Shown one piece after another: positions 1 to 64,000 of a stretch of DNA of 64,000 nucleotides (position 1 is the stretch's first letter; every line of letters starts with the position of its first letter). The position numbers and the translations under genes were made by a program. The notes beneath the pieces are model-generated. The model was given only the letters and a program-made list of their open reading frames with translations. It ran no database searches and was not told where the DNA came from. The stretch comes from Flavobacterium sp. 1 (lineage in GTDB: Bacteria; Bacteroidota; Bacteroidia; Flavobacteriales; Flavobacteriaceae), in assembly GCF_002797935.1 (NCBI RefSeq), contig NZ_PGER01000001.1:1178001-1242000 (forward strand), read 5' to 3'.

Positions 1-1
1 A

Positions 2-2161
2 AGAGGAAAAGACAACTTTGAGAATTTTATGGAAAATGGTCTGCTAACCACTAACAATTTAGCACTTGCATCAAACTTCGATAAAGGGAATATCAGATTT
101 TCGCTTTCAAATACGAGCCAAAAAGGAATCAATCCAAATACGAAATTAAATATTTACAATTTTAACCTTAGTGGAAGATATAATATAAGTGATAAAACGT
201 GGGTAGATGCAAGTTCTAATTTTAACTTTCAGACTTCTCCAAACAATCCAAATGTACAATATGGACCTAACAGTTATATCTATAATATGCTGATTTGGGG
301 TGGTGCTGATTATGATATTAGAGATTTGAGAGACTATTGGCAGGAAGGGAAGGAAGGTTTACAGCAAAAAAACTTTGAATATACACGTTATAATAATCCT
401 TACTTCATGGCCTATGAATGGTTAAGAGGGTATTACAAAAATGATTATTCGGGACAAATAAGCCTCAACCACAAGTTCAATAGTAATTTTGATATGCTGA
501 TCAGAACGAATATGGCAGTCACCAATTTATTCGAGAATGAAAAGTTTCCGTATTCGATGACTACTTATGATAGAGAAAAAGCGCAGGGAGATTACAAAGA
601 AAAATACAATTATGGATTCAAGAATTATTCTGATTTCATGTTAAATTACAATAAAACGATTAAGAGTTTTGAGATAAAAGCAACCCTTGGAGCCAATATC
701 AATATTGATAAAACCCGTAAATCTTTTGCTTCTACAAATTATTTAATAATTCCGGGATTGTACAATTTAAGCAATTCACAAACTCCGGTGCAGCCTACAA
801 ACTACAACAGTCATTTTGAGACTCAAAGCTGGTATGGTTCTATGGATTTGTCTTATAAATCCTTTTTGTTTTTAGGCGCGACTGGAAGGTTTGATACTGA
901 TTCAAGACTACCAGAACAAAACAATACCTTCTTTTATCCATCAGTTGGTTTAAGTGCGGTTTTAAGCGAAGTGGTTAAAATTCCTTTAGTTGATTTCTTA
1001 AAAGTAAGAACCTCATATGCAAAAGTAGGTGGTTCCCTTGATATTTACAGTAATTTAGATACTTACAGGCTTAGAGATCCTTTTACAATTGACGGAAAAA
1101 CCTATAATGCGGCTTATGTTTCTGAGGTTTTATCGAATATAAATTTAGAACCTGCTTTTAATTCATCTGTTGAATTGGGTATGGAAACCAGAATGCTCAA
1201 AAACAGATTTGGTTTTGATGTAACGTATTATGAAAATACAAATGGTCCGCAGATTTTTGATTTAAAATACTCTGAAACTTCTGGGTATTCAGGAAGTAAG
1301 CAAAACGGAATTACAACAAAAACAAAAGGTATTGAAGTTTCCTTATTTGTAAAACCAATAAAAAGCAATTCTTTCAACTGGGATTTTAATATCAACTGGT
1401 CAACTTACAAAGAATATTTAAAAGAGGTTTATGACGGGATCGAAAATAATGGAAGAATAAAAATAGGTGAAAGAGTAGATGCCTTTTATATTAATGATTT
1501 CATGAGAAGCCCTGAGGGAAAACTTATCGTGGGTAACGACGGTAAACCTCTTATCAATCCTTATCAGACAAAAGTGGGTTATAAAGCTCCAGATTGGTCA
1601 ATGGGTATTACCAATAATGTGAGTTATAAAAATCTAGCCTTGAATTTTACTTTTGATGGAAGATACGGTGGAAAAATTGAAAATTATGTAAATCAAAAAA
1701 TGTGGCAGAGCGGACGACATGAAGACAGTAATACTCCAGAACGTGCCAATGATGTTATTGGTGTGAAATCTTATGTAACAGATGCAGTTGTCGTTACAGG
1801 AGGAGAGTTAATTTCTGATGGTCAAGGGAATACAATTACTGATACCAGAACTTTTGCACAAAATACGACCAAAATGTATTATCAAGATTATGCAAAAGCG
1901 TATCACGGTAATTATGCAGCCAATATTATAGATAAGACTTTCTTTAAACTAAGAGAAATTAGCTTAACATATGCTTTTCCAGCTTCTTTCTTAAAACAAT
2001 CTTTTATTGAGAACGCTTCTATTTCGTTAGTAGGCAGAGATTTAATTTATTTTTCTAAAAACAAAAACATTGATTTAGATCAATTTTTAAATGAGAGCTC
2101 TTCACCGCTTCAAACTCCAACTGTCAAAAGTTATGGTATTAACTTAAACTTTAAATTTTAA
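2..2161 (+). CDS. SusC/RagA-type TonB-dependent outer membrane transporter, C-terminal part
   Basis: The frame is open from base 2, so the gene begins outside the window. The visible 720 codons are the C-terminal barrel part of a SusC/RagA porin that normally runs about 1000 residues. The signal peptide, carboxypeptidase-like domain and plug are missing. The protein alternates aromatic/polar strands and ends in a phenylalanine (LNFKF), as outer membrane barrels do. A SusD gene starts 11 bases downstream, so the two should form the usual lidded importer. The genes that follow deal with phosphate or phosphonate esters and aminophosphonates, so the imported ligand is probably a phosphonate-bearing molecule (inference). 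The family is certain; the ligand is not visible in the sequence. Confidence 0.93.
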   Translation, partial: RGKDNFENFMENGLLTTNNLALASNFDKGNIRFSLSNTSQKGINPNTKLNIYNFNLSGRYNISDKTWVDASSNFNFQTSPNNPNVQYGPNSYIYNMLIWGGADYDIRDLRDYWQEGKEGLQQKNFEYTRYNNPYFMAYEWLRGYYKNDYSGQISLNHKFNSNFDMLIRTNMAVTNLFENEKFPYSMTTYDREKAQGDYKEKYNYGFKNYSDFMLNYNKTIKSFEIKATLGANINIDKTRKSFASTNYLIIPGLYNLSNSQTPVQPTNYNSHFETQSWYGSMDLSYKSFLFLGATGRFDTDSRLPEQNNTFFYPSVGLSAVLSEVVKIPLVDFLKVRTSYAKVGGSLDIYSNLDTYRLRDPFTIDGKTYNAAYVSEVLSNINLEPAFNSSVELGMETRMLKNRFGFDVTYYENTNGPQIFDLKYSETSGYSGSKQNGITTKTKGIEVSLFVKPIKSNSFNWDFNINWSTYKEYLKEVYDGIENNGRIKIGERVDAFYINDFMRSPEGKLIVGNDGKPLINPYQTKVGYKAPDWSMGITNNVSYKNLALNFTFDGRYGGKIENYVNQKMWQSGRHEDSNTPERANDVIGVKSYVTDAVVVTGGELISDGQGNTITDTRTFAQNTTKMYYQDYAKAYHGNYAANIIDKTFFKLREISLTYAFPASFLKQSFIENASISLVGRDLIYFSKNKNIDLDQFLNESSSPLQTPTVKSYGINLNFKF

Positions 2162-2172
2162 TACGAACAAAA

Positions 2173-3678
2173 ATGAAAACACTACAACTATATAAGAGCA
2201 TGCTGATTATTGCAATGGTTTTCGTTGCTGGATCGTGTACTAATTTTGAAGACTTAGCTGATGATCCAAACAAAGCGACAAGTGTTCCTCCGTCAATGCT
2301 GTTAACTGAGGTTCTTAGAGTAATGAATAATGTTGATGACGAAGGGCCATGGTCGGGCGCGCAAAGAGACAACCAGTTCTGGGCAATTTCATTTGATTAT
2401 TATGGAGAGCAGGATTACAATTGGGGTTCAGGACCTTTGCGTTATACTACTTTATCTAATGTAAAGGCAATGGAAAAAGAAGTTTCAAAACTGGATACAA
2501 AAAATAAGTATGGCGCATTAGCGAAGTTTTTTAATGCTTATTTCTTAGATTATATGTCAAAAAGAATGGGAGACATTCCAATGTCAGAAGCCTTAAAAGG
2601 CAATAGCAGTGAACCAATTACGAAGCCTAAATACGATACGCAGAAAGACGTTTATATTGAAATTTTAAAACTTCTAAATGAAGCTAACGATCAAATTACG
2701 GCCGCAAAGGCCGAAGTTGGAACCGGTGCTGTTGAAGGCGATTTTTTATACAATGGCGATTTGAACAAATGGCAGAAAGCAATCAATGTTTTTCATTTGA
2801 GAGTATTAATAAGCCTTAGTAAAAAAACAGCTGAGATAGGGGTTGTTAATGAGTTGAAACAAATGATCGAAAATCCGTCAAAATATCCTTTAATGAGCGG
2901 AATTGAAGACAATATGACTCGTAATTTTTCTGATGAGAATGGAAACAATTATGCTTTAAATCCAGGGAATTTTGGGCGTAACAGAAATAGAGATATCATG
3001 GGAGGCACTTATTTGAATATCTTAAAGGCAAATAAGGATCCAAGGATTTATAAAGTTGCAGATCCGACCGCTTTTTATTTTAATGCTGCTGATCCATTAA
3101 ACCTGAGTGCTTATATCGCTCCTAATACCGGCGATGAGCAAGGTCCGATGCAGGTAGCATCAGATCAGGGTAAATTGTCTTATCCGAACGAAAAAAGATA
3201 TTATAGTTCTTATGTTGGAGAAGGATATGTTTTAATTGGTTATGCAGAACAGCAGTTTATAATTGCAGAAGCTATAAACAGAGGATGGATTAGCGGTGAT
3301 GCCGCAGCTTTTTACACCAAAGGAATAAAAGCTTCCATGGATTTTTATGCCGTTAACAGTGTTGATGTTTCTACTTTCTTAGGCAGTCCAAATATTGTTT
3401 ATAAAGGGAACAATGCAAATGGTTTAGAGCAAATCTTAACGCAAAAGTATGTGGCGTTTTTCCAAAATTCTGAAAGAGAATCTTATTTTAACTTTAGAAG
3501 AACCGGAATCCCAGCTTTTAATGTTGGTCCAGCCAATAAAAATAGTGGAAAAATTCCGATGAGGTGGAAATATCCGCAAGGAGAATTTGAAAACAACTCT
3601 GAGAACGTAAACGCAGCATTAGCCAGACAATATGGAGGAACAGATGACATTAATGCGGTTATGTGGCTTCTAAAATAA
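2173..3678 (+). CDS. SusD/RagB-family nutrient-binding outer membrane lipoprotein
   Basis: This 501-residue lipoprotein has a signal peptide ending in VAGSC (Cys22) and then the DPNKAT segment common in the SusD-like subfamily described as nutrient-binding lipoproteins. It would form the surface lid over the preceding SusC barrel. Helical TPR-like segments run through the middle, and the C-terminal part has the ERESYFNFRRTG stretch typical of the family. It sits 11 bases after SusC and 7 bases before the next gene, consistent with one transcript. No glycan-specific signature is visible. The ligand is inferred only from the phosphonate-type enzymes downstream. Confidence 0.93.
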   Translation: MKTLQLYKSMLIIAMVFVAGSCTNFEDLADDPNKATSVPPSMLLTEVLRVMNNVDDEGPWSGAQRDNQFWAISFDYYGEQDYNWGSGPLRYTTLSNVKAMEKEVSKLDTKNKYGALAKFFNAYFLDYMSKRMGDIPMSEALKGNSSEPITKPKYDTQKDVYIEILKLLNEANDQITAAKAEVGTGAVEGDFLYNGDLNKWQKAINVFHLRVLISLSKKTAEIGVVNELKQMIENPSKYPLMSGIEDNMTRNFSDENGNNYALNPGNFGRNRNRDIMGGTYLNILKANKDPRIYKVADPTAFYFNAADPLNLSAYIAPNTGDEQGPMQVASDQGKLSYPNEKRYYSSYVGEGYVLIGYAEQQFIIAEAINRGWISGDAAAFYTKGIKASMDFYAVNSVDVSTFLGSPNIVYKGNNANGLEQILTQKYVAFFQNSERESYFNFRRTGIPAFNVGPANKNSGKIPMRWKYPQGEFENNSENVNAALARQYGGTDDINAVMWLLK

Positions 3679-3685
3679 AAGCATA

Positions 3686-5326
3686 ATGAAATACATCAAA
3701 AATAGAATCATAATTATAGCGATATTTTCGCTATGGTCTTGTTTTTCTCAAAATAAAAAAGACTTTTCCGGAATTAAGCATGTTGTAATCATTGGTTTTG
3801 ATGGATTGAGTCCTAACGGAATTGAAAACGCAGAAACTCCAAATTTTGACAAATTAATAAAAGAAGGAGCTTCAACCATGCATGCAAGATCAGTATTGCC
3901 ATCAAGTTCGAGCACCAATTGGGCATCGATGATTATGGGAGTGGGGCCGGAACAGCATGGAATCACTTCAAACGACTGGGAGAAAAATAATTTTATTCTT
4001 CCAGCTGTTGTACAAGGTGAGGATTTTCTTTTTCCAACCATTTTCAGGCTGATCCATATTCAGGTAAAAAATGCAGAAATAGGAGCCATTTACCACTGGT
4101 CTGGTTTTGGAAGACTTTTCGAAAAAAATGCTGTTACGTATGATATTAATCCGGAAACAGAAGATGAAACAGCACTCAAAGCCAGCGCTTATATCAAATC
4201 AAAACAACCTATTTTTACATTTGTACACTTTGATCACGTCGATCATGCCGGTCACGAATACGGTCATGGAAGTCCGGAATATTATAAAGCCGTAGAAAAA
4301 GCCGATGCTTTACTGGGTCAGGTAATGCAGGCGATAACAAGTTCTGCAATGGCAAATGAAACGGTAGTAATTGTAAGTGCTGATCATGGCGGTTTAGGTA
4401 AAGGTCATGGCGGAGAATCACTGCAGGAAGTAGAAATTCCGTTTATTGTTTGGGGAAAATCAGTTAAGAAAAATTATACTATTGATTATCCCGTTTATCA
4501 ATATGATAATGCTGCAACTGTTGCTTTTGCTCTGGGTTTAAAAATGCCGATGGCTTGTATTGGAAGACCCGTTAAAAATGCTTTTGAAGGATATAACGAC
4601 CAAGACGATTATCCGATGGCAAAAAGATTTAAAGAACCCGTAATTCTGCCAAAAGCGGTCTTAAGCAAAAGAGCAGGAGGTTTGTTTACCAATCAGGCCG
4701 AAGTGATAATCGAAAATCCAGACAAAGAAGGCGAAATTAGATACACTACTGATGGAACAATGCCTTCGGTTAAATCTCTTTTGTATAAATCTCCTTTTAA
4801 AACAGATAAAAATACAGTTGTCAAAAGTGCCCTTTTTAAAAATGGGAGTATAGCCAGTTTAGTAAGTGAAGCTTTTTTTAGAGTAATTCCTACCGGTTTT
4901 CAACCCCCGGTTTCGTATGAAATATTTTATCTGTCGAATTTAAGCGGAGTACCTTTTTTAGACAATCTGTCGCCGAATGAGAAAGGAAGTTGTTTTGAAA
5001 TAAGCTCTGAAGAAATCAATCAGAAGATTAAGGATAATACTGCTGTGAGATTTAAAACTACTATTACAATTGAAAAAGAAGGAGTATATAAATTTTATAC
5101 AAGATCGGATGACGGAAGTATTTTGAGGGTTAATAATCAAGTTGTGGCCAACAATGATGGTGATCATGGCATAATAGAAAAATCTGGTGAAATAAGCCTG
5201 AAAACAGGAGTTTATCCGCTGGAGGTTCTGTGGTTTAATGGCGGAGGAGGAGGCTGGTTAGATGTTTATTACGAAACAGCGGGAATTCCAAAACAAATTA
5301 TGCCGCCTTCTGTTTTTAAGCCATAA
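3686..5326 (+). CDS. Alkaline phosphatase superfamily phosphodiesterase-like lipoprotein with chitobiase-C-like and PA14-like domains
   Basis: The N-terminus is a lipoprotein signal with Cys19, so the enzyme is probably membrane-anchored outside the cytoplasm. Residues about 30-310 are a nucleotide pyrophosphatase/phosphodiesterase-type fold. Asp39 lies in FDG, a Ser/Thr cluster at 73-77 sits where the nucleophile belongs, then GPEQHGI, the metal ligands DHVDHAGH, and SADHGGLGKGH. Residues about 325-400 resemble the chitobiase C-terminal domain (RYTTDGTMPS). Residues about 410-540 resemble a PA14 domain (FYTRSDDGS, LEVLWFNGGGGGW). Both add-on domains are usually linked to carbohydrates, so the substrate may be a glycan- or lipid-bound phosphate or phosphonate ester. 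Phosphonoacetate hydrolase belongs to the same superfamily, so direct phosphonate chemistry is also possible. Confidence 0.85.
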   Translation: MKYIKNRIIIIAIFSLWSCFSQNKKDFSGIKHVVIIGFDGLSPNGIENAETPNFDKLIKEGASTMHARSVLPSSSSTNWASMIMGVGPEQHGITSNDWEKNNFILPAVVQGEDFLFPTIFRLIHIQVKNAEIGAIYHWSGFGRLFEKNAVTYDINPETEDETALKASAYIKSKQPIFTFVHFDHVDHAGHEYGHGSPEYYKAVEKADALLGQVMQAITSSAMANETVVIVSADHGGLGKGHGGESLQEVEIPFIVWGKSVKKNYTIDYPVYQYDNAATVAFALGLKMPMACIGRPVKNAFEGYNDQDDYPMAKRFKEPVILPKAVLSKRAGGLFTNQAEVIIENPDKEGEIRYTTDGTMPSVKSLLYKSPFKTDKNTVVKSALFKNGSIASLVSEAFFRVIPTGFQPPVSYEIFYLSNLSGVPFLDNLSPNEKGSCFEISSEEINQKIKDNTAVRFKTTITIEKEGVYKFYTRSDDGSILRVNNQVVANNDGDHGIIEKSGEISLKTGVYPLEVLWFNGGGGGWLDVYYETAGIPKQIMPPSVFKP

Positions 5327-5368
5327 TCTGAAGACAAAAAGAATAAGGATAGTATCAAATTTTATTGC

Positions 5369-6724
5369 ATGGATAATCTCAATACAAATAAAAAAACAGA
5401 AGGAGACATTAATCTAACGTCAGAGAGACTGCTTTGGAACGCATCTGAAAAGGATGAGCAGACAAAGAACCTCTTAGAAAAAGATGCACGTTATTTTTTG
5501 CATCAGTCTATGTCAACTCCATGTTTAGATGTTTTACAATCCTGTGAAGGACCTTATATCACAAATTTGAGCGGGAAGTCATATTTGGATTTTCACGGAA
5601 ACAATGTACATCAAATAGGATATGCCAATCCAAAACTGATAGAAAATCTTATTGAACAATTAAAAACATTGTCCTTTTCTCCAAGGCGTTTTACCAATAA
5701 ACCCGCCATTGATTTTGCAGAGAAATTAACCTCATTATGTCCTTCGAATTTAAACAGGGTTTTATTAACACCAAATGGCAGTTCTGCCATCGGAATTGCA
5801 CTCAAGCTAGCCAGAGCGGTAACTAAAAAGTTCAAAGTGGTTTCTTTTTGGGATTCTTTTCATGGAGCTTCTCTGGATGCGGTTAGTGTTGGCGGAGAAT
5901 CCGTTTTTAGAGAATACATGGGGCCTTTAATGCCCGGCGTAGAACGCATTCCGCCACCGGTAACGTACAGAGGTATTTTTGAAAACAACGAAAATAAATG
6001 TTTAGAATACTTAGAATATGTTTTTTCTAAAGAAAATGATATCGGAGCTTTTATTGCCGAAACCATCAGAAATACCGACGTTCAAATTCCGTCAAAAAAC
6101 TTTTGGAAAGAAGCTCGAAGACTTTGTACTCAATATGGCGTTTTATTGATTTTAGATGAAATTCCAATTGCATTAGGAAGAACAGGCAAAATGTTTGCTT
6201 TTGAAGATTATGATATTGAACCTGATATTTTATGCATAGGAAAAGGTTTGGGAGGTGGAATTATACCTCAAGCCGCAATGATTACCAGAGACGATTATAA
6301 TGTTTTTGGAGATATCTCCTTGGGACATTACACGCATGAAAAAAGCCCATTGGGATCTGTGGCGGGATTAACAACAATAGCATTTATTGAAGATGAAAAT
6401 CTTTTAGATAAAGTAAATCAGGATGCTTTTTTTATGGAGAAATCACTGCAAAAACTCAAAAGTAGGCATGCTATTATTGGAGATGTGAGAGGAAAAGGGC
6501 TTTTATGGGCTTTAGAATTGGTAAAAGATAGGATAACTAAAGAAAAGGCTGTAGACGAGGCAGAAAAAGTAATGTATAGCTGCTTAAAAAAAGGTTTAAG
6601 CTTCAAAGTTTCTGCAGGCAATGTGCTGCAATTATCACCCGCACTTACTATTACAAGAGAAGAACTGCAGACTGCATTAAAAATAGTAGAAGAAAGTTTG
6701 GATGAACTTTCATTTAAAAAATAG
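5369..6724 (+). CDS. pbfA: Class III PLP-dependent enzyme, probable (R)-1-hydroxy-2-aminoethylphosphonate ammonia-lyase (PbfA type)
   Basis: This 451-residue fold-type I class III aminotransferase homolog has the internal-aldimine lysine at Lys292 (CIGKGLGGG) and the cofactor segment LLILDEIPIALGRTG. The stretch DFHGNNVHQIGYANP near residue 75 is one I associate with the PbfA group. That group removes ammonia from (R)-1-hydroxy-2-aminoethylphosphonate and gives phosphonoacetaldehyde rather than performing transamination. The neighbours support this reading: a TIGR03364-type FAD enzyme and a PhnX-like hydrolase lie in the same operon. No signal peptide is present, so it is cytoplasmic. The alternative is an ordinary omega-aminotransferase acting on 2-aminoethylphosphonate. 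The family is certain; the exact reaction is inferred from motif memory and context. Confidence 0.75.
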   Translation: MDNLNTNKKTEGDINLTSERLLWNASEKDEQTKNLLEKDARYFLHQSMSTPCLDVLQSCEGPYITNLSGKSYLDFHGNNVHQIGYANPKLIENLIEQLKTLSFSPRRFTNKPAIDFAEKLTSLCPSNLNRVLLTPNGSSAIGIALKLARAVTKKFKVVSFWDSFHGASLDAVSVGGESVFREYMGPLMPGVERIPPPVTYRGIFENNENKCLEYLEYVFSKENDIGAFIAETIRNTDVQIPSKNFWKEARRLCTQYGVLLILDEIPIALGRTGKMFAFEDYDIEPDILCIGKGLGGGIIPQAAMITRDDYNVFGDISLGHYTHEKSPLGSVAGLTTIAFIEDENLLDKVNQDAFFMEKSLQKLKSRHAIIGDVRGKGLLWALELVKDRITKEKAVDEAEKVMYSCLKKGLSFKVSAGNVLQLSPALTITREELQTALKIVEESLDELSFKK

Positions 6725-6758
6725 GAATAAAAATGATTTAAATTTAAAAACAAATAAA

Positions 6759-7859
6759 ATGAAAAAATCAATTGTACTAATAACGCTATGTCTTTTAACC
6801 TTTTTCGGAGCTACAGCGCAGCAAAAAAAAGCAGTGAAAAATCCAAAAATTATTGTAATTACTTTAGATGGTTTTCGCTGGCAGGAATTGTTTACAGGTG
6901 CAGACAGTAAGCTAATTTCAAATAAAAAATATGTAGAAGATACTACAGCTATGAAAGAAAAATTTTGGAGAAATACAGCTGTAGAAAGAAGGGGAGCCTT
7001 AATGCCCTTTTTCTGGAATGAAGTTGTAAAAATGGGACAATTTCACGGTAATAGAAACCAAGGAAGTAATGTGAATCTAACCAATTCAATGTGGTTTTCT
7101 TATCCGGGTTATAACGAAATCTTAACGGGTTCGGCTGATGATATTCGAATCAAAAGTAATGATAAATTCAATAATCCAAATATGACTGTTTTGGAGAAGA
7201 TCAACAATCTTTCTGAATATAAAGGGAAGGTTGCCGCTTTTGGCAGTTGGGATGTTTTTCCTTTTATTATCAACGAAGAACGAGCTGGAATAACCGTAAA
7301 TGCTGGTTTTGAAGTTGCAAAAGAAGGGAAGCTTTCTCCAAGGGAAATGTTCTTAAACGAATTGCAGTCTAAGGTTCCTTCGCCTTGGGATTCTGTTCGA
7401 TTTGATGCTTTTACTTCTAACTACGCTTTAGAATATATGAAAAAAGAACATCCAGAATTAGTTTATATTTCTTACGGAGAAACAGATGATTTCGCACACG
7501 ACGGTAATTATCAGGCTTATTTAAATTCTGCCCATGCCAGTGACGGTCTAATTCAGGAATTATGGAAATTTACTCAAAAGGACTCTTTTTATAAAGACAA
7601 TACTATTTTTATTATTTCTACGGATCATGGGCGTGGTACAGAACCATTGGATGACTGGCGAAGTCATGGTTCAAAAATAAAAGGTGCGGATCAGGTTTGG
7701 TTAGTAGCATTTGGAAGCGGTATTCAAACACTTGGAGAAGTAACGACCAAAGAACAATTGTACAGCAATCAAATTGCGCCGACTGTATTACAGTTTTTTG
7801 ATTCTTCAATAAAAGATGACCAGATGAAAGGCCAGCCGTTGGATATACTTAAAAAATAA
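6759..7859 (+). CDS. Secreted alkaline phosphatase family protein (phosphodiesterase/sulfatase-like fold)
   Basis: The start at 6759 is preferred over an upstream ATG at 6702, which overlaps the previous gene. It gives a clean signal peptide (MKKSIVLITLCLLTFFGATAQ). The 366-residue mature-type protein has the superfamily metal motif TLDGFRW (Asp37), a predicted nucleophile region WFSYPGYNEILTG, then GETDDFAHDG and STDHGRG with a later RSHGS. It is therefore a compact periplasmic metallo-phospho(di)esterase. It differs from the lipoprotein phosphatase in the same operon and lacks accessory domains. Acting in sequence, the two could liberate a headgroup outside the inner membrane before import by the next gene (inference). 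The exact substrate cannot be read from sequence. Confidence 0.85.
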   Translation: MKKSIVLITLCLLTFFGATAQQKKAVKNPKIIVITLDGFRWQELFTGADSKLISNKKYVEDTTAMKEKFWRNTAVERRGALMPFFWNEVVKMGQFHGNRNQGSNVNLTNSMWFSYPGYNEILTGSADDIRIKSNDKFNNPNMTVLEKINNLSEYKGKVAAFGSWDVFPFIINEERAGITVNAGFEVAKEGKLSPREMFLNELQSKVPSPWDSVRFDAFTSNYALEYMKKEHPELVYISYGETDDFAHDGNYQAYLNSAHASDGLIQELWKFTQKDSFYKDNTIFIISTDHGRGTEPLDDWRSHGSKIKGADQVWLVAFGSGIQTLGEVTTKEQLYSNQIAPTVLQFFDSSIKDDQMKGQPLDILKK

Positions 7860-7864
7860 TTCAA

Positions 7865-9145
7865 ATGATGCGTAAAAAATCTGCTATTCCCTTTATTGCA
7901 AATGCTTCACTGGCTTCTTTTGGTGTGTATTTTTGTATGTATGCTTTCAGAAAACCTTTTAGTGTTGCCACTTTTGAGGGAATAGAAGTATTCGGGATTG
8001 ATTATAAAATTCTTCTTATCATTGCTCAGGTAATAGGTTATGTAATTTCAAAATTCATCGGAATAAAAATAATTTCAGAATTAAAAGCATCACAAAGAGT
8101 GTATTATTTATTGGGATTAATAGGCATAGCCGAGCTTGCATTGGTGTTATTTGCTATTGTCCCAAGACCATACAATATCCTTTTTATGTTTATCAATGGA
8201 GTCCCGCTCGGAATGATTTGGGGAATTGTTTTTTCGTATTTAGAAGGAAGAAAATTTACCGAAATTTTAGGAGTATCCTTAAGTACCAGTTTTATTGTTT
8301 CGAGCGGAGTTGTAAAATCGGTTGGTTTTTTTGTAATGGAGTCCCTGCATTTTTCAGAATTTTGGATGCCTGCCGTTACGGGTTTGATATTTGTTGGACC
8401 ATTATTATTTTTTGCATGGTTGCTTGAAAGAATTCCCAAACCCTCTCTTGAGGATATTGCGTTGCGCTCGGAGCGAATTCCAATGACGCGAAAAGAACGA
8501 AAAAAGGCACTATTACAATTTTTATTTCCTATTTCGCTCTGGGTTGTATTTTATACGTATCTGACGGCTTTTAGAGATTTTAGAGATAATTTTGCTCGCG
8601 AATTATGGGACAGTTTGGGATTTAAAAATGATATATCAGTCTATACGAGCTCAGAAATAATGGTAGCTGTCACTGTATTAATCGTTTTGGGAACTGCTTT
8701 TTATTTTAGAGATAATATGAAAGCACTTTTTTTTTATCACATACTACTTTTATTAGGTTCGCTATCTATTGGTATTTCAACTTTTTTGTTTCATTCTGGA
8801 AATTGTAGTCCATTCGGTTGGATGGTAGTGTCAGGATTTGGATTATATATTTGCTACATACCTTTTAACTGTCTTTTTTTTGATCGTTTTATTGCCGCAT
8901 TCAAAATAAAAGGAAATGCTGGTTTTTTTATTTACATAGTTGATGCTTTTGGGTATTTGGGAAGCGTAGTAGTTTTATTGTACAAAAATTTCGGTCAGCC
9001 AGATTTATCCTGGTTAGATTTTTTTATGAATGGAGCCTATTTAATTACTGCTATTGGCATCATAGTAACCATAAGTTCAATGTTATATCTCAATAGAAAG
9101 AAGAAGAAACAAAAGAAACAGAATATAACTTTTCAATTAGCTTAA
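7865..9145 (+). CDS. DUF5690-type inner membrane transporter (MFS-like)
   Basis: This 426-residue polytopic protein has about eleven to twelve hydrophobic segments. Its N-terminal GVYFCMYAFRKPFSVATFEG resembles organophosphate:phosphate antiporter-like MFS proteins and fits my memory of the DUF5690 family of Bacteroidota. It begins 5 bases after the phosphatase-like gene. Its stop codon abuts the ATG of the FAD oxidoreductase, so translation is probably coupled. In this operon it is the only candidate for moving the released aminophosphonate across the inner membrane (inference). A basic C-terminal tail (RKKKKQKKQ) faces the cytoplasm if the topology is as expected. The DUF number is from memory. 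Confidence 0.8.
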   Translation: MMRKKSAIPFIANASLASFGVYFCMYAFRKPFSVATFEGIEVFGIDYKILLIIAQVIGYVISKFIGIKIISELKASQRVYYLLGLIGIAELALVLFAIVPRPYNILFMFINGVPLGMIWGIVFSYLEGRKFTEILGVSLSTSFIVSSGVVKSVGFFVMESLHFSEFWMPAVTGLIFVGPLLFFAWLLERIPKPSLEDIALRSERIPMTRKERKKALLQFLFPISLWVVFYTYLTAFRDFRDNFARELWDSLGFKNDISVYTSSEIMVAVTVLIVLGTAFYFRDNMKALFFYHILLLLGSLSIGISTFLFHSGNCSPFGWMVVSGFGLYICYIPFNCLFFDRFIAAFKIKGNAGFFIYIVDAFGYLGSVVVLLYKNFGQPDLSWLDFFMNGAYLITAIGIIVTISSMLYLNRKKKKQKKQNITFQLA

Positions 9146-10303
9146 ATGAAAACACAATATGATTTAATTGTTGTTGGCGGAGGTGTTTTAGGAACTTTTC
9201 ATGCGTATCATGCCTTAAAAATGGGACTTAAAGTTGCCGTTATTGAAAAGGACAAAATGCCAAAAAGTGCTACAATTCAAAATTTTGGACAAGTTGTGCC
9301 TTCTGGAATGGATTCAAAATGGCAGGCATATGGAAGAGAAAGTTTAGCGATATATAAAGAAATTCAGAGTCAGTTTGATATATCTGTTCGACAAAACGGC
9401 TCGGTATATTTAGCTTCAAATGATGAAGAATTACAACTTATTGAAGAACTTTCTCTGATCAATAAATCCAATAATTATAAATCCGTTTTATTGAGTACAA
9501 AAGAATGCCTAGATAAATATTCGGGTTTGCGTGCAGATTATGTAAAAGGAGGATTGTTTTTTCCCGATGAAGTAACGGTTGAGCCAAGAACGATGATTTA
9601 CAGGCTTCAGGAGTACATGGTGCAGCATTTGGGACTAGAATTAATTACCAATACCGCTATTTTAAATTGTGAAAATTTACCTGAAAACGTTGTTTTGGAG
9701 AGTGCTTCAAAGAAATGTTATTTTGCTAAAAAAGTGATTATCTGCAATGGAAGCGAATTTAAAAATTTATTCCCTGAATTGTTTTTTAATAGCGATTTAG
9801 AGGTTTCAAAATTGCAAATGCTGCAAACCAAGCCTCAGAAAAATTACAAATTAGACGGTTCCATTTTGACTGGTTTATCGATCAGACGATACGAGTCTTT
9901 TTATGAATGTCCTTCTTTTAAAGAAATAAAAGCAAAAGAAAATCCTGAAGCTTTAGAGAAAAAATGGGGCGTGCATATTTTATTCAAACAGGCTGTAGAC
10001 GGTTCTGTTATTTTGGGGGATTCGCACCAATATGCATTGGCAAAAAATAGTGATGATTTAGGTTTTATTCTCGATATGGATATTGATAATTTTATGATTG
10101 AAGAGGCCAAAAAAATTATAGATTTACCCACTTACGAAATTCAAAATAGATGGTTCGGCACCTATTCTCAATGCAAAACCAAAGATATTTTTGAGCATAA
10201 AATTGGTGAAAATATTCACATTATTACAGGAATAGGAGGAAAAGGAATGACAGGAAGTGCTGGTTTTTCAAAAGAAAATAGTATTAAAATTTTTAATAAA
10301 TAA
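9146..10303 (+). CDS. TIGR03364-type FAD-dependent oxidoreductase, probable aminophosphonate oxidase
   Basis: The 385-residue DAO-family flavoprotein opens with a Rossmann dinucleotide motif (GGGVLG, residues 11-16) followed by a VIEKD acidic end. The TIGR03364 clade is defined by occurring beside phosphonatase-like hydrolases. It is proposed to deaminate an aminophosphonate close to 2-aminoethylphosphonate. Here the partner hydrolase begins 2 bases downstream and the transporter ends immediately upstream. Enzymes of this kind have been reported to oxidize 2-aminoethylphosphonate and N-methyl derivatives to phosphonoacetaldehyde with peroxide release (recalled, not checked). It would act in parallel to the PLP lyase so that two substrates converge on one aldehyde. 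Confidence 0.82.
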   Translation: MKTQYDLIVVGGGVLGTFHAYHALKMGLKVAVIEKDKMPKSATIQNFGQVVPSGMDSKWQAYGRESLAIYKEIQSQFDISVRQNGSVYLASNDEELQLIEELSLINKSNNYKSVLLSTKECLDKYSGLRADYVKGGLFFPDEVTVEPRTMIYRLQEYMVQHLGLELITNTAILNCENLPENVVLESASKKCYFAKKVIICNGSEFKNLFPELFFNSDLEVSKLQMLQTKPQKNYKLDGSILTGLSIRRYESFYECPSFKEIKAKENPEALEKKWGVHILFKQAVDGSVILGDSHQYALAKNSDDLGFILDMDIDNFMIEEAKKIIDLPTYEIQNRWFGTYSQCKTKDIFEHKIGENIHIITGIGGKGMTGSAGFSKENSIKIFNK

Positions 10304-10305
10304 GA

Positions 10306-10989
10306 ATGAAGCAAGAAATAGAACTGGTTGTATTTGATATGGCCGGAACAACTGTTGACGAAGAAAATATAGTGTATAAAACAGTACAAAAAGTAATTAA
10401 TGATGAAGGTTATAATGTATCACTAAAAGAGGTTTTGAATTATGGAGCGGGTAAGGAAAAACACCAAGCTATTTTGGATGTTTTAAAAGAATGTACCAAT
10501 TTAGAGATTGTTGAATTAACGGCTCATAAAGTATTTTTGAATTTTAAAGCAGCATTAGAACTCGCTTATTCTAATTTAGACATTAAAACGTTTGAAGGCA
10601 CTGAAGCATTATTTAAGGATCTAAGAGATAAAAATATAAAAGTAGTTCTAAATACGGGCTATGATTTTGTTACGGCAAAAAAAATACTAATTAAACTAGG
10701 CTGGTCAATAGGAGAAACCATTGATGCTTTGGTAACTTCTGATGATGTTGAGAACGGGAGACCTGCTGGAGATATGATTCTGAAAGCGATGGAAATTACG
10801 GGTATTACCGATGCTAAAAAAGTCTTAAAAGTTGGAGATTCTGCAATTGACATTGAGGAAGGGAAAAGTGCTCAATGTGGAATGACGGCAGGAGTTTTGA
10901 CTGGTGCACAGACCAGAGAGCAAATTCAAAGTGCGGATCCAACTTTTATATTGAATGACTTAACCGAATTAAGAGCGATACTCTTTTAA
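10306..10989 (+). CDS. Phosphonatase-like HAD hydrolase (PhnX relative, TIGR03351 type)
   Basis: The 227-residue HAD enzyme has the DxAGT signature that separates phosphonatases from other HAD proteins: Asp11 as nucleophile in FDMAGTTVDEE. The later segment NGRPAGDM carries Arg where most HADs have Lys, and KVGDSAIDIEEGKSA is the last acidic motif. Its role would be cleavage of the C-P bond of phosphonoacetaldehyde or a close analogue, giving a two-carbon product and phosphate. The TIGR03351 clade is described as lacking the Schiff-base lysine of PhnX. By eye, however, Lys50 in GAGKEKH lines up with that residue. It is the last gene of the operon and converges with the XRE-cupin gene. Confidence 0.82.
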   Translation: MKQEIELVVFDMAGTTVDEENIVYKTVQKVINDEGYNVSLKEVLNYGAGKEKHQAILDVLKECTNLEIVELTAHKVFLNFKAALELAYSNLDIKTFEGTEALFKDLRDKNIKVVLNTGYDFVTAKKILIKLGWSIGETIDALVTSDDVENGRPAGDMILKAMEITGITDAKKVLKVGDSAIDIEEGKSAQCGMTAGVLTGAQTREQIQSADPTFILNDLTELRAILF

Positions 10990-11071
10990 ATTTTAGTATT
11001 TTTTTTATTCTTACTTGTTGTTATCTGATAGGGAGGAGCTTTTTTTTATAAAAGCATATTCTTTTGGTACG

Positions 11072-11653
11072 TTATCCTCTTTGTGTATTTAAAAAAAAAT
11101 ACAGCACTAACATTTTGGTGGAAACGTTGCTACGGTTTACAGGAACATGTGGAATTCTGCCATCATAAAAAATAGAGTCGCCTTCTTTTAGTAGTACTTC
11201 ATCTTCTCCGATTACGTATACACATTCTCCAGAAAGCATGTATTTGTATTCGTAAGCATCGGTTTCAACTTTTTCTCTTTTAGAATTTGGCTGCACCTCT
11301 AGTAATACGGCCTCAAAACCAATCGAAGAAAGCTGTTTTGCAAAGATATATTGATATGTAAATCCTTTTGTATCGTCTTCTTTTTCAATGATATAATTGT
11401 CTTGCGCACGTGAAACTAGATAATTTTCTCCTGTAGGTTTTGGCATCCCTTCAAAGAAATCTGAAACTTCAATTTCAAGGGCATTAATAATATTCAATAA
11501 AACTGGAAGTGAAGGTATTGTCCTTCCGTTCTCAATTCTCGATATCAGACCATTACTCACCTCGGCTGTATTTGCAACTGTACTGATTGTTTTTTTATTT
11601 TTTTTTCGAATATCTTTTATTCTTTTCCCTATTCCAATTAAGTAGTCGTTCAT
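11072..11653 (-). CDS. XRE-cupin transcriptional regulator
   Basis: Residues about 8-62 form an XRE helix-turn-helix (TISTVANTAEVSNGLISRIENG). Residues about 110-190 form a small cupin (ESGECVY-like core with DAYEYKYMLSGE, GDSIFYDGRIPHVPVN). In this class the cupin senses a small metabolite and changes DNA binding. An in-frame GTG lies one codon before the chosen ATG at 11653. It is convergent with the phosphonate operon, so it is the natural candidate for its regulator (inference from position only). The cupin ligand could be the aminophosphonate or the aldehyde product. No other regulator gene is present between 1 and 11900. Confidence 0.88.
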   Translation of the reverse strand: MNDYLIGIGKRIKDIRKKNKKTISTVANTAEVSNGLISRIENGRTIPSLPVLLNIINALEIEVSDFFEGMPKPTGENYLVSRAQDNYIIEKEDDTKGFTYQYIFAKQLSSIGFEAVLLEVQPNSKREKVETDAYEYKYMLSGECVYVIGEDEVLLKEGDSIFYDGRIPHVPVNRSNVSTKMLVLYFFLNTQRG

Positions 11654-11679
11654 CACACTTGGTATTTGTTACGAATATG

Positions 11680-11687
11680 CAAATTTA
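11680..11687 (-). promoter_or_regulatory. Probable -7 element for the XRE-cupin gene
   Basis: Read on the minus strand, the eight bases are TAAATTTG, matching the Bacteroidota TAnnTTTG -7 consensus. They lie 26 bases before the ATG. No TTG lies at the ideal upstream distance. A dyad TATCAaaaggTGATA at 11713-11727 lies just upstream and could be an operator. Confidence 0.4.
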
Positions 11688-11861
11688 AGTTGATATAAAA
11701 AAGCGGTTTTTCTATCAAAAGGTGATAATGTAAAGTGCGCTGTAGTTTAAACTTAGACCGTGACCATATTTCAATTCCTAAATCAGGTCAATCTGCCAAA
11801 CATACAAAATAGATTTAATTATATATTGAGGATTATTATATTGCACAAAAGTATTATGCAC

Positions 11862-11890
11862 AAAGAGACTGCCTTTTCGGACAGCCTCTT
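11862..11890 (-). terminator. Probable intrinsic terminator of the M16 peptidase gene
   Basis: The minus strand reads AAGAGGCTG, a loop of about ten bases, then CAGTCTCTTT. It forms a strong hairpin 34 bases after the stop codon of the gene at 11924. The T run is short. It separates this gene from the XRE-cupin promoter. Confidence 0.65.
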
Positions 11891-11923
11891 AATGACTAAT
11901 AAAATAAAAATGTATTTAAGTAA

Positions 11924-14734
11924 TTATTTACCGTCTGGATTTTCGGGATTCATAATTACCTCAACGCTGCTTGAACTATCCAAAATGTGCTTACTTAACT
12001 GCTGAATAGTTTTTTGATTAATTTCAGAAATTAAATTTTTATAATCGGTATCCTGTAAAAAAGGAATCTGATTTAGACTAATACTATAAATTGTATTGCT
12101 CCAGAAAGAATTTGTCTTCATAGATTCTTCTCTGTTTTTTATGAGCGCTTTTTTTATATCCTCCAAGTCATTGCTAACAGGAGGTTTTGATTTTAGATCA
12201 TTAAGTTCTTTCCAAACAATCTGCATTAATTTTTCTTGTTTCTCAGGATTGCAATCAAAAGTTAGTGCAAGGTCAAAACGTGGTTTAGGAATCGTTTGTA
12301 AATTTCCGCTAACTGTTACGCCATAACTTCCGCCTTCTTCTTCACGAATGGTCTGCAGAAAGCGTTTAGATAATAATTCTCCAATGATATACATTCCCAC
12401 AGCATTCTCTTCGCTGTATTCCATTTTTTCTGTTAAACGTAAATACACTGTTGTTTTCGGAATTTCCATTGCACGCTTAAAATGAACTTCGGTTTTTCCT
12501 TTTTTAGGCTCTAAATTATGGTCAGCAAAAGATTCAGCAGTATTTACATTTCCTTTTATGTTACCAATATATTTCTGAATTAAACCAAGTGCTGAATCCG
12601 GAATATTTCCAACAAATACAAAAGTAAAATCAGCAGCATTCTGTAACCTGCCTTTATAGATTTCTTTTGCTTTTTGCAAATCAATATTCTGTAGAAATTG
12701 GTCATTAAAAATAAAGGTTCGTGCATTGTGATTAGAATTTGCTAAAGCGACACTATCCTTAAAAGTATTGCCATTATCTTTTTTGATGTTTTCTAAACGA
12801 TTCTGATATTGTGTTTTTAAGATATCGTATATATTAGCGTCAAAACGAGGAGATTCAAACGAAAGATAAAGCAATTGCAACATAGTTTCGAGATCTGCCT
12901 TATTAGAACTTCCTTGAAAACCTTCGGTATTATCACCAATATATGGAGAAATTTGAACTACTTTACCGGTAAGTTTTTCCTTTAAATCGCTGCTGTCAAA
13001 ATTGCCAAGTCCAGAAGATTTTGCAATAGTAGTTGCTATTTCAGCCGAAGCCAGATTTTCATTTTTTATCAAAGATTTTCCTCCTTTACTAAATGCCGAA
13101 AACAGAATCTGATCCTGCGAATAAGTAGTAGGAAGAATAATGATCCTGGCGTCGTTTTCAAGCGTGTATCCTTTTGCATCAGCTACTCCGGCAACTTCGA
13201 AAGTTTTTTTTATCGCCACTGGCTTTAATTCAGTTGAGACTAAAGGATCATTATTTTCCTTTTTAGTATAAGCTTCTAAAGGCATATTTTCTACCTTTTT
13301 CATCACATCAACGACCGCTTCTTTAGTTGGGAATTCGTTTTGATCTTTATCAGAACCCGTAACTAAAACTACCTGATTGGTTGTTTTTTGAATTGTTTTT
13401 ATATAATTATTTAATTCTTGTAAAGAAAGTTTTTTGATAATACCAACAGTAAAATCGTAATCGTCCTCTGGCGAAAGGAAAGGTTTTGCCTTTAAAAAAT
13501 AATTGGTTAGTTTGTCTGCCCAATTGTCGTTGTTTACCTTATCTTTATTTTTAATAAAGTCATTATACGAACTTATAAAATCTTTTTTAGTTCGGTCTAA
13601 TTCTGCCTGAGTTGCGCCATATCGTTTCAGACGTTCGGCTTCTGTATACTCGTCCTGAAAAGCTTCTAAAACTTTTCCTTTTTTGGCTAAAGCCGAAATA
13701 TTAAAAGTGGTATTCAATCTTGAAATAGGTTCAAAATAGCTTTTTAAGTTTAAAGAAGAACTTTGATTTTTCAGGATAAGTTCTCTAAAACGATTGTTGA
13801 GGATAGTGGTGTAAAAAGAGGTCATCACATTTTTTAGTGTAACCGAAGGATCTTTTACCATTGGCTCATCTAGTACATATTGCAGCGTAATTGCTGTCGA
13901 GGCTGCCTCTTTATCAGTTGCAGTGCCAAAGTATAATTCATCATGTTTAGGAATATCAAAATACTTTCGCTCTGCAACTTTTTTAACAAGCGGAATACCC
14001 GAAAATATGGTTTTAACCTTTTCTTCCATTACCTTAACATCAATATCACCGACAATAATTACGGCTTGCAGGTCAGGTCTATACCATTTTTTGTAATAGT
14101 TTCGAAGTTCCGGATATTTAAAGTTATTAATGATATTCAAATCACCAATAACATCTCTTTTATTGTATTTAGAATCTTTATATAAAACTTGATCTGTCTG
14201 CATTTTTAAACGAAATCCACTTGTGCGTCGGGTTCTCCATTCTTCGCGAATTACGCCTCTTTCAGCATCAATTTCTTCGTTTGTCAAAGAAAGAGAACCC
14301 GACCAATCGTGTAAAACCCACAGCGTAGAATCGATTAATTTTTCGTTCGTTGCGGGAACACTGCTAATATTATAAACGGTTTCATCTTGGGCTGTATACG
14401 CATTGATATCTTTTCCAAAACTTACCCCGTTTTTTTCTAGCATTTTAATGATTCCTTTACCTTTAAAATGTTCCGTTCCATTAAATGCCATGTGTTCCAG
14501 AAAATGCGCCAATCCGTTTTGATTGTCTTCTTCTAATATTGCGCCAACATTTTGAACAAAGTAAAAACTTGCTCGATCTTTAGGTTCTTCGTTGTGTAAA
14601 ATGTAGTATGTCAATCCGTTTTTAAGCTTGCCAGTTGTGACATTTTTATTAATCGGGATTGTAGTTTTGAATTGTGAAAATGCACCCTGAAACGACAGTA
14701 GCAGAATCCCAAAGAGGATATTTTTTTTAGTCAT
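11924..14734 (-). CDS. M16-family zinc metallopeptidase (pitrilysin-like, PqqL-type)
   Basis: This 936-residue secreted protein starts with a signal peptide (about 20 residues, ending FSQ). It carries the inverted zinc motif HxxEH at His77-Glu80-His81 (LAHFLEHMAFNG). The distal acidic ligand is probably in EEIDAERGVIREEWR. Two M16 repeats are expected; only the N-terminal one keeps the zinc site, as in periplasmic M16 enzymes of about 930 residues. It would degrade peptides in the periplasm. It lies 110 bases after the ABC permease gene on the same strand and has its own terminator. A link to the ABC genes or the sigma-controlled SusCD upstream is possible but not shown. Confidence 0.92.
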   Translation of the reverse strand: MTKKNILFGILLLSFQGAFSQFKTTIPINKNVTTGKLKNGLTYYILHNEEPKDRASFYFVQNVGAILEEDNQNGLAHFLEHMAFNGTEHFKGKGIIKMLEKNGVSFGKDINAYTAQDETVYNISSVPATNEKLIDSTLWVLHDWSGSLSLTNEEIDAERGVIREEWRTRRTSGFRLKMQTDQVLYKDSKYNKRDVIGDLNIINNFKYPELRNYYKKWYRPDLQAVIIVGDIDVKVMEEKVKTIFSGIPLVKKVAERKYFDIPKHDELYFGTATDKEAASTAITLQYVLDEPMVKDPSVTLKNVMTSFYTTILNNRFRELILKNQSSSLNLKSYFEPISRLNTTFNISALAKKGKVLEAFQDEYTEAERLKRYGATQAELDRTKKDFISSYNDFIKNKDKVNNDNWADKLTNYFLKAKPFLSPEDDYDFTVGIIKKLSLQELNNYIKTIQKTTNQVVLVTGSDKDQNEFPTKEAVVDVMKKVENMPLEAYTKKENNDPLVSTELKPVAIKKTFEVAGVADAKGYTLENDARIIILPTTYSQDQILFSAFSKGGKSLIKNENLASAEIATTIAKSSGLGNFDSSDLKEKLTGKVVQISPYIGDNTEGFQGSSNKADLETMLQLLYLSFESPRFDANIYDILKTQYQNRLENIKKDNGNTFKDSVALANSNHNARTFIFNDQFLQNIDLQKAKEIYKGRLQNAADFTFVFVGNIPDSALGLIQKYIGNIKGNVNTAESFADHNLEPKKGKTEVHFKRAMEIPKTTVYLRLTEKMEYSEENAVGMYIIGELLSKRFLQTIREEEGGSYGVTVSGNLQTIPKPRFDLALTFDCNPEKQEKLMQIVWKELNDLKSKPPVSNDLEDIKKALIKNREESMKTNSFWSNTIYSISLNQIPFLQDTDYKNLISEINQKTIQQLSKHILDSSSSVEVIMNPENPDGK

Positions 14735-14844
14735 TTTTTTATTTTTTACCCATAGGCTGTCATTAAAAAGTCAATTCAAGTGTTTTTTGAGTAGGTGCAA
14801 AAAACAGATTGAAAATCATTTTTAACGACAACAATGAGGTGATT

Positions 14845-17112
14845 TTATCTTCTGTTTCTTCTAATTAGAATAAAAGCTCCATTTAATATAATTAATAAAG
14901 GAAACAGCCCTATAAAGATTATTTTGCTTGTAAAAACCTGATTTGCAGTTATAGTTAACTTTTTATCAATGTTTTCAGGACGTGTAGTATCAATAGGAAA
15001 TTGATAATTGCTAAACCAGCTGAAAATATCGGTTACGAACTGAAATGTTCCTGAACCGCCTCGGCTTAATTCGGCATTTCCCATAAAATCAGCATCACCA
15101 GCCACAATTATTTTTTGCGATTTTCCATTTATATTTCTAGTTAGCGCTGCCACTAAAGGAATCGTTGTTACTGAAGGCTGTTTTTTTATTTCCGGTGAAA
15201 CTGATGTTATACCTGTCTGTGATTCCCAGGCTGGCTGATTGTTCGTTTTTAAAAGCGACGTTACTTTAAATCCTGCATCTTTAACGGTTTTGATACCGCT
15301 GCTTCCTAAAAACGGAATAGGATTATTATTCGGATTAAGACTGAATTTAATTACAGTCGGGTCAATATTTCTTTGAAATTCAGTTACTAAATAATCAGGA
15401 GAATTGGTTTCACTTTCCTGTACCAATGCTTGTTTTGTAAAGGCAATTCCTAATTTATCCGTAATTGCGGCCAATGTCGAATTCGTTTCTGGCTCTGCTA
15501 AAATCATTAGGTTTTTTCCCTGATCAATGTATTTTGAGATACGGTCTATAGCTCCTTGGCTTAATTGCGTTTTTGGGTCTGCAATAATTAAGATACTGGT
15601 CTGCTCCGGAATATTCTGTGCATTAATATCTACAGAAGAAACATCAAATCCCTGATTGATTAGAGAATATCTAAAGGTAATTTCGTTAAATCCTGTCTTG
15701 TAGTTTTTATCTCCAATTTTGTCAACACTGCGTTCCATGTTTCCGGTTGCAAAAATAATTTTAGGAGCAGGAACCACTAAACGTTTTAAAGCTGCAGAGA
15801 TTTCTTTTTCCATCGGCACTTTAAACATGTCATCATACATTCTTAAAAATGTTTTCTTTCCATTGTATTCTACTGTTCGTACTACGCGGTTTTGCTCTGG
15901 GCCTAAGTCAATGATTTTTTTAATTTCTGCAGGCGAATATAACTTGTCGAGTTTCATACCTTGTGTCTCGATCATTTTTTCGGCAAGCTGTTTGTCGTTC
16001 AATCCCGGATTTTGGGCGTATAATGCTGTATTTGTAGAAGTGTCATAAAAGTACACATATTCCATTTGAGTTTGGGGCAAAAAACGGGTGTATTGTTCGA
16101 AGCTGGCAATATCCTGATTTTGAGAAGCTGGCATTGCCATAAAATAATATAAATCTAATAGGTTTACATAGGTAGTTATCTTTATTGGACCTTCAATTTT
16201 TTCAACGATTTCCAAACTGTTTTTGGTTAGCGTTCTGCTTTTGGTTCTGGACATGTCTTTATAAAGTGTCAGAGGAGCTCTTGAGGTAACATATCCAAGT
16301 GATAATACAATAGTGATTAGTAAAGTATATTTTAAAACTCTTTTGGAACTGGTTTGTGCATCTCTTCCTGTTTGTAATTTATAGATACTTAATACTATGA
16401 AAAGACTGCTTACCAATACAAAGTAAAATACATCTTTACTGATAATAAGACCTTCCAGCATTTCGTTGGCACGGCCGGCGATAGAAAGGAAATAGGTTAT
16501 GTCTTTTACAAACGCAACATCCTGCCATAATTTTCCAATAAAATTCAACCCTGCCAAAACCACCAAAGTACTAATGGCAGCAACGACTTGATACGAAGTA
16601 AGACAAGACATAAAAAGTCCAATGGCGGCATAGGTGCAAACCAGTAAATACAACCCAATAAGACCTGATATAGCGAATTTTAAATCTAAATTATCGATAG
16701 AGAAATAAGCAATAACAACCTGTAATCCTAATATGGCCACAAACAGGAAACAGTAAGCAGCAATGGCAAGATACTTCCCTAATACGATATCTTTAATTTT
16801 TATGGGTGATGAAAGCAGCAGTTTTATAGAGCCGCTGTTGATTTCGCGGCTCACTAAACCCATGGTTAATAAGGGGACATACAGATATAAATAATTCTGC
16901 ATTTCGGTATACAAACCACTGAAACCTGAAAAAACAACTTGAGACAAATTATCCATGCCATTCCCTAATTTCTGCGATTTTTCAAAACGCTCAATTAAGT
17001 CGAAGAATTTCCAGCTTGACTGGATTGAAAATATGACTAAAACGACCCAGGCAACTGGCGAATAGAACATCGTGTTGAGTTCTGTTTTAGCTATTCTATA
17101 TATTGTTTTCAT
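14845..17112 (-). CDS. ABC-2 permease fused to a GldG/ABC_transp_aux-like domain
   Basis: The 755-residue protein joins two parts. Residues about 1-245 are an ABC-2 type permease with six hydrophobic segments (first at about 15-35). Residues about 260-730 resemble the gliding protein GldG: a transmembrane anchor, a large extracytoplasmic domain (RTKSRTLTKNSLEIVEKI) and a last membrane helix before RRNRR. In gliding Flavobacteriia these functions are usually two genes, gldF and gldG, so this is a fused version. It follows the ATPase gene by 11 bases, giving a two-gene exporter. It is probably a paralog rather than the gliding complex itself, because other gld genes are absent here. Confidence 0.85.
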   Translation of the reverse strand: MKTIYRIAKTELNTMFYSPVAWVVLVIFSIQSSWKFFDLIERFEKSQKLGNGMDNLSQVVFSGFSGLYTEMQNYLYLYVPLLTMGLVSREINSGSIKLLLSSPIKIKDIVLGKYLAIAAYCFLFVAILGLQVVIAYFSIDNLDLKFAISGLIGLYLLVCTYAAIGLFMSCLTSYQVVAAISTLVVLAGLNFIGKLWQDVAFVKDITYFLSIAGRANEMLEGLIISKDVFYFVLVSSLFIVLSIYKLQTGRDAQTSSKRVLKYTLLITIVLSLGYVTSRAPLTLYKDMSRTKSRTLTKNSLEIVEKIEGPIKITTYVNLLDLYYFMAMPASQNQDIASFEQYTRFLPQTQMEYVYFYDTSTNTALYAQNPGLNDKQLAEKMIETQGMKLDKLYSPAEIKKIIDLGPEQNRVVRTVEYNGKKTFLRMYDDMFKVPMEKEISAALKRLVVPAPKIIFATGNMERSVDKIGDKNYKTGFNEITFRYSLINQGFDVSSVDINAQNIPEQTSILIIADPKTQLSQGAIDRISKYIDQGKNLMILAEPETNSTLAAITDKLGIAFTKQALVQESETNSPDYLVTEFQRNIDPTVIKFSLNPNNNPIPFLGSSGIKTVKDAGFKVTSLLKTNNQPAWESQTGITSVSPEIKKQPSVTTIPLVAALTRNINGKSQKIIVAGDADFMGNAELSRGGSGTFQFVTDIFSWFSNYQFPIDTTRPENIDKKLTITANQVFTSKIIFIGLFPLLIILNGAFILIRRNRR

Positions 17113-17123
17113 TTGTATATTTT

Positions 17124-18074
17124 TTAAGAAATAGTAGAGTTTTTAGAAGGTGCTTTTTTAGATAACTGAGCGAAAATTTCATCAAGAGATATTTTTTCGA
17201 ATTGAATTTCGCGTAATTTCCAATCGTTAGAAACGCTAAGGGCTACAATTTTTTCAGCAACTTCCTGTGTGCCATTAAAAGTAATTTGTACTTTTTTAGG
17301 GGAAAGATATACTGCATGAGAGACTTCGGGAATCTCTGTTAATGCAGCAATTGCTGGTGGATTTTCAAAACTTGCAGTCAATTTATCTGCTTCGATATAA
17401 TTGTTGAAAGCATCCAGTGTATCCGAAAAAACCATGTGTCCGTTCTCAATCATTCTGATTTCCTGACAAGTAGCCTGAACTTCAGACAAAATATGTGAAG
17501 AGAAAATAACCGCCTTATCTTTCGAGATTTTTTTGATTAATTTTCTAACTTCTAGAATCTGGTTAGGATCCAATCCGTTGGTAGGTTCATCTAAAACTAC
17601 CAGTTTTGGTTCGTGAATAATAGCCTGTGCGATACCCACACGCTGACGATACCCGCCAGAAAGATTTCGGATCAAACGGTTGCTGAAATGAGAAATTCCA
17701 CATTGTTCTTTGGCTTTCTCTAAAGCATTTTTTAAATCTTCTTTTTTAACGTGACGCAATTCTGCGCAGTGAATTAAATATTCATTTACCGTTAAATCTA
17801 AGTGTAACGGTGGTGTCTGTGGTAAAAAACCAATTAGTTTTTTTGCTTCAACAGGGTTTTCTTTCAGATTAATTCCGTCAATAAATATATTACCATGAGT
17901 CTGGTTTAAAACGCCGCAAAGAATGTTCATTGTGGTCGATTTTCCTGCTCCATTAGACCCTAAGAGACCTAAGATCCTGTTTTCTTTGATTTCAAAACTG
18001 ATATTTTGTATTGCCCAATCCTTACTATATTGATGCGACAAGTCTTCAACTCTTACAATTGTTGTTGTTTCCAT
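17124..18074 (-). CDS. ABC transporter ATP-binding protein, GldA-like
   Basis: This 316-residue ATPase has Walker A (GSNGAGKST, residues 39-47), a Q-loop at LPQTP, signature LSGGYRQRV and Walker B LVVLDEPTNGLDP. Next come the switch histidine (IFSSHIL) and a C-terminal extension of about 90 residues like that of GldA and other ABC-2 exporters. It energizes the permease 11 bases downstream. The SusD gene upstream ends in a strong hairpin, so the ABC pair is probably transcribed separately from it. The substrate is unknown. Confidence 0.92.
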   Translation of the reverse strand: METTTIVRVEDLSHQYSKDWAIQNISFEIKENRILGLLGSNGAGKSTTMNILCGVLNQTHGNIFIDGINLKENPVEAKKLIGFLPQTPPLHLDLTVNEYLIHCAELRHVKKEDLKNALEKAKEQCGISHFSNRLIRNLSGGYRQRVGIAQAIIHEPKLVVLDEPTNGLDPNQILEVRKLIKKISKDKAVIFSSHILSEVQATCQEIRMIENGHMVFSDTLDAFNNYIEADKLTASFENPPAIAALTEIPEVSHAVYLSPKKVQITFNGTQEVAEKIVALSVSNDWKLREIQFEKISLDEIFAQLSKKAPSKNSTIS

Positions 18075-18090
18075 AGTGTTTTATAAAATT

Positions 18091-18125
18091 GCAAGAATGT
18101 ATTTTTACTAAAAATACATTCTTGC
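18091..18125 (-). terminator. Intrinsic terminator after SusD
   Basis: A perfect long hairpin (GCAAGAATGTATTTTTA, three-base loop, complementary arm) lies 12 bases after the SusD stop and 16 bases before the ATPase start. It ends the sigma-regulated SusCD unit. Confidence 0.8.
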
Positions 18126-18137
18126 GTAATTTATTAT

Positions 18138-19505
18138 TTAATATCCTTGATTTTGAGTTAAAAAAGGATTTGAACGTCTAGCCGATTCTGGTATTGGAAA
18201 CAGACTGTCTGTAGAAGCCCATATTTTTCCTGTGATTGCTCCCAGAACCTGATCAGCTTTACCGGTTCTTTTCAGGTCTAACCATCTGTGGCCATTTTCG
18301 GCAAATAGCTCTCTTTGTCTTTCTAAAGCAATTAAGTCCAACAATTGATTGGGATCTGTTAAAGTAGTGTTTCCTAATAAAGCTCTGTTTCGTATTACAT
18401 TAATATCTTGCTGAGCTCCGGTAATATCATTTAGTTTTACCCTTGCTTCAGCTCTTATCAAGTAAAGTTCGGCTAAACGAAGAATCGTTGAACGTTCTAT
18501 AGGTGTTGTAGTATAAGCATTTTTATATTTTCTTGGAATTGTATATGTTGCCCCATCAGCAGCAACGGTAGTACCTGTCCAGTTTGTTTTTCTGGCATCA
18601 CCAGTTTCAAACAGTGTATTTCCATTTCTTAGCATATATGTACCTGCTGTTGTATATAATGTACCGCCTTCATAAGTATAAACAGTATTGAAATATGGTA
18701 TTTGTAAAATAGCTTCTTTATTATCTGCAATGAATGGACTGTTAGTACTTGAGAGAGCAGTAATCATTTTATAGGTTTCAGTTTCGTTAATTACTGCCGT
18801 TGCATAAGATGATACTTCTGTCCATTTTCCTAAATAAAGATTAACTCTTGCTAATAGAGCCTGAGCTGCCCACTTTGTTGCTCTGATACGTAGAGTTGTA
18901 TAGTTGTCATAATTTGTAGGTAGGTCAACTGATGCTTCTTCTAAGTCTTTAATAATTTGATTGTAAATTTCAGTTTGCTTATTACGCGGTGCCAAAGCGG
19001 TTATGTCTACATTAGTGCTTAAAATTAAAGGAATATCGCCCCAAATATTAGTCATATAAAAATAGTTATAGGCTCTTAAAAACTTTGCTTCAGCTATCCA
19101 TTGTTTACTTTTAGTTTCAGATAACGTCTGACTTGCACTTATTCCTTCAATAACGTTATTCGCATTATAAATGGTTTTATAGAATTCTGTCCACATGGTA
19201 CCGATAGTTCCATCAGTATCTAAAAGCTCATTAGTAGTATAAACATTACTAAGCTGCGTTTTTAGAATGAATTCGTCTGAAGTTTCTCCAAGAACGTAAT
19301 TTAATGATCCATAATAGGTAGTCGTTACCATACTTTGATAAATTCCGTTAACGGCAGCTTCTGCAGTAGGATCAGAGGCATATACAGTTTTGGCTGATAA
19401 TTGATCTATAGGAATTTCAACTTCTAATAAATCATTGCAGCTCGTTAATCCTATCAATAGAAAAAACGAAAATATATAAGTGTATTTTATAGAATTATTT
19501 TTCAT
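18138..19505 (-). CDS. RagB/SusD-family outer membrane lipoprotein
   Basis: The 455-residue lipoprotein (GLTSC, Cys23) continues with NDLLEVEIPIDQLSAKTVYAS, the standard start of a mature SusD. Later segments include LRAYNYFYMTNIWGDIPLI and the C-terminal ALERQRELFAENGHRWLDLKRTGKADQVL. It is paired with the frameshifted SusC 11 bases upstream. The unit sits downstream of an ECF sigma/FecR pair, so expression is probably induced by substrate binding to SusC. No glycoside hydrolase is nearby. Peptidase genes flank the cluster, so peptide-type ligands, as for RagAB, are possible. Confidence 0.93.
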   Translation of the reverse strand: MKNNSIKYTYIFSFFLLIGLTSCNDLLEVEIPIDQLSAKTVYASDPTAEAAVNGIYQSMVTTTYYGSLNYVLGETSDEFILKTQLSNVYTTNELLDTDGTIGTMWTEFYKTIYNANNVIEGISASQTLSETKSKQWIAEAKFLRAYNYFYMTNIWGDIPLILSTNVDITALAPRNKQTEIYNQIIKDLEEASVDLPTNYDNYTTLRIRATKWAAQALLARVNLYLGKWTEVSSYATAVINETETYKMITALSSTNSPFIADNKEAILQIPYFNTVYTYEGGTLYTTAGTYMLRNGNTLFETGDARKTNWTGTTVAADGATYTIPRKYKNAYTTTPIERSTILRLAELYLIRAEARVKLNDITGAQQDINVIRNRALLGNTTLTDPNQLLDLIALERQRELFAENGHRWLDLKRTGKADQVLGAITGKIWASTDSLFPIPESARRSNPFLTQNQGY

Positions 19506-19516
19506 GTTTTTTAGAT

Positions 19517-22417
19517 TTAAAAGGTTAACTGAGTTCCTATAGTTACGGTACGTAACGGTGGTAAAACTAAACCTGGAGATTCAGGATCAAATCCTTTATA
19601 TTTAGTAAAGGTTACTAAGTTTTGCCCTTGCAGGGATACACGTATGTTTTTAATGATTTTTTGTGTATTTTGATCTAAAGGAATGATATAAGAAGCACTT
19701 ACATTTTTAAGTTTGAGGTATGATGCATCTACTATAGTAGCATTTGAACCCATGTAATTAAAATAACTAGGCAGGTAATTAGAACTTAAGGCATTTCCCT
19801 GAGCTAAATAATCATTGTATTCATCAACCTGAAAATTAGCCAAACCATACGGATATCCTGGTTGTATTCCTGTTGAAGACATTAAAGTTCTTCCGTTTTG
19901 TTTTACAAATTGGAATAGAAAATCAAGAGAAAATGTTTTGTAACTAATGGAGTTTGATATACCTCCGTAATATTTTGGATATGTAGCTCCCAAATATTGT
20001 CTGTCTCCCACTTTCGTATCAGCAAGTCCTGTACTAATTTTTCCATCGCCATTAGCATCTTCAAATTGAGGAACTCCATTTTGTACACCAGTATATTTAA
20101 ATAAATACATACTGTTTAATGGTCTTCCAACAACATATTGGCTATAATAAGAAGTATATTCTATACCTGGAAATGCAAGTAACTTATTGGCGTTGGTTGA
20201 AATATTGAATGAAGTATTCCAGTTTAGTTTTTTAGTATGAACGTTGGTTGTAGAAAGCGTAAATTCCCATCCTTTATTTTCGACTTCTGCGCCTAAATTT
20301 GCTTGATAAGAGATAAATCCTGATTGTGGACTTATTGAATAAGGAACTAATTGGTTTCCAGTTACGTTTCTGTAAAAAGCAGCTGTAAATGAAATTCGAT
20401 CATCTAAGAAATTTAAGTCCATTGCTGCCTCAAATTTTTTGGACACTTGCCATTGATAATTAGGATTAGCGATTCTCGTAGCTGCCATAGAAGCATTTCC
20501 ATTTCCATAAGTAGAAGCTAGAAAAGTATTTGCATAGCCATAATCTTGGGCGCCATCACTGCCTACTTCTCCATAACTGCTACGAAGTTTACCAAAGCTT
20601 AACCATGAAGCTTCTTTTAAGAAATCTTCTTCAGTAAAAATCCATGCAGCAGCGACAGAACCAAAATTTCCATATTTTTTATTTTCTCCAAATCGAGAAG
20701 AACCATCTCTTCTAAAATTAGCATTAAAAATGTATTTATTGAAAATATTATAATTCAATCGGCTAAACATTGACAAATATTTATACTCAGTAGAACTATT
20801 ATAAGATTTTACAGTTGCCGCACTACCGGTAATCCCAATCAGGTTATCTGCGCTATATACAGATGTATTTACATACGAAGGCATTTCTGCCTTTCTGGTT
20901 TGCCAAGAACCTCCCACCAATGCAGTTAGATTTCCTTTCCATAAAGGAGTAGAATAATTTAATTGCGGATCTATAGTGAAATTATTGGTATTGTTGTTCG
21001 AAACTGTATAAGAGCGTAAGTTATTAAGACTAATTTTGTACAAATTATAATATGCATAATTACTTGCTGTTGCTGGTAGTGTCTGTTTTGTAGTCATTTC
21101 AGCAATGCCATATCCAAAATCTGTTTTAAAAGACAATCCCTTTACTATTTCATATTTAATATTAAAACTGGTAATTAAATTATTTCCTTTGTCTTCTACT
21201 CTTTTTCCTAAAGATGCCAATGGGTTGATATCGCTAAAATAAGTAGAAGCCCAGTAAAAAGTTCCGTCTTCATTATAAATAGGGCGATTAGGAGCAGTTG
21301 TTATTGCATAATTTGTGATGTCAAAAAAAGGAAGTTTGTTTTTATCAGTAGCAAACATAACTGTAGCTCCTATTTTTAATTTTTTATTTAAAGTAGTATG
21401 ATTAATATTAAAGTTGGTAGAGAATTTGTTATACCCAAAATCTCCTGGTAAAACGGTAGTTTCTTTATGATATGCACCACTTAATAGAAAATTAGTCGTT
21501 TCATTTCCTCCTTTTAGACTTGCAGAGAAATCATTAAAATTAGCCGTTCCGCCTATTAATTCATCTTGCCAGTTTGTTTGCGTATTTTTATCCCAATCTG
21601 TCAAAGCAATACCAGTACTAGAATTACTTGGATTCGCTTTACCATTTGTCAAAGCAGTTTGAAGCATATTAAGATAAGCAGGTGTATCTAATGTTTTTAC
21701 TCTATTGGCTACTTCTGAAATTCCAGAATTAGTGTTGATGGTAAATTCTGTTTTACCTGCGACTCCTTTTTTGGTAGTAATAAGCACTACTCCGTTTGCA
21801 CCTCTTGAACCGTAAATTGCCGTTGCATCAGCATCTTTTAGGATTTCGATACTTTCAATATCATTTGGATTAATGATATTTAAAGGGCTGGTATTTTTTT
21901 GGGCACCTTTAATAACATAATTTTTTACCTCTTGCGCTTGCCCCTTAATATCGTCTCCAATATACGGAATGCCATCAACTATATAAAGAGGCAGGTTATA
22001 GTCATCAACAGAATTTCTTCCACGGATACTAATATTGATATCACTACCAGCATAACCAGATGTCTGCGATACAAATACCCCCGGAGTTCTCCCTTGTAAT
22101 GTTTGTAAAATGTTAGTAACAGGTTGTTTTTCAATGTCTTCTGAAGTTATTTTCACAACAGATCCTGTAGAAGCTCTCTTAGTGGTAGTGCCATAACCTA
22201 TAATTATGACTTCATCTAATTTGGATAAATCGGATGTCATTTTAATTGTTAGCTTTGTTTGGTCTTCAATTGCAATTTCACGCGTTTTGTATCCTACATA
22301 TGATACTTTTAATGTGACCTTTCCATCTGGAATTTCAAATGAAAATTGCCCGTCGTAGCCACTTATTTCTAGAAAATTAGTCCCAGGAATTGAAAGAGTA
22401 ACTCCCGATAGAGGCAT
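19517..22417 (-). CDS. SusC/RagA TonB-linked outer membrane protein, main part of a frameshifted gene
   Basis: The segment holds a CarboxypepD-like domain (GVTLSIPGTNFLEISGYDGQF), then the plug (TLQGRTPGVFVSQTSG, TAIYGSRGANGVVLITTKKG) and the barrel, ending in TIGTQLTF. Its first ATG lies inside the carboxypeptidase-like domain, too late for a real start. The same frame is open upstream (VNRIISGIITDQAG) and continues the signal-peptide and STN segment at 22477-22911 if one base is added at 22511-22515. The complete gene would be 19517-22911, about 1130 residues. As it stands the product has no signal peptide. The break may be a true mutation, a phase-variable slip or a sequencing error. Confidence 0.9.
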   Translation of the reverse strand: MPLSGVTLSIPGTNFLEISGYDGQFSFEIPDGKVTLKVSYVGYKTREIAIEDQTKLTIKMTSDLSKLDEVIIIGYGTTTKRASTGSVVKITSEDIEKQPVTNILQTLQGRTPGVFVSQTSGYAGSDINISIRGRNSVDDYNLPLYIVDGIPYIGDDIKGQAQEVKNYVIKGAQKNTSPLNIINPNDIESIEILKDADATAIYGSRGANGVVLITTKKGVAGKTEFTINTNSGISEVANRVKTLDTPAYLNMLQTALTNGKANPSNSSTGIALTDWDKNTQTNWQDELIGGTANFNDFSASLKGGNETTNFLLSGAYHKETTVLPGDFGYNKFSTNFNINHTTLNKKLKIGATVMFATDKNKLPFFDITNYAITTAPNRPIYNEDGTFYWASTYFSDINPLASLGKRVEDKGNNLITSFNIKYEIVKGLSFKTDFGYGIAEMTTKQTLPATASNYAYYNLYKISLNNLRSYTVSNNNTNNFTIDPQLNYSTPLWKGNLTALVGGSWQTRKAEMPSYVNTSVYSADNLIGITGSAATVKSYNSSTEYKYLSMFSRLNYNIFNKYIFNANFRRDGSSRFGENKKYGNFGSVAAAWIFTEEDFLKEASWLSFGKLRSSYGEVGSDGAQDYGYANTFLASTYGNGNASMAATRIANPNYQWQVSKKFEAAMDLNFLDDRISFTAAFYRNVTGNQLVPYSISPQSGFISYQANLGAEVENKGWEFTLSTTNVHTKKLNWNTSFNISTNANKLLAFPGIEYTSYYSQYVVGRPLNSMYLFKYTGVQNGVPQFEDANGDGKISTGLADTKVGDRQYLGATYPKYYGGISNSISYKTFSLDFLFQFVKQNGRTLMSSTGIQPGYPYGLANFQVDEYNDYLAQGNALSSNYLPSYFNYMGSNATIVDASYLKLKNVSASYIIPLDQNTQKIIKNIRVSLQGQNLVTFTKYKGFDPESPGLVLPPLRTVTIGTQLTF

Positions 22418-22476
22418 TCCGGCTTGATCAGTTATTATTCCTGATATTATTCGATTTACTTCCGATGGGTTACTTG

Positions 22477-22911
22477 TTATTTCTGTCTTATTAAGAACAC
22501 TTTTATTTTCTTTTTGTAAATGACTATACTTTTATCTACTTGTTTATAGACTAAATTACTGCCCTTAAGAACAGAATTTAAAATATCACTTACTGAACGC
22601 ATTCCTCCTGATGTATTAATTTTAGGGAAATTATCAATCAGTTGCGGCTGGTAAGCAAATAGTAATCCGGTTTTATTTTCTATACTTTTAAATAAGGTTT
22701 TAATGTCCTGATTATGAAGTTCAATATCAACAGATATCGATTCTAAACTTTGACCGCTCATTTTATTAGCGAAAATCAAATGGGTTCCGCAGGTCAATAA
22801 GAAAATGTGGAATAAACTGATTCGCATGATCATAAGTGTTTTTTTTGATAAACGAAATAAAGAAGCTTTCTTTTCCTTATCAAACATGGTTTTTTTACAG
22901 CGTAATTTCAT
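22477..22911 (-). CDS. Signal peptide and STN domain: N-terminal piece of the frameshifted SusC
   Basis: The 144 residues comprise a long basic N-terminus, a hydrophobic signal segment (MIMRISLFHIFLLTCGTHLIF) and a secretin/TonB short N-terminal domain. STN features are VDIELHNQDIKTLFKSIE, GLLFAYQPQL and DKSIVIYKK. In intact relatives the STN domain contacts the FecR C-terminus and relays ligand binding to the sigma factor. Here the frame ends at VFLIRQK shortly after the domain. The following frame carries the expected continuation (KENKSVLNKTEITSNPSEVN). The STN piece might still be exported on its own, cut off from the barrel. Confidence 0.85.
   Translation of the reverse strand: MKLRCKKTMFDKEKKASLFRLSKKTLMIMRISLFHIFLLTCGTHLIFANKMSGQSLESISVDIELHNQDIKTLFKSIENKTGLLFAYQPQLIDNFPKINTSGGMRSVSDILNSVLKGSNLVYKQVDKSIVIYKKKIKVFLIRQK
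22511..22515 (-). other. Frameshift site in SusC: run of five A (minus strand)
   Basis: The minus strand reads TACAAAAAGAAAATAAAAGT. With six instead of five A after TAC, the STN frame flows directly into the SusC frame (YKKENKSVLNK). This is the only place where one added base joins the two segments without loss. Confidence 0.85.
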
Positions 22912-22959
22912 AAATTTGCTTGTTTTTAATGGTTACTGGAATTAATTATTAAGAATCTT

Positions 22960-22987
22960 AGCCATCTGGTGTAGGAGCTGGATGGCT
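22960..22987. other. Hairpin between FecR and SusC
   Basis: AGCCATC and GATGGCT are separated by 14 bases, with a T run on the plus strand only. In the sense direction of the genes (minus) it is an attenuator-like hairpin without a T run. It may reduce readthrough from fecR or stabilize the SusC mRNA. Confidence 0.35.
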
Positions 22988-23049
22988 TTTTTATTGGTTT
23001 TAATACAATAGGCTAGTTGTTTTAGGTTACTATTTTTTTGAATTTGGTT

Positions 23050-24084
23050 TTATTCACAGCCATTTCCGCTAAGGGTAACAGCGCCATTTGCTGTATAATG
23101 ATATTCTGTTTCAATTACACTGCAGATTACCTTTAGAATATGATCAAGATCTTCATCATTAAGGAAGCTCGCAGTTATTCTGCAGTTTTTAATTTTATCA
23201 TTCGATAATGTAATCGGGACTTTATATTTTTGAGAGATAAGTGCAATAGCTTCTTCCATATTTATGTTATCAAGAATAAGGTATTTGCTTTTCCATGCAA
23301 CAGCAATTTCTGCATTTACATTTTTTTGTTCATAGCCTAAAGTTGCTGTATTTACTTTAATTTGCTGATTTGGCGTAATTATACCATATACTTTTTCTAA
23401 ATCTCCTACCTGCACTTTACCTCGGGTTACAGTAACTTCAATTTTGTTAGAGTTGTTGTAAGCATTTATATTAAATGCTGTTCCCAAAACTTTAGTCTGC
23501 ACTTTACCGGTATGAACAATAAAAGGTTTTTTTTCATTTCTATGAATGTTAAAATAGGCTTCACCCGAAAGTGTGACTTCTCTGGTTTTATCGTCAAAAC
23601 TGTTTTGATTGTATTCGATGCTGCTGTTTTCGTTTAAAAGAATGGTACTGCCATCTGGTAAATGAATAAGTTGTTTTCCGTGATAAGCCAAAATTGGATT
23701 TACTTCTTCAATCGATGTTTCTTTTGTAATTAAAGGTATAGCAGTTTTGTTATTAATGAAAACGTTTTTGAACGCAAAGAAAAGTGTAATAGTTGCCGCT
23801 ATAGCAAGTGCAGCCCGCACTATTTTTCTTGAATTTCTTCTTTTATTAATTGAAACCACTTTAGCTTCAGAATGTGAAAGGATAAATTGAAGGATGTCAT
23901 CTCCTTTTTGCTTATCTAATAATTCAATATTCTGATTATCGTTCAATAACAGCTGAATTTTTTCTTTTATGTAATCGTCATGAATTCCCTGTTGGATATA
24001 TTCCATCAGTTTTTTTTCATCTACTTTCGACAGATTATTTTGCAAGTAGTTTTCAAATAATTCTTCAAATACTTTTTGCTGCAT
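23050..24084 (-). CDS. FecR-family anti-sigma factor
   Basis: The 344-residue protein has a short cytoplasmic part (about 1-85), one membrane helix (about 86-108, ALAIAATITLFFAF) and a periplasmic FecR domain (LPDGSTILLNENSSIEYNQNSF, REVTLSGEAYFNIHRNEKKPFIVHTG, VLGTAFNINAY). It ends in a DUF4974-like domain (NINMEEAIALISQKYKVPI, RITASFLNDEDLDHILKVIC). The DUF4974-like end meets the STN domain of the partner SusC. It lies between the sigma gene and SusC, the usual order in Bacteroidota trans-envelope signalling. Confidence 0.94.
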   Translation of the reverse strand: MQQKVFEELFENYLQNNLSKVDEKKLMEYIQQGIHDDYIKEKIQLLLNDNQNIELLDKQKGDDILQFILSHSEAKVVSINKRRNSRKIVRAALAIAATITLFFAFKNVFINNKTAIPLITKETSIEEVNPILAYHGKQLIHLPDGSTILLNENSSIEYNQNSFDDKTREVTLSGEAYFNIHRNEKKPFIVHTGKVQTKVLGTAFNINAYNNSNKIEVTVTRGKVQVGDLEKVYGIITPNQQIKVNTATLGYEQKNVNAEIAVAWKSKYLILDNINMEEAIALISQKYKVPITLSNDKIKNCRITASFLNDEDLDHILKVICSVIETEYHYTANGAVTLSGNGCE

Positions 24085-24300
24085 TTGTATTATAGTTATC
24101 AGTTAATAATTTAGGCTTTATGGCAAACTTGGGGTTTAGCTTAATTTTTATAAGAGCCGTAAAAAATAGGGGGTAAACCTGAATTAAGTAGCGCTCTTTA
24201 TTATAAAGACGATTAAAAAACAGGGAGGGAGTAGTCTAAAGTAAAAAAAAAGTAAAAAAAATAATAAAAATGCCTTATTTATGAGTCTTGCTGCTAAAGT

Positions 24301-24888
24301 TTAAATTTGGAAAAACAAAAGCAGTGTCATAAATAGATTCATGTAAGGCGAAATTTTAAGACGAACAAATTTTAAGGCCTGAGCCATGTGTTTTTTTACA
24401 GTTTCAGTAGAAATGCCCAAGTCTTCGCCAATTTTTTGATGACTTAAGCCCCCCATTTTGGCCATTTTATATATTTTTTGTTGTTGAGGAGGTAATTGCT
24501 CTATTATTTTACTGAGAATAATATTGTACTGATCATCTTTTATTGCTGTGTCAGTATCCTCTGAAGAAATATTTTTATAATCAATATTTGTTGCTAAAGT
24601 TGTTTCTCTCGCTATTTTTTTTATCATATCAAAAATATGATTGCGAGAAATAATAAAAAGATAGTTTTCTAAATTTGAGATATTTTCTAAATTTTTGTGA
24701 TTTTGCCAAATCTTTAAAAAAACATCCTGAACAACTTCTTCTGATAAGACTTTTGATTTGGTAATTTTTAGTGCTGTCGAATAAACAAGATTTTTATATC
24801 GGTTGTACAAATTTGTAAATGCCAGTTCGCTCCCCTGAGACAACTCAAGGAGTAGTTTGCTTTCGTCAAAACTGGAATTTAAAGACAT
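24301..24888 (-). CDS. ECF RNA polymerase sigma-70 factor (Bacteroidota SusCD-associated type)
   Basis: The 195-residue protein has sigma region 2 (FTNLYNRYKNLVYSTALKIT, EEVVQDVFLKIWQN) and region 4 (IIEQLPPQQQKIYKMAKMGGLSHQKIGEDLGIS). There is a hydrophobic C-terminal tail (MNLFMTLLLFFQI) that could touch the membrane. It is held inactive by the FecR protein 216 bases downstream and should direct transcription of the SusCD genes. Because the SusC of this set is frameshifted, the signal chain may be broken in this genome copy. Confidence 0.94.
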   Translation of the reverse strand: MSLNSSFDESKLLLELSQGSELAFTNLYNRYKNLVYSTALKITKSKVLSEEVVQDVFLKIWQNHKNLENISNLENYLFIISRNHIFDMIKKIARETTLATNIDYKNISSEDTDTAIKDDQYNIILSKIIEQLPPQQQKIYKMAKMGGLSHQKIGEDLGISTETVKKHMAQALKFVRLKISPYMNLFMTLLLFFQI

Positions 24889-25136
24889 GAATTTGTGGTA
24901 TTTTCAGATTAGCAATATTATTTAATTTTTTTTAAAGCTGTATATTTTATCTCATATTATGCTTTAAAAATGCTATTTTAATAATTAATAGGCTTTATAA
25001 TATAAAATCATTAAAATATAAGTCCGTGTTTTGCAGAAATCTTCCTTGTAGACTAAAAGCTTAATTGAGTAATTACAGGTTAACCCTCAATTTTACTAAG
25101 AATAATAGTATGATTAAACAAACAATAAAAGTTTTT

Positions 25137-25167
25137 TTGAATAATGTGTAAAAAAATTATAGATTTG
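25137..25167 (+). promoter_or_regulatory. Promoter of the M28 peptidase gene
   Basis: TTG at 25137-25139 and TAGATTTG at 25160-25167, 20 bases apart, match the Bacteroidota TTG / TAnnTTTG consensus. The leader before the ATG at 25242 would be about 70 bases. The rest of the divergent spacer 24889-25241 is AT-rich with no gene seen. Confidence 0.65.
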
Positions 25168-25241
25168 AATTTCCTAATCATACCCTTTTAATACTTACTT
25201 TCCGCTAGCATTTTTTTAATTACAACTTTTAATATTTACAC

Positions 25242-26711
25242 ATGAAAAATAAATTGATCCTAATTTTTTTTGCCTTTAGCAGTGTTGCTTTTTCGCAAAC
25301 AATAAAAAAACCTTTGGTTTCAGCAATTACAGTCAAAGACCTTAAGAGTGATCTGTATCAAATGGCTGGAGATCATTTTAACGGCCGGGAAGCAGGAACT
25401 TTAGACGAATTAAAAGTGTCAATGTGGTTAGCCGATAAAGCGAAAGAAGCAGGTATGTCACCAGCAGGAGATGACGGAACATTTTTTCAGTTTTTTGATT
25501 TATACCGACACCAGGTTACTTCCAATACTAAATTTAAAATAGGACAAAAAGAATATAAATTATGGAGCGAAGTTTTAATTGCCGAAACTACAAACAGTAG
25601 AGTAGAAGCACCATTATTATTTATAGACACTACAATAGATGCGGTTGAAAAAGCAGAAGTTAAAGGAAAAGCTGTAGTAATATTAGCCTCTAAAGAGGGG
25701 ATTTCAGATGAGATTTCTCTCTTTGACAGACGTTATCCAGGACTTTTTAAACAAAAATATTATGAACTTTTAGCATCAAAAGGAGCAGCTGCACTTATTA
25801 TTGTTGCAGATGAATTAGGTGAAAAAAGCTGGTCTCAAGTCGAACCTCAAATGACAAGAGGCATTTATGGAATTGAAGGTAATAGAGATAAAATACCTGT
25901 GCCAGCAAGAATGCCGGCTTTTTGGTTACACAATGATCAATTGGAGTTTTTAAAAAACACAAAAGAACATTTATTAGCTGAAGTTATTTCAGAAACGTAC
26001 AAATATCCATCTGTTAATGTAGTTGGAAAAATCGAAGGTATCGATGTAAAATTAAAAAATGAATATGTTTTATTTAGTGGTCATCAGGATCATGATGGAG
26101 TAAGACAAAAATACGGTCAGGATTCAATTTACAATGGGGCAGATGATAATGCGAGTATGTGTGCAGCGATGCTGGGTATAGCAAGAGCATATAAAAAACA
26201 GCCTGGAAAAAGAACTGCTTTGTTTGTGTTTCATGGTTCAGAAGAACGTGGTTTATTAGGTTCAAGCTGGTACGCATCACATCCTACCGTTCCCGAAAAA
26301 GATATTATTGCAGTTTTAAATGGTGATATGATAGGAAGAAATGATGTCAATCAAGCTGCACTTTTAGGTTCAAGTGCACCTCACGAAAACTCATCAGATT
26401 TGGTAGCTATTGCAAAAAGAGCAAATGATGAAGGACCAAAATTTGAATTAGATAAATTGTGGGACAAACCGGAACATCCAGAATATTTTTTCTTCCGTTC
26501 AGATCATATTCCTTACGTTCGAAAAGGAATACCGGCTGTGTTTTTTACGAGTGTTCTGCATAGTCAATACCATACGCCAATGGATGAATCTGAAAATATT
26601 GATTACGTAAAATTACATAAAATGACAGAATGGATTTACCGTACCGGCTGGATGCTGTCAAATGAAACGGAACGTCCAAAAATTTTGCCTAAGGTTAAAC
26701 TGGAACGATAA
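25242..26711 (+). CDS. Secreted M28-family zinc metallopeptidase
   Basis: The 489-residue protein starts with a signal peptide (ending VAFSQ). The middle carries a PA-like insert (residues about 110-260). The di-zinc M28 catalytic domain follows: LFSGHQDHDG (zinc His/Asp), NGADDNASM (bridging Asp), FHGSEERGLLGS (catalytic and zinc Glu), LNGDMIGRND (zinc Asp) and the last histidine in YHTPMDESENID. It is an aminopeptidase-type enzyme of the periplasm or surface. It is transcribed alone, divergent from the sigma factor, between a good promoter and a strong terminator. Confidence 0.93.
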   Translation: MKNKLILIFFAFSSVAFSQTIKKPLVSAITVKDLKSDLYQMAGDHFNGREAGTLDELKVSMWLADKAKEAGMSPAGDDGTFFQFFDLYRHQVTSNTKFKIGQKEYKLWSEVLIAETTNSRVEAPLLFIDTTIDAVEKAEVKGKAVVILASKEGISDEISLFDRRYPGLFKQKYYELLASKGAAALIIVADELGEKSWSQVEPQMTRGIYGIEGNRDKIPVPARMPAFWLHNDQLEFLKNTKEHLLAEVISETYKYPSVNVVGKIEGIDVKLKNEYVLFSGHQDHDGVRQKYGQDSIYNGADDNASMCAAMLGIARAYKKQPGKRTALFVFHGSEERGLLGSSWYASHPTVPEKDIIAVLNGDMIGRNDVNQAALLGSSAPHENSSDLVAIAKRANDEGPKFELDKLWDKPEHPEYFFFRSDHIPYVRKGIPAVFFTSVLHSQYHTPMDESENIDYVKLHKMTEWIYRTGWMLSNETERPKILPKVKLER

Positions 26712-26737
26712 TTTTTGATAAAAACTATTTATTTTAC

Positions 26738-26790
26738 AATCTTCCTTGTCTGAAAAAAGCATTTTCAGACAAGGAAGATTTTTTCTTTTT
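26738..26790 (+). terminator. Strong intrinsic terminator after the M28 gene
   Basis: A 19-base stem (AATCTTCCTTGTCTGAAAA and its exact complement) with a five-base loop is followed by TTTTCTTTTT. Confidence 0.93.
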
Positions 26791-27059
26791 ATAGTATTGA
26801 CAACAGTTCCAGTTTCAAATTTGGTTTCATTATCAATAGATCACAATAAAAATTAAAAAGCCAGTATTTGTTTTTATCTATTTTGCGGTTCAAATTCTTT
26901 AATTTATAGATTAGACTTTTGAAAGCTACTGAGGCTATCATATTAGTTTCCAAGAAAAAAAACAGATTAATAGCCTGTTTAAAATGTAAAATAAAAAACA
27001 TTATGGGTAAAAGAAACCGATTGAAATTAGTCTTTTTGTAGCGATTAAACAATAAAAAG

Positions 27060-27095
27060 ATGTATCCAACCGATTTAACAGAAACCCAGTGGCAA
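27060..27095 (+). pseudogene. IS5-type transposase N-terminal relic
   Basis: The first twelve codons read MYPTDLTETQWQ, a typical N-terminus of IS5-family transposases. Similarity stops abruptly at TGGCAA, and the frame runs into unrelated sequence with a stop after 33 codons. The rest of the element is absent. The break coincides with the end of the Fic-like relic on the other strand, so insertion followed by deletion is likely. Confidence 0.55.
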
Positions 27096-27132
27096 TCTGC
27101 GTACGGTGGTAGATACCACCTTTCAGTTTCAT
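27094..27132 (-). pseudogene. Fic-family protein N-terminal relic
   Basis: Starting at the ATG that overlaps the upstream TGA, the minus strand encodes MKLKGGIYHRTQI. This resembles the start of Fic domain proteins that follow a small HTH gene in Bacteroidota. After thirteen codons it runs into the IS5-type sequence and loses similarity. Family assignment rests on memory of a short motif. Confidence 0.4.
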
Positions 27133-27347
27133 GTTTTTTGTTCTTTCAGACTATTCAGTAAAATATTCTTACTTACTTTTTTATTTCCTTTTTGAGGAAT
27201 TAGTGCATCTTCAGGAATACTCCAAGTTTTACCAGTTAGGAAAGCTCCTTTTAATTTCCCTGAGGCACAATAATTGCGAACCGTCCTTTCTGATAGTTCT
27301 AGATTTTTTGCAAATTCTACTACTGATAAACATAATCCAACTAAAAC
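27129..27347 (-). pseudogene. Small helix-turn-helix (excisionase/MerR-like) gene lacking a start codon
   Basis: The minus strand encodes SVVEFAKNLELSERTVRNYC, then GKLKGAFLTGKTWSIPEDA, and ends KEQKT just before the Fic-like ATG (ATGA overlap). This is the HTH module that precedes or is fused to Fic proteins. There is no ATG, GTG or TTG in frame between the upstream TAA and the HTH core, so the 5' end is lost. The surrounding stretch 26791-27743 contains no intact gene. The part 27348-27743 shows nothing I can assign beyond an AT-rich leader for the sulfatase. Confidence 0.6.
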
Positions 27348-27743
27348 TTAGTTAAAAGATTTGAATTGGGGATTTTAATATTACCAAGGTAGAGCGTCTT
27401 AACTGTTTGTTACAAAAAAGATATCCACTCCAAACCTGTAATGTTTCTAAAAAGATGCCTAAACTTTTTTGCAGCTAATTAGCGATCAACCCTAATCTTG
27501 AATAATGTGATAATTTCTGAGTAGTTTCTTGATTAGTTTTATGTGTTTGTAAAACAGGTATTTATACGTTGTGTGAGGTTGTTTTGTTGGTGTAATTTTA
27601 TTCTTGTTAATTGAATTGCTCGATTTTTCAATGTTGTAATTTTTAAACAAACATTTTTTAGGTTATTCCCAAATCAATATTGTGGGCAAAATATCGATAC
27701 ATCCATGAATTACATTTTTATTTAATAATTTAATCAATAAGCA

Positions 27744-29276
27744 ATGGACTTAAAAGAAAAACTCAATCAAATTGGACAAAAACCGGACATGATTCTTATT
27801 ATTACCGATGAGCAACGTGCAACACAGCATTTCCCTCCGGGATGGGAAGAAAAAAACCTTCCAACACTTACATTTCTAAAGCAGAATGGATTTAGTTTTG
27901 ACAGAGCTTTTTGTAATACCTGTATGTGTTCTCCTAGTCGCGCAACGTTATTTACAGGAACATATCCTGCTAAACATGGAGTCAGCCAAACTTTAACCGA
28001 AGGAGGTCTTTTATCTCCACAAGAGCCAACACTCAGTAATACGCTGCCTAATATTATGAATGTACTTTGGGCAGATGGTTATGATGTGCAATACAGAGGT
28101 AAATGGCACATGAGTAAAGGAGTGGCCCCTAATGGCACTAAAACAAATTACGAAGATTTAACTGCTGCATATATTTCGTTATATGGTGCAATGGGCTGGG
28201 TTGCTCCAGATGCCGGCGAAGATGTTAATCCGCTTAATTTTGGTGGAGGATATGCAAATCATGATGCAAAATATACAGCCGAAGCCATAGAATACTTAAA
28301 GGGAGTAAAAGCTCAAAGAGCTGCAGGAAATCACAAACCTTACTGTCTTATTCTTTCACTTGTTAATCCGCATGATGTTTTAGCGTATCCAAAAACGGCC
28401 GGTACGTCGGGATACCATACAGATACTTGGTCAGGCAGGGAAATTGGGCTTCCGGCAACAGTAAATGAAAATTTGCTTGAAAATAAAAAGCCTATGGCTC
28501 AGGAACAAATTTTACTCAATATGGCATTAAGTCTGGGTGAAATAGCTACTCCGGAGGATAAACTGAACTATATTAATTTTTATGGTTATTTATTAAGTCA
28601 TGTTGATAAGGAAATTGGATACCTAATTAAAGAACTATATAAGGAAGATGAGAATGGAAATAAATTGGCAGATTCTGCAATTGTTACTTTAACCTCAGAT
28701 CATGGAGAAATGGGGTTAGCTCACGGCGGTTTGCGTCAGAAAACTTTTGTAGCCTATGAAGAAGCGTTAAGAGTGCCACTTGTAATTTCAAATCCAATAC
28801 TATTTAAAGATCACAGTATAAGGCAATCAATGGCACTAGCGACATTGGCAGATATTATGCCCACTTTTATCGACATAGCAAATGTATCAAATCCACCTAC
28901 AGGACTTGCAGGTACAAGTTTGCTTCCAATAATGGAGAATAATACTCCTGTTCAGCATAGTATCTTATTTACTTATGACGATATTAAGGCTGGTTCTAAT
29001 AGTAACTGGACAATTGTAAAAGCTGCTAATCGTATTCGTTGTATCAGGACAGAAAAATGGAAATTCGATTATTATTTTGATGCATCAACAGCTTATTTCA
29101 AGCAATATGAATTATATAATTTAATTAATGATCCATTAGAAATTACAAATCTTGCTTACGATCCGGCATACAGTGAAATTAGAAGAGATTTAGAAGAGCA
29201 ATTGCATCAGCTTGAGATAGAAAAACTCTGGGTCAATATGCCAAAAGATGTTTATAGTACCACAACATTCAACTAA
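27744..29276 (+). CDS. Sulfatase without signal peptide (type I formylglycine motif)
   Basis: The 510-residue alkaline-phosphatase-superfamily protein carries CSPSR at residues 62-66 followed by ATLFTG, the type I sulfatase signature in which Cys62 becomes formylglycine. Further elements are ITDEQR (metal Asp22), YRGKWHM, SLVNPHD and LTSDHGEMGLAHGG. A C-terminal sub-domain has ELYNLINDPLEITNLA, typical of arylsulfatases and choline sulfatases. Unlike most Bacteroidota sulfatases it lacks a signal peptide, so it should act in the cytosol. No sulfatase-maturating enzyme is encoded here. It is the first gene of a five-gene cassette; substrate unknown. Confidence 0.88.
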   Translation: MDLKEKLNQIGQKPDMILIITDEQRATQHFPPGWEEKNLPTLTFLKQNGFSFDRAFCNTCMCSPSRATLFTGTYPAKHGVSQTLTEGGLLSPQEPTLSNTLPNIMNVLWADGYDVQYRGKWHMSKGVAPNGTKTNYEDLTAAYISLYGAMGWVAPDAGEDVNPLNFGGGYANHDAKYTAEAIEYLKGVKAQRAAGNHKPYCLILSLVNPHDVLAYPKTAGTSGYHTDTWSGREIGLPATVNENLLENKKPMAQEQILLNMALSLGEIATPEDKLNYINFYGYLLSHVDKEIGYLIKELYKEDENGNKLADSAIVTLTSDHGEMGLAHGGLRQKTFVAYEEALRVPLVISNPILFKDHSIRQSMALATLADIMPTFIDIANVSNPPTGLAGTSLLPIMENNTPVQHSILFTYDDIKAGSNSNWTIVKAANRIRCIRTEKWKFDYYFDASTAYFKQYELYNLINDPLEITNLAYDPAYSEIRRDLEEQLHQLEIEKLWVNMPKDVYSTTTFN

Positions 29277-29334
29277 AAAAGCATCTTTAAAAATCTAAAA
29301 AGTACCAATTCAAATAATAATAAACACACACATC

Positions 29335-30381
29335 ATGTCACAAAATATAAATTCAGAAGTGAATACAGTAAGTTATACAGATTTTAATAATCCTGCCGGA
29401 CAAACAACAATACAGGGAATAAGAGGAGTTTCAGAGTCTGAAAATGTATATATTGCAGGTAGTTTATTAAGTGAGAACAATCTTGTTCAGGGATTAATTT
29501 ACGAAGGAACACTTAAAACAAATGGGAATGAAGGAAAATGGCATGTTGTTAATTTTCCGAGTACACCAACAGCAGCAGTTGTTAACACTTCTTGTTACGG
29601 ACCTAATAACGGACCTCATGGCACGGTACAAATTGTTGGGTCTTATAAAATAGCTGCTTCTGCCGGTAAAGCCCCAAGTGGAAATCTCGGATTTTATTAT
29701 GAAGGTTCTATTGATGGTTCCGGAACATGGGTTCAGGTATCACCAAATGGAGGAAATACCAATAATGTATTTGTTCACAGTGTAATGGGCGGTCTGGCTG
29801 TTGGAAATTATGATGTTGAAAATGATAAAAACGGATATGCATTTTTATATAATATTTCCAGTAAAGAATGTACCGAATTTAAAGTGCCGGATTCATTAAC
29901 CACTACCTTATATGGTATTTGGCATAATGGTGGAGACAGTTATACAATGGCCGGAGGATATACCAGTCCTAAATTAGGAAAAATAAGCCAGGCCTTTCTG
30001 GTAGATTACAATTCTAAAACGAAACAAACCGGTAATTTAAAATCATTTAGCTACAAGAACGAAACAGCTTTATCTATAATTACTCATTTTGAAGGTATTA
30101 CAGTTGCTAAAGATAATGGCTATAATATGCCATCGGATTGGATTACTTTAAACGGCGAAAAAAATGGAGCATCATTTGTTTCTGTAAACAGAAATGCTGA
30201 CGGATCATTTGGAGAAGCAAATTGGACTGATATTGATTTTCCTGATTCAAGTGTTACAAGTGCTAATACAGTATATAGAAATAGTATATTAGGAATTTAT
30301 GTAGTCGAAAATAGTTCTGATACCAAAATAGTATCTTCTTTCGTTGCAAAAGTAAGCATTGAAAAAAAGATGGTAATGTAA
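29335..30381 (+). CDS. Hypothetical protein with HAF-like/propeller-like repeats
   Basis: The 348-residue product is not a family I can name with confidence. It contains recurring units with a Gly-rich turn followed by a hydrophobic strand ending in an aromatic motif: GIRGVSESENVYIAGS, then LGFYYEG, VMGGLAVGNYD, AFLYNI, GIWHNGGDSYTMAGG and AFLVDY. The pattern recalls HAF repeats or a beta-propeller. No signal peptide or membrane segment is present. It begins 58 bases after the sulfatase and ends at a strong terminator, so the two form a transcription unit. It might bind or present the sulfatase substrate; that is speculation from position. Confidence 0.75.
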   Translation: MSQNINSEVNTVSYTDFNNPAGQTTIQGIRGVSESENVYIAGSLLSENNLVQGLIYEGTLKTNGNEGKWHVVNFPSTPTAAVVNTSCYGPNNGPHGTVQIVGSYKIAASAGKAPSGNLGFYYEGSIDGSGTWVQVSPNGGNTNNVFVHSVMGGLAVGNYDVENDKNGYAFLYNISSKECTEFKVPDSLTTTLYGIWHNGGDSYTMAGGYTSPKLGKISQAFLVDYNSKTKQTGNLKSFSYKNETALSIITHFEGITVAKDNGYNMPSDWITLNGEKNGASFVSVNRNADGSFGEANWTDIDFPDSSVTSANTVYRNSILGIYVVENSSDTKIVSSFVAKVSIEKKMVM

Positions 30382-30399
30382 ATTGAAACATTATATAAA

Positions 30400-30437
30400 A
30401 AAATGCGCAAGTGTCTCCGGACTTTGCGCATTTTTTT
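30400..30437 (+). terminator. Intrinsic terminator after the repeat protein
   Basis: AAAATGCGCAA, a 13-base loop, and TTGCGCATTTTTTT. It separates the sulfatase pair from the oxidase genes. Confidence 0.9.
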
Positions 30438-30603
30438 ATGTTTTTGTATATCTAACTCTGTATATAGTTAGTCTTGTGACCTATAATCTCCGCTTTGTGC
30501 CATTTTTTCTAATTGATTTTTTATCTCTAGTAATTTAGACTCATGACAATGCTTATATATTGTTTTAAATACATATTCAAAATCTACTATAAAGAAAAAA
30601 ACT

Positions 30604-31791
30604 ATGAACACAGAAAACTATGATGTAATTGTTATTGGCGGTGGACCAATAGGTTTGGCTACGGCATACCATCTTGGAAAACGAAAAGCAAAAACACTGG
30701 TATTGGAGCAATTTACGTTTGTGAATCAGTTAGGAAGTTCTGCAGGAGTTTCGCGCCAGTTTAGAATTCCATATCCAGATGAATATATGGTGCAAATGGC
30801 CTTAGACGCACAACCGTACTGGGATGAACTGGAAAAAGAAACCGATACAAAATTATTGGATAAAGTAGGTACGCTTTGGTTTGGAGATCCCGAAGTACAT
30901 TCTACAGAAGGAAATATAGCTGAAGCCGAAGAAGCGCTAAAAGCGTTAAACGTTCCGTATACCACTTTAACAGCAAAAGAAATTGAAGCAAAATACCATT
31001 TTAAAAATTTACCGGAAACCTATACTGGATTGTTTCAGGCCGATGGTGCCAGCATTAATTTTAAAGCAACAAATGAAACGCTTTTAGACTTGTGCAAAAA
31101 AGAAGAAACGGTTCATTTAGAAGAAAATTCACCGGTGCTTAAAATCAATCATATTGGGAAACTCTTTGAAATTATTACGCCAAACGGAACTTACATTACT
31201 AAAAAACTAGCTATCGTTCCTGGTCCGTACATTAATAGCGTAATCAACTTACTGGATTTTAAAATTGATGCTGTTTATTGGAATATGTCTTCGGCTTATT
31301 TTAAAAAAACCGATCCGGCTATACAATATCCAACCTGGTTTGTATTTCAAAATCCGATAGGCGAAAACGGCAATCAGTTTTATGGTTTTCCTGAAGTCGA
31401 TTGGGACCATCCGGAATATATTCGTGTAGCACCGGATTTTGTAATAAAACCTTTAGAAGAGCCCGGCGACAGAACATTAATTCCTAACCGACAAGAACTG
31501 GGCTACACTTCTGACTGGGTAAAAGAACATATGACAGGATTAAGCGCAGAGCCTGAATATACTTCAACATGTCTTATTGCCCTGAGCACAATACCTAATA
31601 AAGAATTACTGATTGATTTTGCACCAAGTTATGTACCAAATCATGAAAATATTGTGCTATACGCTACAGGATGGGCAGCAAAATTTACTCCTTTTTTAGG
31701 AAAAATCATGTCTGACCTTGTATTGGACGGACATACCCATTTTGATATTACACCATTTCAATTAGGACACAAATTCTTTAAAGCATTTTAA
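30604..31791 (+). CDS. Sarcosine oxidase / N-methyltryptophan oxidase-like flavoprotein
   Basis: The 395-residue protein begins with a Rossmann motif (VIGGGPIGLATAYHLGKR, residues about 10-27) and matches the monomeric sarcosine oxidase family along its length. Cys323 (STCLIALSTIPNKELLID) aligns with the cysteine that binds FAD covalently in that family. Near the N-terminus GSSAGVSRQFRIPYPDEYM corresponds to the GSSHGxTRxxR region. It should oxidize a secondary or primary amine and release hydrogen peroxide in the cytoplasm. A second flavin oxidase starts 14 bases downstream. The substrate is not evident. Confidence 0.85.
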   Translation: MNTENYDVIVIGGGPIGLATAYHLGKRKAKTLVLEQFTFVNQLGSSAGVSRQFRIPYPDEYMVQMALDAQPYWDELEKETDTKLLDKVGTLWFGDPEVHSTEGNIAEAEEALKALNVPYTTLTAKEIEAKYHFKNLPETYTGLFQADGASINFKATNETLLDLCKKEETVHLEENSPVLKINHIGKLFEIITPNGTYITKKLAIVPGPYINSVINLLDFKIDAVYWNMSSAYFKKTDPAIQYPTWFVFQNPIGENGNQFYGFPEVDWDHPEYIRVAPDFVIKPLEEPGDRTLIPNRQELGYTSDWVKEHMTGLSAEPEYTSTCLIALSTIPNKELLIDFAPSYVPNHENIVLYATGWAAKFTPFLGKIMSDLVLDGHTHFDITPFQLGHKFFKAF

Positions 31792-31805
31792 AAAACGATA
31801 CTATT

Positions 31806-33566
31806 ATGAATAAAGATACTTATCTAAACACAGGAATGCAGCCTGATTTAAAAACAGAAGTAGCTATTATTGGTGCCGGAACTTCAGGATTGTACACTGC
31901 TTATCGTCTGGTAACAGATAAAAAGTTTTCAGCCAGCGAAGTGCAAATTTTTGATATGAACAGTAAACTGGGCGGAAGACTCGAATCTGTTATTATGCCC
32001 GGAATGAATTTCTGGGGTGAACTGGGAGGAATGCGTTATTTGACTTCTCAGGAAATCGTGACAACATTAATTGAAGGTTATATACCTCCGGAAAATCCGA
32101 GCATACGTATTCCTGTTTTGAAAGACAAAATGACACCTGTTCCGTTTCCTATGGGAGAATCTTCAAAACTATTAATGTATCTTAGAAAAGAGCGTTTTAA
32201 ACAAGATGCTTGGACGGTTGCTCAGGGACAAAATCAAAAATTACCAACCCGATATTACCTGAATAATAATGATTTTGGTTTCAGTTCAGATCAATTGTTC
32301 AATAAAATCATTTATGATGTTTTAATGGCAGATTCGTGGGTTGCTGCGGCTTATGGGAAAAAAATTAAGCAAGGTCCTTCAATCTATGATTATGCATTTG
32401 AATTAACCAGTAGGGATTGGGATGATATAAAACCTAAATTGATATACAATTTCCCCAATTCTCCTTACAACAAGCGTAAAGTAAACGATTTGGGATTCTG
32501 GAATTTAATCAAAGATCAGGTTTCACAGGAAGGATATGAATTTTTAGCAAATGCCGGAGGATATTATTCGAATACCATCAATTGGAATTCAGCGGAAGCT
32601 TTTCCTTATATGGTGGGAGATTTTTCTGCAGGAACTATTTACAAAACCATTGAAGAAGGTTATGACAGTATCGCTTATGCAATAGCCAATTCATATATGG
32701 ACCATGACGATGCCTGCATCTGGTCTGAAAACAAACTGCTTACTTTCACAAAAGAACATTCTTCAAAAGATACGCACAAATATGAACTGACTTTTCTAAA
32801 TCTGAAAACCAATACCGAATGGAAAGTGTATGCAAATACCTTAGTTCTTGCTATGCCGAGAAAATCCCTGGAGCTTTTAGATCAGAACAATTTCTTTTTC
32901 AATATTAATGAAAATTCGGTTTTAAATACCAATATCCGATCCGTAATTATGGAACCGGCTTTTAAGATATTAATGGGCTTTCCATATCCTTGGTGGAAAG
33001 AATTAGGAATTGATTCAGGGCATTCCATCACTGATTTACCAATGAGACAGTGTTATTATTTTGGTACAGATGCCGAAACTGATAATTCGATGTTGCTGGG
33101 AAGTTATGGAGATATGGAAACAGAAACCTTTTGGAAAGCACTTTCTGATGATAAAGTACTTTTTGAAGTAAAAGCTGCTAAATCAGCATCATTGAAAGAA
33201 CTTCATCAACTGAATGATGTTCAGACGACTAAAATGATGGTGAACGAGTTAATGAACCAGCTTCGGGAACTGCACGGACCAGATGTAACGATACCAGAAC
33301 CTTATGTAACTTATTTTAAAGATTGGACGAATGAACCTTTTGGCGCAGGATATCATGCCTGGAAAGCAGGATTTTCTGTTGAAAATGTAATGCCATACAT
33401 GAGAAAACCAGTAGCTGATGAGCAAATCCATATTTGCGGAGAAGCCTATTCTGATCAGCAAGGCTGGGTTGAAGGGGCTTTCTGTGAAGCAGAAAAAATG
33501 TTACAGGAATATTTTGGTCTCGATCGCCCAATCTGGCTGTCTCCAGATTATTATTTGGGATGGTAA
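31806..33566 (+). CDS. Flavin amine oxidase / L-amino acid oxidase-like protein
   Basis: The 586-residue flavoprotein has an N-terminal FAD motif (VAIIGAGTSGLYTAYRL, about 19-35) and NSKLGGRLESV. The GELGGMRYL stretch is characteristic of L-amino acid oxidases and monoamine oxidases. The C-terminal FAD-binding segment is ICGEAYSDQQGWVEGAFCEAEKML. The middle domain (about 150-300) is less conserved. It has no signal peptide. Together with the sarcosine-oxidase-like gene it makes a two-step amine oxidation route plausible. Tryptophan 2-monooxygenase and RebO/VioA-like enzymes are other members of this broad family, so a biosynthetic role is also possible. Confidence 0.8.
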   Translation: MNKDTYLNTGMQPDLKTEVAIIGAGTSGLYTAYRLVTDKKFSASEVQIFDMNSKLGGRLESVIMPGMNFWGELGGMRYLTSQEIVTTLIEGYIPPENPSIRIPVLKDKMTPVPFPMGESSKLLMYLRKERFKQDAWTVAQGQNQKLPTRYYLNNNDFGFSSDQLFNKIIYDVLMADSWVAAAYGKKIKQGPSIYDYAFELTSRDWDDIKPKLIYNFPNSPYNKRKVNDLGFWNLIKDQVSQEGYEFLANAGGYYSNTINWNSAEAFPYMVGDFSAGTIYKTIEEGYDSIAYAIANSYMDHDDACIWSENKLLTFTKEHSSKDTHKYELTFLNLKTNTEWKVYANTLVLAMPRKSLELLDQNNFFFNINENSVLNTNIRSVIMEPAFKILMGFPYPWWKELGIDSGHSITDLPMRQCYYFGTDAETDNSMLLGSYGDMETETFWKALSDDKVLFEVKAAKSASLKELHQLNDVQTTKMMVNELMNQLRELHGPDVTIPEPYVTYFKDWTNEPFGAGYHAWKAGFSVENVMPYMRKPVADEQIHICGEAYSDQQGWVEGAFCEAEKMLQEYFGLDRPIWLSPDYYLGW

Positions 33567-33677
33567 GGCTAACTTTTATAAAAGGGGAATGTATGTTATT
33601 TTAACAGGCAAACTGTTGGAGAATGCAAGCCCCAGTCTTTGAATACACAGATTATTAATTTAAAAAAGATATAGATT

Positions 33678-35210
33678 ATGCTACAACGTAAAAACCCTGC
33701 AGACGAGATAAATTTATCTCAGGCAGCCGAGAATTTAGATGTAAATAAAAAAGAAATATTATTTGCTACTGCTCAGGACAGCAAAGACATATTACACAAT
33801 TTGATGTCGGATTATCAAAAAGTTCAAATTGAAACTCCAATGAGAGCATTTCATGAAAATGATCTTCAGAAAATTGTAAACAATGTAGATTATGGTGTTC
33901 TAAAAGTATTAGAAGGAACCTGGGTTAGCTATAATAGTAACCAAAATAAAAGTAAAATGATTGGAAGTGGCATACATACGACCATTATGCCTTCGCCGGG
34001 TACAAATGCAGGAAGTATTCCGGGAAAATATAGTTTTGAATGTGAAGAGTATATCGAAAAACTAACATTTGATTTAGTGCCGGGAGGAGTTCGTAATCGA
34101 GGCGGAGCAAACGAACAATTTTGCGGAGCTGTTAAATACGAGCAAAGTATTAAAAGTGTAAATCGGGTAACAGACCAGGAATCTTTGGTATACACTCCAA
34201 TTCACGAGGAAAACGGTATGTATTTATGGCTTAGTGATATATTTAATTATGCTGCTAATGACAAAACAATTAAAGAAGATCGCGGTGTGATTCCTGTATC
34301 GCCATTAAACAAGAATAAGGATTTATATAAAAGCGGCTATCAGGATGAAACGCTGTTTTTGATTGTAAATGATGAGGGGAACAAAGAATACGTAACTCTT
34401 GAAAATTTAAATGGAAGACAATATTCTGAAATTATTGCAGCAAAAGAACTTAAAGCCGGAGCGGGTCAAACAGGACCTTATTTTATACCAGATTACTCTA
34501 TTTCACGAAGCGGTGTAATTCCGCATGGAAGTACTATAACTTTATTAGGAGACCTGACCCGAGGTAAGAATGGTTATTTAATTGAAAAAGAGCCAAAATT
34601 CCCGGAAGGCAATGCTGCCTGGAAATACGATCATCTTTCAATTTCAAGAACTATGGGCGGAGCCGGTGCAAGTGAAGCCGATCCTATAAATCTTGACGAA
34701 CCTGCGCCTGACTGGGTATTCCAAAAACTGGATTATCTTACTGATCCTGATGAAAATAAAATCTATACACAGCGAATATTGGCTCATCCTTTATATCCTT
34801 ATTCCGTAAGACCTGATTTACGCCTTCGTGATTCCAACAAAGGAAAAGACATAAAAAATCATGTACTCATTCAGATGTCATCCAAAAATAAAACAGGAGC
34901 GCAAGGAGGAATATTAAATGTTCCGTTTGTAAATCGTTTTGTTCCTACTGTTGAAATGAATATGAGAATGTGGGTTGAAACAGTTGTAGAAGAAGGAAAA
35001 GAAATTCTTCAGCTGCAATACGAACAAATTATATTCTTCGAATTTGATTTTGGAGATGATGGAGGTACTACAAGCTGGCCGCATATTCAAGTAAATACAC
35101 TTCGAAAAATTGAAGATGTTTCTGATGATCAGAGACACTTAATTGAAGAGCAGTTTTTTAGCGCTAATAAAAATGGATCTGCTTCAGGATGTCCTTATCA
35201 TAAAGAGTAA
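33678..35210 (+). CDS. Heme-binding-protein-like gene with C-terminal CPYH
   Basis: The 510-residue protein is not firmly identified. Residues about 85-190 contain LEGTWVSYN and later EKLTFDLVPGGVRNRGG, reminiscent of nitrobindin-like heme or lipid barrels. A related second barrel may follow (SISRSGVIPHGSTITLLGDLTRG). The last residues are SGCPYHKE, a Cys-Pro-type heme motif. No signal peptide is visible. It lies 111 bases after the amine oxidase and before a clear terminator. A heme protein beside two peroxide-forming oxidases suggests peroxide use or removal, which is inference. Confidence 0.6.
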   Translation: MLQRKNPADEINLSQAAENLDVNKKEILFATAQDSKDILHNLMSDYQKVQIETPMRAFHENDLQKIVNNVDYGVLKVLEGTWVSYNSNQNKSKMIGSGIHTTIMPSPGTNAGSIPGKYSFECEEYIEKLTFDLVPGGVRNRGGANEQFCGAVKYEQSIKSVNRVTDQESLVYTPIHEENGMYLWLSDIFNYAANDKTIKEDRGVIPVSPLNKNKDLYKSGYQDETLFLIVNDEGNKEYVTLENLNGRQYSEIIAAKELKAGAGQTGPYFIPDYSISRSGVIPHGSTITLLGDLTRGKNGYLIEKEPKFPEGNAAWKYDHLSISRTMGGAGASEADPINLDEPAPDWVFQKLDYLTDPDENKIYTQRILAHPLYPYSVRPDLRLRDSNKGKDIKNHVLIQMSSKNKTGAQGGILNVPFVNRFVPTVEMNMRMWVETVVEEGKEILQLQYEQIIFFEFDFGDDGGTTSWPHIQVNTLRKIEDVSDDQRHLIEEQFFSANKNGSASGCPYHKE

Positions 35211-35312
35211 AAATTTTGAAAAAATGATACTGAAGAAGCATAAAGTAAAAAACAAAAATGTTCATATCTAAAAAAAATGACAGGAAAAGGTATTTAAACA
35301 GATATGCTTAAT

Positions 35313-35340
35313 AAAGCCCAATTTTTAAGAATTGGGCTTT
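35313..35340 (+). terminator. Intrinsic terminator after the oxidase cassette
   Basis: AAAGCCCAATT, six-base loop, AATTGGGCTTT. It lies about 100 bases after the last cassette gene. Confidence 0.85.
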
Positions 35341-35677
35341 ATAATTAGTGTCTCGGCGAGAACTCAAATGCATTAGTAATTTGTTTAATTAATCTTGTTA
35401 AAATTTACGATTAACATTAGAAAACTGGTGTTTATACTTGGATTGTGTGTTGATTAAAAAAAATTAGCTTAGATCCTTGTAATATTGGCTAATAACCTTT
35501 AAGAGAATTGTTTTAGAGCGCTTTAAGTTCAATTAATTAAATCATTTTTTGAATTAAAAGTTTAAAAATTCATTCATGATCAGTTCCTGATAATGGAGCT
35601 GGCAGCAAGTGTAGCATATAATTAGTACCAAATATACTAATTTGTTTTAATAATTCCGAATTTAAAATTTAATAGGG

Positions 35678-35809
35678 TTAATAGCTGATTATTATACTAA
35701 TCGAAATTTTTAAATAATTTTTAAATAATTTTTCGATAGCAGTTTTGAATGTTTTGAAATCTTCATAGTATTTGTTTTTCATTACTTTCCGATGCAGAAA
35801 ATGACTTCC
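35678..35809 (-). pseudogene. IS630-type transposase C-terminal relic
   Basis: The minus strand encodes HFLHRKVMKNKYYEDFKTF followed by KTAIEKLFKNYLK. It resembles the tail of IS630-family DDE transposases, where a WKFxRKK..NKYYxxFxxF segment precedes the C-terminus. The end has drifted (ISISIIISY) and no N-terminal or catalytic part is present. In the surrounding spacer 35341-36025 I see only a tandem TGGTACAATT pair at 35838-35858 of unknown meaning. Confidence 0.5.
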
Positions 35810-36025
35810 CTTACTTTAATAGGGTTTTAAACTTTAGTGGTACAATTATGGTACAATTTAAAGCAAACTATCGCAAAACAAAACAAAGTATCCTTATTGA
35901 GATAACATAACTCATGGGAGTTGTTTATACAAAAATAGTTATAAACTTTGAATATTGATTATAGCACTGACATAAAAAAATAAGTAATGTATGATTAGAG
36001 TATTTAGACATGAAGGTTAAAAAGC

Positions 36026-36066
36026 AAAAGGTCAAAAATCTAAGTATTAGATTTTTGACCTTTTTT
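36026..36066 (-). terminator. Intrinsic terminator of the excisionase-like gene
   Basis: AAAAGGTCAAAAATCT, seven-base loop, and its complement. T-rich on both sides, so it can act in both directions. It lies 17 bases beyond the stop codon at 36083. Confidence 0.8.
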
Positions 36067-36082
36067 CAATATCATTTTGGAT

Positions 36083-36370
36083 TTATAAATAAGTTTTTAT
36101 CCGACCGGACTTAATCCATTTCATTAATTCATGTCTGTAAAAATAAATGCGTTTACCTTGCTTATTAAAAGGGATTTCTCTTTTACATACTTTGCTATAG
36201 ATTGTGGATACCGATAGATTTAAAAGTTTTGATGTTTCTTTAATATTTAGAAGTTCATCTTTATCCTCTCCTGTAACAGAAATTTTTAAAATGAGTTTTT
36301 CCAAATGCTCTAATTTTTTATGAAGTTTGTTCATCATTATTGGTATTTGGTCAAAAGTAAATGGCTTCAT
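36083..36370 (-). CDS. Excisionase-like helix-turn-helix protein
   Basis: The 95-residue protein has an N-terminal coiled segment (HKKLEHLEKLILKI) and a C-terminal HTH_17/excisionase domain (LLNIKETSKLLNLSVSTIYS, NKQGKRIYFYRHELMKWIKSG). Such proteins accompany integrases and mobilization genes of Bacteroidota integrative elements. No integrase is present here. It is the only intact gene of the spacer between the oxidase cassette and the fructan locus and supports a mobile-element origin. Confidence 0.8.
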   Translation of the reverse strand: MKPFTFDQIPIMMNKLHKKLEHLEKLILKISVTGEDKDELLNIKETSKLLNLSVSTIYSKVCKREIPFNKQGKRIYFYRHELMKWIKSGRIKTYL

Positions 36371-37102
36371 GGTGATTGGTTATTTAAATCTCATGTAAAA
36401 GTATTTATTACCAACTTTGGAGACAAAAGATTTCCTTAAAAGTGGGAGTTTGGCTTTTAATTTCTAATGATTACTGGTTACAGGACTATAAGAAATCTAA
36501 TCCATAAGGAGAAATGTTGGCTCGAACTGTTCAGTCTATTAGCCCTATCCGAACAAATGTCGAACTATTTTATTGAAGATTTGGGACGCTTACTTAATAT
36601 TCCTGTAAATATTTAGGATTAAATATCATAAGTATTTATGGTACTTATAACTCGCCAAGTCGTATTAGGAGTTTTAAAAGCAAATAATGATCATGGCTTT
36701 TAAAGTCTTCCGATGGAGAATTTGTTCCATGCAGGTACTTATTCCTTAAGTCTAGTCCTTTTTATTAAGGTAGAAATTTAAACATTGCTACTCTTGTTCT
36801 GTAAACAGTGTATTTTGAACAGATACTAGGCTTTCATTGATCACTTAATGAATTACTAATTCTCTTGGATAATTAAAGAAAACCATATAGGATTCTTATA
36901 TTTATTCTAAAAATAATTACTTTTGTTTGAACTTCGATTTAGCTTATTAAATTACCTATTAAAAATAATTTCACAATATTATTGACTGCTTTTTTATTGA
37001 GTGAAAAATTTTAAAGAATTTTTTCATGAAAAGATGAGTCATATTTAGCGAAAATGAATTCTTATGGTAATCAAAATTGATTCTGTAAATACCACAAATT
37101 TT
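36371..37102. other. Spacer before the fructan sensor gene
   Basis: No intact gene is supported. A 49-codon frame at 36467-36616 (+) contains CWLELFSLLALSEQMSNYF, which faintly recalls AraC-type regulators of Bacteroidota. It may be a relic, but the match is too short to call. The 200 bases before the sensor gene are AT-rich without a clear promoter consensus. Confidence 0.4.
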
Positions 37103-39826
37103 ATGTCAAGAAAATTATATATATTATTAGTCTTAATAACATTGTGTTCCTGTGACTCAAAAGAAGATAATCAAAAAAAAATTATCATCGGATTTTCACA
37201 AAGTATCTCTGAAGAAGATAGTTGGAGAAAATCTATGGATAATACAATGATGGTCGAGGCTTCACTTCATCCAGAAATAGACTTAACTATTTCTAATGCA
37301 AATGGCAGTACAAAAAAGCAGATTAACGATATTGAAAAAATGATGGAAAATCATTTGGATGTTTTAATAGTAGCTCCATATGGTTCCGATTCTATAGTTC
37401 CAGTAATTGAAAAAGCCAGTAAAAATGGAATACCGGTAATCATAATGGATAGAAAAGTTAATACATCCAATTATACAGCATTTTTAGGGGCGGATAATGT
37501 TGAAGTTGGTCATATTGCAGGAAAATATATTGTTTCTATGTCTAATGCCCGTGCCAATATTCTTGAAATTAAGGCAACGACAGATATTTCACCTAGCGTT
37601 GAGAGAAGTTTAGGGTTTAAACAAATTATCGACCGATATCCGAACATTAAAAAAATAAGTATCAGTGCTCCTAATTTGGAAGCATTAAACAATAATTTAA
37701 GTAAGGTATTGGACAGTATGCCAAAAATAGATTTTGTTTTTGCTTTTAATGATAATATTGCACTTCAAGCATGGGAGGTAGCTAAGAAAAAAAGCAGGGA
37801 AAAAAATATAAAATTTATTGGAATAGACGGACTGAATGATCCAAATGGAGGAATACAGGCTGTTAAAGATGGTAAGCTAACGGCAACCATATTGTATCCA
37901 ACAGGAGGCAGCGAGGCAATTAAGCTTGCAGTTAAGCTCGCCAATAAAGAAATAGTTTCTAAAAACAATATACTCAATACGACTTTAATTGATTCTCTGA
38001 ATGCTGATATCATGAGTAATCAATTTGATAAAATTTCGGTTCAGCAATCCGATATTGAATTGCAGCAAAATAAAATTAAAGAACAAGAAAAAAAATATTC
38101 TACTCAAAGAAATCTTCTGATAGTCATTATTTTTTTTAGTTTATTAATTTTTGGGCTAGCTGTCTTTAGTTTATATTCTGGTATAAAACTGCGCAGTAAA
38201 AAGAAAGAATTAGAAAAAACGAATATTAAAATTGTAAATCAAAAAGATGAAATTGAATTATATGCTAATAAGTTAAAAATTAGTAATGAAGCTAAAATTA
38301 AGTTTTTTACGGGACTTTCTCATGAGTTTAAGACACCGTTAACCTTGATATTGAGTTCAATAGAATCCCTGCATGATGAGTTTAAAAATAAAAGTAATAC
38401 GGTTAAAAAAGATTTAGATTTAATGTATAATAATTCTAAAAGATTGCTTCGGTTGATTAATCAGCTGCTTGATTTTAGAAAAGGTGAAAATCAAAACTTT
38501 GCTATAAAAGTTTCAAAAATAAATTTGTGGAGTTTTTCAAAAAAAATAATTAAAGAGTTTGAAAGAGAAGCCTTGAGAAGAAATATAAAATTTGATTTTA
38601 CATCAAACAATAAAGGCTTAGAAGTATATATAGATCAAAATTTAATAGACAAGGTATATTATAATTTATTGTCCAATAGTTTTAAGTTTACTCCTGATAA
38701 TGGTAAAATTGAGGTGACAATTGTAGAGGAGAAAGAGCTTGGGATTGTGAAAATACATTTTAAAGATTCTGGAATTGGAATACCTGAAAAGGATTTGGAA
38801 AATGTTTTTATCCCTTTTTTCAAAGGGTCAAATAATTATAAAAACGGTTCAGGTGTGGGACTAAATTTATCTAAAAGCTTTATGGATTTGCATCAAGGTT
38901 CAATTGAAGTTAAATCCAATAAAGGAACACATTTTACTTTAACCTTAAAATTAGGCCATAATCATTTTAATGGAGAAGAAATAATTGAAAATTCGAATGA
39001 CCAAAATTTTGAAAATGATTATGAATATAATTACTTAGATAAAACATTAAATGAAGTAAGCTCCCCCTTGTTTGATGAAAATAAACAAACGATCTTAATC
39101 ATAGAAGACAATGTAGAAGTTTTGGATTTTATTTCATCAAAGCTAAGTGAAAATTATAATATTTTTAAGTGCAATGGAATAGATTCAATTGAACTCGTAT
39201 TAGCAACTATTCCAGATGTTATTATATGCGATTTAAATTTGCCTGAAAAAAATGGTTTTGAAATTTGTGAAATCATAAAAGCAAATTTTCTTACTTCGCA
39301 TATTCCGACAATTATATTAACTGCTTCGGATGATTATGAAACCAATATTAAAGCTTTGGAAGTTGGGGCAGATTTATTTTTGACTAAACCTTTTAATTTA
39401 CAGGTATTAAGGCAAGCAATAAAAGGTTTGTTATTTAATAGGGAAAAATTAAGATACTTTTATACGAATGTAAAAGTAGAAACTGAACTTAAAGGGTTTG
39501 ATTTAATTGAAAAAAAATTTCTAGCAAAAATTAACCAGTTTATAGATAAAAATATTGATGATTCTTCATTCTCGGTTGAAGATCTTGCTGCTTTACTCAA
39601 TATATCCAGGGTCCAATTGTATCGAAAAGTAAAAGCAGTATTGGGTATTGGTATTGGGGATTACATCAATAATTATAGGTTGGAGAAAGCAAAAGTAATG
39701 TTGAAAACGACATCTTTGAATATTTCTGAAATTGCTTATTCTTGTGGTTTTGCTTCTCCAAATTATTTTTCTACCAATTTTAAGAGCAAATATTCAATTT
39801 CTCCTAAGGACTTTAGGAATATTTAA
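37103..39826 (+). CDS. Hybrid two-component system with periplasmic sugar-binding sensor (BT1754-like fructose sensor)
   Basis: Domains in order are: a signal segment (YILLVLITLCSC); a type I periplasmic binding protein domain (about 30-300; IVAPYGSDSIVPVIEKASKN, AFNDNIALQAW); a membrane helix (about 340-363); a histidine kinase with phospho-acceptor His407 (GLSHEFKTPL) and ATPase motifs (DSGIGIPE, GSGVGLNLS); a receiver with Asp710 (IICDLNLPEKNGFE); and a C-terminal AraC HTH. This matches the fructose-binding BT1754 architecture. All steps of signalling are in one chain. The start at 37103 is preferred to an ATG at 37064 because it places the signal peptide at the N-terminus. The fructan genes follow directly. 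Confidence 0.93.
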   Translation: MSRKLYILLVLITLCSCDSKEDNQKKIIIGFSQSISEEDSWRKSMDNTMMVEASLHPEIDLTISNANGSTKKQINDIEKMMENHLDVLIVAPYGSDSIVPVIEKASKNGIPVIIMDRKVNTSNYTAFLGADNVEVGHIAGKYIVSMSNARANILEIKATTDISPSVERSLGFKQIIDRYPNIKKISISAPNLEALNNNLSKVLDSMPKIDFVFAFNDNIALQAWEVAKKKSREKNIKFIGIDGLNDPNGGIQAVKDGKLTATILYPTGGSEAIKLAVKLANKEIVSKNNILNTTLIDSLNADIMSNQFDKISVQQSDIELQQNKIKEQEKKYSTQRNLLIVIIFFSLLIFGLAVFSLYSGIKLRSKKKELEKTNIKIVNQKDEIELYANKLKISNEAKIKFFTGLSHEFKTPLTLILSSIESLHDEFKNKSNTVKKDLDLMYNNSKRLLRLINQLLDFRKGENQNFAIKVSKINLWSFSKKIIKEFEREALRRNIKFDFTSNNKGLEVYIDQNLIDKVYYNLLSNSFKFTPDNGKIEVTIVEEKELGIVKIHFKDSGIGIPEKDLENVFIPFFKGSNNYKNGSGVGLNLSKSFMDLHQGSIEVKSNKGTHFTLTLKLGHNHFNGEEIIENSNDQNFENDYEYNYLDKTLNEVSSPLFDENKQTILIIEDNVEVLDFISSKLSENYNIFKCNGIDSIELVLATIPDVIICDLNLPEKNGFEICEIIKANFLTSHIPTIILTASDDYETNIKALEVGADLFLTKPFNLQVLRQAIKGLLFNREKLRYFYTNVKVETELKGFDLIEKKFLAKINQFIDKNIDDSSFSVEDLAALLNISRVQLYRKVKAVLGIGIGDYINNYRLEKAKVMLKTTSLNISEIAYSCGFASPNYFSTNFKSKYSISPKDFRNI

Positions 39827-39955
39827 TAAAAATGAGGTGTTACATTTTTAGAATAAATACAATTAAGATGTTTTTTGGGGGATGATTGTATTTGTTTTTT
39901 CTTTGTTAAATCTTTGTTTTTCAGTGTTTTTCATTTTTATTTAAATAAAACTTCC

Positions 39956-39985
39956 AATGTAACATAACTTAACTATAACGTTATA
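39956..39985 (+). promoter_or_regulatory. Candidate fructan-sensor operator upstream of the first GH32
   Basis: AATGTAACATAA (39956-39967) is followed by the perfect 12-base palindrome TATAACGTTATA (39974-39985). The same AATGTAACATAA and the core AACGTTATA recur upstream of the sugar-porter gene. The site ends 26 bases before the GH32 start, so it lies in the promoter. Confidence 0.5.
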
Positions 39986-40011
39986 TTGCTTTTGTAGTTT
40001 TACTGAAAATA

Positions 40012-42555
40012 ATGAAAATGAAAAAGTATATAATTGTATTGTTTGCAAGCTTAGCAGTTTTTAGCTGTAAAACACAAAAAGATCCTGCACCGGACCCTAC
40101 TCCAGTACCACCACCAAATCCAAATGCAGCTAAAGAAATACTTTCTTTTGGTTTTAATGAGAGTTCGGGACAATCATTAGACGAAAGCATAACTAAATCT
40201 AGCTTTGTTATAAACGGTCCCATGAATTCTGCCGAGAGAATTGTTGGCATAGAAGGAAACGCATTAAGAGTAAATGGGTTTTATGGCTGGGCAACCGGCA
40301 ATGCAAAAATTGCTTATCCCACTAGCCAAGCATGCGTGACAGGTTGGATTGCGCCTTCCGCTTTTCCTGTTCAAAGAAAAGATTTGGATCCAATTACAGA
40401 AAATACTAATGCGGCTATTTTTTCAAATGTAAATACGACTAATAGTTCTGGTGTGGCATTAGGAATCAATCATCACGGCAGAGTTATTGGCCAATTTAAA
40501 GTTGGAACTGAAGTGGTTCAAATTCTTTCGGATCAAGAGATAGAATTAAAAAAATGGAGCTTTTTGACCTTAAATATAAATGCAGGTCAAGGAATTGCAA
40601 CTTTATTTCTCAATGGTGTTAAAATAAAAGACATTACATTTAAAGGAGGCAGTCTTGCTTGGGATAATAATGCCACGATATATATTGGCAAGGAGTCAAA
40701 AAATAAAACAGTAGCGGGTTTTGATACTAACGGTCTGACAGGAGCTATAGATAAAGTTTCGGTTTGGGATAAAAATCTGACCGCTGCCGAAATTTTAGCG
40801 CAATTTAACGCAATGACTCCAGCCGATCCAATTTTAAAAATACCAACAGAACGATTTGCAAATGATATCCATAGGCCAAAGTATCATTTAATGCCTTCGT
40901 CTGCTTGGACTAATGAATCTCATGGTTTGATTTATATTGATAATAAATACCATATTTTCAGTCAAAGAAATTTTAATGGACCCTATTTGGAACATATCAA
41001 TTGGGGACATTATGTAAGTGATGATCTTGTGAGCTGGGATGAGAAAACTCAAGTATTATGGCCACAGCCAGGATTTGATGAAGTAGGGATTTGGTCTGGT
41101 CATGCCGTAATTAAAAATGGAGAGCCATTTATTTTTTATACAGGAGTCAATAAATCTAGAGCTGCAATCGGACTTGCTACTTCGACTGCGCCTTACGATG
41201 TTTGGAAAAAGAACGCTAGTCCAGTTATAACCAATGCACCAACTTCATTTGCAAATGCAGATTTTAGGGATCCATTTGTATTTCAAAATGGTTCAGAGTG
41301 GTATATGATGATTGGGACTGGACTTAGAAACGGTACTTCAAGAGGCGGATTGTTTTTATACAAATCAACAGGCGGAGATTTTACACAATGGTCTTTACAA
41401 GGCACTATGCTGGAAGGAAACCCTGCGGTAGACGGAACTGGGGATTTTTGGGAAATGCCTGTTTATTATAATTTTGGCTCCAAATCAATTGTGTTAATCA
41501 ATAAGCTTCCAAATGCAAATGCTCTATATTGGTCTGGCAGTTTTAATGGTTCTCAATTTGTAAGAGATAATGCAGTTCCAGAGCGACTAGATGTCATAAA
41601 TCAGCTGTTGTCTCCTTCTATCGGTCAAGATGCCAGCGGTAATTTAACTGCAATTGGCATTATTCCTGATGGTGTAACCTCAGCCAAGCAAAAAGCTCAA
41701 GGCTGGGCTCATGTTTTTAGTCTGCCAAGAGTATGGACCCTTGTAAACGGTAAGATTAAACAAGTACCTCATCCTAATTTGCTGAAGTTAAGAGGGGGTG
41801 TTACTAATTTTTCTAATGTAAGTTTTAGTCAGGCTACTTCAAATGTATTAAATGGAGCTTCTGGTTCACAATATGAAATTACTGCAACAATGGATCCCGG
41901 CACTGCTGCTAAAGTTGGTTTTTCACTTAATAAAAATGCTGGCACAGGCGAGCAGACATTAATCTATTATGATTATTCTACCAGCAGTTTTGTTGTAGAC
42001 AGAAGCAAATCATCCATACTGACAGATGTTCCGCTTTCCAATCAATCAACAAAATTTGTTTTGCCAGCAGGGAATGTGAATTGGAGGATTTTTGTTGATG
42101 CATCTGTAATTGAGGTGTTTGTAAATGAGGAATTGGCTTTTGCAACACGTTCATTTCCATCAACAGCAAATAATACAATAGATTTATATGCACAAGGCGG
42201 CACGGCTAATGCAATTGATTTGAAAATTTATAACATAAATGGCGGTGGCACAGCATCAGTCTCGAAGGGTGTAAAAGATAAAACAGAAATTATGCATCCT
42301 ATTGTTTATCCAAATCCATCTAATGCTAATTTCAATATGAAATTCAATAAAAATGGAGATGCATTAGTTTTTGCTTATGTTTTTGATATAAATGGTTTTC
42401 CTTTAAAAAAAATAGAATCAATATTGAATTCTGAAAATCTAGTTATTACTTGGGATGGTTATTCAGAAAACGGTATTAAGGCAAATGAAGGCGTCTATAT
42501 AATAAAGGGGTTTTATAATGAAGAAATGTTTGATGCCAAATTGATTGTAAATTAG
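40012..42555 (+). CDS. GH32 fructanase with LamG-like domain, lipobox and T9SS C-terminal domain
   Basis: The 847-residue protein shows a signal peptide with a lipobox-like FSC (Cys19) and a proline-rich linker. A LamG/concanavalin-like domain (about 40-270) and a GH32 propeller (about 285-590) follow. Then come the GH32 beta-sandwich (about 600-740) and a type IX sorting domain (from about 760: VYPNPSNANFNMKF, NEGVYIIKG). The RDP motif has Asp420 and the acid/base is probably Glu481 (FWEMP). The nucleophile motif WMNDPNG is replaced by WTNESHG (299-305), with Glu302 where Asp is expected. It would act at the surface on levan or inulin. It has its own promoter and terminator. Confidence 0.9.
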   Translation: MKMKKYIIVLFASLAVFSCKTQKDPAPDPTPVPPPNPNAAKEILSFGFNESSGQSLDESITKSSFVINGPMNSAERIVGIEGNALRVNGFYGWATGNAKIAYPTSQACVTGWIAPSAFPVQRKDLDPITENTNAAIFSNVNTTNSSGVALGINHHGRVIGQFKVGTEVVQILSDQEIELKKWSFLTLNINAGQGIATLFLNGVKIKDITFKGGSLAWDNNATIYIGKESKNKTVAGFDTNGLTGAIDKVSVWDKNLTAAEILAQFNAMTPADPILKIPTERFANDIHRPKYHLMPSSAWTNESHGLIYIDNKYHIFSQRNFNGPYLEHINWGHYVSDDLVSWDEKTQVLWPQPGFDEVGIWSGHAVIKNGEPFIFYTGVNKSRAAIGLATSTAPYDVWKKNASPVITNAPTSFANADFRDPFVFQNGSEWYMMIGTGLRNGTSRGGLFLYKSTGGDFTQWSLQGTMLEGNPAVDGTGDFWEMPVYYNFGSKSIVLINKLPNANALYWSGSFNGSQFVRDNAVPERLDVINQLLSPSIGQDASGNLTAIGIIPDGVTSAKQKAQGWAHVFSLPRVWTLVNGKIKQVPHPNLLKLRGGVTNFSNVSFSQATSNVLNGASGSQYEITATMDPGTAAKVGFSLNKNAGTGEQTLIYYDYSTSSFVVDRSKSSILTDVPLSNQSTKFVLPAGNVNWRIFVDASVIEVFVNEELAFATRSFPSTANNTIDLYAQGGTANAIDLKIYNINGGGTASVSKGVKDKTEIMHPIVYPNPSNANFNMKFNKNGDALVFAYVFDINGFPLKKIESILNSENLVITWDGYSENGIKANEGVYIIKGFYNEEMFDAKLIVN

Positions 42556-42612
42556 GCGTTGAAACATTTAATTTAAAAATTGATACGTTTCTGAAAATTA
42601 TTCGGCAATGTT

Positions 42613-42642
42613 AAAAGGGTAATCCATTTGGATTGCCCTTTT
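42613..42642 (+). terminator. Intrinsic terminator after the first GH32
   Basis: AAAAGGGTAATCC, four-base loop, GGATTGCCCTTTT. One mismatch in the stem. Confidence 0.85.
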
Positions 42643-43265
42643 GTCGTTTATATTCAATAGAAAGAGATTTATCTACTTCAAGGCATTTTATTGATCTCCA
42701 ATACAGTTTAAAACCAGTGATTTGAAATGTTTAAGTCAATTTTTTATGACTATATGTGACTAGTATCCAGCTTAAAAAACTGACTGCAGATTAAAAAGAG
42801 TCACGCAGATTTCTTTATGACTTAATAAAAGCTGTGGCAAGAAAATACATGGTACACTTTTCGGATTGTCAGATTATTTTTAATACTTAGAAATTCTTTG
42901 GCGACAATTCATCCACTTTTCTAGAACTTAAATGTATTTAATTCTTCATAATAAATGACTGCAAAAAGGTTTAGGTTACTGATGAGGTTGTAAAACCTTT
43001 TTTTAATAAGTACTTCTGCATTGGATTGCGTACTATAATGTTTCTTACATGAAAAAAGTTTAAAATATAAATAATTTCTGTCTAAATTATATAATAGCAT
43101 CATGATATTGGAACGGCTTTTTATGATAAATAAGCTCAAATATTGATATTGTTGCTTTAAATCGATAAAAAAGAATGATTTAAAAACAAGATTAATAATT
43201 AAAGTATTAAAAAAATATTGAATATTAATTTTTGTATAATATACTATGATTTCATATTGAAATTT
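42643..43265. other. Non-coding spacer within the fructan locus
   Basis: No supported gene. An AAAGGTTT / AAACCTTT hairpin with T run at about 42965-43003 looks like a terminator without an adjacent gene, which suggests a lost gene. The rest is AT-rich sequence leading to the promoter of the sugar porter. Confidence 0.45.
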
Positions 43266-43375
43266 AATGTAACATAATTGAAATAAATGAAAAACTAATG
43301 TTAGAATTTAGTTTTTAATTAGTTGTAAATCAATAAGTTGTGGTAGTGTATTTTTTTCAAACGTTATAGTAACAT
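43266..43375 (+). promoter_or_regulatory. Second copy of the candidate fructan-sensor elements
   Basis: AATGTAACATAA (43266-43277) is identical to the element before the first GH32. AACGTTATA (43360-43368) repeats the core of the palindrome there and is followed at once by GTAACAT (43369-43375). Both promoters belong to fructan genes, so a common regulator is likely; spacing differs between the two sites. Confidence 0.45.
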
Positions 43376-43404
43376 TTTGAAATGTTTAATTTTAGGTTAA
43401 TATA

Positions 43405-43412
43405 TAGTTTTG
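43405..43412 (+). promoter_or_regulatory. Probable -7 element of the fructan operon
   Basis: TAGTTTTG matches TAnnTTTG and lies 19 bases before the start codon. No TTG is at the ideal distance, which fits an activator-dependent promoter. Confidence 0.4.
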
Positions 43413-43431
43413 GAAGTATTAAAAATTTATA

Positions 43432-44754
43432 ATGATGAATAAAAAAATAATGAGTTGGTCAATCATTGCGGCATTCGCAGGGTTCCTGTTTGGGTTCGAT
43501 ACAGTAGTAATTTCTGGAGCAGATAAAACGTTACAGGCGTTATGGCATTCTACAGATTTTTTTCACGGCTCGGTAGTAATGGCTATGGCTTTATGGGGTA
43601 CTGTTATTGGTGCTATTTTTGGAGGAATTCCAACAAATAAATTAGGAAGAAAAAAGACTTTGTTACTTATAGGATTACTTTTTGCTACTTCTGCACTAGG
43701 GACATCATTGGCTAACAGTCCATGGGTTTTTGCATTTTTTAGATTTGTTGGAGGTTTAGGAATTGGAGCTTCAACAATTGCAGCGCCGGGTTATATCTCT
43801 GAAATTGCTCCGGCTAAAGATAGAGGGCGTTTAGTTGGTTTTTACCAATTCAATATTGTACTAGGAATTCTTTGCGCTTTTTTATCTAATTATTTATTAA
43901 GTGATATTGGAGAGAACTCTTGGAGATGGATGTTGGGGATACAAGTTTTTCCTTCACTAATTTATTCGTTTTTGGTGTTCGGTATTCCGGAAAGTCCAAG
44001 ATGGTTATTATCTGAGTCAAAAATAGAAGAAGCTAAAGAAGTTCTACAGAAAGTGTTTTCAAAAGATGAAATTAATCAATTCATTGAAGAGGTAAATAAT
44101 GATAACATTGCAACTCCAAGTAATGAAAATATTTTCATGAAAAAATACAGAGTGCCTCTAATGTTAGCTTTCTTAATGGCTTCATTTAACCAATTGTCAG
44201 GTATAAATGCATTTTTATATTATGCGCCAAGGATTTTTGGAGAAGCAGGTTTAGGGGCTGATGTTGCCTTGTTAAGCAGTATAGGTATTGGGTTCATAAA
44301 TTTAATTTTCACAATGGTTGGAGTTTTTCTAATAGACAGACTGGGACGCAAAATCTTAATGTATATTGGTTCCATTGGATATATCATTTCGTTGAGCCTT
44401 GTTTCTATGGCTTTCTTTTTCCATTGGACAGGAATTTTTGTTCCTATATTCTTGTTTTTATTTATTGCATCGCATGCCATTGGGCAAGGAGCTGTAATCT
44501 GGGTGTTTATATCTGAAATTTTTCCAAATCATCTAAGATCATCAGGCCAATCATTTGGCAGTACCACACATTGGGTTTTAGCTGCTATTATTCCTTCTTT
44601 AATTCCTTTCCTGTTTTCTACAATTGGTGCAGGAGTTGTGTTTTTGTTTTTTGCTATAATGATGGTTTTTCAACTTGTATTTGTATTTGTCATGATGCCT
44701 GAAACCAAAGGAATTTCATTAGAAAAACTAAGTAAGATATTAATTAAAAAATAA
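43432..44754 (+). CDS. MFS sugar porter, probable fructose transporter
   Basis: The 440-residue protein has twelve predicted membrane helices and the sugar-porter family signatures. These are GFLFGFDTVVISGA in helix 1, NKLGRKK between helices 2 and 3, PESPRWLLSE, QLSGINAFLYYAP in helix 7, DRLGRKI, and PETKGISLE at the C-terminus. It would import fructose released by the GH32 enzymes through the inner membrane. In the Bacteroides thetaiotaomicron levan locus a porter (BT1758) has the equivalent place. It opens the operon that runs to 56905, with the next gene 5 bases downstream. A degraded fragment of a similar porter lies at 56989-57099. Confidence 0.92.
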   Translation: MMNKKIMSWSIIAAFAGFLFGFDTVVISGADKTLQALWHSTDFFHGSVVMAMALWGTVIGAIFGGIPTNKLGRKKTLLLIGLLFATSALGTSLANSPWVFAFFRFVGGLGIGASTIAAPGYISEIAPAKDRGRLVGFYQFNIVLGILCAFLSNYLLSDIGENSWRWMLGIQVFPSLIYSFLVFGIPESPRWLLSESKIEEAKEVLQKVFSKDEINQFIEEVNNDNIATPSNENIFMKKYRVPLMLAFLMASFNQLSGINAFLYYAPRIFGEAGLGADVALLSSIGIGFINLIFTMVGVFLIDRLGRKILMYIGSIGYIISLSLVSMAFFFHWTGIFVPIFLFLFIASHAIGQGAVIWVFISEIFPNHLRSSGQSFGSTTHWVLAAIIPSLIPFLFSTIGAGVVFLFFAIMMVFQLVFVFVMMPETKGISLEKLSKILIKK

Positions 44755-44759
44755 TAAGG

Positions 44760-46358
44760 ATGAAAAATACATTAATGAAAGGAATTTTTAAAAGCATATT
44801 TTTTATCCTAATTATGATTATAATAAATAGCTGTAGTTCTACGATAGCAACTGATGAAAAAACAGTATCCAATGAAGAATTATACAGACCAAATTTTCAT
44901 TTCACACCAAAAAAAGGCTGGATGAATGACCCTAACGGGATGTTTTTTTATAAAGGTTTATATCATTTATATTTTCAGCATTATCCAAATGATAATATCT
45001 GGGGACCTATGCATTGGGGCCATGCAACAAGTACCAACATGATTACTTGGAAGGAACAAAAAATTGCACTTTATCCAGATAACCTGGGTTATATTTTTTC
45101 AGGAAGTGCTGTGGTAGATGTTAATAATACTTCGGGATTTGGCAGTCTGAAGAATCCGCCAATAGTAGCCATGTTTACTTATCATGATGCTGTCAAAGAA
45201 AAAGCGGGTGCAACAGATTATCAGTCTCAGGCGATTGCATATTCGTTAGATGAAGGAATGACTTGGACAAAGATTAAAGGGAATCCCGTAATAAAAAACC
45301 CTGGTATTAAAGATTTTAGGGACCCAAAAATGATGTGGGATGCTATTCATAATCAATGGATCATGATTCTAGCGGCCGATGTGGAAACTAAAATATATCG
45401 TTCTTCAAATTTAATTGATTGGGAATTGGCTTCAGCATTTGGAAAGAATTTAGGAGTACATGGAGCTCCTTGGGAATGCCCAGATTTTTTTCCTATCAAA
45501 GTTGAAGGGGCAACAGATTTGAAATGGGTGCTTTTACAAAGTATTAATCCCGGTGGTCCAAATGGAGGATCAGCAACGCAATACTTTGTTGGTGACTTTG
45601 ACGGAAAAACATTCACACTAGATGATTCGTTTGCTCAAGATTTAAAGAATTTTGAAGGATTGTGGGTTGATTATGGCAAGGATAATTATGCTGGAGTTAC
45701 TTGGTCTAATATTCCCGATGCTGATGGGCGTAAATTATTTATAGGCTGGATGTCAAATTGGGAATATGCAAATAAAGTTCCAACAAAAAATTGGAGAAGC
45801 AGTACTACTATTCCCAGAGAATTGAAACTTATAAATACCGATGGTCATTATCGAATTGTTTCGCTTCCAGTAAAGGAATTGGATAAATATATCTCAAAGA
45901 CTATTAAAAAAGATCTTCTTACTATAGATAAAGAAACTGTGATAGTTGACAAATCTGCTGTAGATATCTCAAGATTAGATATTCGTTTTACGGTGAATAA
46001 CTTGAAAGAGGATAAGTATGATTTTATCCTGTCTAATAAAGAAAATAATGCTATTCATTTTGGAATAAACAAAAAAGACAAATGTTTTTATATTGACAGA
46101 AGGAATGTGAGTCAAACAAAATTTTCAGATGAATTTGCAAAGAAAATTTCAACAGCTCCAATTACTTCAGATTTTAATTCTATTGATGTAAGGGTAATTA
46201 TTGATAAAACCTCAATCGAAGTGTTTTATGATAACGGAAAAACGGTTATGACTGAAATTTATTTTTCGGATAAACCAATGGATTCGTTTTCAATAGCTAA
46301 AGCAGGATCTGATTTTGAACTTAAAAATGTATTTATAAACCAATTAAATATTAAATAA
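44760..46358 (+). CDS. GH32 fructan hydrolase lipoprotein (levanase/inulinase type)
   Basis: The 532-residue lipoprotein (INSC, Cys25) has the complete GH32 catalytic set. The nucleophile is Asp57 in WMNDPNG, the transition-state stabilizer Asp188 in FRDP and the acid/base Glu239 in WECPDFF. The C-terminal beta-sandwich ends with SIEVFYDNGKTVMTE. It should release fructose from fructan oligosaccharides at the periplasmic or outer surface. It is the only one of the three GH32 enzymes with fully canonical motifs and so is the likely exo-enzyme. It starts 5 bases after the porter and ends 80 bases before SusC. Confidence 0.94.
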   Translation: MKNTLMKGIFKSIFFILIMIIINSCSSTIATDEKTVSNEELYRPNFHFTPKKGWMNDPNGMFFYKGLYHLYFQHYPNDNIWGPMHWGHATSTNMITWKEQKIALYPDNLGYIFSGSAVVDVNNTSGFGSLKNPPIVAMFTYHDAVKEKAGATDYQSQAIAYSLDEGMTWTKIKGNPVIKNPGIKDFRDPKMMWDAIHNQWIMILAADVETKIYRSSNLIDWELASAFGKNLGVHGAPWECPDFFPIKVEGATDLKWVLLQSINPGGPNGGSATQYFVGDFDGKTFTLDDSFAQDLKNFEGLWVDYGKDNYAGVTWSNIPDADGRKLFIGWMSNWEYANKVPTKNWRSSTTIPRELKLINTDGHYRIVSLPVKELDKYISKTIKKDLLTIDKETVIVDKSAVDISRLDIRFTVNNLKEDKYDFILSNKENNAIHFGINKKDKCFYIDRRNVSQTKFSDEFAKKISTAPITSDFNSIDVRVIIDKTSIEVFYDNGKTVMTEIYFSDKPMDSFSIAKAGSDFELKNVFINQLNIK

Positions 46359-46438
46359 TGCAAGTGCAGTGATATTTTAATAATTAAAAAAATAAATATG
46401 AATAAAACTAAAACCAAATAACCAAAATAATTGAATGT

Positions 46439-49400
46439 ATGAAAATTAAAAAACTAAAAATGATGAAAAAGAGTATAACGATATGCTTGCTTTTATTTTT
46501 ATCTGTTATGTCAGCGCAACAGGTTCAAATAAAAGGAGTAGTTAAAGGAGATGATGGTCAAACACTTCCTGGAGCTAATATAAATATAAAAGCTACTGGA
46601 AATAATGCATCTACAGATTTTGATGGAAAATTTCAAATAAATGCAAAGGCAGGAGATGAATTGAATGTTTCTTTTATTGGCTATAGATCGAGGGTTGTAA
46701 AAGTAACTGATGCTGACAAAGTTTACACTATTGTATTGACAGAAGAAAGCAATACTCTTAAAGAGGTAGTTGTTGTTACGGGATATACAGCAGAGAAAAA
46801 ATCTGAAATATCGGGTTCAGTTTCAATTGTAAAAATGGCAGATATCACAAAACAACCAACTCCTAATATATTATCAGCTCTTCAAGGCAGAGTAGCTGGT
46901 TTGCAAATAAATTCGGGAGGAACTCCAGGAGGAAGTGATACACAAATTGTCATAAGAGGTTTAACAACTGTGAATAGCGGTTCTGCACCACTTTGGGTAA
47001 TAGATGGGGTTCAAACCAATAATTCCAGCGGATTAAATCCAGATGAAATTGAGTCTATCCAAGTTTTGAAAGATGGAGCTTCGGCAGCTATATATGGTAC
47101 TTCGGCCGCCAATGGGGTAATTGTTGTGACTACCAAGAAAGGAAAAAAAGGAGTTTCTGAGTTTTCTTTCAAAACAGAAACTATTATTAATCATCTTAGA
47201 GATAAAATAAGCTTATTGAATTCTCAGCAATGGGCAGATGTAACTTATCAAGCACAATTGGGAGCAGGAATTACAACACCGACTCATCCTGTTTTAATCA
47301 ATAATGGATCAGGTTTTACTATACCACAATATCTAGATCCAAATGGAGTACAAACAGCATCAGATACGAATTGGGTTAATGAAATTATTAATGATTCTTA
47401 TTCTTCTAATACTGATTTCGGATATCGTAAAGGAACTGATAAACTTAGTTTGTACTCACAGATAAGTTATTCTGAAGATAATGGAATTCAAAGATATACT
47501 AATTACAAAAGACTGAATGCCAGATTAAATGCTTCATATAAGTTTTTTAATGACAGATTGACGATAGGTGAAAACTTTTTGTTTTCAAAAATTGATGAAG
47601 TAAAAAACAATCAATTTGAAAATGCAATTCTTCAAAATCCTTTGATTCCAGTTTATACAAATCTAGGAGATTATGCAGCTCCTATGTCTGGAGGATTACA
47701 GGATAAACCTAATCCATTAGCCAATTTATGGAGTAATAGAAAAAATGCTGAAAAGAGTATGCGTTTTCTAGGAAATGTTTATGGCAATTTTAAAATCACT
47801 AAGGATTTAACATTTAATAGTATTTTAAACTTTGATAGCGGGATCTACAAGTTTAACACATCAACAGAAGCTTTTTCTGTCAATGGTTCGATTCCTTCTG
47901 TTTTTCAAAATATTACTACCAGCGATGTAGATAATGATTATGATGCTACCATTTTTACAAATACGTTAGAATACAATAAGAATTTTGGAAAAAGCAAGAT
48001 TTCATTATTAGCTGGTATCGAAAATACGGCAAGACAAGATAATTATCATAATAATTTGGTACATGGCGTTGATATTACGAATCCTTCAGGATATGTGGTA
48101 CGAAACGATGCGCAATTTCAAACTATTGAAGATAAAGTGGAATCGTATAAGATATCTCAATTTGGTTCAGCAAAATATGTATTTGATGATAAGTATGTAG
48201 TTTATGGTTCTTTAAGAAGAGATGGTTCTTCCCGATTTGGACCTAATAACAGATATGCTATTTTTCCAGCAGCATCAGCAGCTTGGAATGCCAGTAATGA
48301 AGATTTTTTAAAAGACAATAAGACTTTATCTAATTTGAAATTAAGATTTTCATGGGGAGTTAACGGTAATGATTTGATTGGGGATTATTTGTATTTATCT
48401 AGTTTTATCAATAATACATCGGCAGGAGTTATTGAAAATTCAGACTATGATATTGATGGTGACGGGACAGGTTCTTCTGGAGGTGTAGTGCAAAAAAGAC
48501 AGGCAAACCCAGATATAAAATGGGAAACTACTACTCAATATGATGCTGGATTTGATATTGGTTTTTTTAATAATAGAGTTCAGCTTAATACTGATTTTTA
48601 TATAAAAACGACAGATAATTTGATACTTACTCCTGTTGCATTAGCAGTGTCAGGAGAGTCAACTCCTCCAACTATTAATGCGGGTTCTGTTAGTAACAAA
48701 GGAGTTGAAACTGTGTTGAGCTATAAAAGTAATTCATCCAATAGTTTTGTGTATGGTGTTGATTTAAATTTTTCTAAATACGAAAATAATGTAGAAAGTC
48801 TTGATTCTGATTCCAACTTTTTACTTAATGGTGTATCTATAACGCAAAAAGATGCTCCAATTGCTTCATTTTACGGTTTAGTTGCAGACGGGATTTTTAG
48901 AACTCCAGAAGAGGTAGCTGTTCATGCCGACCAGCCAGGAAAAGCTCTTGGAAGAATTAGATATAGAGATGTCAATAAAGATGGCGTAATTAACCAAAGT
49001 GACAGAACTATAATTGGAAATCCTCATCCTGATTTTACTTATGGAATTAATTTGAATGCTGCTTACAAGGGATTTGACATGAGTTTATTTTTTGATGGAA
49101 AACAAGGTAATGATATCTATAATGCCCAACGTAACCTTGGTGATTTTGCCTACTTTGGATTCAATTATGGAAAAAATACATCGGATGCTTGGACACCTAG
49201 TAATGCAAATTCAAATATTCCTGCCTTATCTACTTTAAACAGTAACAACGAACTTCAGCCTTCTAGCTATTTCGTAGAAGACGGATCTTATTTCAGATTA
49301 AAAACCATAACTCTAGGGTATTCATTCAGTCAGGATTTAGTAAAAAAATTCGGAATGGGTAATTTACGACTCTATTTTGTAGGTCAAAATTTATTCTCAT

Positions 49401-49522
49401 TTACTTCTTTCACTGGATTTGATTATGAGGTTCCTGGATTGAGTGCTGGCGGAATTGGTGTTGCCGGTTATGGGATTCCTCACTATAAGTCAGTTGCTTT
49501 TGGTATTAATGCGAAATTTTAA
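46439..49522 (+). CDS. SusC/RagA TonB-dependent transporter of the fructan locus
   Basis: The 1027-residue protein has a signal peptide (a start at 46460 would give the more usual length), a carboxypeptidase-like domain (IKGVVKGDDGQTLPGANINI), and a plug (LSALQGRVAGLQINSGG, AAIYGTSAANGVIVVTTKKG). The barrel closes with FGINAKF. There is no STN domain, in keeping with control by the hybrid sensor rather than a sigma/FecR pair. It is 11 bases from SusD. It corresponds to BT1763 of the levan locus by position and should import fructan oligosaccharides. Confidence 0.95.
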   Translation: MKIKKLKMMKKSITICLLLFLSVMSAQQVQIKGVVKGDDGQTLPGANINIKATGNNASTDFDGKFQINAKAGDELNVSFIGYRSRVVKVTDADKVYTIVLTEESNTLKEVVVVTGYTAEKKSEISGSVSIVKMADITKQPTPNILSALQGRVAGLQINSGGTPGGSDTQIVIRGLTTVNSGSAPLWVIDGVQTNNSSGLNPDEIESIQVLKDGASAAIYGTSAANGVIVVTTKKGKKGVSEFSFKTETIINHLRDKISLLNSQQWADVTYQAQLGAGITTPTHPVLINNGSGFTIPQYLDPNGVQTASDTNWVNEIINDSYSSNTDFGYRKGTDKLSLYSQISYSEDNGIQRYTNYKRLNARLNASYKFFNDRLTIGENFLFSKIDEVKNNQFENAILQNPLIPVYTNLGDYAAPMSGGLQDKPNPLANLWSNRKNAEKSMRFLGNVYGNFKITKDLTFNSILNFDSGIYKFNTSTEAFSVNGSIPSVFQNITTSDVDNDYDATIFTNTLEYNKNFGKSKISLLAGIENTARQDNYHNNLVHGVDITNPSGYVVRNDAQFQTIEDKVESYKISQFGSAKYVFDDKYVVYGSLRRDGSSRFGPNNRYAIFPAASAAWNASNEDFLKDNKTLSNLKLRFSWGVNGNDLIGDYLYLSSFINNTSAGVIENSDYDIDGDGTGSSGGVVQKRQANPDIKWETTTQYDAGFDIGFFNNRVQLNTDFYIKTTDNLILTPVALAVSGESTPPTINAGSVSNKGVETVLSYKSNSSNSFVYGVDLNFSKYENNVESLDSDSNFLLNGVSITQKDAPIASFYGLVADGIFRTPEEVAVHADQPGKALGRIRYRDVNKDGVINQSDRTIIGNPHPDFTYGINLNAAYKGFDMSLFFDGKQGNDIYNAQRNLGDFAYFGFNYGKNTSDAWTPSNANSNIPALSTLNSNNELQPSSYFVEDGSYFRLKTITLGYSFSQDLVKKFGMGNLRLYFVGQNLFSFTSFTGFDYEVPGLSAGGIGVAGYGIPHYKSVAFGINAKF

Positions 49523-49533
49523 TTAAACGAATT

Positions 49534-51237
49534 ATGAAAACAAAATTTAAAATAGTATTTGCATTTGTTTTAGGACTGCAAATGACCTCTTGTGTGAATG
49601 ACAGTGATTTAGATGTAACTGAATATAATGTTCTCTCAGAAAATAATGTTGATCCTGAGCAATTTGTAATTGCAGCATACAGTGCATTGGATTATCGCTA
49701 TAATACAGGACAGGGTAGAGATAATTGGCCTTTCGATCATGCTCCATCAAATTGGGTAGCTTGCGATATCCGCTGCGGAGATGCTTACAAAGGAGGCGGA
49801 GGAACTGGTGACAATCCTGGAGGAGGAATGCACCAATTAGAAACTCAAAATTTATTTCCTTCAAGTGAAAATGTATATAATCTTTGGAGGGCTATTTATT
49901 TTGGCATTCAAAGAGTAAATACTGGGTTGAGAGCATTAAATGCTGTAGATGCTACTCAATTTCCTAATAAGGAAGTAAGAATTGGAGAATTAAAAGTATT
50001 AAGAGCTCACTTTTATTTTGAAGCAATAAAGAATTTTGGTTCTATAGTTTGGCTGGACGAAAATACTCCTGCCAGCGATATTAATAAAATTCCAAATACA
50101 TTCGATTTCAATTTTATGTGGTCTAAAATTGAAGGTGATTTGAATGATGCTATTTTAAAATTGCCAGATACTCAAACAGAATCCGGAAGAATTAATAAAG
50201 TGGCTGCCTATGCTTTTTTATGCAAAGCTCAAATTTTTCAAAAGAAATGGCCTGAAGCTATTGTAAGTTCAAATTATGTAATTAATTCAGGAAAATATGG
50301 ATTGGTATCAAATATTGAAAAATTATATTCTGAACCTGGCTATGGAAATCTAGAAAATGTGTTTGCAGTTCAATATTCAATAAACGATGGGTCAAGTTTA
50401 GGGAACCTTAATTTTGGTAATCTATTAAATGCACCTGATAGTCCTGGAGATGATGTTAATAATCCATATCTAAATGGAGATGATTTTGATAAACCTTCTC
50501 AAAATTTAGTGAATGCGTACAAAGTTGGTGCAGATGGTTTACCATTATTTGATTCTTTCAATAATGCGAATGTTACTCCAACGGATTTAGTTGATCCAAG
50601 ATTGGATCACGCTATAGGTAGGGATGGCATTACTTGGAAAGATTGGGGAGCAAGAGCGCAACAGGGAAATTGGAATAGAGATGCATCAACTTATGGTAAT
50701 TTTTTAGTAAAGAAAAATGTAATTTCTCCAAATTCAAGCGGTTTAGCATCAAATCCAACAGGTTTTCCGTGGGCACTTGGAAATTTAGATTTTCCTATTA
50801 TTAAATATAGTGATGTTTTATTATGGAAAGCGGAAGCATCAATTGAAACTGGAAATACTGCTGGAGGTATTGCATTAATCAATATGATTAGAAATAGAGC
50901 GAAAAACTCTGCGTATGTTAAAGATTTTGCTAATCCATCCATAAATGCTGCCAATTATCTGATAAATATCTATCCTTCAAATTTATCCAAAGATCAAGCT
51001 ACTAAGGCTCTAAGAATGGAAAGAAGATTAGAATTAGCCAATGAGGGGCATACTTACTATGATTTAGTTCGGTGGGGAATTGCTGAGCAATATGTTAACA
51101 ATTATATCGAAGTGGAAAAGACCAGACGAGGCTATTTGCAAGGAGCTTCTTTACAGCCACATGAATTATATCTTCCTATTCCTCAAATAGAAATAGATGC
51201 AAGTTCAGGTGTTTACAAGCAAAGAGCTGGATATTAA
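49534..51237 (+). CDS. RagB/SusD-family lipoprotein of the fructan locus
   Basis: The 567-residue lipoprotein (QMTSC, Cys20) has the usual SusD landmarks. These are YNLWRAIYFGIQRVNTGL, LRAHFYFEAIKNFGSIVWLDE, and at the end ALRMERRLELANEGHTYYDLVRWG with PIPQIEIDASSG. It should cover the preceding SusC and bind fructan at the surface. It is followed 35 bases later by the first DUF4960 protein. Confidence 0.95.
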   Translation: MKTKFKIVFAFVLGLQMTSCVNDSDLDVTEYNVLSENNVDPEQFVIAAYSALDYRYNTGQGRDNWPFDHAPSNWVACDIRCGDAYKGGGGTGDNPGGGMHQLETQNLFPSSENVYNLWRAIYFGIQRVNTGLRALNAVDATQFPNKEVRIGELKVLRAHFYFEAIKNFGSIVWLDENTPASDINKIPNTFDFNFMWSKIEGDLNDAILKLPDTQTESGRINKVAAYAFLCKAQIFQKKWPEAIVSSNYVINSGKYGLVSNIEKLYSEPGYGNLENVFAVQYSINDGSSLGNLNFGNLLNAPDSPGDDVNNPYLNGDDFDKPSQNLVNAYKVGADGLPLFDSFNNANVTPTDLVDPRLDHAIGRDGITWKDWGARAQQGNWNRDASTYGNFLVKKNVISPNSSGLASNPTGFPWALGNLDFPIIKYSDVLLWKAEASIETGNTAGGIALINMIRNRAKNSAYVKDFANPSINAANYLINIYPSNLSKDQATKALRMERRLELANEGHTYYDLVRWGIAEQYVNNYIEVEKTRRGYLQGASLQPHELYLPIPQIEIDASSGVYKQRAGY

Positions 51238-51272
51238 TAAAATAACTAACCAAAACCAAATTTTTTAATATT

Positions 51273-53105
51273 ATGAAAACAATAAAAAAACAACTTTCGT
51301 TTTTTAAAATAGCAGCAGCATTTTTTGCAATAGCTATTACCCTATTTGCGTGCAGCAAAGATGACAACTTTAATGATAATGTTCCAGATTACACGGAGTC
51401 TATTGTCCAATCCTTCAAAGTGGGTAATAAATATGCCGATATTAATCATACGATTGGAACGATAACTATGACATTGCCATCCGGCAGCGATTTGAAACAT
51501 GTAGCTGCAGAAATAAAAATTCCAGATTCTGCGACAATTTTGCCAGCTTCAGGAACTACTTTAGATTTTAGTTCGGGACCAATAACATTTGAAGTAAAAT
51601 CAACAAATGGCGCTCATAGAACCTATACAGCAAGTATTGCAGCTTATGGTAATCCTAAAATGTTATCCTTTTCTATTGGTGATAAAAAAGGAGTTATAGA
51701 TGAAACAAAAGCAACCATCGATGTAGAAATTGGAAGTCAAGACGGAAGCTTAAGTAATTTAGCTCCAACATTTGTAATAGCTGAGGGTACAACAGTTGAT
51801 GTTGCTTCTGGTGTAGCTAGAGATTTCACAGCACCGAAAATGTATACTATTTTATCTAATAATGGTTATACTGCAAAACAATATACTGTAGCTGTCAAAC
51901 AAATTAAAGCACCATCTATTGACTCATTTGTAATAAATGGCACTGTTGGAATTATTGATAATACTGCTGGTTCAATTGTTGTGGTAATGTCTCCAGGAAC
52001 TAACCTGTCGAGTTTATCTCCTGTAATTACATTGCCTGCTGATCAAACTGTAAGTCCAAGTTCTGGAGTTAATCAAGATTTTTCAAAAGGAGCTGTACAA
52101 TATGTTGTTACCAATAAAGAAAAACTAACTAAATCATATAGTGTTACTGTGCAGTCAATAGCAGCTACTAAATATGCCTTTTTAGGACTTGAGGATAATA
52201 TTAGTTCATTGAAAGATGATGATGCTAAAGCTGCTGCCACTTGGATGCAAGCTACCTACGGTACTGATTTTAAATATATAAAAATTGCTGATATTTCTGC
52301 TCAAAACATTGGAGACGTAAAAGTAGCGATGCTGTATTATTTAACTCCAAAAGAAGATTTAGGTTTTTCTGCAACAGCAACTGATGTGTCTACGATGCTG
52401 CCTGCTGCTTTGAGAACAGGAAGTTCTCAAGCACAAGTGCTTAAATCTTGGGTAAAAGGCGGTGGAGATATGCTTATTGCCGGCGATCCAAATCCTTTCA
52501 TATTTTCTCTAGGAAGAGTTCCTGCTAATTTCGGTGCTGCTAGAGCTCCAGGGAATTATGTTTATTCTGAGTTTGGCTGCGCTGGCTCAAATGGATGTTA
52601 TGATACAGGAAAAGCAGCTGATGATATTTGGGGATTAGGAATGAGGGATGCAAACAACTCTGGCAACAGAAGAGGTCATGCTATTTTCAAAAATTTAACT
52701 TTTGAAAATGGGGAGTATCTGCCACTACAAAATAGTGCCAATAGAGAAGTTAGATTGATATGGTGGCAGCATTTTGATGGTATTTTGAACCCAAGCTGTT
52801 GTGGGTCTGATGCTGCTGCACAATTTGAGAAAACAATGACTGCGGTTAAGTTCGGTACATTAAGACATATTGGTGATGCATTCGGTTATGGAGCCGTAGA
52901 ATTTAAAAGAACTGATTTAACAAATGATGCAGTTTTTGATTCTCAAATCCCAAAAGACTTCAAGGGACACGTATTTGTTATCTCCAATACCATTGTTGGA
53001 TATGAATGGGGTTCAAATGGATCTACAAACACTTACCAAAATAACATAGAAGTTTTTACAAAAAATATTTTGGATTATTTGTACGGCCTTGATAATGACA
53101 AATAA
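51273..53105 (+). CDS. DUF4960 surface glycan-binding-type lipoprotein with three DUF5018-like repeats
   Basis: The 610-residue lipoprotein (LFAC, Cys27) contains three consecutive beta-rich modules of about 85 residues. Each has a core such as IVQSFKVGNKYADINH, a central LPASGTTLDFS-like turn and an end like TYTASI. They span about 40-125, 126-210 and 211-295. The rest is a DUF4960 domain (FLGLEDNISSLKDDDAKAAA, WVKGGGDMLIAGDPNPF). By position it matches BT1761, the levan-binding surface protein. The string of modules would hold the binding domain away from the membrane. The DUF numbers are from memory. Confidence 0.82.
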   Translation: MKTIKKQLSFFKIAAAFFAIAITLFACSKDDNFNDNVPDYTESIVQSFKVGNKYADINHTIGTITMTLPSGSDLKHVAAEIKIPDSATILPASGTTLDFSSGPITFEVKSTNGAHRTYTASIAAYGNPKMLSFSIGDKKGVIDETKATIDVEIGSQDGSLSNLAPTFVIAEGTTVDVASGVARDFTAPKMYTILSNNGYTAKQYTVAVKQIKAPSIDSFVINGTVGIIDNTAGSIVVVMSPGTNLSSLSPVITLPADQTVSPSSGVNQDFSKGAVQYVVTNKEKLTKSYSVTVQSIAATKYAFLGLEDNISSLKDDDAKAAATWMQATYGTDFKYIKIADISAQNIGDVKVAMLYYLTPKEDLGFSATATDVSTMLPAALRTGSSQAQVLKSWVKGGGDMLIAGDPNPFIFSLGRVPANFGAARAPGNYVYSEFGCAGSNGCYDTGKAADDIWGLGMRDANNSGNRRGHAIFKNLTFENGEYLPLQNSANREVRLIWWQHFDGILNPSCCGSDAAAQFEKTMTAVKFGTLRHIGDAFGYGAVEFKRTDLTNDAVFDSQIPKDFKGHVFVISNTIVGYEWGSNGSTNTYQNNIEVFTKNILDYLYGLDNDK

Positions 53106-53214
53106 ACTTATCAATTAATAAAAATAGTATAGATGAAGCGGCATATCATAATTGGTCATAAGTGCCAGTTATGATATGCTAATTCAAATAGCAAATAAAA
53201 ATAAATTTCTACAA

Positions 53215-54360
53215 ATGAAAAATAAAAAATCAATCATTAAGTATGTTTTGTTGCTTGCAATAGCAATAATAACATATTCTTGCGAAGAACGTCTCAATTA
53301 TGATGATGAACTTCCAACTTCACTTAACATTATTCAATCTATCAAAATAGGCGAAACTCCAGCAACTATTGATGATTTATCAGGTATAGTAAATTTTGTT
53401 CTACCTTCTGATACGAACTTATCGGCAGTTGAATTAGATATAAAAAGTCCTAAAGGAGTTGCCATATCTCCAGCTTCAGGTACAATAGTCGATTTAACTA
53501 GTCCTTTTTCAGTTACGGCAACATCAGGGGGTAAAACAAGGAAATATATTATAAATGCCCGTTTGCTTCCAAGTCAAATTGCGTTTGTAAATGATGCACC
53601 TTCAATTGATCTGATTGCAGATGAAGATGTAAAGGCGGCTGCACAATGGACAAAAGATACTTACGGCAGCAGATTTGTTTATATTCCATTCTCACAATTA
53701 ACAACTGATGCTTTAAAATCGGTAAATGTGGTTTTCTTTTTCTACGATACTCAAGGAACATCGAATTTGCCACAAGAAAGTTTAGATAAAAAAAGTGTGT
53801 TAATCCAATATGTTGTTGAAGGAGGTAAAATGCTTTTAGGTGGTATGGCGACTAGCTACGCAGAAGTAATAGGTAGAGATAAAAGCGGTTTATTGACTAT
53901 AAAAGGAAACGGAATTGGTTTTGTTGATGGAGGTACTTGGTCTATTGACGGAGGCGTGAATTTTCAAAATGACCAAAGGAATAACCCTATTTACAATTTC
54001 ACTCAAGTAGTTTCAACTGATGCTAATGGTTATTTTCCAGTTATTAATGCTGGCTATAAAGAAGATCATAATAATTTATGGGATTTAGGCCCATTATTGG
54101 GACCAGGCCATCAAAAAGGTCAATTTGCAGAATTTGAAAATCTTTATGGAGGTAAAGTTTTAGCTGTATGGAGTGGAGTAGCTGATGAATGCTGTCCTGG
54201 TATTATAGAGTTTAAATCGAATTCAGTTTATGCAGGAACTATTATAGCAATTGGTATTGGTGGTATGGAATGGGCTATGAATGATGGCAGAGTAAATGCA
54301 TATGAAAATAATGTCAAAGGAATTTATCGTAATTCCATTGATTATTTAAGTACAAAATAA
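53215..54360 (+). CDS. Second DUF4960 surface glycan-binding-type lipoprotein, one repeat
   Basis: The start at 53215 puts a lipoprotein signal (TYSC, Cys23) at the N-terminus; an ATG at 53152 adds 21 unlikely residues. The protein has one repeat module (IIQSIKIGETPATIDDLSG, ISPASGTIVDLT) and a DUF4960 domain (LIADEDVKAAAQWTKDTYG, IQYVVEGGKMLLGGMA). It is a shorter paralog of the preceding gene. Conserved pairs include a late CCPGIIEF against CCGSDAA in the longer protein. It probably binds fructan at the surface with a different reach or preference. Confidence 0.82.
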   Translation: MKNKKSIIKYVLLLAIAIITYSCEERLNYDDELPTSLNIIQSIKIGETPATIDDLSGIVNFVLPSDTNLSAVELDIKSPKGVAISPASGTIVDLTSPFSVTATSGGKTRKYIINARLLPSQIAFVNDAPSIDLIADEDVKAAAQWTKDTYGSRFVYIPFSQLTTDALKSVNVVFFFYDTQGTSNLPQESLDKKSVLIQYVVEGGKMLLGGMATSYAEVIGRDKSGLLTIKGNGIGFVDGGTWSIDGGVNFQNDQRNNPIYNFTQVVSTDANGYFPVINAGYKEDHNNLWDLGPLLGPGHQKGQFAEFENLYGGKVLAVWSGVADECCPGIIEFKSNSVYAGTIIAIGIGGMEWAMNDGRVNAYENNVKGIYRNSIDYLSTK

Positions 54361-54436
54361 ACTTTAGGTTAAGTTAATTAGGTAATTATAGGGTAGGACA
54401 TTGTTTTTACCCTTTAGTTTATTAAAATTAGAAAAA

Positions 54437-55351
54437 ATGAATAAATTATTAAAAGTTAAAGCGGTAACATTTGGCGAAGTTTTATGGGATGTATTTCCAA
54501 CCCATAAGAAAATAGGAGGGGCACCATTGAATGTTGCACTTAGGATGAAATCGTTTGGAGCTGAATCAACTGTTATCAGTAAAGTTGGTTCCGATGCAGA
54601 TGGTGAAGAGATTGTTTCTTTTTTATCTGAAAAAAGAATTGAGACCAATACAATTCAAATAAGTGAAGAGTATAAGACGGGCGTTGTTAATGTAATGGTG
54701 AATGAAAAAGGGAATGCTTCATATGATATTTTATACCCTTCAGCATGGGATAAAATAGTTCTTAATGACGATATTAAAGAAAAAGTTTCCGATTCGGATG
54801 TTTTTATTTTTGGAAGCTTAATCTGCAGAGATGAAGAATCCAGATCAACTTTAAATGCTTTATTAGAAGAAGCAAAATATAAAGTTTTTGATGCTAATTT
54901 AAGAGCTCCGTATTATACAACTGATGTTTTAATTGAGCTAATGATGAAGGCAGATTTTATAAAGCTTAATGATGAAGAATTGTTTGAAATAAGCAGAAAA
55001 ATGGATTCCCCTTATAATTCCTTTGAGCAGAATATTAAATTCATTGCAGAGAAAACAAATACAAAACAAGTATGCGTTACTAAAGGTGCATTTGGAGCCG
55101 TTTTGTACTATAATGAGAAGTTTTATTATAATAGCGGTTACTTTATAAAAGTAGTTGATACTGTTGGTGCCGGAGATTCTTTTTTAGCTTCATTAATCGT
55201 AAGATTATTAAGAGGGAAGTCACCTCAAAAGTCATTGAATTACGCATGCGCAATTGGGGCTTTAGTAGCTGGAGAAGAAGGAGCAAATCCAAAGATTTCT
55301 GAAAAAACAATTAGTGATTATATGATGATTGAGAAAAAAGTTAAAAAGTAG
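54437..55351 (+). CDS. PfkB-family fructokinase
   Basis: The 304-residue kinase (from 54437; a start at 54401 is possible but has no matching N-terminus) has VTFGEVLWDVFP and the sugar-binding IGGAPLNVALRMKSFGAES. The catalytic PfkB signature is DTVGAGDSFLASLI, with Asp as general base. It would phosphorylate imported fructose, the last step of this locus. It matches BT1757 by position. It is cytoplasmic and lies 76 bases after the second DUF4960 gene. Confidence 0.92.
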   Translation: MNKLLKVKAVTFGEVLWDVFPTHKKIGGAPLNVALRMKSFGAESTVISKVGSDADGEEIVSFLSEKRIETNTIQISEEYKTGVVNVMVNEKGNASYDILYPSAWDKIVLNDDIKEKVSDSDVFIFGSLICRDEESRSTLNALLEEAKYKVFDANLRAPYYTTDVLIELMMKADFIKLNDEELFEISRKMDSPYNSFEQNIKFIAEKTNTKQVCVTKGAFGAVLYYNEKFYYNSGYFIKVVDTVGAGDSFLASLIVRLLRGKSPQKSLNYACAIGALVAGEEGANPKISEKTISDYMMIEKKVKK

Positions 55352-55432
55352 TTTTTTTATTTTAAACGAAAAATATACTTTTTGAAAAGGAGTATTAATT
55401 TGACTGTTTTTTGTTTGCAAAAATATGATAAT

Positions 55433-56905
55433 ATGAAAAATATAAATTTATTATCTGCATTAATTTTTATAATGCTGGCAAGTCCAATTGCAGCCCAAAC
55501 AGTTGCGAAAGTTATTCGTCAAGAGCCTTATAGACCACAGTACCATTACAGTCCTATTGATGGATGGATTGGTGATCCTTGCGGATTAATTTACTATCAG
55601 GATCAGTATCATTTGTATACCTTTGGACGAGGAAAAGCAGTATCAAAAGATCTAGTTCACTATCAACAAACTGCTGATAATGTGTTGACAGGGGATGATG
55701 GCACTATTAGCTATTTTACTGGTTCAGTAGCCATTGACAAAATCAATTCGACAGGTTTTGGCAAAAATGCTTGGATAGCCGTTTATACAATATTTACGAA
55801 AATTTCAGAAAATCAATCTCAAGGGATATCATATAGTACTGATGGGAATTCATTTCAATATTACAAAGATAACCCTGTTATAGACCTTCAAAGTAAAGAG
55901 TTTCGTGATCCGACTATATTTTGGTATAAACCTACTTCAAAATGGATTATGGTTGTCGCCAAAGCAAAAGAGAAAAAAGTTAAATTTTACGAATCGACTA
56001 ATCTCAAAGAATGGGTATGGTTAAGTGACTTTGGTCCAGCAGGTGCTCAAGATAAAGTATGGGAGTGTCCCGATTTGTTTCAATTAAATATTGATGGCAA
56101 TCCCAACAATACAAAGTGGGTAATGGTTGTTTCAATTGATTGGGCTCGAGAGCAATATTTTATCGGAGATTTTGACGGGAAAAGCTTTAAGGTTGATGAT
56201 GAAAAATATCCCTTGTATGTAGATAAAGGTTTGGATTATTATGCCTCTCGCGTTTTTAGGGACTATGATAATACATTAAAAAAAACACCATCTTTGGGAT
56301 GGATAGCAACTTGGGACTATGCATTATCGGTTCCTTCAAGTTGGGGAAAGGGTTTTTGGTCTATTCCTCGTGATTTGGAATTAAAAACATATCCGGAGGG
56401 ACTTCGGATGATACAAAAACCTGAAGAAAATTTAAAAGATCTTCGAGTGTCTCCCGTTATTTTTAGTCAGAAACTACAAAAGGGTACACATAAATTACCT
56501 CAATTTATGCCGAAAGAGAATGTATATGAATTAGATGTTGTTTTCTCAACAAAGAAACCAAACGTGTTTGGTTTTAACCTTTGTGTTGGAGAGGGCAGAA
56601 AAGTTTCAATTAGCTATAATACACAAAATGATTTATTAGAGATTGACCGTACCAATTGCTCTAACGTTTTTATAGAGAAGTTTGCCCGTAAAACCAGTGC
56701 AAAAGTTTCTTCTGAAAACGGAAAATTGAGAATGCATATTTTTGTTGATAAATCGAGTGTAGAACTGTTTATAAATCAAGGAAAAGATGTCTTTACATTA
56801 TTAACCTATCCAAGTGAAACACAAACTGGTATTGAGGTGTTTTCGAAAGAAAATGGAACAAGAATGAATTTTTCAGCCTGGACTCTTAAATCTGTTTGGA
56901 GATAA
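55433..56905 (+). CDS. GH32 enzyme with shortened active-site loop
   Basis: The start at 55433 gives a clear signal peptide (ending PIAAQ). An upstream TTG at 55382 is unlikely. The 490-residue protein has Asp48 in WIGDPCG (canonical WMNDPNG), Asp159 in FRDP and Glu211 in WECPDLF, so all three catalytic acids remain. The loop after the first motif is short: HLYTFGRGKAVSKDLVHY replaces the usual longer NPxGxxWGPMHWGHA segment. The beta-sandwich ends with SVELFINQGKDVFTLLTYPS. It is the last gene of the operon. It lacks a lipobox, so it is probably periplasmic and may act on short or modified fructans. Confidence 0.9.
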   Translation: MKNINLLSALIFIMLASPIAAQTVAKVIRQEPYRPQYHYSPIDGWIGDPCGLIYYQDQYHLYTFGRGKAVSKDLVHYQQTADNVLTGDDGTISYFTGSVAIDKINSTGFGKNAWIAVYTIFTKISENQSQGISYSTDGNSFQYYKDNPVIDLQSKEFRDPTIFWYKPTSKWIMVVAKAKEKKVKFYESTNLKEWVWLSDFGPAGAQDKVWECPDLFQLNIDGNPNNTKWVMVVSIDWAREQYFIGDFDGKSFKVDDEKYPLYVDKGLDYYASRVFRDYDNTLKKTPSLGWIATWDYALSVPSSWGKGFWSIPRDLELKTYPEGLRMIQKPEENLKDLRVSPVIFSQKLQKGTHKLPQFMPKENVYELDVVFSTKKPNVFGFNLCVGEGRKVSISYNTQNDLLEIDRTNCSNVFIEKFARKTSAKVSSENGKLRMHIFVDKSSVELFINQGKDVFTLLTYPSETQTGIEVFSKENGTRMNFSAWTLKSVWR

Positions 56906-56988
56906 ATTCGTTTTTGAATTTATTGTGCTTATCAACAGAATAGTATGTAAAAAGTGCGTTTATTACTATTATTTGAATATATTATTTC

Positions 56989-57099
56989 ATAGCATTTGTC
57001 CCTTTGTTCTTCTTTGCCAGCGGAACAAGCAAATGCAAATTTCATTTTTTCTTTTTATTTATTGTTTTACATGCTATTTGGCAAGGAGCAGTAATCTAG
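56989..57099 (+). pseudogene. MFS sugar porter relic
   Basis: One frame reads IAFVPLFFFASGTS, then FFFLFIVLHAIWQGAVI and a stop. It matches the intact porter of this window (MAFFFHWTG, then FLFLFIASHAIGQGAVIW). The nucleotide match is clear around GGCAAGGAGC (intact copy near 44484). The rest of the gene is gone. Confidence 0.7.
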
Positions 57100-57240
57100 T
57101 ACATTAATATCTTACGCTTTCGCAAATTAACTAATGGTGTCTGAACAGGTCTTTGAAGTTCAGTACATTGTATTCTTAGCACAATTATTTCTGACTTGGT
57201 TCCAATTTCTCTTTTGATTTTGGGGCTAGATAAATATTGC

Positions 57241-57342
57241 ATTTTTTGCACAAATAATAGTTTTTCAATTGCTCTTCGTATTGTTTCTGATGCAGGAAAA
57301 AAAGTAGTGTTATTGGAAAATATTGAATTTAATATTAATTAA
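57241..57342 (+). pseudogene. GH32 C-terminal relic
   Basis: The frame ends NNSFSIALRIVSDAGKKVVL and LENIEFNIN. It resembles the end of the GH32 at 44760 (DSFSIAKAGSDFELKNVFIN and QLNIK): the shared pieces are SFSIA, an acidic-Gly region, and a final N-hydrophobic-x-hydrophobic-N strand. Only the last strand or two remain. Confidence 0.5.
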
Positions 57343-57365
57343 CCAACCAATAAATTTTAATAACC

Positions 57366-57602
57366 ATGATGAAAATGAAACGATTACATGCAAATTATAG
57401 CTTTGCAACCTTTTGTTTTTTCTTCTTTTTTCTCTTTGTCAATGCGCAGCAGAAGGAAATTCGAAGAATAGTAACTGATGTGAATAAAAATTCACTTTCC
57501 GTAGACAGTATCCATATAAAAGGAATGAAAAACGACACTAACTCAGATTTTTTAATTATTAATTTCAAAGATAATCTCCACATTTTTGTGATCCATTTCT
57601 AA
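57366..57602 (+). pseudogene. SusC N-terminal relic
   Basis: The 78-codon frame starts with a signal peptide (CFFFFFLFVNAQQ), then KEIRRIVTDVNKNSLSVDSI and HIKGMKNDTNSDF. This is the carboxypeptidase-like opening of a SusC with key glycines lost. A short drifted tail and a stop follow. It stands after the GH32 relic, as SusC follows GH32 in the intact locus. Confidence 0.7.
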
Positions 57603-57708
57603 AAATTCAATATTTCTTCAAAATCGATTTGCAACTTTGGCTATAATAAATTCTTAAATAATAATAGTGAAAAAATCAGCAATGGTTTTTTGCTTTAAGT
57701 ATTTTACC

Positions 57709-58734
57709 ATGAAGAGAACTATCCTATCGCTTTTTCTTATTTTTTGTATTTCAAATAGTTATTGTCAAACTTATAAATTAGCAAAGAAAATAAATATTAC
57801 CGGTAACGAAGGCTGGGATTATCTTACTGTTGATGATGTTAATCAACATTTATTCGTTTCTCACGGGAACGTTGTAAATGTTGTCGATTTAAAATCCAAT
57901 AAAACCATAGCTACAATTCCTGATACCAAAGGAGTTCACGGCATTGCGATTGCTAACGATTTAAGCAAAGCATTTATAACTGACGGCAAAGACAATGCGG
58001 TTACTATTGTTAATTTAAAAACATTTGAATTAATTGAAAAAGTTGCCATAGAAGGTCAAAAGCCAGATGCCGTTTTATATGATCAATTTTCTCAAAAAGT
58101 ATTTACGTATAATGCCAATACAAATGATGCAACCGTTATGGATGCAATTACGAATAAAGTTGTAAAAACGATTCCATTAGGCGGTAAACCTGAATTTTCG
58201 GTTACCAATACTAAAGGTTTGATTTATGTTAATATTGAAGATAAAAACGAAATCAAAACGATTGACGCAGCTAAATTAGAAGTAATTGCAACTTGGAGTA
58301 TTGCGCCTGGCGATGAACCTTCTGGTTTGGCCATTGATTTAGAATCCAATAGATTATTTTCGGTTTGTGGCAATAAATTGATGATTGTTGTTGATGCTTC
58401 AAGCGGAAAAGTCATCAAAACACTGCCTATTGGTGATGGTTGTGATGGCGTTGCTTTTGATGCCAAAAAGAAACTTGTTTTTAGTTCTAATGGTGAAGGA
58501 ACAATCACGGTTGTAAAAGAACAAAATGCAAATAAATTTTCGGTTCTTGAAACGGTAAAAACTCAAAAAGGAGCAAGAACTATTGCCGTAAACAAAACTA
58601 GTGGCGATTTATATTTGACCACAGCTGATTTTGGTGAAAAACCAAAGCCTACTACCGAAAATCCTAATCCAAGAGCTTCTATTGTTCCCGATTCTTCAGT
58701 GGTTTTGGTTGTAGCGAGTAATAGTAAAAAATAA
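57709..58734 (+). CDS. YncE-family secreted beta-propeller protein
   Basis: The 341-residue protein (start at 57709; a GTG at 57667 would add residues before the signal peptide) has a signal ending SYCQ. YVTN/NHL-like propeller blades follow, with the pattern VNVVDLKSNKTIATIPDT, VTIVNLKTFELIEKVAI and MIVVDASSGKVIKTLPIGDG. GLAIDLESNRLFSVC and similar strands lie between. It is periplasmic. It opens an operon with a TolC protein, an adaptor and an RND pump, and might sequester or sense the exported compound. Function unproven. Confidence 0.88.
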   Translation: MKRTILSLFLIFCISNSYCQTYKLAKKINITGNEGWDYLTVDDVNQHLFVSHGNVVNVVDLKSNKTIATIPDTKGVHGIAIANDLSKAFITDGKDNAVTIVNLKTFELIEKVAIEGQKPDAVLYDQFSQKVFTYNANTNDATVMDAITNKVVKTIPLGGKPEFSVTNTKGLIYVNIEDKNEIKTIDAAKLEVIATWSIAPGDEPSGLAIDLESNRLFSVCGNKLMIVVDASSGKVIKTLPIGDGCDGVAFDAKKKLVFSSNGEGTITVVKEQNANKFSVLETVKTQKGARTIAVNKTSGDLYLTTADFGEKPKPTTENPNPRASIVPDSSVVLVVASNSKK

Positions 58735-58756
58735 TTTTATTTTATAAATTCAGTTA

Positions 58757-59995
58757 ATGAGAATCATCTTTTTTTACATTCTTAGCTTAATTTGTCTAGA
58801 GTCTTTTTCGCAAGAAAAAGACTTGCGGTTTTATATGGAAAAGGCACAAAATAATTCGCCTCTGTTAAAAGATTTATCCAATCAAATTCAATCCAATACT
58901 ATAGATAGTTTGCTTAATAGAGCAACTTATAAAGCACAGATTACAGGAAATCTGAATGCAAATTATGCTCCAGTTATCAATGGAGTTGGTTATGATGCCG
59001 CTATAACTAATGGACAATCCGTTTCGGGTTTGGTTGGTATTAATCAAAAAATAATTGGCAAGAATATTGCAAATTCACAAGCAGAAAGTTTCAAAATTCT
59101 AAAAGAGAGTTTGGTTTTAAATAAAAAAATCGCTCTCAAAGATTTGAATAAAGTAATTATTGACCAATATATCACAGCTTTTGGAAGTGCTGAGCAAATA
59201 GTGTATAATCAAAAAATGATAGCATTATTGAATAACGGCGCCAATACGCTGAAAAAGTTAACCCAAAATTCCATTTATAAACAAACCGATTATTTAATTT
59301 TTCTTTCATCGGTAAAGCAACAAGAATTACAGGTTTTACAACTGAAGCAACAATATCAAAACGATTTGGGAATGCTGAATTATTTATCAGGCGAAACTGA
59401 TACTACTTTTGTTAGTTTGACAAGACCAGATATTGGCTTAAAAACCATTTCAAGTCCCGAAAAAACTATTTTCTTTAAGCAATTTGAAGTTGATAGTTTG
59501 AAAATAGTCAATCAGAGTAAACTAATTGACAATGCTTATAAACCAACATTGGCCTTGCTTGGTGATGCGGGTTATTTGTCCAGTTTTGAGTATCAACCGT
59601 ATAAAAATTTCGGATTTAGTGTTGGACTAGGAATGTCAATTCCTATTTATGACGGAAACCAAAGATCATTGCAACATCAAAAAAATGAGCAAGCCGTAGC
59701 TACTAATTTGGCTTATAAAAAACATTTCAATAAGCAATACCAACAGCAATTACTGATGCTTAATCAGAAATTGAAGCAAGCAGTTGAAACTGGAAATCAA
59801 TTGCAATCTCAGCTTCAGATAACCGATGCGCTTATTGAAGTGGATAAAAAATTATTGCTGTCCGGTGATGCACAGATCACAGATTTTGTAATTGCGATTG
59901 GCAATGTTATCGCGCTAAATAATTCAATTTCTCAGAATAAAATCAACAAATTGCTACTTATCAACGAAATCAATTATTGGATTTCTAATGACTAA
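58757..59995 (+). CDS. TolC-family outer membrane efflux protein
   Basis: The 412-residue protein has a signal peptide (ESFSQ) and long amphipathic helices (LRFYMEKAQNNSPLLKDLSNQ; LKQAVETGNQLQSQLQI). The SLGVGLGMSIPIYDG-type turn at NFGFSVGLGMSIPIYDGNQR is typical of the family. It would provide the outer membrane duct of the tripartite pump. It overlaps the adaptor gene by eight bases. Confidence 0.9.
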   Translation: MRIIFFYILSLICLESFSQEKDLRFYMEKAQNNSPLLKDLSNQIQSNTIDSLLNRATYKAQITGNLNANYAPVINGVGYDAAITNGQSVSGLVGINQKIIGKNIANSQAESFKILKESLVLNKKIALKDLNKVIIDQYITAFGSAEQIVYNQKMIALLNNGANTLKKLTQNSIYKQTDYLIFLSSVKQQELQVLQLKQQYQNDLGMLNYLSGETDTTFVSLTRPDIGLKTISSPEKTIFFKQFEVDSLKIVNQSKLIDNAYKPTLALLGDAGYLSSFEYQPYKNFGFSVGLGMSIPIYDGNQRSLQHQKNEQAVATNLAYKKHFNKQYQQQLLMLNQKLKQAVETGNQLQSQLQITDALIEVDKKLLLSGDAQITDFVIAIGNVIALNNSISQNKINKLLLINEINYWISND

Positions 59996-60914
59996 TATGA
60001 TGAAGAAATCATTTACTATTTATATACTAATTTCAGTTTTTATTATCTCCTGCAAAGAGACTCCCACAGCCGAAGAGCCAACAGATGTTCGCGTTCCAGT
60101 TACTTTAACTTCAATTGATACCACAGGTCTGCAAAGTTATATTGACTTAAATGCAACGGCTTCTTATTTGGTAAAAAACGTCATTAAAGCCAACGCAACG
60201 GGTTATTTGAATTCTGTAAATGTGGCAACAAACGATTTTGTTAGCAATGGACAGGAATTGTTTTCGATCAAAACACGTGAGGCAAAAGTGTTAGGGAATT
60301 CCGTTAATAAAATAGATCCGACTTTGAGTTTTGGCGGAGCAATTAAGGTACTTTCTAATACCAATGGAACAGTAACTATGGTCAATGTGCAACAAGGCGA
60401 TTATGTGCAGGACGGAGATGCTTTGGTTACTATCAATGATGCCAAGAGTTTTGCAATTGTTTTGAGTTTACCCTATGAATTGAAAAAATATATTTATGTT
60501 GGTCAGCAGCTAAGCGTTGTCTTACCTGATAATTCTACGAGAATAGCGACAGTTCAAAAATTTTCGCCAACGGTTGATGCCAGTTCACAAACGCAAAATA
60601 TAGTTTTGAAAATAAACGGCAAACAAGATATTCCAGAGAATTTAATCGTGAAAGTGAGAATAACCAAGACATCAAGCAACAAATCTATTTCATTGCCCAA
60701 ATTGGCTGTTTTAAGCGATGAAACCGAAACCAATTTTTGGATAATGAAAATGATAAACTTCGATACAGCAATAAAAGTTCCGATACGAAAAGGAATTCAA
60801 ACGGAAGATCAAGTTGAAATTCTTTCGCCTGTTTTAAAACCAATGGATAAAATTTTGCTTACCGGAAATTACGGAGTGGGTGATACGATTAAGGTTAAAG
60901 TGATTAAAAATTAA
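59988..60914 (+). CDS. RND efflux periplasmic adaptor (HlyD/MFP family) lipoprotein
   Basis: The 308-residue lipoprotein (FIISC, Cys22 from the 59988 start) has a lipoyl-like/biotinyl half motif pair (IKANATGYLNSVNVATNDFV and LSNTNGTVTMVNVQQGDYVQDGDALV). A beta-barrel and membrane-proximal domain follow (VTLPDNSTR-like LSVVLPDNSTRIATVQKFSP). It lacks a long helical hairpin, like short adaptors of Bacteroidota. Starts at 59997 or 60000 are also possible. It links the TolC duct to the pump encoded next. Confidence 0.88.
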   Translation: MTNMMKKSFTIYILISVFIISCKETPTAEEPTDVRVPVTLTSIDTTGLQSYIDLNATASYLVKNVIKANATGYLNSVNVATNDFVSNGQELFSIKTREAKVLGNSVNKIDPTLSFGGAIKVLSNTNGTVTMVNVQQGDYVQDGDALVTINDAKSFAIVLSLPYELKKYIYVGQQLSVVLPDNSTRIATVQKFSPTVDASSQTQNIVLKINGKQDIPENLIVKVRITKTSSNKSISLPKLAVLSDETETNFWIMKMINFDTAIKVPIRKGIQTEDQVEILSPVLKPMDKILLTGNYGVGDTIKVKVIKN

Positions 60915-60924
60915 AAAATTTTTT

Positions 60925-60963
60925 CACAGATTTTTAAAATCCTTTTAATCTTTTAAATCTGTG
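60925..60963. repeat. Inverted repeat between adaptor and pump genes
   Basis: CACAGATTT and AAATCTGTG flank 21 bases. Short inverted repeats containing AAATCTGTG are frequent between Flavobacterium genes (general recollection). It lies inside the operon and may modulate mRNA stability. Confidence 0.5.
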
Positions 60964-60980
60964 GCTTAAAAAAATAAAGA

Positions 60981-63900
60981 ATGAATAATTTTTTTGTAAA
61001 GCATAGAAACGGATTAAGCACAATTATTTTCCTGATTATTTTGGGTGGCTTTTTCGCGTATTCCAAAATGCAAACCAGTTTGTTTCCTGAGATTACTTTT
61101 CCGAAAATAAAAATCATTGCCGATGCGGGACAGCAACCCATTGATAAAATGATGATAACGGTTACCAAACCACTTGAAAACGCCATTAAGAAAGTTCAAG
61201 ATTTGAAATCGGTTCGCACTACCACCAGTCGTGGGAGTTGTGAAATTTCGGCTTTTATGGATTGGAATGCCGATATAGATTTGAGCAAAACCCGCATTGA
61301 AGAGCAGATTAGCCAAATCCAAAATAATCTACCGCCAGATACTCAAATTACGGTTGAAAAAATGAATCCTTCAATTCTTCCCGTAATTGGTTACGCCATT
61401 GAAGGCAAAGGAATGTCTCCCATTGAGTTAAAAAAGATTGCAAATTTTACTATCAAACCCTTTCTATCGCAAATAGATGGTGTTTCTGAAATTAGAATCA
61501 TTGGAGGAAAAGAAAAAGAGTATTGGTTGTCATTGGATTTTGAAAAAATGACTTCTCTTGGCATTTCGCCAAATACGATTTCACAAGTTTTAAGCCAAAC
61601 CAATTTTATAAAATCGAATGGCTATTTATCGGATTATCGTTATTTGTATTTAACCATTACCGATGCGCAAGTCGATAAAAAAGAGGAGCTGGAAAACCTT
61701 GTAATTGTCAATAACGGCAAAGGAATTATTACATTAAAAGATATAGCTACTGTTGAAATTAAAGAGGCCAAAGAATACATTAAAGTCAATGCCAATGGTA
61801 AAGAAAGCATTTTGGTTGCCGTAATCAAACAACCCAATGCCAATTTGATTACGCTTACTACTGATATGAATGCAAAGCTAGAATCTTTAAAAAAGATACT
61901 GCCTAACGGAATTACAATAAAACCCTTTTATGAACAGGCAACTTTTGTAAACGATGCTGTAAAAAGTGTTACCGATAGTTTGTTATTAGGGTTGTTGTTG
62001 GCTATAATTGTAGCCGTTTTATTTCTGAAATCGGCTAAAGCCAGTGCCACTATTTTAATCATTATTCCGGTTACTTTAGGCTTAACCCTAATTGTTTTGT
62101 ATCTCACGGGAAATAGCTTCAATATTATGACTTTGGGAGCTATTGCCGCAGCTTTGGGATTGATAATTGACGATGCAATTGTTGTTGTTGAACAAATTCA
62201 CAGAACACACGAAGAACATCCCGAAGAACCCACGGTGACTCTTTTACAAAAAGCAATTCATTATTTATTTCCTGCAATGGTGGGTTCATCGATTAGTACT
62301 ATTGTGATTTTTATCCCTTTTGTATTAATGAGTGGAGTTGCCGGTTCTTATTTTAAAGTACTGACAGATACCATGATTATTACTTTGATTTGCTCTTTTT
62401 TTGTTACTTGGCTATTGCTTCCAGTGGTTTATTTGTTGCTTACCAAAAATGAAAGCACAGCAAATGGAACTCAAAAAGGAATCCAGACTCACGAGGTAAA
62501 AACACAAAAGTGGGTTGCTTATTTTATTTCAAAACCTATTATCAGTATTGTATTTTGTATTGTTTTGGTGCTTTCTATTTTTATTATTTTGCCCAATTTA
62601 GAGACTGGTTTTTTACCCGAAATGGATGAAGGAAGTATCATTTTGGATTATGAAAGTCCTCCAGGAACTTCACTTGAAGAAACGGATAGAATGCTTAATG
62701 AAGTGGAGAAAATCATCATAAAAGTTCCGGAAGTGGAAGCCTATAGTCGCAGAACCGGAACACAGATGGGTTTTTTTATCACAGAACCCAATCGAGGGGA
62801 TTATTTAATTCAATTAAAGAAAGAAAGAAGTAAAACCAGTAATGATGTTATTGATGAAATTCGAGCCAAAGTAGAAGAGACACAGCCTGCATTGCGTATT
62901 GATTTTGGCCAGGTTATTGGTGATATGTTGGGTGATTTGATGAGTTCGGTTTCTCCAATTGAAGTAAAAATATATGGAAGAAACCAAACTGAATTGCAAA
63001 GAATTACTAAAGAAATAGCTGGAATTGTCGAAAAAGTAAAAGGAACCGCAGATGTTTTTGATGGAATTGTTTTAGCAGGACCTGAAATTACGATTCAGCC
63101 CAACTACGCACAATTGGCTCAATATGGAATTACACCTACTGATTTGCAATTTCAAATGCAAACCGCTTTGGAGGGTAATGTAGTGGGCAGTTTATTAGAA
63201 AATGAAAAGCAAACCCCAATCCGAATGATTTATGCCAATGGACAAAAACGAAGTTTGGAAGATATCAAACAACTTAAAATATTTTTGCCCAATGGACAAT
63301 CTATTCCAATTACAAGTTTGGTTACTATTTCTGTTCAAAAAGGAGTAGCCGAAATTGAACGCGAAAATCTACAAATGATGAGTGTGGTTACAGGACGATT
63401 GGACAACAGAGATTTAGGAAGTGTGATGCAAGAAATTCAAGCTAAAGTTACTTCTACTATTCATTTGCCAAATGGCTATTATATCGAATATGGTGGAGCT
63501 TATAAAGATCAGCGGCAGTCATTCAAGGAATTATTGATGATTTTAATTACCTCTTCATTATTGGTTTTTGGTGTTATTTTATTTCTCTTTAGAGATTTTA
63601 GAATTGCATTAGTTATTCTTTTGATTTCTGTTTTGGGAATTGCAGGAAGTTATATTTTACTTTTTATAACCGCTACACCTTTGAATGTTGGAAGTTACAC
63701 AGGAATCATTATGATAGTGGGTATTATCGCCGAAAATGCGATTTTCACCTTTCTTCAATTTCGAGAAACTTTCAAATTAACTCAAAATGTAAACGGATCA
63801 ATAATTTATTCAATTTCAACTCGATTGCGTCCCAAATTAATGACCGCTTTAGGAGCCATAATTGCACTTTTGCCTTTGGCAATTGGTATTGGAACTGGTT

Positions 63901-64000
63901 CAGAATTGCATCAACCCTTGGCGATAGCGGTAATTGGAGGATTTATTATTGCAATGCCTTTGCTGCTGGTGGTACTACCGAGTTTATTGTGTTTTGTTTT
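60981..64000 (+). CDS. RND-family efflux pump, C-terminal end outside the window
   Basis: From ATG at 60981 the frame is open to the last base, giving 1006 codons of an expected 1020-1050. It starts MNNFFVKHRNGLSTIIFLII, followed by FPEITFPKIKI and the porter domains. The helix-4 proton-relay pair is GLIIDDAIVVVEQIH, with a second transporter half later (GIIMIVGIIAENAIFTFLQF). The short gap between the first helix and porter is normal for the AcrB/CusA superfamily. It is the energized part of the YncE-TolC-adaptor-RND operon. Whether it exports metals or organic compounds cannot be decided here. Confidence 0.93.
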   Translation, partial: MNNFFVKHRNGLSTIIFLIILGGFFAYSKMQTSLFPEITFPKIKIIADAGQQPIDKMMITVTKPLENAIKKVQDLKSVRTTTSRGSCEISAFMDWNADIDLSKTRIEEQISQIQNNLPPDTQITVEKMNPSILPVIGYAIEGKGMSPIELKKIANFTIKPFLSQIDGVSEIRIIGGKEKEYWLSLDFEKMTSLGISPNTISQVLSQTNFIKSNGYLSDYRYLYLTITDAQVDKKEELENLVIVNNGKGIITLKDIATVEIKEAKEYIKVNANGKESILVAVIKQPNANLITLTTDMNAKLESLKKILPNGITIKPFYEQATFVNDAVKSVTDSLLLGLLLAIIVAVLFLKSAKASATILIIIPVTLGLTLIVLYLTGNSFNIMTLGAIAAALGLIIDDAIVVVEQIHRTHEEHPEEPTVTLLQKAIHYLFPAMVGSSISTIVIFIPFVLMSGVAGSYFKVLTDTMIITLICSFFVTWLLLPVVYLLLTKNESTANGTQKGIQTHEVKTQKWVAYFISKPIISIVFCIVLVLSIFIILPNLETGFLPEMDEGSIILDYESPPGTSLEETDRMLNEVEKIIIKVPEVEAYSRRTGTQMGFFITEPNRGDYLIQLKKERSKTSNDVIDEIRAKVEETQPALRIDFGQVIGDMLGDLMSSVSPIEVKIYGRNQTELQRITKEIAGIVEKVKGTADVFDGIVLAGPEITIQPNYAQLAQYGITPTDLQFQMQTALEGNVVGSLLENEKQTPIRMIYANGQKRSLEDIKQLKIFLPNGQSIPITSLVTISVQKGVAEIERENLQMMSVVTGRLDNRDLGSVMQEIQAKVTSTIHLPNGYYIEYGGAYKDQRQSFKELLMILITSSLLVFGVILFLFRDFRIALVILLISVLGIAGSYILLFITATPLNVGSYTGIIMIVGIIAENAIFTFLQFRETFKLTQNVNGSIIYSISTRLRPKLMTALGAIIALLPLAIGIGTGSELHQPLAIAVIGGFIIAMPLLLVVLPSLLCFV

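Follow-up and report, generated by a model that had tools for sequence, protein, structure and literature searches.

Introduction

SusCD complexes of Flavobacterium that are Pi-induced adjoin phosphonate-degrading enzymes, according to one sentence of PMC8115612, and the same source reports six such PusCDs in Flavobacterium. In Maribacter forsetii, a SusCD pair that rose on laminarin, and that was also expressed on glucose, has been assigned to laminarin uptake in the relevant part of PMC11345257. Its neighbours there bear the names alkaline phosphatase, FAD-dependent oxidoreductase and phosphonatase-like hydrolase, and resemble, by gene name, the genes described below. Published aminophosphonate work, in the sections consulted, concerns free 2-aminoethylphosphonate (AEP) and its uptake through carriers of the ABC or GlpT-like kind. 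Enzymes of the TIGR03364 family correspond to PbfD and oxidise N-methyl-AEP and AEP to phosphonoacetaldehyde (PMC10590968), and clusters that have PbfD but lack phnW are already known (PMC8154272, PMC10590968). Glycans and lipids also contain AEP and 1-hydroxy-2-aminoethylphosphonate (HAEP) in bound form; HAEP is reported from an amoebal phosphonoglycan and from the membrane lipid of Bdellovibrio stolpii (PMC8154272).

Here we describe a locus in a 64,000-nucleotide stretch of the Flavobacterium sp. 1 genome (the window, whose positions are used throughout), for which an earlier note had proposed a tie between SusCD and C-P bond catabolism. The tie holds in the operon but not as a novelty, the coupling being already in print (PMC8115612). 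What is new here is a conserved core of genes, the pairing of one phosphodiesterase (PDE1) with PbfA, a shared operator-like switch, and a likely transporter family.

Results

Eight genes lie on one strand, separated by 0-42 bases, and a convergent gene for an XRE-cupin regulator comes after them. In order, they encode SusC, SusD, PDE1, PbfA, PDE2, a DUF5690 protein, PbfD and a PhnX-like hydrolase. The stop-to-start gaps along the operon are 11, 7, 42, 34, 5, 0 and 2 bases, the one before PDE2 being measured with the ATG at 6759 as its start (the mechanical open reading frame opens at 6702). The susC gene crosses the window edge and truly starts 922 bases outside, at contig coordinate 1177078; its earlier start coordinate of 2 is the window edge only. 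Family-model scores place all the genes named in the earlier note where it had put them, in one nearly gapless operon next to the XRE-cupin gene, and the gene order is not chance, because core genes of the operon recur in nearly all of 76 further loci found by PbfD. A Pfam family search detected no glycoside hydrolase or lyase families among the operon genes, and the CHB_HEX_C accessory domain of PDE1 is the sole CAZyme-related feature of the operon. Upstream of the operon are a GH31 gene and a second SusCD.

The 3' part of the gene for SusC, the TonB-dependent outer-membrane channel, occupies positions 2..2161 (+ strand). This 719-aa piece scores 266 bits against TIGR04056 (cut-off 368), and the whole 1027-aa protein scores 513 bits. 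SusD (2173..3678, +), a surface lipoprotein lid of the SusD-like_2 type, reaches 237 bits against PF12771 (cut-off 27) and carries AGSC, presumably its lipobox. The two genes are thus adjacent and both exceed the cut-offs of their family models, as befits a SusCD importer. On the tree, this SusD clusters with SusDs from some phosphonate loci of other families (support 100/98). A single clade for all phosphonate-linked SusDs was considered and rejected, as the tree requires the label to change twice. All 10 SusDs tested are of the PF12771 type, partly owing to the reference proteins, which for the search outside Flavobacteriaceae were few and mostly of that type, such that SusDs of other types would escape detection. 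Against the need for such a complex, free AEP is too small a molecule to require SusCD.

PDE1 (3686..5326, +) is an NPP-type metallo-phosphodiesterase by sequence and likely a lipoprotein. It scores 115 bits against PF01663, and the chitobiase-C-like and PA14-like domains previously read on it are recovered by PF13290 (CHB_HEX_C, 48 bits) and PF07691 (51 bits). NPPs are its best PDB matches. Residues D39, S75, D186, H190, D233 and H234, which we take to be the metal and nucleophile residues of NPPs, align with Xac NPP and, together with H241, are invariant in two alignments; PDE1 has Ser at the position where NPPs carry Thr. PDE1 accordingly combines the PF01663 domain with the conserved metal and nucleophile positions of an NPP. 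Its structural model (pTM 0.55), in which the active-site region 88-114 is poorly modelled, matches the folds of NPPs and sulfatases about equally, and therefore the model does not settle between phosphodiesterase and sulfatase. PDE1 probably frees R-HAEP from phosphonate esters. PDE2 (6759..7859, +), a second secreted enzyme of the alkaline phosphatase superfamily with a signal-peptide-like N-terminus, scores 30.6 bits against PF01663 (cut-off 23), and a sequence search of the PDB at E 0.01 returned no relative. Its slot holds a calcineurin-like enzyme in locus L039 and a PF04185 enzyme in locus L044.

PbfA (5369..6724, +) scores 730 bits against NF049939 (curated cut-off 525), and PbfD (9146..10303, +), an FAD amine oxidase for (N-methyl-)2-aminoethylphosphonate, scores 417 bits against TIGR03364 (curated cut-off 285). 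The PhnX-like HAD hydrolase (10306..10989, +) scores 230 bits against TIGR03351 (cut-off 218.9) and 95.7 bits against the sister model TIGR01422, the PhnX equivalog, whose cut-off is 220. Its best PDB matches are PhnX chains. D11 is kept in 82 of 82 aligned homologues and K50 in 81 of 82, the latter aligning with a position occupied by Lys in 2iof and 1rql and by Arg in 2ioh; we assume that these are the nucleophile Asp and the Schiff-base Lys of PhnX. On this basis, we propose that the enzyme is a phosphonoacetaldehyde hydrolase. Neither PhnW (at E 1e-10) nor the C-P lyase PhnJ was found in the whole genome, so that PbfD and PbfA remain as entries to phosphonoacetaldehyde. The chemistry of both is established for their families by published enzymology and is assigned here by score. 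The FAD oxidase of the earlier note keeps its TIGR03364-type identity, while its role is updated to that of PbfD, now characterised (PMC10590968); given this characterisation, PbfA and PbfD would form two parallel entries to phosphonoacetaldehyde.

The DUF5690 protein (7865..9145, +), a proposed inner-membrane (amino)phosphonate permease, has PF18943 as its sole Pfam match (558 bits). Its predicted structure has a major-facilitator (MFS) fold, closest in fold comparison to the organophosphate antiporter G6PT. An hhalign comparison with an AepP/PgtP-like protein gave E 0.1 and nothing significant, and a PDB profile search returned no transporter, with one meaningless thioredoxin row at E 0.22. 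The placement thus comes from fold comparison, profile comparisons not having placed the protein. Across 395 Bacteroidota genomes, a phosphonate gene lies within 5 kb of DUF5690 at 34 of 47 places, the other 13 being without one. SusC, SusD or a TonB receptor accompanies 21 of the 34 phosphonate-linked places as against 2 of the 13 others (p = 0.008), and all 15 remote FAD proteins tested from DUF5690 loci exceed the TIGR03364 cut-off. DUF5690 is likely a new transporter family, and aminophosphonate is its proposed substrate.

We compared the window with the 76 further loci found by PbfD alone (77 PbfD loci in total), many of which are close relatives, so that the counts are not independent events. 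Of these 76, 75 contain the PhnX-like gene, 73 contain DUF5690 and 72 have an XRE-cupin gene (73 of 77 with the window). DUF5690-PbfD-PhnX-like plus the regulator is therefore the conserved core. The earlier note had staked its reading on the SusCD pair being kept with the phosphonate genes in relatives, and SusC and SusD indeed stand beside the core in 53 of the 77 loci. SusD was not seen in 24 loci, some of them short stretches; a different type of TonB receptor is present in 14 loci, and elsewhere no outer-membrane transporter lies within the stretch examined. The core can thus do without SusCD. An MBL-fold gene occurs in 27 loci, and probably in more, since frames that overlap are lost by the simple gene caller.

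Of the 77 loci, 48 contain both PDE1 and PbfA (in two of these the locus end cuts PbfA), and neither ever occurs alone. Among the 29 loci with neither, at least six are truncated: L058, L073, L074, L082, L084 and L097 end so near that the pair may lie beyond the end. L051 and L052 are also cut in part. In a tree of 16 loci, at least 3 switches in the presence of the pair fall on well-supported branches. Among the 395 Bacteroidota genomes, PbfA is found in 15 and PDE1 in 16, with both in 11 where about 0.6 would be expected; this leaves 4 genomes with PbfA but not PDE1, and 5 with PDE1 but not PbfA.

The regulator (11072..11656, - strand) matches HTH_3 (PF01381, 39 bits) and Cupin_2 (PF07883, 40 bits). 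A palindromic operator-like site, often in tandem at 41-42 bases, stands 5' of SusC, the TonB receptor or DUF5690. In our strain, the SusC ATG is preceded, outside the window, by the palindromes TTAACTAATAGTAAA and TTTACTAATAGTAAT, whose ends lie 56 and 14 bases before it; these two sites, 42 apart, score 14.6 and 17.9 bits, as against no more than 5.6 bits for the neighbouring upstream SusC. Under a matrix built from sites before DUF5690 and TonB-receptor genes, a score of at least 9 bits is reached by 40 of the 42 SusC genes that are divergent from the regulator, versus 45 of 387 other leading genes. Palindrome counts 5' of the regulator gene mostly reflect the intergenic stretch it has in common with SusC. 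The motif shows no genome-wide enrichment (6 near matches versus 13 in the reversed control), and 2 of the 6 near matches stand at this locus. Among the remaining DUF5690 loci from the phylum sample, operator pairs are confined to Flavobacteriaceae, with single weak matches elsewhere, making the operator a family-level element at most. Because the site is common to both, SusC is tied to the phosphonate genes even where these are in separate operons. The XRE-cupin protein putatively binds the tandem operator.

Discussion

We favour, with moderate confidence, the view that this operon imports phosphonate-decorated molecules, releases the aminophosphonate and breaks its C-P bond, making it a relative, specific to phosphonates, of the phosphate utilisation systems known from Flavobacterium. 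The SusCD importer and the aminophosphonate genes form one operon, as previously suggested, an association underlined by its recurrence and by the shared operator-like site. SusD and SusC would bind and import molecules with ester-linked AEP, N-methyl-AEP or R-1-hydroxy-2-aminoethylphosphonate, with phosphonoglycans or sphingophosphonolipid headgroups as candidate cargo. In the periplasm, PDE1, acting on the hydroxylated headgroup, and PDE2 or its stand-ins would cut the P-O-C ester. The earlier note had placed this cleavage at the surface before import, but periplasmic cleavage after import would fit SusCD better. DUF5690 would move the free aminophosphonate over the inner membrane, perhaps exchanging phosphate. 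In the cytosol, PbfA would convert R-HAEP to phosphonoacetaldehyde and ammonia, PbfD would convert AEP or N-methyl-AEP to phosphonoacetaldehyde and (methyl)amine, and the PhnX-like hydrolase would yield acetaldehyde and phosphate. The XRE-cupin protein would control the operon through the palindromes 5' of the first gene.

The locus could instead be one more Pi-starvation PUS cluster for general organophosphorus scavenging, in which PDE1 and PDE2 are ordinary phosphodiesterases or phosphatases, the cargo is mixed organic phosphorus such as phospholipid headgroups, nucleotides and phosphate polymers, and the phosphonate enzymes take the phosphonate fraction. We regard this as rather unlikely. 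It accords with the Pi-induced PusCD complexes that PMC8115612 sets beside PMEs, PDEs and phosphonate enzymes, and with the unrelated phosphoesterases filling the PDE2 slot in two loci. However, PbfA accompanies PDE1 in all 48 PDE1 loci, which would not be expected of a general phosphodiesterase, and the two co-occur phylum-wide well beyond the expected number of genomes. The near-constant XRE-cupin gene and the rarity of the operator also point to the substrate as inducer instead of phosphate starvation.

Two further explanations concern the importer. That SusCD directly imports free small aminophosphonates, PDE1 and PDE2 acting on something else, seems improbable. In Flavobacterium and Tenacibaculum relatives, a SusD-less TonB receptor stands behind the same operator-like site, and since it takes a similar place, the outer-membrane step tolerates another receptor kind; yet PDE1 tracks PbfA, and HAEP is known in the bound forms cited above (PMC8154272). 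Similarly improbable is the import of a plain glycan, such as a laminarin oligosaccharide, as a carbon source alongside phosphorus scavenging. The Maribacter SusCD most raised on laminarin does adjoin genes named like PDE1, PbfD and PhnX-like (PMC11345257), and the GH31 gene and second SusCD upstream of our operon point the same way. Nevertheless, the operon itself has no detected glycoside hydrolase family, the Maribacter pair was expressed on glucose too, and the same part of PMC11345257 indicates no CAZyme beside the Maribacter SusCDs in the same reading direction. Moreover, our SusC shares its operator-like site with DUF5690 and lone TonB receptors, unlike the upstream SusC.

Returning to the import of phosphonate-decorated molecules, a wider version is conceivable but tentative: phosphonoconjugate utilisation loci in Bacteroidota, in which SusCD, with partly dedicated SusD lineages, imports phosphonate-decorated glycans or lipids, a PA14/CHB-bearing NPP is the first dedicated HAEP-ester releaser, DUF5690 is the carrier and one XRE-cupin operator governs the set. 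Amoebae, predatory bacteria and capsules are possible sources of such conjugates. The locus would offer Bacteroidota a concrete way of obtaining phosphate from phosphonoglycan or phosphonolipid, through outer-membrane capture, candidate ester cleavage and C-P hydrolysis. It also suggests functions for the unstudied DUF5690 family and an 'alkaline phosphatase family protein', and the laminarin assignment of the Maribacter SusCD pair may need correction.

Compared with known systems, the locus resembles polysaccharide utilisation loci in that susC-susD is followed, within a single operon, by genes for secreted hydrolases and for an inner-membrane transporter. In contrast to these, no CAZyme was found among its genes; the hydrolases are phosphoesterase-like and cytosolic enzymes would break the C-P bond. 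Like AepP, the GlpT-like 2AEP permease (as described in part of PMC8316502), DUF5690 is a predicted single-chain MFS-type inner-membrane carrier beside AEP enzymes, but it belongs to a separate Pfam family, with no significant profile match. The hydrolytic clusters phnWX-pbfA and pbfD-phnX (PMC8154272, PMC10590968) share PbfA, PbfD and phosphonatase, leading through phosphonoacetaldehyde to phosphate; SusC goes unmentioned in PMC10590968, as does TonB in PMC8154272. Here, by contrast, SusCD, PDE1, PDE2 and DUF5690 are joined to PbfA and PbfD without PhnW. The closest likeness in gene content is to PusCD, a SusCD-like complex beside phosphodiesterases, phosphonate enzymes and an inner-membrane organophosphorus transporter (PMC8115612), and our operon likewise co-locates SusCD with phosphoesterases and organophosphorus genes. 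The PusCD complexes were found by Pi starvation, and the relevant part of PMC8115612 names no PbfA, PbfD, DUF5690 or XRE-cupin gene. Unlike in PusCD, the regulator, the operator-like site and the PDE1-PbfA pairing of the present locus suggest substrate-driven control.

Results

The SusCD pair opens an operon of eight plus-strand genes extending from base 2 to base 10989 of the window (G000:C1:1178001-1242000 in a 5.35-Mb single-contig genome), with intergenic gaps of 11, 7, 42, 34, 5, 0 and 2 bases. SusC, cut by the window edge, starts at G000:C1:1177078 and is 1027 aa long when whole (TIGR04056, 513 bits, cut-off 368). It is followed by SusD (PF12771), the secreted alkaline-phosphatase-superfamily enzyme PDE1 (PF01663), PbfA (NF049939, 730 bits, cut-off 525), a second such enzyme, PDE2 (PF01663, weak), the DUF5690 protein (PF18943), PbfD (TIGR03364, 417 bits, cut-off 285) and a PhnX-like hydrolase (TIGR03351, 230 bits, cut-off 219). 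The regulator gene, of XRE-cupin type (11072-11656, minus strand), is convergent and lies directly 3'. These gaps and family models bear out the near-gapless operon of SusCD, phosphatase, transporter, PbfA, TIGR03364 and PhnX-like genes beside an XRE-cupin gene that the earlier note had described, and the chitobiase-C-like and PA14-like domains it assigned to the first phosphatase are present in PDE1 as CHB_HEX_C and PA14. Upstream (L003:1-10733, G000:C1:1166000-1176732) lie a separate SusCD pair, a secreted Exo_endo_phos-family protein, a GH31 enzyme with PA14, and putative sigma-like and anti-sigma-like genes; matrix scoring found no operator-like site before the SusC of that pair. A further putative SusC/SusD-like pair occupies 18138-22417 (minus strand), past ABC-transporter-like genes.

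With PbfD as the sole query, a scan of genome contigs recovered 76 loci (77 with the window), the nearest named ones from Flavobacterium species. Counted within about 10.5 kb, and as lower bounds because several loci are short, PhnX-like proteins occur in 76/77 loci, DUF5690 in 74, XRE-cupin genes in 73, SusC in 57 and TonB receptors of a different type in 14. SusC and SusD occur together in 53, in keeping with the earlier note's proposal that SusCD is tied to the phosphonate genes. PDE1 was found in 48 and PbfA, by first count, in 46; since PbfA of the two apparent exceptions (L077, L104) in fact runs off the locus end, both are together in 48 loci, either alone in none and neither in 29, at least six of which (L058, L073, L074, L082, L084, L097) end too early to judge. 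On a 16-locus tree the pair switches between present and absent five times, at least three of them on well-supported branches. This evidence is weaker than it appears, because adjacent genes can be lost in one deletion, but L056-type loci retain both genes around an intervening one.

Near Flavobacterium relatives share the single operon, and in Allomuricauda/Flagellimonas and others SusC-SusD-PDE1-PbfA lies past the regulator and divergent from it. Many of the latter loci have a metallo-beta-lactamase-fold protein between PDE1 and PbfA. This secreted protein (L056:19137-20411 and relatives), found in at least 27 of the 77 loci, many Allomuricauda-type, is a candidate esterase.

A tree was built from 23 hand-chosen phosphonate-linked SusDs together with six SusD-like_2 paralogues from the window genome, which sit on long branches and whose position is unsure. 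It groups the window SusD with ten others (support 100/98) from phosphonate loci of Flavobacterium and other families (L187, L192, L200, L208). The remaining 12, which include the Allomuricauda-type SusDs, fall elsewhere, and more than one recruitment of SusCD is probable.

Two copies of the palindrome TTTACTAnTAGTAAA, each with one mismatch, end 56 and 14 bases upstream of the start codon of the window SusC. With at most one mismatch the motif occurs at six places genome-wide, two of them here, against 13 for the reversed control; it is thus not enriched, and it is the position of the pair that is striking. Allowing two mismatches, it precedes 18/21 TonB-receptor genes, 47/62 DUF5690 genes, 8/74 regulator genes and 36/387 other leading genes, and the reversed pattern occurs 0-1 times per class; the counts for TonB receptors and DUF5690 are an independent test, which the 11/56 for SusC are not, as the motif was first noticed before Flavobacterium SusC genes. 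When trained on DUF5690 and TonB-receptor sites, a matrix (threshold 9 bits) matches 40 of the 42 SusC genes that lie divergent to the regulator, most from related genera, versus 45/387 other leading genes. Regulator genes match in 47/74 cases, largely through the same intergenic stretch. Among SusC genes elsewhere 9/14 match, and all seven that carry the site in tandem are linked to phosphonate genes; tandem spacing is 41 (28 pairs) or 42 (3 pairs). Because such sites are common to DUF5690, TonB-receptor and SusC genes, the pattern supports a predicted phosphonate regulon that includes the outer-membrane importer even when it stands in a separate operon. The XRE-cupin protein would bind the palindrome.

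Among 395 Bacteroidota genomes, PbfA exceeds its cut-off in 15 (16 places). Of the 15 places in other genomes, eight (L132, L133, L134, L139, L140, L144, L145, L146) have a PDE1 relative (41-76% identity) in the fetched stretch and seven do not; in the genomes of L142 and L143 one lies on another contig. PhnW was confirmed in L134, L139, L142 and L144, PhnA in L134 and TIGR03364 proteins in L134 and L139; PDE1 therefore accompanies several 2-aminoethylphosphonate (AEP) routes. The PDE1 profile (three candidates scored per genome) matches 16 genomes at E 1e-60, 11 of them among the 15 with PbfA (about 0.6 expected). Two PbfA-type proteins (L137:8966-10321, L141:9339-10694) exceed the NCBIfam cut-off yet are just 42-43% identical to the window PbfA, with no phosphonate genes detected nearby; the model may include another activity.

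DUF5690 occurs at 47 places in 42 genomes. By BLAST against reference proteins (identity floors 25% for PbfD, 30% for PhnX-like, 45-50% for others), a phosphonate gene lies no more than 5 kb away at 34 places and at none of the other 13. Because some matches were remote, 15 PbfD-like proteins were run against NCBIfam, and all exceeded the TIGR03364 cut-off; the PhnX-like proteins tested (L144, L187, L206, L213) fell just below that of TIGR03351 (203-216 bits vs 219). SusC, SusD or a reference-type TonB receptor accompanies 21/34 places with a phosphonate gene versus 2/13 without (p = 0.008; SusD alone 11/34 vs 0/13, p = 0.02; SusC 14/34 vs 1/13, p = 0.04; TonB receptor 5/34 vs 1/13, p = 1.0), in genomes that are not independent and with reference proteins that favour PF12771-type SusD. 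At L199:987-8118, where no phosphonate genes were detected, DUF5690 has a TonB receptor nearby and adjoins a protein that shares 40% identity with the Exo_endo_phos-type one found upstream of the operon described here; the family may have a role in a further organophosphorus pathway as well. A SusCD-PhnX-like-DUF5690-TIGR03364 cluster contains a phosphonate HD-domain oxygenase (L187:5063-5659; TIGR03276, 227 bits, cut-off 215), and SusCD is therefore also linked to a second C-P cleaving route.

Discussion

The cytosolic part of the pathway is very likely correct. PMC8154272 describes PbfA as an ammonia-lyase on R-1-hydroxy-2-aminoethylphosphonate (R-HAEP). PMC10590968 reports phosphonoacetaldehyde as the product when PbfD enzymes, one annotated TIGR03364, oxidize N-methyl-AEP and AEP, and finds many pbfD genes next to phnX alone, without phnW. 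The whole window genome has no PhnW match at E 1e-10 and no PhnJ. The PhnX-like protein scores 95.7 bits against the PhnX model (cut-off 220); the best PDB matches to it are PhnX chains, D11 is kept in 82/82 homologues and K50 in 81/82, and K50 is aligned to Lys in 2iof and to Arg in 2ioh. Given this chemistry, the absence of PhnW and PhnJ and the retained D11/K50, R-HAEP and (N-methyl-)AEP would enter through separate enzymes and converge on phosphonoacetaldehyde.

That SusCD belongs to the same system is likely and well supported, and a carrier role for DUF5690 is reasonably probable. Ester-bound cargo, with PDE1 as the releasing enzyme, is more tentative, at slightly less than even chances. 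Asp39, Ser75, Asp186, His190, Asp233 and His234 of PDE1 align with Xac NPP, and two alignments (31 and 24 sequences) show no variation at these six positions or at His241; we take the aligned residues to have the roles of the NPP core. The nearest solved relatives are NPPs by sequence, and NPPs and sulfatases by fold; several NCBI-named relatives, among the matches listed (120 of 1444), are 'alkaline phosphatase family protein'. By a loose pattern, 46/48 PDE1s have a Cys close to where the signal stretch ends. As PDE1 goes with PbfA, and HAEP occurs in an amoebal phosphonoglycan and a Bdellovibrio stolpii lipid (PMC8154272), PDE1 would free HAEP from esters. PDE2 is present in 10/77 PbfD loci; in L039 its slot between PbfA and DUF5690 is occupied by a calcineurin-like enzyme, in L044 by one of PF04185, and in L043 by no gene. 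That unrelated phosphoesterases fill one slot points to some benefit from a phosphoesterase step in the periplasm. Where a TonB receptor replaces SusCD, the locus can carry, beside or near the PhnX-like gene, a different NPP-like secreted protein (L045:12130-13809, L112:5734-7545, L115:5647-7500; 21-24% aligned identity with PDE1).

Our literature search, mostly outside subscription journals, found no paper linking SusCD by name to PbfA, PbfD or DUF5690. For Maribacter forsetii, PMC11345257 reports that the SusC with the highest laminarin rise, together with its SusD, is also expressed on glucose; its authors assign this pair to laminarin. They find no CAZyme adjoining any SusC/D in the same reading direction, and the neighbours of the laminarin-assigned pair carry the names alkaline phosphatase, FAD-dependent oxidoreductase and phosphonatase-like hydrolase. 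Because these neighbours, compared by name, match PDE1, PbfD and the PhnX-like protein, the Maribacter pair may be the same locus type as the window operon, and either the laminarin assignment or the present SusCD assignment needs correction.
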